A program made the position numbers and the translations under genes. The notes beneath the pieces were generated by a model. It was not told the origin of the DNA. It saw nothing but the letters and a program-made list of their open reading frames with translations, and did no database searches. This document shows, piece by piece, positions 1 to 26,538 of a stretch of DNA of 26,538 nucleotides. The stretch spans positions 1 to 26,538 of the IMG/VR virus record IMGVR_UViG_3300044615_001162. The stretch is one strand, 5' to 3'. The first letter of the stretch is position 1. Every line of letters begins with the position of its first letter. Source of the DNA: a virus.

Positions 1-17
1 GCCCCAAGGAGCAAACT

Positions 18-545
18 GTGCAAAGTAACCAACCATTTGTATACACTGACGAGCAGCTGATGGCTCGTTTGAAATTTTTTATTGGTGTGTGCCTGGCGCT
101 GACACTCACAGGCATTGTGTTTGTGGTGCTGTACAGCTTGATATTTGTTACACAACCACTCAATGCTATATCACCCATTGATCAAAAGTTCTTTGAACTC
201 ATAGTGCCCATTGCCACATTCCTCACAGGTACGCTGAGTGGTATCATGTTGGCTGGCCACAGCAAAGAAGACAAAGAAGCCATGTTGGCTGCTCAAAAAC
301 AAGCAGCTGACAATGCTGAATCAGCTGCCAAAGCAGCAGCGGCTTCGGCGCCCAAGCCAGCCGCACCCAGTTTTGGTGCCAGTGGTGGATTTGGCAGCAT
401 GCCACAGACAAACTCATTCTCAGCTGCCCCTAGCTGGGGCACAACTCCAATACCTGCTGCTCCAGCAATGGGCGGCGGCGACGTGACCATGGGCTGGGGC
501 GGCAAGGCAGCACCTCCGCCTGTGACCGATTGGCCGGAGCGTTGA
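18..545 (+). CDS. Two-helix membrane protein with Ala/Pro/Gly-rich tail (holin-like candidate)
   Basis: 175 residues starting at GTG, chosen because AAGGAG at 6-11 sits six bases upstream. Two membrane segments are visible, about residues 17-43 and 58-80, joined by a short polar loop. A short charged stretch follows, then a long low-complexity tail rich in Ala, Pro, Gly and Ser. The arrangement would suit a holin, spanin partner or other phage inner-membrane protein, but I recognise no family motif. It is followed after one base by another two-helix membrane protein, so the two probably act together in the envelope. Lysis is an inference from size, topology and pairing only. An unrelated virion or superinfection-exclusion membrane protein would look the same. 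Confidence 0.8.
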   Translation: MQSNQPFVYTDEQLMARLKFFIGVCLALTLTGIVFVVLYSLIFVTQPLNAISPIDQKFFELIVPIATFLTGTLSGIMLAGHSKEDKEAMLAAQKQAADNAESAAKAAAASAPKPAAPSFGASGGFGSMPQTNSFSAAPSWGTTPIPAAPAMGGGDVTMGWGGKAAPPPVTDWPER

Positions 546-546
546 T

Positions 547-783
547 ATGTTGAAGGGCATGCTGAATGACAGTCACGATGACAGCATCAGCAGCAAACGT
601 GTGATTGCTTTCATAGCTTTCTTGTTGTGTGCCGTGGCATTTGTCTCAAACTTGTTTTGGAGCTACAAAGTTGAGGCTTTTATGTTTGATGCCATGATAT
701 ACCTAGCCATGGTAGGTATAGGTGCCACTGCTGTGGAAAAATTTGTGCCCAATCGTTCCAATACCAAAACAACCAAGCTATGA
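547..783 (+). CDS. Small two-helix membrane protein (holin-like candidate)
   Basis: 78 residues: a charged N-terminus, two hydrophobic helices at about residues 19-39 and 45-63, and a short basic C-terminus. Size and topology resemble class II holins. I see no motif that proves this. It starts one base after the stop of the preceding membrane protein. Its TGA overlaps the ATG of the next gene (ATGA at 780-783), so these genes are surely translated from one message. Alternatives are a superinfection-exclusion or generic phage membrane protein. Confidence 0.75.
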   Translation: MLKGMLNDSHDDSISSKRVIAFIAFLLCAVAFVSNLFWSYKVEAFMFDAMIYLAMVGIGATAVEKFVPNRSNTKTTKL

Positions 784-974
784 AGTTATTTGCGACCAAT
801 CCACTGAGCCAACCAGCGCAACAACACTTGAAAAAAGTTGAACAACTGGGCAGTGATCCTGTGATGCCAAATCGCAATCAAACAGCACTGGCCGAAGCCA
901 GATTGGAAGCACATTTGAATCAGGCCCAGTTGCGTCTACACAGTGCTAGATCAAAATTGACGCAACAAAATTGA
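780..974 (+). CDS. Small hydrophilic helical protein, unknown function
   Basis: 64 residues with no signal peptide or membrane segment, rich in Gln, Ala, Leu and Arg, and predicted mostly helical after about residue 30. The start codon overlaps the stop of the preceding membrane-protein gene (ATGA), which supports translation by coupling. I do not recognise it. Position suggests a role with the two membrane proteins upstream, but nothing in the sequence shows this. Confidence 0.6.
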   Translation: MKLFATNPLSQPAQQHLKKVEQLGSDPVMPNRNQTALAEARLEAHLNQAQLRLHSARSKLTQQN

Positions 975-995
975 TATTTTTATGAAAGGTAAATT

Positions 996-1211
996 ATGAA
1001 ATTAACAGCAAAAATTCTATTAGCAATCAGCATGGCCCTGGGTAGTCAATTTGTCATTGCCGAAGAGCCAAAAACACGAACAGTATGTGTGGATGTCAAA
1101 GACAAAGAAGGCAAACCTGTCAAAGACGCCAAAACTGGCAAAACCAAACAACACTGTAAAGAAGTCAAAGTTCACAAAAAATTAGAAGGCACCGAAGTTC
1201 CTAAAAAATAA
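996..1211 (+). CDS. Small exported protein with signal peptide
   Basis: 71 residues. The first ~22 form a classical Sec signal peptide: basic start, hydrophobic core, and a small-residue end with likely cleavage after the FVIA stretch before EEPK. The mature part is short, very Lys-rich, and carries two cysteines about 22 residues apart that could form a disulfide in the periplasm. AAAGGT at 985-990, five bases before the ATG, is the ribosome site. It is the last gene before a clear intrinsic terminator, so it closes the first operon. It could be a periplasmic helper for lysis or a host-envelope modifier; its function is unknown. Confidence 0.75.
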   Translation: MKLTAKILLAISMALGSQFVIAEEPKTRTVCVDVKDKEGKPVKDAKTGKTKQHCKEVKVHKKLEGTEVPKK

Positions 1212-1213
1212 AT

Positions 1214-1243
1214 TTGATTTTGACCGCACAGGCCCAGTATAAT
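1214..1243 (+). promoter_or_regulatory. Sigma70-like promoter for the dnaJ-like gene
   Basis: TTGATT at 1214-1219, an 18-base spacer, then a perfect TATAAT at 1238-1243. The predicted start is near 1250, giving the gene at 1265 a leader of about 15 bases. The -10 box lies inside the hairpin of the upstream terminator, so termination of one unit and initiation of the next share the same DNA. It is unlike the TAAATA late-type promoters further on and suggests early or middle expression by host sigma factor. Confidence 0.5.
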
Positions 1244-1264
1244 TACATTGTACTGGGCTTTTCT
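1232..1264 (+). terminator. Intrinsic terminator after the first gene cluster
   Basis: Perfect 8-bp stem GCCCAGTA (1232-1239) / TACTGGGC (1251-1258) with an 11-base loop, followed by TTTTCT. It lies 21 bases after the stop of the exported-protein gene and directly before the ATG at 1265. Being noncoding terminator DNA, it also argues against a longer TTG-initiated form of the next gene from 1214. Confidence 0.8.
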
Positions 1265-2050
1265 ATGACCGATCATTATTCAACGCTGGGTGTGCTTCGC
1301 ACTGCTTCTCAAGACGAAATCAAACGGGCCTATCGCAAACTGGCATCGCAGCATCATCCTGACCGCGGAGGTGACACTAGTCGTTTTCAAGAAATTCAAG
1401 CGGCCTATGACATTCTCAGCGATCAGAGCAAACGTCAGGCCTATGACAACCCCAGATCTCAATTCAGTGGCTTTGGCGGATTTCAGCAAGGCACGCCCTT
1501 TGATTTTGATCAAATCTTTCAAATGTTTGGCCAACGATCGCCACATGGCCAGCGAGCGCCGCGGTCTGCTCGCATGAACCTGTGGATCAGTTTGGCAGAT
1601 GTGGCTGTGCCTGGCAGCCGCACCATCAGTGTGGGCACTGAAACTGGCACTCACATGGTGGACATTACCATTCCGTCTGGCATTGAAGACGGCGATTCGG
1701 TTCAATATCCCAAGCTGGCTCCCAATGGCAATGATTTGGTTGTGACATTTAGAATCAAACCTGATCCTGCGTGGACTCGAACTGGCAACACAGTGACCAC
1801 GCAAATCACTGTGGACTTTTGGACTCTGATACTGGGTGGTGTGGCTCCAATACAGGATTTGGCCGGGCACAAGTTAGAAATAGGTGTACCGCCTCGCACA
1901 CAACCAGGCACAGTGCTGCGAGTACGAGGTCACGGTGTGCCTGATAGACAAAACAATCGCGGTGACATGATGGTGCGAGTACAAGCCCGTATTCCGGCTC
2001 GTATCACCGACGAATTATTGGCAGCTATTAGACAAGAACACAGCAACTAA
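1265..2050 (+). CDS. Class B DnaJ-type co-chaperone (CbpA-like)
   Basis: 261 residues. The J domain is at about residues 3-62 with the HPD motif at 31-33, which in this family stimulates Hsp70 (DnaK) ATPase. A Gly/Phe-rich linker follows at about 63-90, then the two beta-barrel substrate-binding domains from about residue 104. The CxxCxGxG zinc-finger region of class A DnaJ is absent, so it resembles CbpA. ATG 1265 is preferred over an in-frame TTG at 1214 because the terminator hairpin lies between them and the J domain begins at once. There is no clear Shine-Dalgarno. It is followed by a ClpA-type unfoldase, suggesting phage control of host protein folding and turnover, or help in virion assembly. 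Confidence 0.93.
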   Translation: MTDHYSTLGVLRTASQDEIKRAYRKLASQHHPDRGGDTSRFQEIQAAYDILSDQSKRQAYDNPRSQFSGFGGFQQGTPFDFDQIFQMFGQRSPHGQRAPRSARMNLWISLADVAVPGSRTISVGTETGTHMVDITIPSGIEDGDSVQYPKLAPNGNDLVVTFRIKPDPAWTRTGNTVTTQITVDFWTLILGGVAPIQDLAGHKLEIGVPPRTQPGTVLRVRGHGVPDRQNNRGDMMVRVQARIPARITDELLAAIRQEHSN

Positions 2051-2062
2051 GTACCAAAATGG

Positions 2063-2091
2063 TTGATCACTGCCCTAACATGTGCTAAAAT
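2063..2091 (+). promoter_or_regulatory. Sigma70-like promoter for the clpA-like gene
   Basis: TTGATC at 2063-2068, a 17-base spacer, and TAAAAT at 2086-2091 preceded by TGC (extended -10). The predicted start falls at about 2098, exactly at the ATG of the Clp gene. The message would therefore be leaderless for that start, or have a ~24-base leader for the in-frame ATG at 2122. Confidence 0.45.
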
Positions 2092-2097
2092 CTAACT

Positions 2098-4374
2098 ATG
2101 ACAAACCTCGGATCTAATTCAATGCAAAACAACCCTGAAATTGAACAAATTGTTGAAACTGCGGTCACTTTGGCCGCAGAGTGGCAACACGAATATGTAA
2201 TGACCGAGCATTTGTTGTTGGCATTGTTGCGTCATCCACCTTTTCGGCGTGTGCTGGTCAAAATGGCCATTGACACAGAAAACTTGGAGCGCGAACTCAC
2301 TGCCTACCTTGACAGTCTAAAAAGTCTGGTCAAGACGCCACCTGCGGCACCCAAGAAAACTGCGGGCTTGGAGCGTGTGTTTCATCGTGCGCTGACGCAG
2401 GTATTGTTCACTGGACGCAGAGCAGTGACCACAGCAGACCTGTACTTGGCCATCATGGGCGAAGGCAACAGTCACAGTCATTATTTCTTGCTCAAACACG
2501 GTGTGACCAAAGCAGAGTTTGTGGAAACTTGGCAGGCGCATTACACACAGGGCGAGGCTCGCATGACCACAAAGCAGGCCACAGAAGTGTTGGATGAGTA
2601 CTGTGTGAGCCTGAGTCAGGCAGCAGAAAACAATCAGCTGGAGCCCATGATTGGTCGCAGTCGAGAATTGGAAGAAATGATCACTGTGCTGGCCCGCAAA
2701 TTCAAAAGCAATGTGCTCATGGTAGGAGATCCTGGTGTGGGCAAAACAGCCATCATAGACGGTCTGGCCCAGGAAATCAAAGCAGGTCGTGTGCCTGAGT
2801 TCTTGAAAGGATACGAAGTTTGGAGTTTGGAGATTGGCTCACTGCTGGCCGGTAGCAAATATCGCGGCGAGTTTGAAGAAAAATTCAAACTGGTAATCAC
2901 TGCGATGGAAACCAAAAAGAACTGTATTCTGTTTGTGGACGAAGCTCATACCATGCGTGGCGCAGGCTCAGGCTCCAACTCCAGCCTGGACTTTGCCAAC
3001 ATGCTTAAACCTGCCATCACCAAAGGCAATATCAAAGTTGTGGCTTCAACCACATGGGAAGAATTTTATGAAAGCTTTGAAAAAGACCGTGCTCTCATGC
3101 GACGTTTTTATCGCTTGGCAATTGATGAACCGGATGCTGGCACCACGGAACAGATCCTCATTGGCCTGTCACCTAGGCTGGAGCAATTTCATAATGTTCT
3201 CATTGAAACTGAAGCCATCACGGCCGCAGTTGAATTGGCCAACCGTTATATCCACGATCGAAAGAATCCTGACAAAAGCATTGACTTGATTGACGCTGCC
3301 TGTGCTCGAGAGCGTGTGAAAGACGCAGGCCTGATCACAGTGACCAAAACCATGATTGAAGAACAGCTGAGTCGGGTCACAGGTGTGCCCACTGATCGTC
3401 TTCAAAACCAACGCAGTGCCAAGATTGTGGACTTGGAAAGCAACATCAAACAAGGACTGTACGGACAAGATTCAGCAGTGAATTCGGTGTTGGAGCGTGT
3501 GTACATCAACTTTGCTGGCATTGGCAATGAGCGCAGGCCCATGGCATCATTCTTGTTTTTAGGACCCACTGGCACAGGCAAAACAGAACTGGCCAAACTG
3601 TTGGCATCCAATCTTGACATGAACCTGTTGCGTTACGACATGAGCGAATATCAAGAACGACATTCAGTCAGCAGCTTGATTGGTGCTCCTCCAGGCTATG
3701 TGGGATTTGAAGATGGCAATGTGGGCGGCGGCAAACTGATTGCTGATCTCAGCAAAAATCCTTTTTCTGTGATACTGTTTGATGAGATTGAGAAAGCACA
3801 TCCTGATGTAACCAACATCTTGCTACAAATGCTGGATGAAGGACACATCACTGGTGCCAATGGCAAACGTGTGGACTGTAAAAACACCATCATCATCATG
3901 ACCAGCAATTTGGGGGCCAGAGACAACGAAAACAACAACATTGGCTTTGGCAGTTTGGAAAAAAGTGGCGAAGAAGATCGTGCGCTGAAAGAATTCTTCC
4001 GACCAGAGCTGCGCAATCGTATTGATCAGATCTGTAAATTCCAACGCCTAGACAATCTTGCCATCAAGAAAGTGGTGGTGAAATTCCTGGATCAACTCAA
4101 AGCCAGTCTGACTCAGCGTAACATACGCCTGGCTTTTGATGAAGCAGTGATTGATCATTTGGCAGCCACGGGCTATGACAGCAAGATGGGTGCTCGACCC
4201 TTGAGTCGACGCATTGACACAGTGATTCGTGTACCACTGAGTAAAAAGATTCTGTTTGACCAACTGGACAACTGTAGGATCTTTGTGACCATGCTGAACG
4301 ACACTGTGGACTTCTGTGTGGAATCTACCACACTTCAACTTGAAAGCGACAAAATTGCTGGATTACTCCATTAA
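2098..4374 (+). CDS. clpA: ClpA-type AAA+ unfoldase with ClpP-docking loop
   Basis: 758 residues. The N-terminal part has two Clp_N-like repeats (about 12-75 and 85-150). AAA+ domain D1 has Walker A GDPGVGKT at 210-217 and Walker B ending D281-E282. Domain D2 has Walker A GPTGTGKT at 489-496 and Walker B D562-E563, then the RPELRNRID stretch. The ClpB middle coiled coil is missing, so this is ClpA-like rather than a disaggregase. IGF at 615-617, in the position of the ClpA/ClpX IG(L/F) loop, predicts docking to ClpP. No ClpP gene lies in this window, so host ClpP is the likely partner. ATG 2098 is used; ATG 2122 is a possible alternative. Neither has a good Shine-Dalgarno. Confidence 0.95.
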   Translation: MTNLGSNSMQNNPEIEQIVETAVTLAAEWQHEYVMTEHLLLALLRHPPFRRVLVKMAIDTENLERELTAYLDSLKSLVKTPPAAPKKTAGLERVFHRALTQVLFTGRRAVTTADLYLAIMGEGNSHSHYFLLKHGVTKAEFVETWQAHYTQGEARMTTKQATEVLDEYCVSLSQAAENNQLEPMIGRSRELEEMITVLARKFKSNVLMVGDPGVGKTAIIDGLAQEIKAGRVPEFLKGYEVWSLEIGSLLAGSKYRGEFEEKFKLVITAMETKKNCILFVDEAHTMRGAGSGSNSSLDFANMLKPAITKGNIKVVASTTWEEFYESFEKDRALMRRFYRLAIDEPDAGTTEQILIGLSPRLEQFHNVLIETEAITAAVELANRYIHDRKNPDKSIDLIDAACARERVKDAGLITVTKTMIEEQLSRVTGVPTDRLQNQRSAKIVDLESNIKQGLYGQDSAVNSVLERVYINFAGIGNERRPMASFLFLGPTGTGKTELAKLLASNLDMNLLRYDMSEYQERHSVSSLIGAPPGYVGFEDGNVGGGKLIADLSKNPFSVILFDEIEKAHPDVTNILLQMLDEGHITGANGKRVDCKNTIIIMTSNLGARDNENNNIGFGSLEKSGEEDRALKEFFRPELRNRIDQICKFQRLDNLAIKKVVVKFLDQLKASLTQRNIRLAFDEAVIDHLAATGYDSKMGARPLSRRIDTVIRVPLSKKILFDQLDNCRIFVTMLNDTVDFCVESTTLQLESDKIAGLLH

Positions 4375-5020
4375 AAAAGTTTTCAAAGACAAACTGTATT
4401 GGGATCAATACCAATACTGTGGGGTGTTTCGGCAAACTGATGTCAGTTGTCTGCGTGGCCTCTCTGTTGACGAATTACAGCGCAATCTCAGGTATAGAAA
4501 AAATTGGGGGCCTTATCATAAGCAACAGCCGCCCAATGAAACACATCTTCAGACGACTTTTGATTTCTTGCGAGCATCGCCCGGTCCAATCAAATTGACT
4601 TTTAGCTGGGATTTTTGTTATGTGTATACCAATGATTTGGCATGGCTCACAACCCTACCCCAACAGTGTGCGTATATCAAATCATTTTCTGTCAGCGAAG
4701 TCACGGTAAATCGACCCAGAGATCAAGTCAGCCTGCTGAATCCCACACATCAATACCGCACTTGGTTTAGAGAAAAAGCAGTCACTGCCGAAGCCAGACA
4801 GCGACTGGCCAATTGGGCCAGTGCTCAAGGCGCAGAAATCAAACTCAGTAACAGCCTGAGAGATTGGTTGTACAAAGACGACCCTTGGCCTCTTCAAAAA
4901 TTCTGGGCACGAAGGCATTTTTTCATCGAACACAACAGTGCGCAGTACGAAATCATGTTGAACATGATAATTCCTCAGGCCATTAGAAAGACCCAAACCG
5001 TGATTCAGCGAACTAAATAG
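4355..5020 (+). CDS. Conserved-looking protein of unknown function
   Basis: About 221 residues from TTG 4355, giving an N-terminus MLDYSIKKVFKDK; a GTG at 4316 would add 13 residues but overlap the Clp gene by 59 bases. The protein is soluble, rich in Trp, Tyr and Arg, with no signal or membrane segment and no motif I recognise. Features include a run of aromatics near the N-terminus (YWDQYQYC) and a basic end. It overlaps the clpA-like gene, so it is probably co-expressed with it. Its TAG stop lies inside the next late-type promoter. Function is not assignable. Confidence 0.8.
   Translation: MLDYSIKKVFKDKLYWDQYQYCGVFRQTDVSCLRGLSVDELQRNLRYRKNWGPYHKQQPPNETHLQTTFDFLRASPGPIKLTFSWDFCYVYTNDLAWLTTLPQQCAYIKSFSVSEVTVNRPRDQVSLLNPTHQYRTWFREKAVTAEARQRLANWASAQGAEIKLSNSLRDWLYKDDPWPLQKFWARRHFFIEHNSAQYEIMLNMIIPQAIRKTQTVIQRTK
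5014..5019 (+). promoter_or_regulatory. T4-type late promoter core, TAAATA
   Basis: TAAATA overlaps the stop codon of the upstream gene and ends eight bases before the ATG at 5027. By T4 late spacing the transcript would begin about two bases before the ATG, giving an almost leaderless message. There is no Shine-Dalgarno. Confidence 0.5.
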
Positions 5021-5026
5021 TACACT

Positions 5027-5194
5027 ATGGCTAAAATTATTGAAGACATTGTGATACTGAAATTCAGCAAAATTGTTCGCGGCAACGATGCTGATCCAGC
5101 ACCCGCCGTAAACAACGACCAGATCACAGCACTGGCCGAAGTGGCTCAAGAGTTAGTGGGTGAATCGGTGATTGTGGAAGTTGAACGAACATAA
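5027..5194 (+). CDS. Small acidic protein, unknown function
   Basis: 55 residues (MAKIIEDIVILKFSK at the start, ending VIVEVERT). Its pattern suggests two beta-strand edges around a helix (about residues 30-43). It is supported by a late-type promoter just upstream and by a TAATG overlap with the next gene at 5194. I do not recognise a family. The late promoter and its structural-looking neighbour suggest a small virion or assembly factor, which is inference. Confidence 0.7.
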   Translation: MAKIIEDIVILKFSKIVRGNDADPAPAVNNDQITALAEVAQELVGESVIVEVERT

Positions 5195-5571
5195 TGAGCA
5201 TCAACACTGTGGTGCTGGTGCCGCTGACTGAACACGGAGTGCCTTCGGGCAACTACGACGGTTCTAGCTTGGGCTTTGTTGCCCCTCCGCAAAAAGCAGC
5301 CAACTACTATCAAGGTCGCAGCGGCCTACAAACCATTAGATTTGCTGTGAGCAACTTCATTGGGGCCATTGCCATACAGGCCACGCTGGATGCAGATCCT
5401 GTGGCAGCTCGTTGGTTTACTACCTATGAATACGGCGACGACAGTGCCATGGGGGATGGTTCCACCACAGAAACATTTGCTACCACGATACAAGGTAATT
5501 TTGTGTGGTTACGAGCATCTGTGACCAACTTTCAATACGGCACCATAGACCTAGTCACAGCCAGTTACTGA
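5194..5571 (+). CDS. Small beta-rich protein, putative virion component
   Basis: 125 residues; the start overlaps the stop of the preceding small gene (TAATG). No signal, no membrane helix and almost no Lys. It is rich in Thr, Ala, Gly and aromatics in alternating patterns expected of a beta-sandwich (for example QTIRFAVSNFIGAIAIQATL and FVWLRASVTNFQYGTI). This composition and its place under a late-type promoter suit a small structural or decoration protein. I cannot name a family. Confidence 0.75.
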   Translation: MSINTVVLVPLTEHGVPSGNYDGSSLGFVAPPQKAANYYQGRSGLQTIRFAVSNFIGAIAIQATLDADPVAARWFTTYEYGDDSAMGDGSTTETFATTIQGNFVWLRASVTNFQYGTIDLVTASY

Positions 5572-5577
5572 ACAGAC

Positions 5578-5583
5578 TAAATA
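5578..5583 (+). promoter_or_regulatory. T4-type late promoter core, TAAATACT
   Basis: TAAATACT in the 18-base gap between two genes, its TAAATA ending seven bases before the ATG at 5590. It matches the extended T4 late consensus TATAAATACT except for the first two bases. The predicted leader is about one base. Confidence 0.55.
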
Positions 5584-5589
5584 CTGGGT

Positions 5590-6492
5590 ATGAAACAAGT
5601 TGTTATCATCCCCGGCGGTTTTCATCCTTTCCATGCCGGTCACTATGAGCTGTACAAAGCAGCAAAAAAACAGTTTCCCACTGCGGACGTTTATATTGCT
5701 GCCACTGACGACACCAGTGAACGTCCATTTCCATTTGCATTGAAAGAAAAACTGGCCAAACTGGCTGGTGTGGATCCAGGGCGTTTTGTCAGAGTAAAGT
5801 CTCCATTTGCTGCCAGCGAGATCACTGATCACTACGATCCAGAAAAGACCACGTTGATCTTTGTCAAAAGCACTAAGAACGCCAAAACTGGTCCCAGTCC
5901 CGAAGGTCCTTTTCCCGCAGAACCTGATCCCAAGACTGGCCAACTGCCCTTGGTCACACGTGGGCCACGCAAAGGTCAACCTGTGAGTGATCGACTTCAG
6001 TATTATCGCAAAGGCCAGCCCATGGCTCCTGCTTCCAGGCACGCTTATTTGGCTTACTTGCCCACAGTAGAGTTTGGTCCAGGCATGACTTCAGGATCTG
6101 AAATACGCCGTGCCTGGCCTGGCCTAGATGAACGCAGGAAAACAGCCTTGGTCATGAGCCTGTATCCCAAAACCCAGACCAATATCAAGTTGGCTGACAC
6201 AGTGGTCAAAATGCTGGACACAGCCATCATGGGTATAGCAGAAGCACTGCCAATACAACCAGTGGCACCTGTGATTCCTGGCGCTAATACACGACAACAA
6301 CCCAAACAACCTGTGTATGTGCCTGATCCTGCCAGGAAGCCTTCGCCAGCTGCTATAATTCACATCAAACCCACTCAAGAAAGCCAAGACTACGTGGAAG
6401 AAAAATGGTCGGCCAAATACAAACAATCTATCAACTGTGCCAGCCCCAAAGGGTTTAGCCAACGAGCACACTGCGCTGGCCGTAAAAAATAA
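5590..6492 (+). CDS. HxGH nucleotidyltransferase with Cys/Lys-rich C-terminal tail
   Basis: 300 residues. The N-terminus is a cytidylyltransferase-superfamily core: GGFHPFHAGH at 9-18 holds the HxGH motif (H15-A-G-H18), and TSGSEIR at 167-173 matches the ISSTxxR signature. Such enzymes transfer AMP or CMP to small substrates, as in NMN adenylyltransferase or glycerol-3-phosphate cytidylyltransferase; the substrate cannot be told. An insertion rich in Pro, Lys and Gly (about 96-150) separates the motifs, which is unusual. A Pro-rich linker (about 238-262) leads to a basic cassette with two cysteines (SINCASPKGFSQRAHCAG). The late-type promoter suggests production with virion proteins; a role in NAD or sugar-nucleotide metabolism is possible. 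Confidence 0.85.
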   Translation: MKQVVIIPGGFHPFHAGHYELYKAAKKQFPTADVYIAATDDTSERPFPFALKEKLAKLAGVDPGRFVRVKSPFAASEITDHYDPEKTTLIFVKSTKNAKTGPSPEGPFPAEPDPKTGQLPLVTRGPRKGQPVSDRLQYYRKGQPMAPASRHAYLAYLPTVEFGPGMTSGSEIRRAWPGLDERRKTALVMSLYPKTQTNIKLADTVVKMLDTAIMGIAEALPIQPVAPVIPGANTRQQPKQPVYVPDPARKPSPAAIIHIKPTQESQDYVEEKWSAKYKQSINCASPKGFSQRAHCAGRKK

Positions 6493-6507
6493 TCTCAGAT
6501 TTTTTAC
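6482..6507 (+). terminator. Possible weak intrinsic terminator
   Basis: A perfect 9-bp inverted repeat GTAAAAAAT (6482-6490) / ATTTTTTAC (6499-6507) with an 8-base loop overlaps the stop of the nucleotidyltransferase gene and ends in a six-T run. The stem is A/T-only except for one G-C pair, so it would be weak. A late promoter core follows six bases later. Confidence 0.3.
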
Positions 6508-6512
6508 ACACT

Positions 6513-6518
6513 TAAATA
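6513..6518 (+). promoter_or_regulatory. T4-type late promoter core, TAAATA
   Basis: TAAATA lies 23 bases before the ATG at 6542. Unlike several others here it leaves room for a leader that carries a Shine-Dalgarno (GAGGA at 6534-6538). Confidence 0.5.
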
Positions 6519-6541
6519 TCTGACACTTTTTATGAGGACCT

Positions 6542-7435
6542 ATGTCAGACCAAACCAACACCGTGCCTGATGGCCAACAACAAATCACAGTAAACATTGA
6601 CCTAATTCGCAAAAGCCGAGTTCATATCTGTATGCCTTGTTACGGCGGACAGCTCACTGAACAAACTTTTATGAGCTTTATCAAATGGGCCAACACTGCT
6701 CGTCAGCTGGGCATTGAATGGACTGTGGAAACCATGACCAATGAAAGCTTGATCAGTCGTGCCAGAAACACCTTGGTGGCCAAGTTCTTGGCTTCGCCAC
6801 AAAGCACACACCTCATGTTCATTGATGCTGACATTGGCTGGGAACCCTGGCACTTGTTGGCCTTGATCAACCATGATGTTGACGTCGTAGGTGGGCTATA
6901 TCCCATGAAAACCATGCCTGTTAAATGGTGTGTGAATGGCATTCCTGGTGCCAGAGAAGATGATCCTTCAGGCATGATTGAAGTCACAAAAACAGGCACA
7001 GGATTCATGCTGATCAAACGCGAAGTGTTTGAGAAAAGCAATCAACATCCTGCGGTCAAGAGTTTTGCCAATGACATTGGCTTGCCAGTGGAACTGAATC
7101 AGCACATGAAAACTTATTTTGACACCACTGTGCGTGAAAATCGCTACTATTCAGAAGACTGGACTTTCTGTGAAAATTGGCGCGATTTGGGAGGCCGTGT
7201 ATTTGTGGATCGTCGAGTGCTGTTGCGTCACACAGGAACTTATGTGTTTGACTACGCATCTCAGCCCAAGCTGTATGAAGATCTTTACAACCTGTTTGGT
7301 GGTCAGCCACCGGCACCACCAGTGGTTCCAGCACCTGCGCCCCAGCAGGCAGTTCAGCAGCCAGAAGAACCGCCTGCGCAGCCAGTGTTGGCAGAAATTT
7401 TCTCAACCAACAGAGAACAACCAACGCCTGCCTAA
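6542..7435 (+). CDS. Family 2-like (GT-A) glycosyltransferase
   Basis: 297 residues. Visible GT-A features are an N-terminal beta strand (VHICMPCYGG), a SRARNTLVAKFL helix, the metal-binding DxD (FIDADIGW, D95 and D97), and a YSEDWTFCENWRDLGG segment matching the acceptor/catalytic ED region. It would transfer a sugar from a nucleotide donor, to phage DNA, a virion protein or a cell-surface glycan; the target is not shown. The last ~45 residues are Pro/Ala/Gln-rich and include LAE before an Ile, a possible prohead-protease-type site. ATG 6542 is supported by GAGGA at 6534-6538. It lies next to a nucleotidyltransferase, so joint nucleotide-sugar work is possible but unproven. Confidence 0.88.
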   Translation: MSDQTNTVPDGQQQITVNIDLIRKSRVHICMPCYGGQLTEQTFMSFIKWANTARQLGIEWTVETMTNESLISRARNTLVAKFLASPQSTHLMFIDADIGWEPWHLLALINHDVDVVGGLYPMKTMPVKWCVNGIPGAREDDPSGMIEVTKTGTGFMLIKREVFEKSNQHPAVKSFANDIGLPVELNQHMKTYFDTTVRENRYYSEDWTFCENWRDLGGRVFVDRRVLLRHTGTYVFDYASQPKLYEDLYNLFGGQPPAPPVVPAPAPQQAVQQPEEPPAQPVLAEIFSTNREQPTPA

Positions 7436-7440
7436 AACGG

Positions 7441-7446
7441 TAAATA
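7441..7446 (+). promoter_or_regulatory. T4-type late promoter core, TAAATACT
   Basis: TAAATACT in the 18-base gap before the giant gene. The TAAATA ends eight bases before the ATG at 7454, giving a predicted leader of about two bases. No Shine-Dalgarno is present. Confidence 0.55.
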
Positions 7447-7453
7447 CTCGGTC

Positions 7454-10400
7454 ATGAACATAACCGAGCTCGATCAATACCGTCTCAGTGACGCTGTAAA
7501 ATTCAATCAAACACTGAACCCTCGACTTTGGGACGATCGCGAAAAAATGCGTCCCAAAGTTCGAGAGGCGCTGCTGCGCATTGCTGAAGATTTTCGTGAA
7601 TTTTTGGGTGTGAACGACGTTCAACTCAAAGACATCACAGTTTCTGGCAGCAATGCTGCTTATACCTACACACCACAGTCAGACATTGATCTACACTTGG
7701 TTGTAGACTTGCCCGAAGCTGACAGCAGTGAAGTTTATCGCGAGCTGTTTGATGCCAAAAAGTACCAATATAATGACATCCACAACATCACCATTGGCGG
7801 GTATGATGTAGAGTTGTACGTGGAAAATGCCAATGAACCACCAGTGAGTCAGGGTGTGTACAGTGTGCTGAACGACCAATGGGTAGAAGTGCCTCGACGC
7901 CGAAAAGCACAGGTGGACGATGTCAGTACCAAAAACAAGTACAATGACTTGGTCAACCGTATCAGCAGTGCCATGGAGTCCGGCAATGCTGAAGCATTGG
8001 CATCACTGATGACCAAAATAAAAACCATGCGCCAAGCAGGGTTAGAACAGCATGGCGAGTTTGGACCAGAGAATTTGGCATTCAAAATGCTGCGCAGCCA
8101 AGGCTGGATCAAGAAGCTGGTAGACGCAAGAAATGCTGCTCAAGACCGTGAAATGAGCTTGGACGAACGACGCCGACGCCGCAAGAAACCGCGAGTCACT
8201 TACGGCTGGGGTGGATTTGGCGGCTACTGGTATCCAGGCACTGCTTATGCTGGACAAGACCAACCCGCTGGCAGCGAAGGCACAGAAAGTGTCAAAGAAT
8301 CTCAACACACAGACAATGCTCCCAAACTGCGCACCAGTCTAGAACAAATCATCAAAGAATTTGTGGAAGCCATCAAACAAGAGCTTGGCATTCAACAACT
8401 GCCTGTGATCAAACTGCGCCATGATCCTGAATGGACCAGACGCAACGGCAGCTTTGGTCGCTATGATCCTGATCACAATGTGTTGTACGTGGCCACTGCT
8501 GGTCGTCATGTGCTGGATATACTACGCACGTTGGCTCACGAACTCACTCACAGACGCCAAGCTGAACTGGAAGACATTCCAGACTGGGGCGGTGAGACTG
8601 GATCTAGATTTGAAGACGAAGCCAATGCCATGGCCGGACGCATCATGCGACATCTGGCAGATCAACATCCTGAGTACTTTGCGGACATTGAACTCACTGA
8701 AGCAGCGTCAGGTTACATTCCCAAGAACAGGCGTGAAGCTCGGATGCCTCAGTATGCCATGGCTCTCAGCGTGGACATCAAGCCTGGGCAAACTGGCACT
8801 GAAGCCAACAAATTGGGGTTGAAAACAGGACCCAATGGTGAACCCACTCTGCTGATGAAATCAGCCAATCTGCTCAAAGAATATAAAGAATTCAAACGTC
8901 AGCTATCTCGCAACAATCCTGATCTCAACGATCCTCCAGGACCTGAATTTCGTCCCACCATGCCTGCTGGCACAGTCAAAGTAGATGTCAGTGATGTGTA
9001 TGACTGGTACAAACTGGGCACTCACATCAGCAATTTGAAAGGTCTTGGGCATCATGATTTTGGTGCTGGACCTCCTAGTACCATTGTGAGTTTTGGTGAC
9101 GAAGACACCGAACACAAATTTATTCAAGACCTCCGCGCCACTGGCCTGGATGTCACAGACATAGATCCGCGTGACCCCCGGCAATCGCCTGGTATGAAAA
9201 AGATCAAAACAGATCCCACATACAACGTAGACGAAAGTGAAGTGTTGGACGAAATCAAAATGTCGCCCACCAATCTACATGCAGAAGCTGCCAAGACAGG
9301 TGCCAGGGCCGGCATGGAATTTGAAATGATTGTGCCACCCATGGGTGGCGCCGATGATGTAGAATACGAACCTGACTACGACCGAGACCAGCGCTGCCGC
9401 AGTATTGATGATGCTGTGGAATTTTTCCAGGACGGTGACGGGGATGTAGAACGCCTACGAAAGCGCATGAGGGCTGACTATGAAGAATGGGTCATGGACC
9501 AGATTGACAATGATTGGTACAACAACAAAGACGATGTAATTCGCAGTTGGGTACAAGAAAATGTAGATCCCGCAGAGTGGTTGCCTCTGGTAGATGACAA
9601 CACCAGTGAAGAAGAAGCATTTGAACAGTTTGTGGGAGACATTGTAGACGACCCCACCAGTGATTACTATGACCAAGCTCTGGATGAGTTTAGGGAAGAG
9701 AAATATCAAGACTATGACGAAAACGACTGGTTAAGAGATCAAGATCTTGACCGGATGAGTTCGATTGAAAATGCCTATGACATTTCATGGCCTTACTGGA
9801 ACGAAATCAGCAGTGGAGCAGGAGTAGACATTGACCAAGTGGCTGACAGTTTCAGTCAAGCCATTGGCCGACCTGTTATTGCCAGCTATCGCTATAAAGG
9901 TGCTGAGAGAGAAGAAGGGAAGTACTTTGTCGAGCCCGATGGTAGTTTGAAGCCTAACAGTTCAGATGACATGGGATTGGAATTTGGCACTCCCAAAGGC
10001 GGACTGCCTTTGGACGAATTGTTGAGTGATCTCCCCAAAGTCAAGGCCTGGGCCATTAAGAATGGTTGCTACACCGGCAAAGCCAATAAAACTGGCCTAC
10101 ACATCAACGTGTCTGTGCCTGGCTATGATCTGTCAAAACTGGACTATGTGAAGTTGGCACTGTTACTGGGCGACGAATATGTGCTACAACAATTTGGGCG
10201 CAGCGCAGAACCCTATGCCAAATCTAGCATGATCAAGGTGCGAGAAATTGTGCGGCAAAATCCCAACCAAGCACAGGCCTTGTTGGATAAAATGCGTGGG
10301 CACATGAATCAGTTTGCCAGCAGAGTCATACAGTCGGGCAGCGAAGAAAAAATGGTGTCTATCAATACTCAGGACAAAGATGTTTACATTGAGTTTCGCT

Positions 10401-12100
10401 CACCCGGTGGCGACTGGCTCAAGGCCAACTTTGACAAAATTGAAAACACACTGATGCGATTTGTTGTGGCCACAGCCGCTGCCTTTGATCCTGAAGCTTA
10501 CCGAGAAGAATATCAAAAGAAGCTGTATGACCTGTTGACTGGTAAGACTGCCACCCGTGATCCAAAAACAGGTGATATAGAATGGACAATTGATGCCAAA
10601 GCTCCGGTATGGTACAAAGATGAAAGAACAGTCGATGGCAAAAAAGTATTCACTCCCAAACAGCGTCCAGCATTTAGCACAACAGTTACAGCATCAACAG
10701 CCGATGCTGCTTGGAAAAAAGCTCAAGAGCAAAATTCCACTGAATTGTCTGGTGCCAAAAAAAGTGACTATGTGATTGAACCCAAGAAAAAATCTCAATC
10801 CAACAATGAAGATCTACTGAAGATATTTTCTCAATATTCTGCTGGCAAGCTGCCAGAGTCGGCTTTACGAAGTTTTGTCAAACAAGCACAGTTAAAACGC
10901 CAGATAGCCCGAGATCCCACAGGCGGTCAACAGTACTGGTGGCGTGTGTACAAAGATGGCAAAGGTGCTCGCAACGGTGCCATGATAGAAGTGGTGGCAC
11001 GTACCAAGGCCGAAGCCATTGACAAAGCCGGAGCTGAATGGGGTCTGTTTTCAAAAGAATATCGCAACCTTATGGATGCCGAACCCATTAGGCCTTACGA
11101 TCAATCTCCTGCGAAGGCCCGAGTGGGTGAGCCGCAGCCAGTGGGACAACAGATTGACTACGAAATTTTCAATGTGCCCAACAGCACAGTGGTACACAAT
11201 TTTAGAGCTAGAGACGACGAAGCTGCATTGGCATATTTTGATCAATACATGTCACCCGACGATAGCATCTTCTACGATGTGCGCAGAGCTCCAGCAGCAC
11301 CACAACAAACCTACCTAATTAACAACGGCAGGTATAACACCTCATCTATTAGATCCTCTAGTACAGAAGATGCTATACAGCAATTCAGAGATCGTATAAG
11401 CAATGAATCCAATCCATCAACTTATAGTTTGATATCTGCCGACAATCAAGTTGTGGCCAGAGGCGGAGACCAAGGCACTGGCACACATACCTACAGAGCG
11501 TTTGACCTTAGAAACAACCAAACTCTTGGCACATTCCAAGGCGGTGAGCCAGGATCAGATTCAGCTGCTGAAGCATTTGCTGATATGTTGGCTAGAGAAG
11601 GTATCTCAGCCCAGTATGCTGATTATGAACTGCTGGGACAAGAGCGTCAACGATCACACCCCACTGCTGCCCGCCCCAACCGACCCAATGTAGGCACACA
11701 AACCGACATGGAAAACAGACTGGGCTGGCCAGGTCAAACTGGCGATGCCAACTACGAAATTGTGGATCGTAGAACTCAGCAGCCTGTGTTCTTGTTCGTT
11801 GCCAACACTGAAGCTGACGCTGCGCAAAAATACCAGCAATGGTTAGCTGCGGCTGGCTACTCGTCAGATCCCCAAGAACTTGGATGGCGTCAACGGGAAA
11901 CCACACAGGCCACACCACAGCAATCCAGCGGTGAGTTTACAGGCAACTGGTTGATCCAGGATCCTCAAGGCCGCACCATACACAGATTTGGTGGAGTGGG
12001 CAATGTTCAAAGCGATGCCAATCGCGTGGCCATTGCCTGGTTGCGAGCACACCCTGGCAGCATGCAAGCTGGAGTTACAGTAGTTCCGGAGATGCAATAA
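7454..12100 (+). CDS. Giant multi-domain protein: nucleotidyltransferase, zincin and amidoligase domains plus C-terminal repeats
   Basis: 1548 residues. (a) 1-150: minimal nucleotidyltransferase, with G65-S66, D77-I-D79 and D118. (b) About 290-400: zincin-type peptidase, with HELTH at 362-366 and a likely third ligand in FEDEAN (E387 or E389). (c) About 417-600: unassigned region. (d) About 615-1000: matches the putative amidoligase family (glutamine-synthetase-like fold), with GMEFEM from 620, a GLEFGTPKGG stretch, TGLHIN at 880-885 and EFR at 980-982. (e) About 1130-1548: at least six degenerate repeats beginning near 1161, 1236, 1287, 1347, 1434 and 1499. LTE416 before AA resembles a prohead-protease site. 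The late-type promoter and neighbours suggest a virion or injected multi-enzyme cargo. It could act on host proteins or peptidoglycan peptides; the substrate is unknown. Confidence 0.85.
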   Translation: MNITELDQYRLSDAVKFNQTLNPRLWDDREKMRPKVREALLRIAEDFREFLGVNDVQLKDITVSGSNAAYTYTPQSDIDLHLVVDLPEADSSEVYRELFDAKKYQYNDIHNITIGGYDVELYVENANEPPVSQGVYSVLNDQWVEVPRRRKAQVDDVSTKNKYNDLVNRISSAMESGNAEALASLMTKIKTMRQAGLEQHGEFGPENLAFKMLRSQGWIKKLVDARNAAQDREMSLDERRRRRKKPRVTYGWGGFGGYWYPGTAYAGQDQPAGSEGTESVKESQHTDNAPKLRTSLEQIIKEFVEAIKQELGIQQLPVIKLRHDPEWTRRNGSFGRYDPDHNVLYVATAGRHVLDILRTLAHELTHRRQAELEDIPDWGGETGSRFEDEANAMAGRIMRHLADQHPEYFADIELTEAASGYIPKNRREARMPQYAMALSVDIKPGQTGTEANKLGLKTGPNGEPTLLMKSANLLKEYKEFKRQLSRNNPDLNDPPGPEFRPTMPAGTVKVDVSDVYDWYKLGTHISNLKGLGHHDFGAGPPSTIVSFGDEDTEHKFIQDLRATGLDVTDIDPRDPRQSPGMKKIKTDPTYNVDESEVLDEIKMSPTNLHAEAAKTGARAGMEFEMIVPPMGGADDVEYEPDYDRDQRCRSIDDAVEFFQDGDGDVERLRKRMRADYEEWVMDQIDNDWYNNKDDVIRSWVQENVDPAEWLPLVDDNTSEEEAFEQFVGDIVDDPTSDYYDQALDEFREEKYQDYDENDWLRDQDLDRMSSIENAYDISWPYWNEISSGAGVDIDQVADSFSQAIGRPVIASYRYKGAEREEGKYFVEPDGSLKPNSSDDMGLEFGTPKGGLPLDELLSDLPKVKAWAIKNGCYTGKANKTGLHINVSVPGYDLSKLDYVKLALLLGDEYVLQQFGRSAEPYAKSSMIKVREIVRQNPNQAQALLDKMRGHMNQFASRVIQSGSEEKMVSINTQDKDVYIEFRSPGGDWLKANFDKIENTLMRFVVATAAAFDPEAYREEYQKKLYDLLTGKTATRDPKTGDIEWTIDAKAPVWYKDERTVDGKKVFTPKQRPAFSTTVTASTADAAWKKAQEQNSTELSGAKKSDYVIEPKKKSQSNNEDLLKIFSQYSAGKLPESALRSFVKQAQLKRQIARDPTGGQQYWWRVYKDGKGARNGAMIEVVARTKAEAIDKAGAEWGLFSKEYRNLMDAEPIRPYDQSPAKARVGEPQPVGQQIDYEIFNVPNSTVVHNFRARDDEAALAYFDQYMSPDDSIFYDVRRAPAAPQQTYLINNGRYNTSSIRSSSTEDAIQQFRDRISNESNPSTYSLISADNQVVARGGDQGTGTHTYRAFDLRNNQTLGTFQGGEPGSDSAAEAFADMLAREGISAQYADYELLGQERQRSHPTAARPNRPNVGTQTDMENRLGWPGQTGDANYEIVDRRTQQPVFLFVANTEADAAQKYQQWLAAAGYSSDPQELGWRQRETTQATPQQSSGEFTGNWLIQDPQGRTIHRFGGVGNVQSDANRVAIAWLRAHPGSMQAGVTVVPEMQ
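10934..12097 (+). repeat. Degenerate tandem protein repeats encoded at the 3' end of the giant gene
   Basis: Six copies of one small module begin near 10934, 11159, 11312, 11492, 11753 and 11948, spaced 51-87 residues. The shared pattern is Y/W-x-I/V/F, a turn, a second strand ending in F-x-A/S, then a helix with D/E-x-x-A (examples YEIVDRRTQQPVFLFVANTE and NWLIQDPQGRTIHRFGG). The DNA is diverged, so the duplications are old or the modules were gathered separately. Similar modules occur in four neighbouring genes. Confidence 0.55.
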
Positions 12101-12139
12101 ATCTAGCATCTTTGGTTTACAACAAAACAACAAAACAAG

Positions 12140-12145
12140 TAAATA
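12140..12145 (+). promoter_or_regulatory. T4-type late promoter core, TAAATA
   Basis: TAAATA lies 17 bases before the ATG at 12163. An ATG at 12150 opens a three-codon reading frame (ATG GAG ATT TAA) whose GGAG at 12152-12155 is also the Shine-Dalgarno of the true start. Confidence 0.45.
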
Positions 12146-12162
12146 CAGTATGGAGATTTAAA

Positions 12163-13449
12163 ATGAAAGTCACAGACATTGTAACTGAGTCAAACAGCAA
12201 ATCTATTGCCAACGAAGCCGTTCCTTTTATACCGTTAGCAGCAGCAGGTGCAAGGATGGCTGCACCAGCCATAGCCAGAGGTGTTTCTAATCTACTAGGG
12301 CGAGGTGCAAAGCCAGCAACCGATGCGGTAAGGAAAGATCCCAAATTTGATTTTAGTCTGCCTCGTCCACCAGCTAATTTCAGTCAACCAGGCACTATGC
12401 CAACCCAATATAGTACACCCGGTGGATCTGTTATACCGAAGCCGCAGACAATCACTCCAACAAATCCGCCAAACACTCCTCCAGTAACTTTCCAAGGAAG
12501 ATCAGCACCGCCAAGTCCAGCAGCACCAAGAGCACCTAGCATTAACATGCCATCAACAACAGCTCCTACAGGCACTGCTGGGCCAGCAGCTGGCGGCAGA
12601 TCATACACTCCGGTAGATCCTAAAAGTACAACACTAGGTAGATCTAGCACTTCAGATGCGCCAAGAGGCGCGACTAAAGGGGAGATAGCTGCTGGCACCG
12701 CTCTTGGACTTGGTTCTGTCGCTGGTGGTGCTGCCTGGCAACTTGGCCAAGGCAGAGAACCAACACCTTCAGCAGCTACAACCAGTACCAAATCTCAAAC
12801 TCTCGGTAGTTCTCCTATGAGATATAACGCAAGTACGCCGCCAACTAGCCCAGCTGCTACAGTAGCGCCGTCGGCTCCGGCTGCTAGAACAGCACCACCA
12901 AGACCAGCTGGAGGCCCACAGCAGGGGGTTGTGGGATCTCAACTGGCTGCTTTGAGCGGCGGTGAATTTGCAACTCGAGCAGATCGCACCAATCAAGAAA
13001 AAGTTGATGCCATTTTGGGCACAGGATACAAGGCTGGCAGTGCTGCTGCCAACACAGCATTGAGAGATTATTACAAAGCCAACCCACCCCAGTCGGACGC
13101 CCAAAGACAAGAGTTAGTGCAGCAAATTTTCAATCAGAATATGGAACGTGCTCGTCAGCTATCTGCCCAGCAGCAAGCCGCTAATGCTCGACAAGAGTTG
13201 GAGAGGGACAACCCCAGGCTGAGAACAGAGCCAACTGGCAGCGCAGCACCAGCTGCTGGTTCAGCAGCTTCCTTTACTCCAGCACCAGTACCGCCTGCCC
13301 CTGTTGCTGCTCCCAATGGTCAGGGCACACCTGTGAAATCAGGCACTGGACAGACCTGGACAGACAGCAGTGGCCAGCCCATTGTTACCATGCCCGAAGA
13401 AAAAAACAGCTTGATGAGATTGTTGAAGTTGTCTGGTCAAAAGCACTGA
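12163..13449 (+). CDS. Low-complexity Pro/Ala/Ser/Thr-rich protein with CTS-like N-terminus and membrane-like segments
   Basis: 428 residues. The N-terminus MKVTDIVTES resembles the capsid-targeting peptides of T4 internal proteins and ends in a V-T-E site. Two Gly/Ala-rich hydrophobic stretches, about 19-46 and 175-193 (the latter rich in small residues and GxxxG-like spacing), could insert into membranes. The rest is Pro/Ala/Thr-rich and probably disordered, except a helical, Gln/Arg-rich segment at about 280-345. The start at 12163 is chosen over a longer in-frame form because GGAG (12152-12155) and the late promoter lie just upstream. It could be an ejection protein that helps cargo cross the host membrane, or a scaffold or linker; this is inference. 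Confidence 0.75.
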   Translation: MKVTDIVTESNSKSIANEAVPFIPLAAAGARMAAPAIARGVSNLLGRGAKPATDAVRKDPKFDFSLPRPPANFSQPGTMPTQYSTPGGSVIPKPQTITPTNPPNTPPVTFQGRSAPPSPAAPRAPSINMPSTTAPTGTAGPAAGGRSYTPVDPKSTTLGRSSTSDAPRGATKGEIAAGTALGLGSVAGGAAWQLGQGREPTPSAATTSTKSQTLGSSPMRYNASTPPTSPAATVAPSAPAARTAPPRPAGGPQQGVVGSQLAALSGGEFATRADRTNQEKVDAILGTGYKAGSAAANTALRDYYKANPPQSDAQRQELVQQIFNQNMERARQLSAQQQAANARQELERDNPRLRTEPTGSAAPAAGSAASFTPAPVPPAPVAAPNGQGTPVKSGTGQTWTDSSGQPIVTMPEEKNSLMRLLKLSGQKH

Positions 13450-13472
13450 TCAACCGCTGCGGTGAATAGATC

Positions 13473-14924
13473 ATGCGAGCATCAGAATTTGCTTTGACAG
13501 AATCTCAGACTGCCAAAACAGGCATCATGCAAACTGATGTGTACGGCAGCCGAGCCTATCACGCACGATGTTTGGAACCAGGCTGTGACTGGGAATCACG
13601 CAGATACGACCGTATCCAGCAGGCACAGTCCGCAGCAAAGAAACACGCCGCGACACATTTTGATAAAAAGGCTGTGGCGGAAGGTGCAACCGTAACACGA
13701 ATTGATTCTAAACTTGTTACAGATTTTGCGTCTGGCCTCAAAGCATACAAGCATACAGATGATTGGAGTCAGAGTGGGTTAGATACAGGTGACGATAGTT
13801 ATTGGAAAAACAAAAATCTTAAAACTAACACTACCAAAGGATTGTTTGCTGGTGATCCGCGTAGAACAGCATTATACGCTACAGGCAATGCACATGAAAC
13901 ACGCTATGTAGAATTTACGCAAAACGGTCAACCTATTGTTTATTTTGACCAAAAAGATTTGCCAGCAATGCGTAGTCGTAAAACCTACTTAACTGTGTTT
14001 GATGCTAGCAATTTCAGACAATTACCAACAGGTGAATGGTTTAGTAAAAATCCAGGTAAGCCTATCAAGCAAGTGCCAATCGGTGATCCATTCAAATATA
14101 TCGCTAGTCAAGGGTGGATAGTCCGTGTTACTGATGATTTAGATAAAGTATTCAAACAAGTTCAGAAAATGCACAAAGCAGGCAAAATTCCCTACTATGG
14201 TGCAGAGGGTATGAATGAAAGTAAACAAGGTGTGGCGGAAGGTTTAGACTCCGCAGAAAAAATATCTGGGCTGGTTGATATACCAGCATTTACGCCATCG
14301 GGTGTAGCAAAGGTAGTTAATACCGGTGATAGAATAATGGCAGTTATGAATGTTAAGGGAGTTAACATTCCTTTGTATATCAGCACCGGACAAGGTGGAA
14401 AAGCATCTGTAGCAACTGGGAAATGGTATCCGGTATTTGGTGTAGATCCTTCAACAGGGTGGCTAAACAAAGGCGGGGAAGCATCGATTAACAAATTTTA
14501 CGGAAGTAAGATTTTAGCACTCGCTGCGGCTAGATTAAACAACACATTAGGGGACTTATCTAATGTTGAGGATAAATTACCTGCAATGAAAAGATCAGGC
14601 CAAAGTGTTATCAACAAAGATTTACAACCAATGGGATATTCAGAAGCCGCGGCTAACCCTGATGAATTTAAAAAACGAGTTAATAGTTTTCTCGCTAAAT
14701 TAGGAGAAGGTCCCTTCTATCCAGTAGACAACCCCAAAGAACAAAGTGTGGCGGAAAACTTTGCCGACGGTCGGAAGCCTGGACGTAAAGGCTTGGCCAA
14801 GCGAGTGGGTGTGGACTGTAAACAGCCTGTGAGCAAACTGCGCAGCATAGCCAAAAACTCATCAGGAGAACGGCAACGCATGGCGCACTGGTGTGCCAAC
14901 ATGAAGGCAGGGCGCAAAAAATGA
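13473..14924 (+). CDS. CTS-like N-terminus, zinc finger and VAE-bounded modules with basic C-terminal cassette
   Basis: 483 residues. MRASEFALTE(S) at the start is a capsid-targeting-like peptide. C33, C38, H58 and H62 form a C2H2-like zinc site. Three V-A-E junctions at E70, E256 and E428 split the rest: module 71-256 (unknown, alpha/beta), module 257-428 (unknown, with STGQGGKASVATGKWYPVFG), and a basic end cassette containing RMAHWCANMKAGRKK. The two inner modules are visibly more A/T-rich than the flanks, as if inserted between an original N-terminus and C-terminus. GGTGA at 13461-13465 is a modest ribosome site. The stop overlaps the next start (ATGA). Functions of the modules are unknown; they are probably head-packaged cargo or virion proteins. 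Confidence 0.85.
   Translation: MRASEFALTESQTAKTGIMQTDVYGSRAYHARCLEPGCDWESRRYDRIQQAQSAAKKHAATHFDKKAVAEGATVTRIDSKLVTDFASGLKAYKHTDDWSQSGLDTGDDSYWKNKNLKTNTTKGLFAGDPRRTALYATGNAHETRYVEFTQNGQPIVYFDQKDLPAMRSRKTYLTVFDASNFRQLPTGEWFSKNPGKPIKQVPIGDPFKYIASQGWIVRVTDDLDKVFKQVQKMHKAGKIPYYGAEGMNESKQGVAEGLDSAEKISGLVDIPAFTPSGVAKVVNTGDRIMAVMNVKGVNIPLYISTGQGGKASVATGKWYPVFGVDPSTGWLNKGGEASINKFYGSKILALAAARLNNTLGDLSNVEDKLPAMKRSGQSVINKDLQPMGYSEAAANPDEFKKRVNSFLAKLGEGPFYPVDNPKEQSVAENFADGRKPGRKGLAKRVGVDCKQPVSKLRSIAKNSSGERQRMAHWCANMKAGRKK
13671..14756 (+). repeat. Three VAE-junction DNA repeats in the zinc-finger gene
   Basis: Copies end with the Glu codon at 13680-13682, 14238-14240 and 14754-14756. The core is GTGGCGGAA in all three, and the middle copy reads CAAGGTGTGGCGGAAGGT (14226-14243). 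All use GCG for alanine. They fall exactly where domain boundaries and base composition change, so they look like cassette borders as well as possible protease sites. Confidence 0.7.
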
Positions 14925-15643
14925 GAATTCAAGAAATACAAAGAACTACTGGTGACAAAGAAGGAATCAGCACCAAAGGTTTGAATTTTGATAAAAAAAC
15001 TTTGTCCCAGATCAAGATGTTGCCAGGCAGCAATCGTTTTGGTTATGTTGCTGGTGGCAATAGATCCGTGATATTCAGCGCCGATTATATTATTGACCTG
15101 TTTGATGTCAAACATCCCAAAGACGGACTAAGAAAAGCAGGCTTCCTTGCATTGCGTTCAGCGCCGTGGTTTCCTGTAAAAAACAGCTATCAAGTTTCCA
15201 ATGTTGCCATAGATAATGAATATCGTGGGCAGGGACTGGGTCAAAGCCTATATGGCATAGCAACAAAATTGTTGGGCATGACCATTGTGGCCGATGATGA
15301 ACAAACTCCTGAAGCTCGTAGTTCATGGCTACGCCTGTCACAGGTGCCAGGTGTGGTTATCCGTGGTTATACATCTCTGTTTGCCGATGACTGGGACAAC
15401 CAAGACAATCGCAGTGAAATATATGATGAAAGTGCCAAACGACTGATTAGTGCTTTGTTGCGAGCCGGTGGCCAAGAGCTTGGCGAAAATTCACCCTTTG
15501 TGTATGTAAGTTTTCCAGTGGGAGCCAATGCTGATCGCACTGAATTACAGTCCATACAAAAAGGCATTGGTATCTACAGTGCTCGTCATCCCGAAGAAGG
15601 TGGCACTGCCAATGGACTGTATGCTCAATGGGCAGGTCGCTGA
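14921..15643 (+). CDS. GNAT-family acetyltransferase
   Basis: 240 residues. The acetyl-CoA-binding motif A is clear: strand YQVSNVAID then YRGQGLGQSLY, with R102-G-Q-G-L-G107. A following helix and a SSWLRLSQVPGVVIRGY segment fit motif B. Family members move an acetyl group to an amine on a protein N-terminus, lysine, antibiotic or small metabolite; the substrate is not evident. The first ~80 residues are an additional N-terminal domain starting MRIQEIQ, which only loosely resembles the capsid-targeting peptides of its neighbours. The start overlaps the upstream stop (ATGA), so the gene is translationally coupled to the mosaic protein before it. It may be an injected enzyme that modifies host proteins, by context only. 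Confidence 0.85.
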   Translation: MRIQEIQRTTGDKEGISTKGLNFDKKTLSQIKMLPGSNRFGYVAGGNRSVIFSADYIIDLFDVKHPKDGLRKAGFLALRSAPWFPVKNSYQVSNVAIDNEYRGQGLGQSLYGIATKLLGMTIVADDEQTPEARSSWLRLSQVPGVVIRGYTSLFADDWDNQDNRSEIYDESAKRLISALLRAGGQELGENSPFVYVSFPVGANADRTELQSIQKGIGIYSARHPEEGGTANGLYAQWAGR

Positions 15644-15649
15644 CAGCAA

Positions 15650-15655
15650 TAAATA
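15650..15655 (+). promoter_or_regulatory. T4-type late promoter core, TAAATA
   Basis: TAAATA in the 19-base gap after the GNAT gene, ending eight bases before the ATG at 15663. The predicted leader is about two bases and there is no Shine-Dalgarno. Confidence 0.5.
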
Positions 15656-15662
15656 TAACACT

Positions 15663-15848
15663 ATGCGAGCCAAAGAAGTTGCTGGAGATTACAATCTATG
15701 GGGTGCCAGAGTCAGGGTAAAAAATGCCGACTTTGACGACTCTGTAGACGTGGCTGTGTATGCCAAAACTGCATACATGGCTCAGCAGCTGATTCGAGCA
15801 CAGTATGGCCGCAATGCTGTGATCAGCAATGTAAGGAAAATAGCCTGA
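15663..15848 (+). CDS. 61-residue stand-alone copy of the small beta-alpha module
   Basis: 61 residues. After a start resembling its neighbours (MRAKEV; the first eight bases ATGCGAGC are shared with the genes at 13473, 15848 and 17354) come two strands, a helix (YMAQQLIRAQYG) and a last strand (NAVISNVRKI). This is the same plan as the repeated module in the giant gene. Start 15663 is set by the late promoter and by the shared N-terminus; upstream in-frame codons lie inside the GNAT gene. Its TGA overlaps the next ATG (TGATG). Function is unknown. Confidence 0.7.
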   Translation: MRAKEVAGDYNLWGARVRVKNADFDDSVDVAVYAKTAYMAQQLIRAQYGRNAVISNVRKIA

Positions 15849-16429
15849 TGCGAGCCAGCGAATTTGTCACCGAAGCCTGCTGGTCAGATTATCAACAGCA
15901 GGGCATGAAGCGCAAGGGCAATAGAATGGTGCCTAACTGTGTGAAAAAAGAAAGCGCAGATCAAACCATGCCGGCTCTCACCTCAGACGAAGTGCGCCGT
16001 ATTCAACATGTGTTGAATGTTAAGTTTGGCGCCAATCTTGACGTGGATGGTAAAATGGGACCTTTGACTCGCGCAAGCATTCAGCAGCTATTGCCAGCTA
16101 TTAAAAAAACAGCAGCTCCAAATCCCAATAGGACCACGGCGGTACAAGGCGGCTATCTAAAACAAGGCATGATCAAAAACGAGCTAGACGAAGATCTACG
16201 CAAGTGGTTCCGTGAAAAATGGGTGCGTTTTGGTCCTGACGGCAAAATACGTGGCGACTGTGCCAGAGGCAGCAGCAGTGAAGGCAAGCCCAAGTGTTTG
16301 CCCCAAAGCAAAGCACAGGCTCTGGGCAAAAAAGGTCGTGCGTCAGCAGCAGCAAGAAAGCGCAGGCAAGACCCCAATCCAGAACGCTCAGGATCTGCTA
16401 TCAACGTGGCCACAAGGAAGAAAAAATGA
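15848..16429 (+). CDS. CTS-like N-terminus, PG-binding-like domain and DUF5872-like basic tail
   Basis: 193 residues. MRASEFVTEA (1-10) is capsid-targeting-like with a V-T-E site. A short cassette follows with Cys11 and Cys31 (CWSDYQQQGMKRKGNRMVPN then C). Residues about 44-85 match the PG_binding_1 helical repeat (LTSDEVRRIQHVLN, then VDGKMGPLTRASIQQL). Residues about 113-193 resemble DUF5872 (DLRKWFREKW, cysteines at 138 and 150, then a Lys/Arg-rich end). It may bind peptidoglycan or, through the basic tail, packaged DNA; neither is shown. Both ends overlap neighbouring genes (TGATG and ATGA), so it sits in one translation-coupled cluster. Confidence 0.85.
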   Translation: MRASEFVTEACWSDYQQQGMKRKGNRMVPNCVKKESADQTMPALTSDEVRRIQHVLNVKFGANLDVDGKMGPLTRASIQQLLPAIKKTAAPNPNRTTAVQGGYLKQGMIKNELDEDLRKWFREKWVRFGPDGKIRGDCARGSSSEGKPKCLPQSKAQALGKKGRASAAARKRRQDPNPERSGSAINVATRKKK

Positions 16430-17049
16430 ATTTGAACAATCTATTTGAGGCCACTGCGCCAGCACAGCCAGAACCCAACAAAGATTATGCTATCTATGTA
16501 GACGACGCACCTGTGGTCAAATTTGAATCCTTACAGCAGGCCAAACAAACCTATGCTGATCTGTATCAACAGTTTCCTGAAAAGAAAATTGAAATACGTG
16601 CTGTTAACAAGCTACGCGAAAGCCAAACCAATCTGCGCACTGCTCAAGCCCTGAGTCGCGAGCTAGAAAGCGAAATGGAAGATCTCATGGCCATACGTCA
16701 GGCCGGTGCTGCCACTGGTGCTGGCAACCCGCACGGTGTTCAGAGTTTGATCAACAACATCAAAGAACTGGTGGCCGAACTCAATCGCCTGGGCTATGAA
16801 TTTGATCCTAACACACCAGGCTATTTGCGTCCACTGACCATTGATGTTGATGGCACTGATCAGCTGCGTGAACAACGCTGTGTGGAATGCGGAGGCGCAG
16901 CATTTACCAATTTGATTCTCAGCGAGAAAAAAGACGCTTGTTATTACAAAGTAAAGAGTCGTTACAAAGTGTGGCCTTCGGCCTATGCGTCAGGTGCTTT
17001 GGTACAGTGTCGCAAAAAAGGCTCTAAAAATTGGGGCAGCAAAGGCTGA
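16426..17049 (+). CDS. CTS-like N-terminus, beta-alpha module, coiled coil and Cys-rich C-terminal cassette
   Basis: 207 residues, starting at the ATG that overlaps the upstream stop (ATGA). MNLNNLFEA resembles the neighbouring targeting peptides with an L-F-E site. Residues 20-60 are one copy of the small module (DYAIYVDDAPVVKFESLQQA). A charged helical or coiled-coil stretch follows at about 64-92, then a second helical part. The last 56 residues carry four cysteines (152, 155, 172, 195) and a conserved-looking basic block (YYKVKSRYKVWPSAYASGAL). C152-C155 with C172 and C195 could hold zinc. Function is unknown; context suggests virion or head cargo. Confidence 0.8.
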   Translation: MNLNNLFEATAPAQPEPNKDYAIYVDDAPVVKFESLQQAKQTYADLYQQFPEKKIEIRAVNKLRESQTNLRTAQALSRELESEMEDLMAIRQAGAATGAGNPHGVQSLINNIKELVAELNRLGYEFDPNTPGYLRPLTIDVDGTDQLREQRCVECGGAAFTNLILSEKKDACYYKVKSRYKVWPSAYASGALVQCRKKGSKNWGSKG

Positions 17050-17051
17050 CA

Positions 17052-17351
17052 GTGTGGTACGGTTATGCCATTGTGGTTTGCGAAGTTCACTGTGAATGGC
17101 GGCACGAGCCTCCGCGGTACAGACTGTTTGTCAACGACGAATTGTTTGTGGAGCGACAATACATTTGGCAAACAGAATATTTGGAAGAAGTCATACCAAT
17201 ATGGGTCGACCCAGGTGATTACAAAATTGTTTATGAAATTGTGTCTGGATATCGTGGCTTGTTTGACATCAAAAACATGCGTGTTGAAGACGGTCCGCCA
17301 GGTGCCACAGTGCTCAACAACAGAGTTTTAAGAATACCCAAACCAGAATAA
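17052..17351 (+). CDS. Small beta-rich protein, unknown function
   Basis: 99 residues from GTG 17052, chosen because AAAGG at 17041-17045 is well placed; a TTG at 17031 would overlap the upstream gene by 19 bases. Rich in Tyr, Val, Glu and Trp with alternating hydrophobic residues, so probably all-beta (CEVHCEWRHEPPRYRLFVND, then DPGDYKIVYEIVSGYRG). It has no signal peptide and lacks the shared N-terminal peptide of its neighbours. I do not recognise it. It may be a small virion component. Confidence 0.75.
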   Translation: MWYGYAIVVCEVHCEWRHEPPRYRLFVNDELFVERQYIWQTEYLEEVIPIWVDPGDYKIVYEIVSGYRGLFDIKNMRVEDGPPGATVLNNRVLRIPKPE

Positions 17352-17353
17352 AA

Positions 17354-17560
17354 ATGCGAGCTCGAGAATTTTTACAAGAAGTTGCGGCTGTGACCAGCAG
17401 TGGATCAGTGGCCACTGTGGCCATGCCTTTGATCACACTGTCAAGGCAAGATGGATCCAGCAAGTCAGGTAAATACTCTAACGATCCTGACATACAACAG
17501 GATCAACCAAAAAGGACTTCGCATGCTGTCAGACAGTTTAAAAACTCTATTAGCAAGTAA
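17354..17560 (+). CDS. Short protein with CTS-like N-terminus
   Basis: 68 residues. MRAREFLQEV is one of the best matches to the shared targeting-like peptide, with L-Q-E as the likely cleavage site; its ATGCGAGC start is identical to three neighbours. The remaining ~58 residues are Ser/Thr/Gln-rich and probably disordered, ending basic. It starts two bases after the upstream stop and overlaps the Dps gene by 38 bases, while hosting the Dps promoter and ribosome site inside its 3' half. It could be a minimal internal head protein like the T4 IPs, or the remnant of a larger cargo protein whose body has been lost. Confidence 0.6.
   Translation: MRAREFLQEVAAVTSSGSVATVAMPLITLSRQDGSSKSGKYSNDPDIQQDQPKRTSHAVRQFKNSISK
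17470..17475 (+). promoter_or_regulatory. T4-type late promoter core, TAAATACT, for dps
   Basis: TAAATACT inside the preceding short gene, 47 bases before the Dps ATG at 17523. The leader would contain AAAGGA at 17511-17516, so this gene has a normal ribosome site and its own promoter. Confidence 0.5.
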
Positions 17561-17963
17561 TTTTGCTTACTATCTTAAAGCACAACAGTTTCACTGGAAT
17601 GTGGAAGGTCCAGACTTTGGTGAACTACATGAGTTTTTTCAAAACATCTATGAGGATGCTTATTCAGCTATAGATCCTGTTGCAGAGTACATAAGATATC
17701 TTGACGAGTATGCACCTGGAAGTTTTGAACGCTTTAGCGAGCTAACACAAATTCCAGGCCAGACCAAGATACCACGTGCTCGACTCATGATTGAAGAACT
17801 TTTGGCCAATAATCAACAAATGATTGATTTGTTGAATCGATGTTTTGCAGCAGCAGAACAGGAAAATCAACAGGGTATTGCTGACTTCTTGGCAGGACGT
17901 CTGAGCCAACATGGAAAATATCATTGGCAATTGCGTAGTTATTTGAAAGACGCCAGAGCATGA
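17523..17963 (+). CDS. dps: Dps-family ferritin-like protein
   Basis: 146 residues. The Dps signature is clear in QQFHWNVEGPDFGELHEFF and the following helix. H24, H36, D51 and E55 align in spacing with E. coli Dps ferroxidase ligands H51, H63, D78 and E82; the place of D67 is Q40. Dps dodecamers oxidise and store iron and protect DNA; this one lacks a long Lys-rich N-terminal tail for DNA binding. ATG 17523 is fixed by AAAGGA at 17511-17516, six bases upstream. A longer in-frame form from 17451 would start before the late-type promoter core ends. The stop overlaps the next start (ATGA). It could guard host or virion DNA against Fenton damage, or collect iron for the virion. Confidence 0.92.
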   Translation: MLSDSLKTLLASNFAYYLKAQQFHWNVEGPDFGELHEFFQNIYEDAYSAIDPVAEYIRYLDEYAPGSFERFSELTQIPGQTKIPRARLMIEELLANNQQMIDLLNRCFAAAEQENQQGIADFLAGRLSQHGKYHWQLRSYLKDARA

Positions 17964-18844
17964 GCCAATTTGATATCAGTGGTTTTTTACGACAGTTAGA
18001 CACCATGGAGGGCAAAATCACTCCAGTGGGTGTGAAAAAAGGCTTGAACACGGCGCAACGTGATGTGCCTCAGATGCCAGCCTTGTTCAAGATGAAGGGT
18101 CAAAGTCCTGTGTTGGGCGGCCCTGTTAAACCACATCCCGCTGGCAAGTATTTTGTGGGCGACGACGTTGAAATGGACGTGGCACAAACGCCCTTGGAAG
18201 AAGCCATGCGCAACGTGGAAGAAGACATGTTGAGTCGTGTTAAAAAAGATCTCACACATTATCTTGACATGCTGAGTGATCAAGTCAAAGATCAAAAAGA
18301 AATACAAAAGAAAGCAGTCAAAGACGTAGAAGATCGCAATCCTGCCCGAGCTGGAGATCAAGACACACACGAAGATCAAGAAAAGCTGGATGAATTTTTG
18401 CCAGCTCTGGGCGCTGTGGTAGGACGAGCGTTGGTTGGCAAAGCAGCTCGACCTCTGGCCAAAGCCGCAGCTGGCATGGCTGGACACATTGTGGGATCAG
18501 AGTTGGAACGAAAACTGCGAAAAAATGACATCGACGAAGATCCCACACAACAAGAGTTTGACACTGAACCTGTGCCCACACCTGTTGTGAATCCTACCAT
18601 GCCAGAGTCAGCCAGTTCTAGCTCAGGTGCTCCAGTGGTCATGATTGAACTGGCCGAAGGCGACATGTGCGAAATCTACGGCAACGATCAAGACGGCTAT
18701 CAAGTGCGTCGAGGACAAAGAACCTTGCCCACTCGTTTCAGCGAGTTGGATCATGCCAAAACTGCTGTTCAACTGTGGCGTGCTCGTAGAGCAGCTCAGT
18801 CTCAGCCCAAGCCAATTGATCAAGACTATGTGGATGAACGATAA
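17960..18844 (+). CDS. Helical protein with Gly/Ala-rich hydrophobic segment and C-terminal beta-alpha module
   Basis: 294 residues; the start overlaps the Dps stop (ATGA). About 78-125 is a charged helical, probably coiled-coil stretch. Residues 146-179 are hydrophobic and Gly/Ala-rich with spaced basic residues (FLPALGAVVGRALVGKAARP), amphipathic rather than a plain membrane helix. About 247-275 (YQVRRGQRTLPTRF, then a helix) matches the small module repeated in neighbouring genes. ELAEG at 230-234 is a possible prohead-protease-type site directly before that module. The N-terminus is not of the shared targeting type. It may be a core/scaffold or ejection protein. The TAA overlaps the next ATG (TAATG). 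Confidence 0.8.
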   Translation: MSQFDISGFLRQLDTMEGKITPVGVKKGLNTAQRDVPQMPALFKMKGQSPVLGGPVKPHPAGKYFVGDDVEMDVAQTPLEEAMRNVEEDMLSRVKKDLTHYLDMLSDQVKDQKEIQKKAVKDVEDRNPARAGDQDTHEDQEKLDEFLPALGAVVGRALVGKAARPLAKAAAGMAGHIVGSELERKLRKNDIDEDPTQQEFDTEPVPTPVVNPTMPESASSSSGAPVVMIELAEGDMCEIYGNDQDGYQVRRGQRTLPTRFSELDHAKTAVQLWRARRAAQSQPKPIDQDYVDER

Positions 18845-21800
18845 TGATCTTAAACGAATTTTTTGAATCAAACAAAGGTGGCTCAGAAGTCAAATTAAAT
18901 GAACTGGGACCTGCAGCATTGGCAGCACTGGGCGCAGCAGGCGGAGCCGGGGCGTGGTTGGTCAATAAAATGTTTCCTGACGAAGGCGACCCGCAATTTA
19001 AAAAACCTGAGCCGCCGCCAGAAATCAAAAAACCTCCGCAGAAACCCGACGACCTTGACTACAGCAAACGTGAAACGCTGCCGTCTACTCGGCAAGGCAT
19101 GGGGCCGCGGCCTGAACGCACTGTCAAAGAAGTTGATGCCAAAGTAGAGCCACCAGCAGGCTCATGGCAAGACATTTGGAAACAAAATCCTGATATCAAA
19201 AATCCCCATCTCATATTTCCTGGCCAACAAATAAAGTTGCCCAATAATACATTTGCTGTGGTTGACCGAGGCGACACCCTGAGTGGCATTGCTCAGAGAT
19301 ATCAGCAAGGAGGGTACAACACTGGCAGAGAAATCGCTCCAAACGCTGCGTCTCCAGCATCTGTCAGACCCGCTGCTCAACCCGCGGTTCCTGCTGCTAG
19401 ACCTGCTGCTCAACCCACAGCTCCCGCTGCCAGACCCGCTGCTCAGCCATCTAGAACTGCGCAAAGCAGTCAGTCTGCAATGGCCTCTTTTCCTACCAAA
19501 AGTGGTCGAGTGTATGCTGCTGACTTCAACAATCCCAGTGGCATAGGATGGGACGGCAAAGGCAAGTACACCAGTTACAAATCGCCCGAAGAAGGAGTGC
19601 TGGCCACTAAAAATCTAGTGTCTAGATACATATCTAATCAAACTCCATACATCAAAGGGCCTGCCACTCCAGAACAAGTGGTCAGCACATGGGTCAGTGG
19701 TGGAGTAACACCAGCTGAAAAAATTCAAGGTGGCAGATACTTACAATCAGTGAGAAATGAACTGGCAGCAGCGGGTGTACAGCTAGACAGCCAAGGAAGA
19801 ATACCCAACACGCAGGCTGCCACAGATGCCATAACCAGAGCCATTGTGCGACATGAGACTTCACCAAAACATTTGGACAAATTTGCTCCTTATTTGAACC
19901 CCAAACAAGCTGTACCAGAAGATGTGACGGAAACATCAGACTATTTCCGTCGTAGGGAGCGTGAAGAAGCAATTATCAGTGGTCAAAAACCTGCTCGCAA
20001 AAAACAACCTGTTCAAACCAGTGATTATGCTCGTCGTAGAGAACAGGAAAAGAAAGCCGAGAAAGGTGTAGCGGAAGGCTCTGATACACAATTATCAATT
20101 CAACAATTGGCAACAATCAGCGACGAAGCATTAGATAATGCATATGGTTATGGTCGTAGTAGTCCGGGCAATACTTTTGGTTGGCAAGCAAACCTGATGT
20201 CAGCAGCATACGCTAAAAAAATGATAGATGCTGGTGTTACAGACATTGAAAAAATTAGCGATGCTATACACAAGGGATGGAATGTAACAGCACAAAAGTT
20301 TGTTCAAAATCCTGATCAATTTGATGATACAGAAAAATTGCGTCAAGCAGGAAAATTAGAAGCAAAACTTCAACAAAGAGCCAAGTTAATGAAGATAAAC
20401 TATGCTCAACTTGACAATGAAGAACAAGAAAAAGATCGTGTTGTTGCCCGTGCATTACTACAAGCAATTAAAAATCAACAAGGTGTGGCGGAGGCTGCAA
20501 CAGATGATCCACGTTTTCAAAAGATGATGGGCAACATACAGCAGTCCACTCCCAACCCAGTTAACGGGTATGTGGCAGTCAGCTATGCCAGTGAACGACC
20601 TTCAAAAAAAATCAAAGGTGTTACATACAACGGTAAACCAATGCCCAGCACGGTTGATCCTGAAGAATTCATGGGCAGTAAAATAAAATTCACACCTGAT
20701 CAAATTGAAGAAAAACTAATGAAAATTGGCCAAAAATACGGGTGGGACTCGATTGATCCTGGACATGGCCAAGGCTATGACGAATTGTATTTTGATACCA
20801 GGACAGAATATACATCAGCCACCCAACGTCAACTGGCTGTAAACATAGTCAAGACTGTTGACGAAATTAATAAATTCTTTACCGGAATGAACAGTAGTTT
20901 ACAAGCTACAGGATTACCAGGATACAAAGTAAGTGTATGGCAAGGTATGGGAGAAAATGGCAACATAGATCAATACGAAGATCTATCTCATATTACTAAT
21001 ATTGCCAAGGGCCAGACAGCAAAGCCTGATGCCGGTCCGGCTATTGGTAAAATGATCCTCAAGCACTTACCAAGTTACGAAGCCGAAAATGATGAATTGG
21101 GATATGATCCACAAGATTTTCAAGCGGCCAGAAATATTGCAAATATTTACATCACCAAAGGCGAACGTGCCGGGCTCCAAGCACAGGGCGATTCTGAAGT
21201 CAGTGAAATGATTGACGAATTGCTAAGTGACGCAGGCGCCAGTGGTTTAAGAACTATTTGGGACCTTGACGAGCAAGGTATGGCGGAAGGCTCACTAAAC
21301 GAAGGTCAATATGAAATGATGATGCGTAATGGACAAGTCAAAAAGTTCATTGCCAAAGATGATGCCGATGCCAAGCGTATCGCAGCCGGGCACGGTGCTA
21401 AAAGTGTTATTAAATTAAGAGGCGGGGTTCCTGCCGGTAAAATAGCAGAGCAAGGTGTGGCGGAAGTAAGTTCAAAAACATTAGCCGCAGCAGCTAATCA
21501 GGCTCAAAACAAATATAACTTGGCAGCAAGTTCAGATAACAACTTATCGCACCAAGAAGCCCAGGCCTTGATGAAGTTGTACAAAGATAAAATAGAGAAA
21601 TTCAAAACTGCTGGGCAAGCTGCACAACAAAGAGACTCAAAAAAACAAACTCTAAGTCAGTTTAGTTCAGCAGCACTGAGAAAAGCTGGCGTGGCTGAAG
21701 TCAGTGATGCCACCAAACAAAGTTACAAAGCCAAAGCACAGGCACAGGTACGAGAATTAGAACCACACGCTAAAAAGGGCGAGTATAAAGATATTGCTCA

Positions 21801-23172
21801 GCGAGCCATAGACCGCAGAACCAAAGGTTTGGCTAGAATTGATGTCAAAGATGCGCAAAAGCTGGCACCGCGTGTGAGTGAAAGTTTTGCTATAAAAACA
21901 CCAGAAGGAAGGCCTGCGCTGGGGCAATTCAACATGACCACCGTGGTCAGAGATTATCATCAAAACTTGCCTTTTGCCAATTTGAGTTTTGGCAACAGTG
22001 GCAATTTGAAAATTGATCGCAAGCAGATGCGTATAGTCATGGATCACTATTTGGGACTGCTATCGCCTGAAGAAAAACATGACTTTGTGTACGAAACCAT
22101 GAGCAGACTGCTCAAAGTGGTTGCGCTGTTTGATCGTTACAAAGTTGACGTGCGCAACCAAATTGAATTGCCAGTGGGTCAAAAATCAGAAATTCCTGGA
22201 GTACAGCCCAAACTGCTTGAAGTCGATGCTGGCCAAGTCAAAGACACCAGATTGAGTCAGGCTCTTAAACAAGCTCGAGCTGCGTTTCCCACTGCTGGGT
22301 CTGACATAGAAGCCTTTCTCAAACTGGTCATGAGCAACGACGATCGTGACCTCAAAACCATGAGTCAGCTTCAAGCAGTGAATCAACAGCAGAGCAAAAT
22401 CATCGACCGTATACAAGACATTGATAAAAAACAAAACCAAGAAATTGACAGTCTAGATGCTGAACTGGATCGTGTGACTCAAATCAACAAAGGTCTGGAA
22501 CGCAAACTGGATCAGATGGGCAGAGGCAAACCCAGTAAAAAAGCTGACAAGGCGGAACCAGCTCCAGCCGCAGAACCTGCGGCCACAGCTCCCAAGGCAC
22601 AGCCCAAAGTTGACTTGCCAGTGGGCAGCAAAGTGCCAGTGAAAAAGGCACCGGCAAAGGCTCGGGCCACGTCAGTACCAGTGCCAAAAGCCCCAGAGAC
22701 ACCAGCACTGCCAAACTACAGTGTGAGCTTCAAAGGATTGAGCAAGCCGTCTGGCGATGCGCAGAGAGCTTTGCCTCTGACCAGCCCTGACAACGTGATA
22801 CAGTTTCCCCGATCTCAGCCCAAAGGCATGAGTCTATTTGATCCCAATGAGCCACCCACTGATGTGGTTCCAAAAGATTACAGCAGACTTCAGGCTGAGT
22901 TTGGTCAACCAGACGAACTAGAACCAGAACGTCAGCAAAGATTTGCCGAAGGCACTAAAACAAAAAATATTGGCCAAAAAGATTTTGACAGTTTTTCTGA
23001 TGAAGATTGGGAAGAATGGGACAAAAAGGTTCAGCGGCTGGGCCAGCGAGCTCAACCCAAGCCAGCCAAGGCCAGTGAGCCAAAGGCACAGCCATCAACC
23101 GACAAAAAATCCAACATGACCGAAGCCAGACTACACCGCAGAGCTGTGCTGCGTCAAATCTTAGAATCATAA
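18844..23172 (+). CDS. Giant mosaic protein: CTS-like start, LysM-like, lysozyme-like and RyR-like domains, VAE-bounded modules
   Basis: 1442 residues. (a) MILNEFFES, targeting-like. (b) 21-42: Gly/Ala-rich hydrophobic stretch. (c) 107-155: LysM-like halves (IWKQNPDIKNPHLIFPGQ and RGDTLSGIAQRY), in inverted order to a normal LysM. (d) 175-203: Pro/Ala tandem repeats. (e) About 214-350: lysozyme-like, P5-type pattern (NNPSGIGWDG). (f) 365-402: two TSDY-RRRE units. (g) Five junctions with E411, E550, E815, E874 and E952. Module 412-550 ends like a RyR domain (AIHKGWN, then NYAQLDNEEQEKDR). 551-815 is unknown; 816-874 is a beta-alpha module; 875-952 is helical. (h) About 953-1442: original-looking C-terminus with coiled coil and Lys/Pro/Ala-rich parts. 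Modules are A/T-richer than the flanks. It is probably a late, head- or virion-associated cargo protein that also acts on the cell wall. Confidence 0.85.
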   Translation: MILNEFFESNKGGSEVKLNELGPAALAALGAAGGAGAWLVNKMFPDEGDPQFKKPEPPPEIKKPPQKPDDLDYSKRETLPSTRQGMGPRPERTVKEVDAKVEPPAGSWQDIWKQNPDIKNPHLIFPGQQIKLPNNTFAVVDRGDTLSGIAQRYQQGGYNTGREIAPNAASPASVRPAAQPAVPAARPAAQPTAPAARPAAQPSRTAQSSQSAMASFPTKSGRVYAADFNNPSGIGWDGKGKYTSYKSPEEGVLATKNLVSRYISNQTPYIKGPATPEQVVSTWVSGGVTPAEKIQGGRYLQSVRNELAAAGVQLDSQGRIPNTQAATDAITRAIVRHETSPKHLDKFAPYLNPKQAVPEDVTETSDYFRRREREEAIISGQKPARKKQPVQTSDYARRREQEKKAEKGVAEGSDTQLSIQQLATISDEALDNAYGYGRSSPGNTFGWQANLMSAAYAKKMIDAGVTDIEKISDAIHKGWNVTAQKFVQNPDQFDDTEKLRQAGKLEAKLQQRAKLMKINYAQLDNEEQEKDRVVARALLQAIKNQQGVAEAATDDPRFQKMMGNIQQSTPNPVNGYVAVSYASERPSKKIKGVTYNGKPMPSTVDPEEFMGSKIKFTPDQIEEKLMKIGQKYGWDSIDPGHGQGYDELYFDTRTEYTSATQRQLAVNIVKTVDEINKFFTGMNSSLQATGLPGYKVSVWQGMGENGNIDQYEDLSHITNIAKGQTAKPDAGPAIGKMILKHLPSYEAENDELGYDPQDFQAARNIANIYITKGERAGLQAQGDSEVSEMIDELLSDAGASGLRTIWDLDEQGMAEGSLNEGQYEMMMRNGQVKKFIAKDDADAKRIAAGHGAKSVIKLRGGVPAGKIAEQGVAEVSSKTLAAAANQAQNKYNLAASSDNNLSHQEAQALMKLYKDKIEKFKTAGQAAQQRDSKKQTLSQFSSAALRKAGVAEVSDATKQSYKAKAQAQVRELEPHAKKGEYKDIAQRAIDRRTKGLARIDVKDAQKLAPRVSESFAIKTPEGRPALGQFNMTTVVRDYHQNLPFANLSFGNSGNLKIDRKQMRIVMDHYLGLLSPEEKHDFVYETMSRLLKVVALFDRYKVDVRNQIELPVGQKSEIPGVQPKLLEVDAGQVKDTRLSQALKQARAAFPTAGSDIEAFLKLVMSNDDRDLKTMSQLQAVNQQQSKIIDRIQDIDKKQNQEIDSLDAELDRVTQINKGLERKLDQMGRGKPSKKADKAEPAPAAEPAATAPKAQPKVDLPVGSKVPVKKAPAKARATSVPVPKAPETPALPNYSVSFKGLSKPSGDAQRALPLTSPDNVIQFPRSQPKGMSLFDPNEPPTDVVPKDYSRLQAEFGQPDELEPERQQRFAEGTKTKNIGQKDFDSFSDEDWEEWDKKVQRLGQRAQPKPAKASEPKAQPSTDKKSNMTEARLHRRAVLRQILES
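19366..19452 (+). repeat. 33-bp tandem repeat, three units
   Basis: Units begin at AGA codons at 19366, 19399 and 19432 and encode RPAAQP plus a variable five-residue spacer. They form a flexible Pro/Ala linker between the LysM-like and lysozyme-like parts of the giant protein. The third unit is partial. Confidence 0.8.
20065..21699 (+). repeat. Five VAE-junction DNA repeats in the giant mosaic gene
   Basis: Copies end with the Glu codon at 20074-20076, 20491-20493, 21286-21288, 21463-21465 and 21697-21699. CAAGGTGTGGCGGA is identical at 20479-20492 and 21451-21464, and identical to a copy in another gene at 14226-14239; 21274-21287 differs at one base. Four of five use GCG for alanine. Each marks a module boundary. 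Confidence 0.75.
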
Positions 23173-23175
23173 GAA

Positions 23176-23252
23176 CTCGACCTTGGGACCGAGTGGGCGC
23201 TCCCGGCCCGATTCAGATTGAATTCGCTACTCAATCTGAACAAACTGGGGCC
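23176..23252 (+). other. Structured intergenic element (three potential hairpins)
   Basis: Within the 138-base gap 23173-23310. Hairpin 1 is CTCG (23176-23179) / CGAG (23190-23193). Hairpin 2 is GGG (23195-23197) / CCC (23202-23204). The main one has an outer stem GGCCC (23205-23209) / GGGCC (23248-23252) and a perfect 10-bp inner stem TTCAGATTGA (23212-23221) / TCAATCTGAA (23231-23240) with a 9-base loop. No T-run follows directly. It could be an RNA element, a transcript end stabiliser or a weak terminator between the late and replication operons. Confidence 0.45.
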
Positions 23253-23290
23253 TTGACCGCTTGCTTTTGTACCACAATATATCATACAAT
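23253..23290 (+). promoter_or_regulatory. Possible promoter for the dsbA-polymerase operon
   Basis: TTGACC at 23253-23258 and TTGCTT at 23261-23266 are candidate -35 boxes; TATATC at 23278-23283 (19 bases from the first) and TACAAT at 23285-23290 (18 bases from the second) are candidate -10 boxes. TTGCTTTT also recalls a T4 MotA box. No single pair is ideal. No TAAATA late core is present, consistent with early or middle replication genes. Confidence 0.3.
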
Positions 23291-23310
23291 ACACAGTCAA
23301 GGAGATCATT

Positions 23311-23571
23311 ATGGATCAAAAATCTTTCAACGGTGAACAAAAACTCAAACTCACACAGCTGATCAACGAAGGCTGTCAAGTGTTACACGAAATTGAAACT
23401 CTCAACGAAGGCCTCAATGACACTGTCAAGGCCATTGCGGAAGAGCTGGAAATCAAACCAGCCATACTGAAAAAAGCCATCAAGGTAGCACACAAAGCTG
23501 AACTGGGCAAAACTCGCCAGGATCACGAACTGCTGGAAACAATTCTGGAAACCGTGGGCAAAACACTTTGA
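23311..23571 (+). CDS. dsbA: DsbA-like small double-stranded-DNA-binding protein
   Basis: 86 residues, entirely helical-looking and charged, close in length to T4 DsbA (89). The pattern of an N-terminal helix, a middle helix (LNDTVKAIAEELEIKPAILKKAIK) and a Glu-rich last helix resembles T4 DsbA, a small protein that binds double-stranded DNA and is linked with late transcription. AAGGAG lies about seven bases before the ATG. The next start overlaps its stop. It leads the operon that ends in the DNA polymerase. The assignment rests on pattern and context, not on a strict motif. Confidence 0.65.
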   Translation: MDQKSFNGEQKLKLTQLINEGCQVLHEIETLNEGLNDTVKAIAEELEIKPAILKKAIKVAHKAELGKTRQDHELLETILETVGKTL

Positions 23572-23873
23572 CCTCACGATTTCTACAGTGGCGCAGCAAT
23601 GTGGTCCACTATGTTCGTGCTGACTTTAACGAATATCCCCTGCGTTTCTGTTTGGAAATGCTGGGCTGGGCCATCAGCATTGGATGTAGTGTGACCTATG
23701 CTATCACTGTGCCTCACTTGCCTTTCATTCCACTGTACACCGCATTTATTACAGGTTGTTTGATCATGGCATGGTGTGCCTGGACCAGAGGCAGCTTTGG
23801 AATACTGGGCAACTATCTGTTGCTAAGTATTATTGATTCAATTGGACTGATCAAGTTGATTGTTCTACATTGA
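23568..23873 (+). CDS. Small membrane protein, unknown function
   Basis: 101 residues from a TTG that overlaps the upstream stop. Three hydrophobic stretches are visible, about 27-48, 52-69 and 77-100, with Trp-rich borders (RWSN/WAWTRGSFG type). It has no signal peptide cleavage site. It is predicted to be an inner-membrane protein, unusual beside replication genes. It could anchor a replication component or block superinfection; I recognise no family. Confidence 0.7.
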   Translation: MTSRFLQWRSNVVHYVRADFNEYPLRFCLEMLGWAISIGCSVTYAITVPHLPFIPLYTAFITGCLIMAWCAWTRGSFGILGNYLLLSIIDSIGLIKLIVLH

Positions 23874-23932
23874 TAGAGTCGTTCTCTTACGAACAAGTAC
23901 ATGGTCGGTGGGCCACAATCCACAGGAGAGCA

Positions 23933-24511
23933 ATGAAAGCATATCGATACAAACAATTAGTCTATATACCCATCTATAAAAATGCCGCAACCAGTCATGA
24001 AGTTTTATTTGGTAAGATTTTAAACTGGGAAGCTATCTTAACAGAGCATATAGATTGGAGCAACAATCTAGTGTTTTCTCACATATCGCACCCTTATCAT
24101 CGTCATCTACGCGGCACTGTGGAATTTTTACTGAAAAATAATCTTACGTCAGTAATCGGCGATCCAATATTTGAAAAATTTCTAATATCAGGATACTTCG
24201 ATCAACACACGTATCCATTGACTTACATGTTTGGAGACAAAGTAAATCAAATAAACTGGCTACCTATAGATCATCCAACCCAGTTTAGTAATTTTATAAC
24301 TTGTGCTTTTTTAAAAAAACATGGAGTTGATATTGATCAAGATCAGATTCCACATTTTAACATCAGTGACACTAGTAAAAAAGAGTTGTTAAATCGTATT
24401 AAACAAATTGCTGAATCAAATGATTATACCAATCACGGGTTATATTTTTTGCTAGATGATGATCTATGTCTCTATAACCGAGTTTTAAACAACATACAGT
24501 ATTTTATATGA
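23933..24511 (+). CDS. Sulfotransferase-like protein
   Basis: 192 residues. VYIPIYKNAATS (about 10-21) fits the 5'-phosphosulfate loop of PAPS-dependent sulfotransferases (IPKxAxTS type). FSHISHPYHRHLRGT fits the 3'-phosphate region (RxPyxRxxS type), though the usual first Arg is His. The end (LLDDDLCLYNRVL) matches the common DxxLY close of the family. ATG 23933 is chosen for its AGGAG at 23924-23928; a TTG at 23870 overlapping the upstream stop would add 21 residues. The gene is clearly more A/T-rich than its neighbours, suggesting recent transfer. Its stop overlaps the polymerase start (ATGA). The acceptor is unknown, possibly a surface glycan. Confidence 0.7.
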   Translation: MKAYRYKQLVYIPIYKNAATSHEVLFGKILNWEAILTEHIDWSNNLVFSHISHPYHRHLRGTVEFLLKNNLTSVIGDPIFEKFLISGYFDQHTYPLTYMFGDKVNQINWLPIDHPTQFSNFITCAFLKKHGVDIDQDQIPHFNISDTSKKELLNRIKQIAESNDYTNHGLYFLLDDDLCLYNRVLNNIQYFI

Positions 24512-26538
24512 GTTATATTGACGCCTTATTCAGTCGGGAACACGATCGCGTTCATGTAGTAGAACGTCGAGACGGCGTTCGACGGTATCAAGAGTATCCG
24601 GCCAACTACATTTTCTATTACGACGATCCACGGGGCAAATTCAGATCAATCTATGGCAATCCAGTGGCCAGATTCAGCACACGCAACAACAAAGAGTTTC
24701 GCAAAGAAGTGCGAATGCAAAGCGGCAAGCAACTGTATGAATCTGACATCAATCCTATATTTCGTTGCCTAGAAGAAAACTACAAAGGGCAGGATGCTCC
24801 TACCTTACACACAGCAATATTCGACATTGAAGTAGCATTTGATCAGGTTCGCGGTTTTTCGCCTGTGGAAGATCCGTTCAACGCTATCACTGCCATATCA
24901 GTATACTTAGACTGGTTGGATCAACTGGTCACACTGGCAGTGCCACCACGGCACATGAGTATCGACACAGCCAATGAAATTGCTGCCACCTTTGAAAACA
25001 CACTGATATTCACCGACGAAGGCGAAATGATCAAGACATTTCTTGATCTAATCGAAGATGCCGATGTGCTCACAGGGTGGAACTCAGAAGGCTATGACAT
25101 TCCATACACTATAAATCGCTGTACTCGTGTGCTCAGCAAAGACGACACACGCAAGTTCTGCCTATGGGGTCAGCTGCCCAAACAGCGCATGTATGAACGC
25201 TTTGGCGCTGAAGCACAAACTTACGATTTGATAGGTCGGGTACACATGGATTACATGCAACTGTATCGCAAGTATACCTATGAAGAACGCCACAGCTACA
25301 GCCTAGACGCTATTCTTGAGTACGAAGGGCTAGACGGCAAGACCAAGTACGAAGGCACCTTGGATCAACTGTACAACAACGATTTCAAAAAGTTCTTACA
25401 GTACAATCGTCAAGACGTCAATGGCATCGCAGAGATGGACAAGAAACTGCGATTCTTGGATTTGGCCAATGAGCTGGCACATGCCAACACTGTGCTGCTT
25501 CAGACCACCATGGGTGCTGTGGCAGTGACAGAACAGGCCATCATCAACGAAGCGCACGAGCGTGGCATGGTTGTGCCCAATAGACAGCACCGACTCACAG
25601 ATGATGACACACAGGCCGCAGGTGCTTATGTGGCTGTGCCCAAAAAAGGGCTTCATCCTTGGATTGGATCAGTGGACATCAACAGTCTATATCCGTCGGC
25701 CATTCGTGCCTTGAACATGGGGCCCGAAACCATTGTGGGTCAGCTGAGGCCTATCATGACCGATCAACTGATCAAGGAACGCATGGCCAAAGGTGACAGT
25801 TTTGCTGCTGCTTGGGAGGGCTTGTTTGGCACGTTGGAATACACTGCTGTGATGGAACAGCAACGAGGCACTGAAATAACCATTGACTGGCAAGGTGAAG
25901 AAGAATCAGTTCACAGTGCTGCTGAAATATGGCAGCTGATTTTTGACAGCAATCATCCGTGGATTCTCACCGCCAATGGTACAATACTCACATACGAACG
26001 CAAAGGAGTGATTCCTGGGCTGCTGGAACGTTGGTATTCGGAACGCAAAGAGCTCCAGGCCAAAAAGAAAGAAGCAAAAGATGCCAAAGAAATTGCGTTT
26101 TGGGACAAGCGACAACTGGTCAAGAAGATTAACTTGAACAGTTTGTATGGTGCCATTCTCAATCCAGGCTGCCGTTTCTTTGACAAACGTATTGGGCAAA
26201 GTACTACGCTGACAGGTCGTGCCATTGCCCGCCACATGGACGCACACATCAATGAGTGTATCACTGGCGAGTATGATCATACTGGCAAGGCCATTATCTA
26301 TGGTGACACAGACTCTTGTTATTTCTCTGCTTGGCCTGTGCTGGCCAAAGAAATTGAAGAAGGTCGCATGACCTGGTCAAAAGAAACCTGTATTCAGCTG
26401 TATGACAGCATAGCAGATCAAGTCAACGAAAGTTTTCCTGGATTCATGGAACAAGCTTTCCACTGTCCAAGAGACATGGGCTCACTGATCAAGGCCGGCC
26501 GTGAACTGGTGGCCGATCGCGGCTTGTTTATCACCAAG
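24508..26538 (+). CDS. 43: Family B DNA polymerase, T4 gp43 type (3' part missing at window edge)
   Basis: 677 residues before the window ends, still open. The 3'-5' exonuclease has ExoI FDIE (D106, E108), ExoII N192...D197 and ExoIII YNRQD (Y299, D303). The polymerase has motif A DINSLYPS (D390), motif B KKINLNSLYG (539-548) and motif C YGDTDS (D600, D602). The motif A to C distance is close to that of RB69/T4 gp43. The missing part should be the thumb and the clamp-binding C-terminus. All catalytic residues are present, so the enzyme is predicted active with proofreading. The start ATG overlaps the sulfotransferase stop and no Shine-Dalgarno is seen, so translation is probably coupled. Confidence 0.97.
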   Translation, partial: MSYIDALFSREHDRVHVVERRDGVRRYQEYPANYIFYYDDPRGKFRSIYGNPVARFSTRNNKEFRKEVRMQSGKQLYESDINPIFRCLEENYKGQDAPTLHTAIFDIEVAFDQVRGFSPVEDPFNAITAISVYLDWLDQLVTLAVPPRHMSIDTANEIAATFENTLIFTDEGEMIKTFLDLIEDADVLTGWNSEGYDIPYTINRCTRVLSKDDTRKFCLWGQLPKQRMYERFGAEAQTYDLIGRVHMDYMQLYRKYTYEERHSYSLDAILEYEGLDGKTKYEGTLDQLYNNDFKKFLQYNRQDVNGIAEMDKKLRFLDLANELAHANTVLLQTTMGAVAVTEQAIINEAHERGMVVPNRQHRLTDDDTQAAGAYVAVPKKGLHPWIGSVDINSLYPSAIRALNMGPETIVGQLRPIMTDQLIKERMAKGDSFAAAWEGLFGTLEYTAVMEQQRGTEITIDWQGEEESVHSAAEIWQLIFDSNHPWILTANGTILTYERKGVIPGLLERWYSERKELQAKKKEAKDAKEIAFWDKRQLVKKINLNSLYGAILNPGCRFFDKRIGQSTTLTGRAIARHMDAHINECITGEYDHTGKAIIYGDTDSCYFSAWPVLAKEIEEGRMTWSKETCIQLYDSIADQVNESFPGFMEQAFHCPRDMGSLIKAGRELVADRGLFITK

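Follow-up and report, generated by a model that had tools for sequence, protein, structure and literature searches.

Multi-enzyme phage proteins that are delivered together with the genome are already a known idea, under the name of polyvalent proteins (Iyer et al. 2017, PMC5512222). In phage T4, the capsid-targeting sequence has about 10 residues, of which 4 and 7 serve targeting and 8 and 10 processing, and the prohead protease gp21 cleaves after L/I-X-E, D in place of this E blocking the processing (PMC9026906); in the T4 protein Alt, trimming takes place at the sites ITE-6 and LTE-619 (PMC5694885). Here we describe a giant ORF in a 26,538-base virus fragment of a freshwater phage (henceforth the window, meaning this whole stretch of DNA) that resembles both. 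Its chain contains a Pol-beta nucleotidyltransferase, a zincin and, from about residue 600, an amidoligase. These are the three enzymes listed by the initial annotation, which had overlooked two more conserved modules, referred to below as GYIP and the C-terminal repeats.

Table 1. Coordinates of the features in the window. A slash marks the candidate cleavage point in a motif.
Feature	Position	Strand	Residues	Evidence or remark
Nucleotidyl(cytidylyl)transferase, HIGH-type	5590..6492	+		Upstream neighbour; homologue in 30/37 fused loci; cyt_tran_rel E 2e-6
Glycosyltransferase-like gene	6542..7435	+		Immediate upstream neighbour; PHROG 1574, weak Anp1; homologue in 35/37 fused loci
T4-type late-promoter core GTAAATAC	7440..7447	+		14 nt upstream of ATG
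Giant multi-enzyme ORF	7454..12100	+	1-1548	ATG start, intact, 1548 aa
Pol-beta-fold nucleotidyltransferase	7454..8167	+	1-238	PHROG 36119; profile, fold and active site
N-terminal MN-I-T-E, candidate prohead-protease site	7460..7468	+	3-5	[LI]xE near N-termini
VKE/S, candidate cleavage site before zincin	8291..8299	+	280-282
Zincin metallopeptidase	8348..8680	+	299-409	HELTH + E387; profile, fold, active site
LTE/A, candidate cleavage site before GYIP	8693..8701	+	414-416
GYIP module, ends TYNVDE/	8702..9235	+	417-594	Conserved, no known family
LDE/I, candidate cleavage site before amidoligase	9245..9253	+	598-600	Same place as in stand-alone amidoligases
Amidoligase (glutamine-synthetase fold)	9254..10540	+	601-1029	Profile of homologues, fold, active site
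C-terminal beta-beta-alpha repeat array	10544..12097	+	1031-1548	Accompanies amidoligase
Downstream gene, tag MKVTDIVTE/S	12163..13449	+
Downstream gene, tag MRASEFALTE/S	13473..14924	+		DUF6886-like, E 5e-6; homologue in 22 fused loci
Downstream gene, tag MRASEFVTE/A	15848..16429	+
Downstream small gene, tag MRAREFLQE/V	17354..17560	+
Second giant ORF, tag MILNEFFE/S	18844..23172	+		1442 aa; LysM, repeated QGVAE/[GAV] motifs

Relatives for all three domains were collected by profile scans of viral contigs, one scan per domain, and AlphaFold models of the three enzymes were used for fold comparison. When the whole ORF was searched directly, the nucleotidyltransferase alone scored, and sequence searches of the PDB gave no match. 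Each domain was called on the joint evidence of sequence profile, catalytic residues and fold, the Foldseek E-values against the PDB being borderline (about 1e-3 to 2e-2). On these grounds the claim that three enzymes with intact catalytic motifs share one chain was borne out: the active sites are invariant in relatives, and structure comparison recovered nucleotidyltransferase, zincin and glutamine-synthetase folds for the respective modules.

The first module matches PHROG 36119 over residues 15–235 (E 4e-41, up to 40% identity). Pfam NTP_transf_2 is matched by 38 of 39 relatives (best 5e-6), the window sequence itself remaining below threshold (E 0.0033). In the alignment of relatives S64-G65-S66, D77, D79 and E120 are invariant (39/39), in agreement with the GS and DxD parts of the originally proposed GS/DID/D118 motif. 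Position 118, on the other hand, is D in only 32 of the 39 and P in 6; because D118 varies and E120 does not, we take E120 to be the third acidic residue. The model resembles AadA/ANT, MNT and CdnD/E nucleotidyltransferases (Z 6–7.3; best Foldseek E 1e-3, borderline). With GS motif, DxD, third carboxylate and fold all present, this module is a Pol-beta superfamily nucleotidyltransferase of predicted activity. The PHROG 36119 proteins of Synechococcus, Maribacter, Lak and Caulobacter Cr30 phages belong to the same family but stand alone, whereas the window copy is fused; the cyanophage and Cr30 genes that we examined are located in the replication region, and the Cr30 protein starts with MRKFSQLLE/D. 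Scanning bacterial genomes for the nucleotidyltransferase-zincin pair did not reveal the pair, only two remote matches to the nucleotidyltransferase.

For the second module, the proposed HELTH motif held: H362, E363, H366 and E387 are invariant in 39/39 relatives. DUF6782 ('putative metallopeptidase') was matched by 13 of the 39 nucleotidyltransferase-zincin homologues, and the model is similar in fold to Wss1, selecase and IrrE (Z 7–8.8), the best being Wss1 (Z 8.8, rmsd 2.9, 99 aligned). HEXXH, third zinc ligand and fold are thus all present in what is a zincin metallopeptidase, again of predicted activity.

The amidoligase segment of the window had no direct match to Amidoligase_2 (PF12224), a family matched by 38 of 44 homologues of the region (best 3e-13). 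G620, E622, E624, E827, D829, E843, H883, R916, F981 and R982 are invariant in all 44 and E980 is present in 41, so that the E/H/EFR pattern noticed earlier is conserved. The best 50 VIA matches of the model are all from the glutamine-synthetase superfamily (GS, GmaS; Z 9.9–11.2), and among viral structures it matches proteins of uncultured phages that are annotated as amidoligases. We conclude that the third module is a member of Amidoligase_2, with glutamine-synthetase fold, ExE/H/ExR active site and predicted activity. Phage amidoligases (PF12224, PHROG 2443) share this fold and the ExE/H/EFR constellation with the window, but the known ones stand alone, whereas the window copy follows the nucleotidyltransferase, zincin and GYIP and carries a repeat tail. 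That of Agrobacterium phage Atu_ph07 (AUZ94978) is 27% identical to it (the query was one letter off the window, GFEFEM for GMEFEM, which did not affect the result), and its N-terminus, LTE/LKM, resembles the window joint. A match of PADLOC 'oligonucleotide-cyclase' to residues 932–1001 (18.7 bits) and Pfam matches to XPC-binding, Sin3 and AcaB were rejected as chance. Another enzyme combination is seen in the BFVD entry A0A6J5KPZ7 (uncultured phage), which has a related amidoligase-like region and a deoxycytidylate deaminase domain.

The GYIP module matched no known family and the C-terminal repeats had no match in Pfam or PHROG. Part of the repeats (11000–12097) bears a weak Foldseek resemblance to ribosomal eL20/LX-type proteins (E 0.16 or worse), which is a lead and not claimed as a relationship.

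The architecture recurs elsewhere. In an HMM survey of the fetched loci, a single ORF encoded all three enzymes at 37 IMG/VR loci (29 distinct sequences), the order being mostly nucleotidyltransferase-zincin-GYIP-amidoligase-C-terminal repeats and the length 1217–2082 aa; the three-enzyme fusion is a real, recurrent family. The same survey returned partial architectures, namely 12 ORFs with nucleotidyltransferase-zincin-GYIP, 44 with nucleotidyltransferase-GYIP, 34 with amidoligase and C-terminal repeats and 73 with zincin only. In INPHARED (50,697 phage genomes) no GenBank phage record has the fusion, and cultured phages carry single modules only: besides the nucleotidyltransferases and the Atu_ph07 amidoligase mentioned above, a single zincin is found in Synechococcus phages B23, where it starts with MNYKQFLRE/S, and S-SRM01. 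Parsimony counts six changes of the amidoligase from fused to free or back, of which at least two are forced by well-supported branches.

What the joints between modules have in common is an [LIV]xE motif, which is that of the T4 gp21 prohead protease. The window ORF has five candidate sites (ITE-5, VKE-282, LTE-416, VDE-594 and LDE-600), the first of which has a close parallel in ITE-6 of T4 Alt (PMC5694885). Of 81 distinct N-termini, 66 have [LI]xE among their first 7 residues and 71 have E at position 5. LxE precedes the amidoligase in 29/29 distinct fusions (36–59% in the shuffled flanking window, by window size), and [LIV]xE occupies the same place in 35/35 stand-alone amidoligases. All 12 distinct cases have [LIVMF]xE directly before (A/S)xGYIP, against about 3 expected from shuffled sequence, and the motif precedes 50 of 59 internal zincins (21 expected). 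Relative to composition, LxE density is 1.9x in linkers, 1.3x in the nucleotidyltransferase, 1.0x in the amidoligase and 0.3x in the zincin. Since the motif is short and has copies inside the nucleotidyltransferase and amidoligase as well, the accessibility of a site must matter.

Zincins and amidoligases encoded on their own begin with a tag that resembles the T4 capsid-targeting sequence (M[KR]xx[ED]xxLxE): the zincins with MKIQELLIE/S, MKKFKQFLNE/S, MLKFKQYLKE/E or MRASQFIVE/G, the amidoligases with MKYLELLEQTLNE/INMSP and similar. Among distinct stand-alone N-termini, [LIVMF]xE ends at residue 8–12 in 17 of 19 zincins (3.3 expected by shuffling) and 17 of 23 amidoligases (6.5 expected), whereas across all genes of one relative the same count shows no excess (27/350 versus 23.9). 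In the relative genome G001, 6 genes have a tag-type N-terminus, against 1.7 by shuffling with a maximum of 6; either the tag is uncommon there or our regular expression is too strict. In the fused chain the N-terminus is MNITE, which is shorter and similar to that of Alt.

We consider it somewhat probable that the ORF encodes a late, head-packaged 'polyvalent' precursor of the Alt/internal-protein type, which the prohead protease cuts into separate injected enzymes. The N-terminus of the chain would serve as capsid-targeting tag, and during head maturation a gp21-family protease would cut after [LIV]xE in the flexible linkers, freeing the nucleotidyltransferase, the zincin peptidase, the GYIP module and the amidoligase with its repeat tail. 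They would be ejected along with the DNA and act independently as infection begins: the nucleotidyltransferase would attach a nucleotide to a protein of the host or a small molecule, the zincin would cleave a host protein, and the amidoligase would make an amide bond on a metabolite or a protein of the host. We infer packaging, cleavage, ejection and all three enzyme activities; delivery with the genome would follow from the tags and joints seen in the sequence. More tentatively, and with a little less than even confidence, the chain may be a phage counterpart of the viral polyprotein, in which one chain with one targeting tag is separated at internal sites by the capsid-maturation protease, head maturation doubles as effector release, and modules are added or lost at the sites.

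The initial annotation had pictured a single chain that modifies, cuts and ligates host targets. As modules occur as separate genes in other phages and LxE lies at the joints, a delivery precursor is likelier than one coordinated machine, and the switching of the amidoligase between fused and free forms favours independent action. It is nonetheless conceivable, if unlikely, that the protein is packaged and leaves the head as a single chain, with no more than its N-terminus removed, and that the enzymes act together on the host, as the module order up to the amidoligase is kept in most fused ORFs and the N4 virion RNA polymerase is a polyvalent protein packaged uncut (PMC5512222). The concentration of LxE at the joints, the interchange of fused modules with solitary ones and the long linkers, predicted to be disordered (residues 250–292), all argue against such joint action.

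Rather improbable, in our view, is that the motifs are no protease sites but conserved caps at the N-termini of the modules, and incidental to processing. They are short, and at the amidoligase joint the conservation runs on downstream (LxE-[IV]xM-S-P, with M at +3 nearly invariant). P1' there is I/V, against A/S/D/N at the other sites. Because conservation continues into the domain, LxE at this joint might be structural, as the N-terminus of the fold, and the amidoligase joint is the weakest point of the cleavage reading. Incidental caps would nevertheless have to explain the same motif ahead of three unrelated folds, a freely variable residue between L and E, and a location in low-confidence, probably disordered sequence (the first four residues of the amidoligase model have pLDDT < 50).

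The genomic setting is consistent with a packaged precursor. Late timing, as initially annotated, is supported by GTAAATAC ahead of the ATG and by TAAATA at most 60 nt upstream of 95 of 109 nucleotidyltransferase-starting genes (background 0.036 per 60 nt). The window lacks an exact copy of the T4 late promoter TATAAATA; informative here is the shorter core TAAATA, five of whose six plus-strand copies lie just before a gene start. Among 15 large relative contigs examined, the same 8 have gp21 (PF03420) and gp23 (PF07068) together; five of the gp21-carrying contigs have all three enzymes fused (L134, L135, L055, L067, L063), and gp21 was not seen in the 26.5 kb window itself. In identity, the gp23 proteins of the relatives reach 65% against those of jumbo phages such as Vibrio phage 2.275.O and PA5oct and 61% against that of GAP32, and their N-termini carry a KYLKE/NASAG-type site ahead of the conserved core. 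Judged by these head genes, the relatives with the fused gene are T4-type phages, and the phage of the window is probably a T4-like jumbo phage.

Upstream there is a conserved order of Clp-type ATPase, genes 4316 and 5194, cytidylyltransferase and glycosyltransferase-like gene, for which 26 to 35 of the 37 fused loci have homologues. The last two, just upstream in 30 and 35 of these loci, would suit an unpackaged late cytoplasmic enzyme acting with them, e.g. in glycan modification of virion or cell surface. We regard this as quite improbable, since it leaves the targeting-type tags and protease-type joints unexplained and an amidoligase and a zincin are unexpected in a glycan pathway. Least probable of all is that the embedded zincin, and not the prohead protease, frees the other domains: zincins are the commonest polyvalent domain and have been proposed to process such chains (PMC5512222), and that of the window is central with an intact active site, but the joint motif fits gp21-type specificity and recurs at the N-termini of stand-alone zincins and of amidoligases, including those without a fused zincin.

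Several other neighbours deserve mention. A Clp-type AAA+ ATPase (2098–4374) and a DnaJ-like protein (1214–2050) lie upstream, and the Clp gene is kept near the fused gene in 26/37 loci. Genes at 13473, 15848, 17354, 15672, 14921 (a GNAT-like acetyltransferase) and 18844 encode otherwise unrelated proteins with a common MRAxEF/MRIQEI/MILNEFFE-type tag; the tagged neighbours may be further head cargo. The second giant ORF (18844–23172), with its QGVAE/[GAV]-type motifs between segments, looks multi-module with xAE-type joints. A Dps/ferritin-like protein (17523–17963; Ferritin E 1e-23) is near many related genes, and a basic Cys-containing C-terminal motif (SPKGFSQRAHCAGRKK-like) recurs on unrelated proteins (6400–6489, 14850–14921, and in L148).

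Should the cleaved, head-delivered precursor be correct, polyvalent effectors and T4-type head cargo would be joined by a rule readable in sequence, [LIV]xE at module starts. Injected effectors would then be predictable throughout the T4-like and jumbo phages, most of whose head cargo is without known function, and an amide-bond-forming enzyme, a chemistry not in the 2017 survey (PMC5512222), would join the arsenal used at the start of infection. Our literature search found no paper describing the nucleotidyltransferase-zincin-amidoligase combination, in keeping with the earlier remark that it is not known as a described effector.

Polyvalent proteins, which occur in phages and conjugative elements, are single polypeptides of mobile elements that combine 2–15 domains with unrelated biochemistry; the window chain has three enzymes and two further modules. 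Like them (PMC5512222), it is a large phage protein, presumably delivered with the genome, of unrelated chemistries that include Pol-beta nucleotidyltransferases and zincins. Their nucleotidyltransferases come mainly from Firmicute mobile elements, the word amidoligase is absent from the paper, whereas the window chain has one, and the window joints carry gp21-type LxE in place of a reliance on the zincin alone. T4-type Alt, for its part, is said to lie outside the genuine polyvalent proteins (PMC5512222). With T4 Alt and IPI-III the window family shares a short N-terminal tag ending in [LI]xE, the late promoter core and a presumed role as enzymes carried in the head and ejected into the host (PMC9026906, PMC5694885), and its relatives have a gp21/gp23-type head. 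Each of the T4 proteins has a single function and is trimmed at the ends, whereas the window ORF has several enzymes in one chain with motifs between them. The best reading of these likenesses is that the window ORF would work like T4 Alt and the internal proteins, while by its architecture it belongs among the polyvalent proteins (PMC5512222).

Follow-up and report, generated by a model that had tools for sequence, protein, structure and literature searches.

Viral genes take up, lose, copy, and re-order protein cassettes exactly at a short in-frame junction sequence, here called the seam, both within and between genomes. The 15-base junction CAAGGTGTGGCGGAA (Q-G-V-A-E) recurs in frame in more than 100 viral contigs, often several times per gene. 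The phenomenon is real and far larger in extent than the window, by which we mean the whole 26,538-nt stretch of DNA analyzed (IMGVR_UViG_3300044615_001162). The reading that we prefer, with a probability of roughly two in three, is that the mosaic genes encode polyproteins that are packaged in the head and cut by a protease and that short-homology recombination at the seam, which is universal and in frame, exchanges their cassettes. We would also put at a little better than even the chance that these ~15 to 20 bp hold two codes, serving at once as a self-propagating in-frame DNA recombination seam and as a head-protease site, so that a T4-like lineage pools injectable cassettes that can be inserted anywhere.

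Cassettes are exchanged at the seam

Two mosaic genes of the window contain the eight in-frame junctions reported in the earlier note, which we confirmed at E70, E256, and E428 of the gene starting at 13473 and at E411, E550, E815, E874, and E952 of the gene starting at 18844. Three places, 14226-14239, 20479-20492, and 21451-21464, carry exactly the same 14-mer, CAAGGTGTGGCGGA, and the junction alanine codon is GCG in seven of the eight, both as originally described. The features of the two genes are as follows.

13473..14924, + strand: mosaic gene 1 (483 aa); N terminus MRASEFALTE|S, resembling the T4 capsid-targeting sequence
13668..13682, + strand: seam 1, AAGGCTGTGGCGGAA (KAVAE)
13683..14225, + strand: cassette C (181 aa, DUF6886-like; Pfam PF21820)
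14226..14240, + strand: seam 2, CAAGGTGTGGCGGAA (QGVAE)
14241..14741, + strand: cassette after C (from the L309/L317 alignment)
14742..14756, + strand: seam 3, CAAAGTGTGGCGGAA (QSVAE)
14757..14924, + strand: basic C-terminal module (NFADGRKPGRKG...; K4 cluster; L315, L318)
18844..23172, + strand: mosaic gene 2 (1442 aa); N terminus MILNEFFE|S; LysM at aa 107-133
19918..19932, + strand: possible ninth, degenerate seam, GAAGATGTGACGGAA (EDVTE)
20062..20076, + strand: seam 4, AAAGGTGTAGCGGAA (KGVAE)
20077..20478, + strand: cassette B (134 aa), found in many unrelated contexts; modeled with AlphaFold2
20479..20493, + strand: seam 5, CAAGGTGTGGCGGAG (QGVAE)
20494..21273, + strand: cassette of 260 aa, common to the window and L066 from seam to seam
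21274..21288, + strand: seam 6, CAAGGTATGGCGGAA (QGMAE)
21289..21450, + strand: cassette A (54 aa, YEMMMRNGQVKKF...), found in ~20 different contexts
21451..21465, + strand: seam 7, CAAGGTGTGGCGGAA (QGVAE)
21466..21684, + strand: short cassette (73 aa) between seams 7 and 8
21685..21699, + strand: seam 8, degenerate, GCTGGCGTGGCTGAA (AGVAE)

Several seams are degenerate. With at most one mismatch allowed, GGTGTGGCGGAA had seven coding-strand matches in the window and none on the other strand, and its reversed control pattern had none; the looser 9-mer alone gave a weaker signal (11 matches versus 4.4 expected). No Rfam element or tRNA gene was found in the window, which gives no support for an RNA-level element or a tRNA target site. 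When contigs were retrieved with the bare 14-mer, 108 of 120 had the seam in frame. The seam is close to AG-CAAGGTGTGGCGGAA-GGC, in a single reading frame (Q-G-V-A-E-G). Seams were nearly always on the coding strand and thus formed direct repeats. The 17-mer also matched 70 stretches of bacterial genomes; these had a single copy each and no array in the open frames inspected, so we regard them as background. A search of the open-access literature returned no description of such a seam and none that joined GVAE, phage, and cleavage.

The proposal that modules are gained and swapped at a conserved border was borne out by breakpoints and by the exact presence or absence of cassettes. Cassettes A, B, and C of the window were traced through protein similarity alone, and the relatives found in this way were bordered by seams and lay in unrelated neighboring sequence. 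Module borders coincided with the core, identity jumping from ~0.30 to 0.91 there, and cassette homology began and ended at the junction in many unrelated host proteins (identity of ~30% outside versus 0.8 to 0.9 inside, in summary ~85 to 90%). Alignments ended on junctions in both partners in 621 of 2230 cases, compared to 8.4 expected (maximum, 30). At pattern-only loci, breakpoints fell at junctions in 128 of 877 cases, compared to 3.0 expected (maximum, 18) and to 9.9 (maximum, 23) with random Glu codons as the control. The proportion of sites with an alignment end followed seam likeness downward (72%, 59%, 41%, and 33%, with 20% for any xxE). Single cassettes were present or absent exactly between cores, as for 360 nt in a comparison of L311, L312, and L320 with L318. 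A recent move is seen between the window and L226, which share 434 bp at 99.1% identity in different flanks, and a recent copy is seen in L110, two genes of which share a cassette (99.4% over 167 bp).

Cassette C (match to PF21820, E value of 9.6e-7, 29.0 bits at a cut-off of 27) was present in ~10 protein contexts unrelated to each other, and in L317 a relative of the cassette that follows it in the window stands before it, i.e., in swapped order. The basic C-terminal module recurs at the last place in other genes. The 260-aa cassette aligned with L066 over 818 bp at 90.5% identity, and the L066 protein is differently built. Residues 221 to 351 of mosaic gene 2 resemble an open reading frame (ORF) of MW202520 situated between portal and tail spike. 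Cassette B is predicted to be a complete helical domain (AlphaFold2 mean pLDDT, 94.1) with no significant relative in the PDB; cassette C was modeled poorly (mean pLDDT, 61.5), and no PDB entry matched it. Pfam and PHROGs gave almost nothing on the cassettes apart from DUF6886. Among annotated phages, DNA searches gave no match; in protein searches, the matches to genes with cassettes were all weak and local, and no record matched cassette A or B.

A candidate head-protease site

The suggestion that the border might also be a protease site gained support from the constraint on P1 and P3, from the S77 protease, and from T4-like N termini, and the seam peptide, judged by its sequence, is probably the cut site of a head-maturation enzyme. 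P1 was Glu in 189 of 191 seams, and P3 was hydrophobic (V/M/L/I) in 188 of 191. According to PMC9026906, T4 gp21 cleaves L/I-x-E and the capsid-targeting sequence (CTS) of T4 is the first 10 residues. The near-invariance of Glu at P1 and of a hydrophobic residue at P3 fits such a site, and the seams share the hydrophobic-x-Glu pattern of T4-type processed head proteins, with Val replacing Leu/Ile at most sites. The S77 prohead protease (PF03420) was found in 14 of 26 long contigs, and all 14 also had Gp23 (PF07068), the N termini of which read LLAE|S or YLSE|S where maturation is expected; the window, a 26.5-kb fragment, has neither the protease nor a capsid gene. CTS-like N termini were found in 44% of junction genes versus 14% of other genes at the same loci (p = 4e-13), where start sites were guessed and a clear targeting-like N terminus was limited to roughly half of the junction genes. 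The N termini MKAREFITE|A and MKTTDFITE|N resemble the IPIII targeting peptide. Neighboring genes without seams also have CTS-like N termini. Several points count against the packaged-and-cleaved reading: the preference of T4 for Leu/Ile at P3, where the seam has Val; the lack of both genes from the window; these limits of the N-terminal pattern; and the degeneracy of several seams.

Some junction genes are without a targeting-like N terminus, as would be expected if the seam were a recombination boundary and inter-domain linker only, in ordinary multidomain proteins that would be left unpackaged and uncut. Of the alternatives this one survives best, but we consider it unlikely. A linker needs no invariant Glu, nor a fixed hydrophobic residue two positions upstream; T4-type protease and capsid genes co-occur; and related small modules are found in a cyanophage protein annotated as "structural protein," near terminase.

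Large T4-like environmental phages carry mosaic genes that encode tandem protein cassettes joined by the universal seam, and for these we infer the following course of events. With all seams alike and in phase 0, recombination of the ordinary short-homology kind (UvsX type or annealing) between any two of them would give an in-frame product, and every exchange would propagate the canonical seam. T4-like targeting sequences at the N terminus may bring the products into the prohead, and an S77 prohead protease (gp21 type) would cut after V-A-E, so that each cassette becomes an internal-head or ejected protein of its own. A protease site would account for the tolerance of in-frame borders at any position, because a freed cassette need not fold with its neighbors.

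Conservation of the seam DNA and the route of exchange

Conservation of the core at the DNA level, also proposed in the earlier note, goes beyond codon usage (96 of 133 versus 0.8 expected). The synonymous codons of V-A-E, checked for free variation, proved to be fixed: GCG makes up 7.7% of alanine codons overall but 124 of 133 (93%) at seams. The third, synonymous base of the codon upstream of the seam is G in 71%, and GGC is conserved downstream. Fourfold sites were identical at a frequency of 0.74 in the seam versus 0.42 in the cassette, and conservation of the seam DNA persists where the adjoining cassette nears synonymous saturation.

Such persistence would suit a dedicated recombination element, i.e., ~20 bp of DNA recognized by a specific recombinase or endonuclease that moves the cassettes in the way that Rci acts at the sfx sites of a shufflon or IntI at attC, as would the larger number of breakpoints at sites closer to the DNA consensus and the free-standing homing-endonuclease-like ORFs that adjoin gp23 in L296 and L301. 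We nevertheless regard this element as improbable. Neither a tyrosine recombinase (PF00589) nor a serine recombinase (PF00239) was found in the 26 long contigs (0/26 for each), the seams are direct repeats, nearly all on the coding strand, and many working borders carry 2 to 4 mismatches. In agreement with homology-driven modular exchange at boundary sequences, breakpoints at a common short sequence were found along with recombination proteins, a RecA-type protein being present in 13 of the 26 long contigs.

The same DNA conservation bears on a purely protein-level account, which it already disfavors and to which we give a rather small chance. There, VAE would be a prohead-protease site, exchange would occur anywhere with selection keeping the breaks at domain borders, and DNA identity would reflect codon bias or recent ancestry. 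The P1 Glu and the hydrophobic P3 are indeed the positions under strongest constraint, and VxE-like sites without seam DNA are also enriched in breakpoints (33% versus 17%). However, the seam codons run opposite to the bias, conservation extends to the upstream third base and the downstream GGC, and fourfold sites are kept better in the seam than in the bordering cassette. An assembly artifact, in which a short repeat led assemblers to fuse unrelated phages, is very improbable: although the contigs are all metagenomic, cassettes A and B match no annotated phage record, and mis-assembly may affect any single contig, the arrangements recur across separate metagenomes (L232-L234, L241-L243, and L311/L312), the joins are in frame, cassette divergence is graded (73 to 99%), and a repeat of 15 to 20 bp is shorter than usual assembly k-mers.

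Relation to known systems and composition

The mosaic genes resemble those of the gp21-processed T4 internal proteins (IPI-III and Alt) in their V/M/I/L-x-E site and in the presence of the S77 protease and Gp23 capsid in contigs with seams, and perhaps in their CTS-like N termini. In contrast to the single N-terminal site and single module of the T4 proteins, they have up to eight seams and many cassettes in one frame, and the sites have a conserved DNA sequence. Processed inner-body or ejection proteins with S/A-x-E and A-x-E sites are described for the giant phages phiKZ, 201phi2-1, and SPN3US in portions of PMC5694885 and PMC9026906; there too, a prohead protease cleaves large head proteins behind Glu, in some cases at more than one position. 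The protease specificity differs, however, and those portions describe no repeated DNA seam or cassette exchange at the sites.

In shufflons (R64 pilV), the Rci recombinase inverts segments between inverted 19-bp sfx repeats. Short repeats within an ORF likewise delimit exchangeable segments here, but they are direct repeats, nearly all on one strand and in several genes, exchange is between genomes, and no Rci-type tyrosine recombinase was found in the 26 contigs. Integron arrays also have a universal short border at which any cassette joins any array; the cassettes here are in-frame protein pieces rather than genes, with no attC-like structure identified and no IntI-type integrase (PF00589, 0/26), and the resolvase-type recombinase of serine-recombinase cassettes was likewise absent (PF00239, 0/26). 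Phage boundary or linker sequences and the promoter-stem-loop cassettes of T4 (modular shuffling) promote mosaicism through short sequences common to module borders, but these are intergenic and border specific, whereas the seam is intragenic and the same at all borders. In CdiA (VENN) and Rhs, too, swappable modules are bordered by a protein motif; there, the C-terminal tip alone changes, through long homology, in contrast to internal tandem cassettes with a seam of ~15 to 20 bp.

If a universal in-frame seam is also a protease site, cassettes could be shared as freely as integron genes. This would provide a concrete mechanism for rapid evolution of proteins, mostly of unknown function, that the phage probably carries into the cell, and it would be of practical use in recognizing internal head proteins. 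With cuts at the seam, giant-phage proteins labeled "hypothetical," thousands of them, could be resolved into their real functional units, as illustrated by cassette B, which is predicted to be a complete domain when cut at its seams.

The impression that inner DNA is more A/T rich than the gene ends held mostly in the window, where third-position GC content (GC3) was mostly 0.22 to 0.37 for inner pieces and 0.38 to 0.57 for gene ends. As a general rule it failed: inner pieces and gene ends did not differ among 127 comparable genes (0.327 versus 0.338; Wilcoxon p = 0.19), and general AT richness of cassettes was rejected. This outcome does not contradict exchange and is compatible with its taking place inside a pool of compositionally similar phages.

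The seam in the window and in other contigs

All eight junctions claimed for the two mosaic genes in the earlier note were found, each at the residue and coordinates it had reported. The cassettes are the protein pieces between seams, a seam being an in-frame DNA repeat of about 15 bases that reads Q-G-V-A-E. The genes and the three cassettes traced here are the following.

13473-14924 (+), mosaic gene of 483 aa
13683-14225 (+), cassette C, in the 483-aa gene
18844-23172 (+), mosaic gene of 1442 aa
20077-20478 (+), cassette B, in the 1442-aa gene
21289-21450 (+), cassette A, in the 1442-aa gene

A pattern scan of the window for GGTGTGGCGGAA with at most one mismatch gave seven occurrences, every one of them on the coding strand; the opposite strand and a reversed control pattern gave none. 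EDVTE, at 19918-19932, may be a degenerate site and the ninth junction of the window.

The earlier note had singled out the 14-base core CAAGGTGTGGCGGA as the sequence to look for in related contigs, and this bare 14-mer, scanned over viral contigs, matched at least 120 stretches. Among the matches listed, 108 of 120 were in frame as QGVAE within an ORF, and over one third of the loci had two or more QGVAE copies (maximum, five). Conservation extended past the 14-mer (the preceding codon ended in G in 71%, and the next codon was mostly GGC), and the alignment was random beyond ~20 bases around the seam. In each of 26 long contigs (102 to 525 kb), there were between 1 and 9 occurrences of the seam pattern, mostly in clusters and on a single strand. 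A 17-base version matched 70 stretches in bacterial genomes; since each of these stretches held a single copy and the open frames inspected contained no cassette array, we regard them as background.

In-frame cassettes are exchanged, gained, lost, and copied at a DNA-conserved seam

Cassettes A (54 aa), B (134 aa), and C (181 aa) were traced by protein similarity alone, so that loci were not picked by their seams, and were found in 26, 29, and 14 loci, respectively. Neighbours on either side varied between loci, and the seam was present at the borders. That module borders coincide with the seam, as had been proposed, was borne out both by cassette A and by an excess of breakpoints. Around cassette A, nucleotide identity averaged over pairs was ~0.30 up to the upstream seam, 0.91 in that seam, ~0.85 within the cassette, and ~0.3 directly past the downstream seam. 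Of 2230 interior alignment ends in a non-redundant set of 186 junction genes, 621 fell at a seam in both partners (randomly shifted seams gave a mean of 8.4 and a maximum of 30), and in pattern-only loci 128 of 877 ends did so versus 3.0 expected, or 9.9 when seams were assigned to random Glu codons. As cassette families are common to several loci, the counts lack independence, but the effect is nonetheless large. The proportion of sites with an alignment end was 72%, 59%, and 41% for 0 to 1, 2 to 3, and 4 to 5 mismatches to the seam consensus, 33% for sites of the VxE type that lack seam DNA, and 20% for other xxE sites, with a random expectation of 16 to 19%.

Single cassettes were also present or absent exactly between cores: 360 nt between two seams, with both flanks homologous, were present in three related viral contig loci (L311, L312, and L320) and absent in L318, and L033 and L199 differed in the same way. 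The order is swapped in L317, where C comes second and the cassette behind it in the window comes first. Recent moves were also seen: a seam-to-seam stretch of 434 bp is 99.1% identical between the window and L226, with different flanks, and a 167-bp seam-to-seam cassette occurs in two genes of the L110 contig at 99.4% identity, a recent copy within one genome. Identical arrangements recurred in contigs of different metagenomes (L232-L234, L241-L243, and L311/L312), which counts against assembly joins. A 17-kb contig from another metagenome, IMGVR_UViG_3300043803_001847 (L198, L224, and L309), has both mosaic genes and showed 100% amino acid identity to all three queried cassettes. In L319, the seam that follows cassette C (CAAGGTGTAGCGTAA) has a stop codon in place of P1 Glu, and the protein terminates exactly there. 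In six contigs (L217-L222), a short ORF of 198 codons that has no seam holds a relative of cassette A; this may be an ancestor that was never shuffled, or the module may serve a different use there.

The junction proved to be conserved as DNA. GGTGTGGCGGAA encoded 96 of 133 GVAE peptides in the protein-found loci versus 0.8 expected from their codon usage, and GCG, which made up 7.7% of alanine codons in those loci, was used in 124 of 133 seams. In cassette B pairs at ~75% DNA identity, fourfold-degenerate sites were 42% identical within the cassette versus 74% in the seam. The seam is thus more conserved than its neighbourhood, whether through repeated exchange or through selection acting on the DNA.

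Protein-level constraint and a possible route of exchange

Constraint was also seen on the protein. In 191 in-frame seam-like sites picked without an amino acid filter, changes numbered 2 and 0 at bases one and two of the P1 Glu codon and 3 at the middle base of the P3 codon, versus up to 52 at other positions; P1 was Glu in 189 sites, and in 188 sites P3 was one of V, M, L, and I. PMC9026906 gives the T4 gp21 site as L/I-x-E; the seam has the same form, with Val where T4 has Leu/Ile. An S77 prohead protease was found in 14 of the 26 long contigs, all 14 of which also had a Gp23-type capsid protein. The Gp23 proteins of these phages contain LLAE|S, YLSE|S, or YLKE|N (the bar marking the presumed cut) shortly ahead of the conserved part, where maturation would be expected. 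A T4-like targeting pattern was present at the N-terminus of 44% of junction genes versus 14% of other genes of the same loci (p = 4e-13). Many of these N-termini are of the type MKAREFITE|A or MKTTDFITE|N, which we take to be close to the T4 IPIII peptide. Directly downstream of gp23, L296 and L301 have ORFs that read by eye like GIY-YIG and HNH endonucleases, a different insertion in each. The window also encodes a 1548-aa protein (7454-12100) with a targeting-like N-terminus (MNITEL), one LTE|A site, a weak nucleotidyltransferase-like region (PF01909), and a HELTH motif at residue 362.

We hypothesize that cassettes are exchanged by homology-driven recombination and that the products are packaged and then cleaved by the prohead protease. 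Any two seams could then pair, which would explain the same seam everywhere; the single frame would keep the product of exchange open; each exchange would spread the canonical sequence, accounting for its conservation as DNA; and Glu would be fixed because cleavage frees each cassette. The main alternative is that a dedicated recombinase or nuclease acts on the seam. A RecA-type protein was found in 13 of the 26 long contigs, and neither a tyrosine nor a serine recombinase was found in any of them. T4 targeting peptides, gp21 sites, mosaicism at short shared sequences, and the in-frame repeats of shufflons are already known; we found no description in the open-access literature of a universal in-frame seam, common to many genes and phages, that is also a likely protease site. 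If both codes, DNA seam and protease site, were proven, the system would merit the rank of a new kind.

Cassettes and neighbouring genes

Cut at its seams, cassette B was predicted to form a complete helical domain (mean pLDDT, 94), for which no solved relative was found. Cassette C is a DUF6886 member, and its structure model was poor. The 1442-aa protein begins with a piece that contains LysM and a region resembling an ORF of phage MW202520 that lies between portal and tail-spike genes, a position typical of ejection proteins; judged by this similarity, the piece may have such a role.

Small modules at 15848-16429 and 16426-17049, basic or cysteine-containing (EACWSDYQQQGMKRKGNRMVPNC... and KKDACYYKVKSRYKVWPSAYASGALVQCRKKG...), are found again in a protein whose gene lies near that of the large terminase in cultured Synechococcus phages. 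In S-B43 this is QDH50481, annotated as a structural protein, and 499 phage records match this protein with varying module coverage. Its sites are VSE or VTE, and two cyanophage records with the protein showed no seam DNA; the seam may thus be younger than this modular type of protein. Amid the cassette gene cluster of the window lies a ferritin/Dps-like gene (17451-17963; PF00210, E 2e-23).
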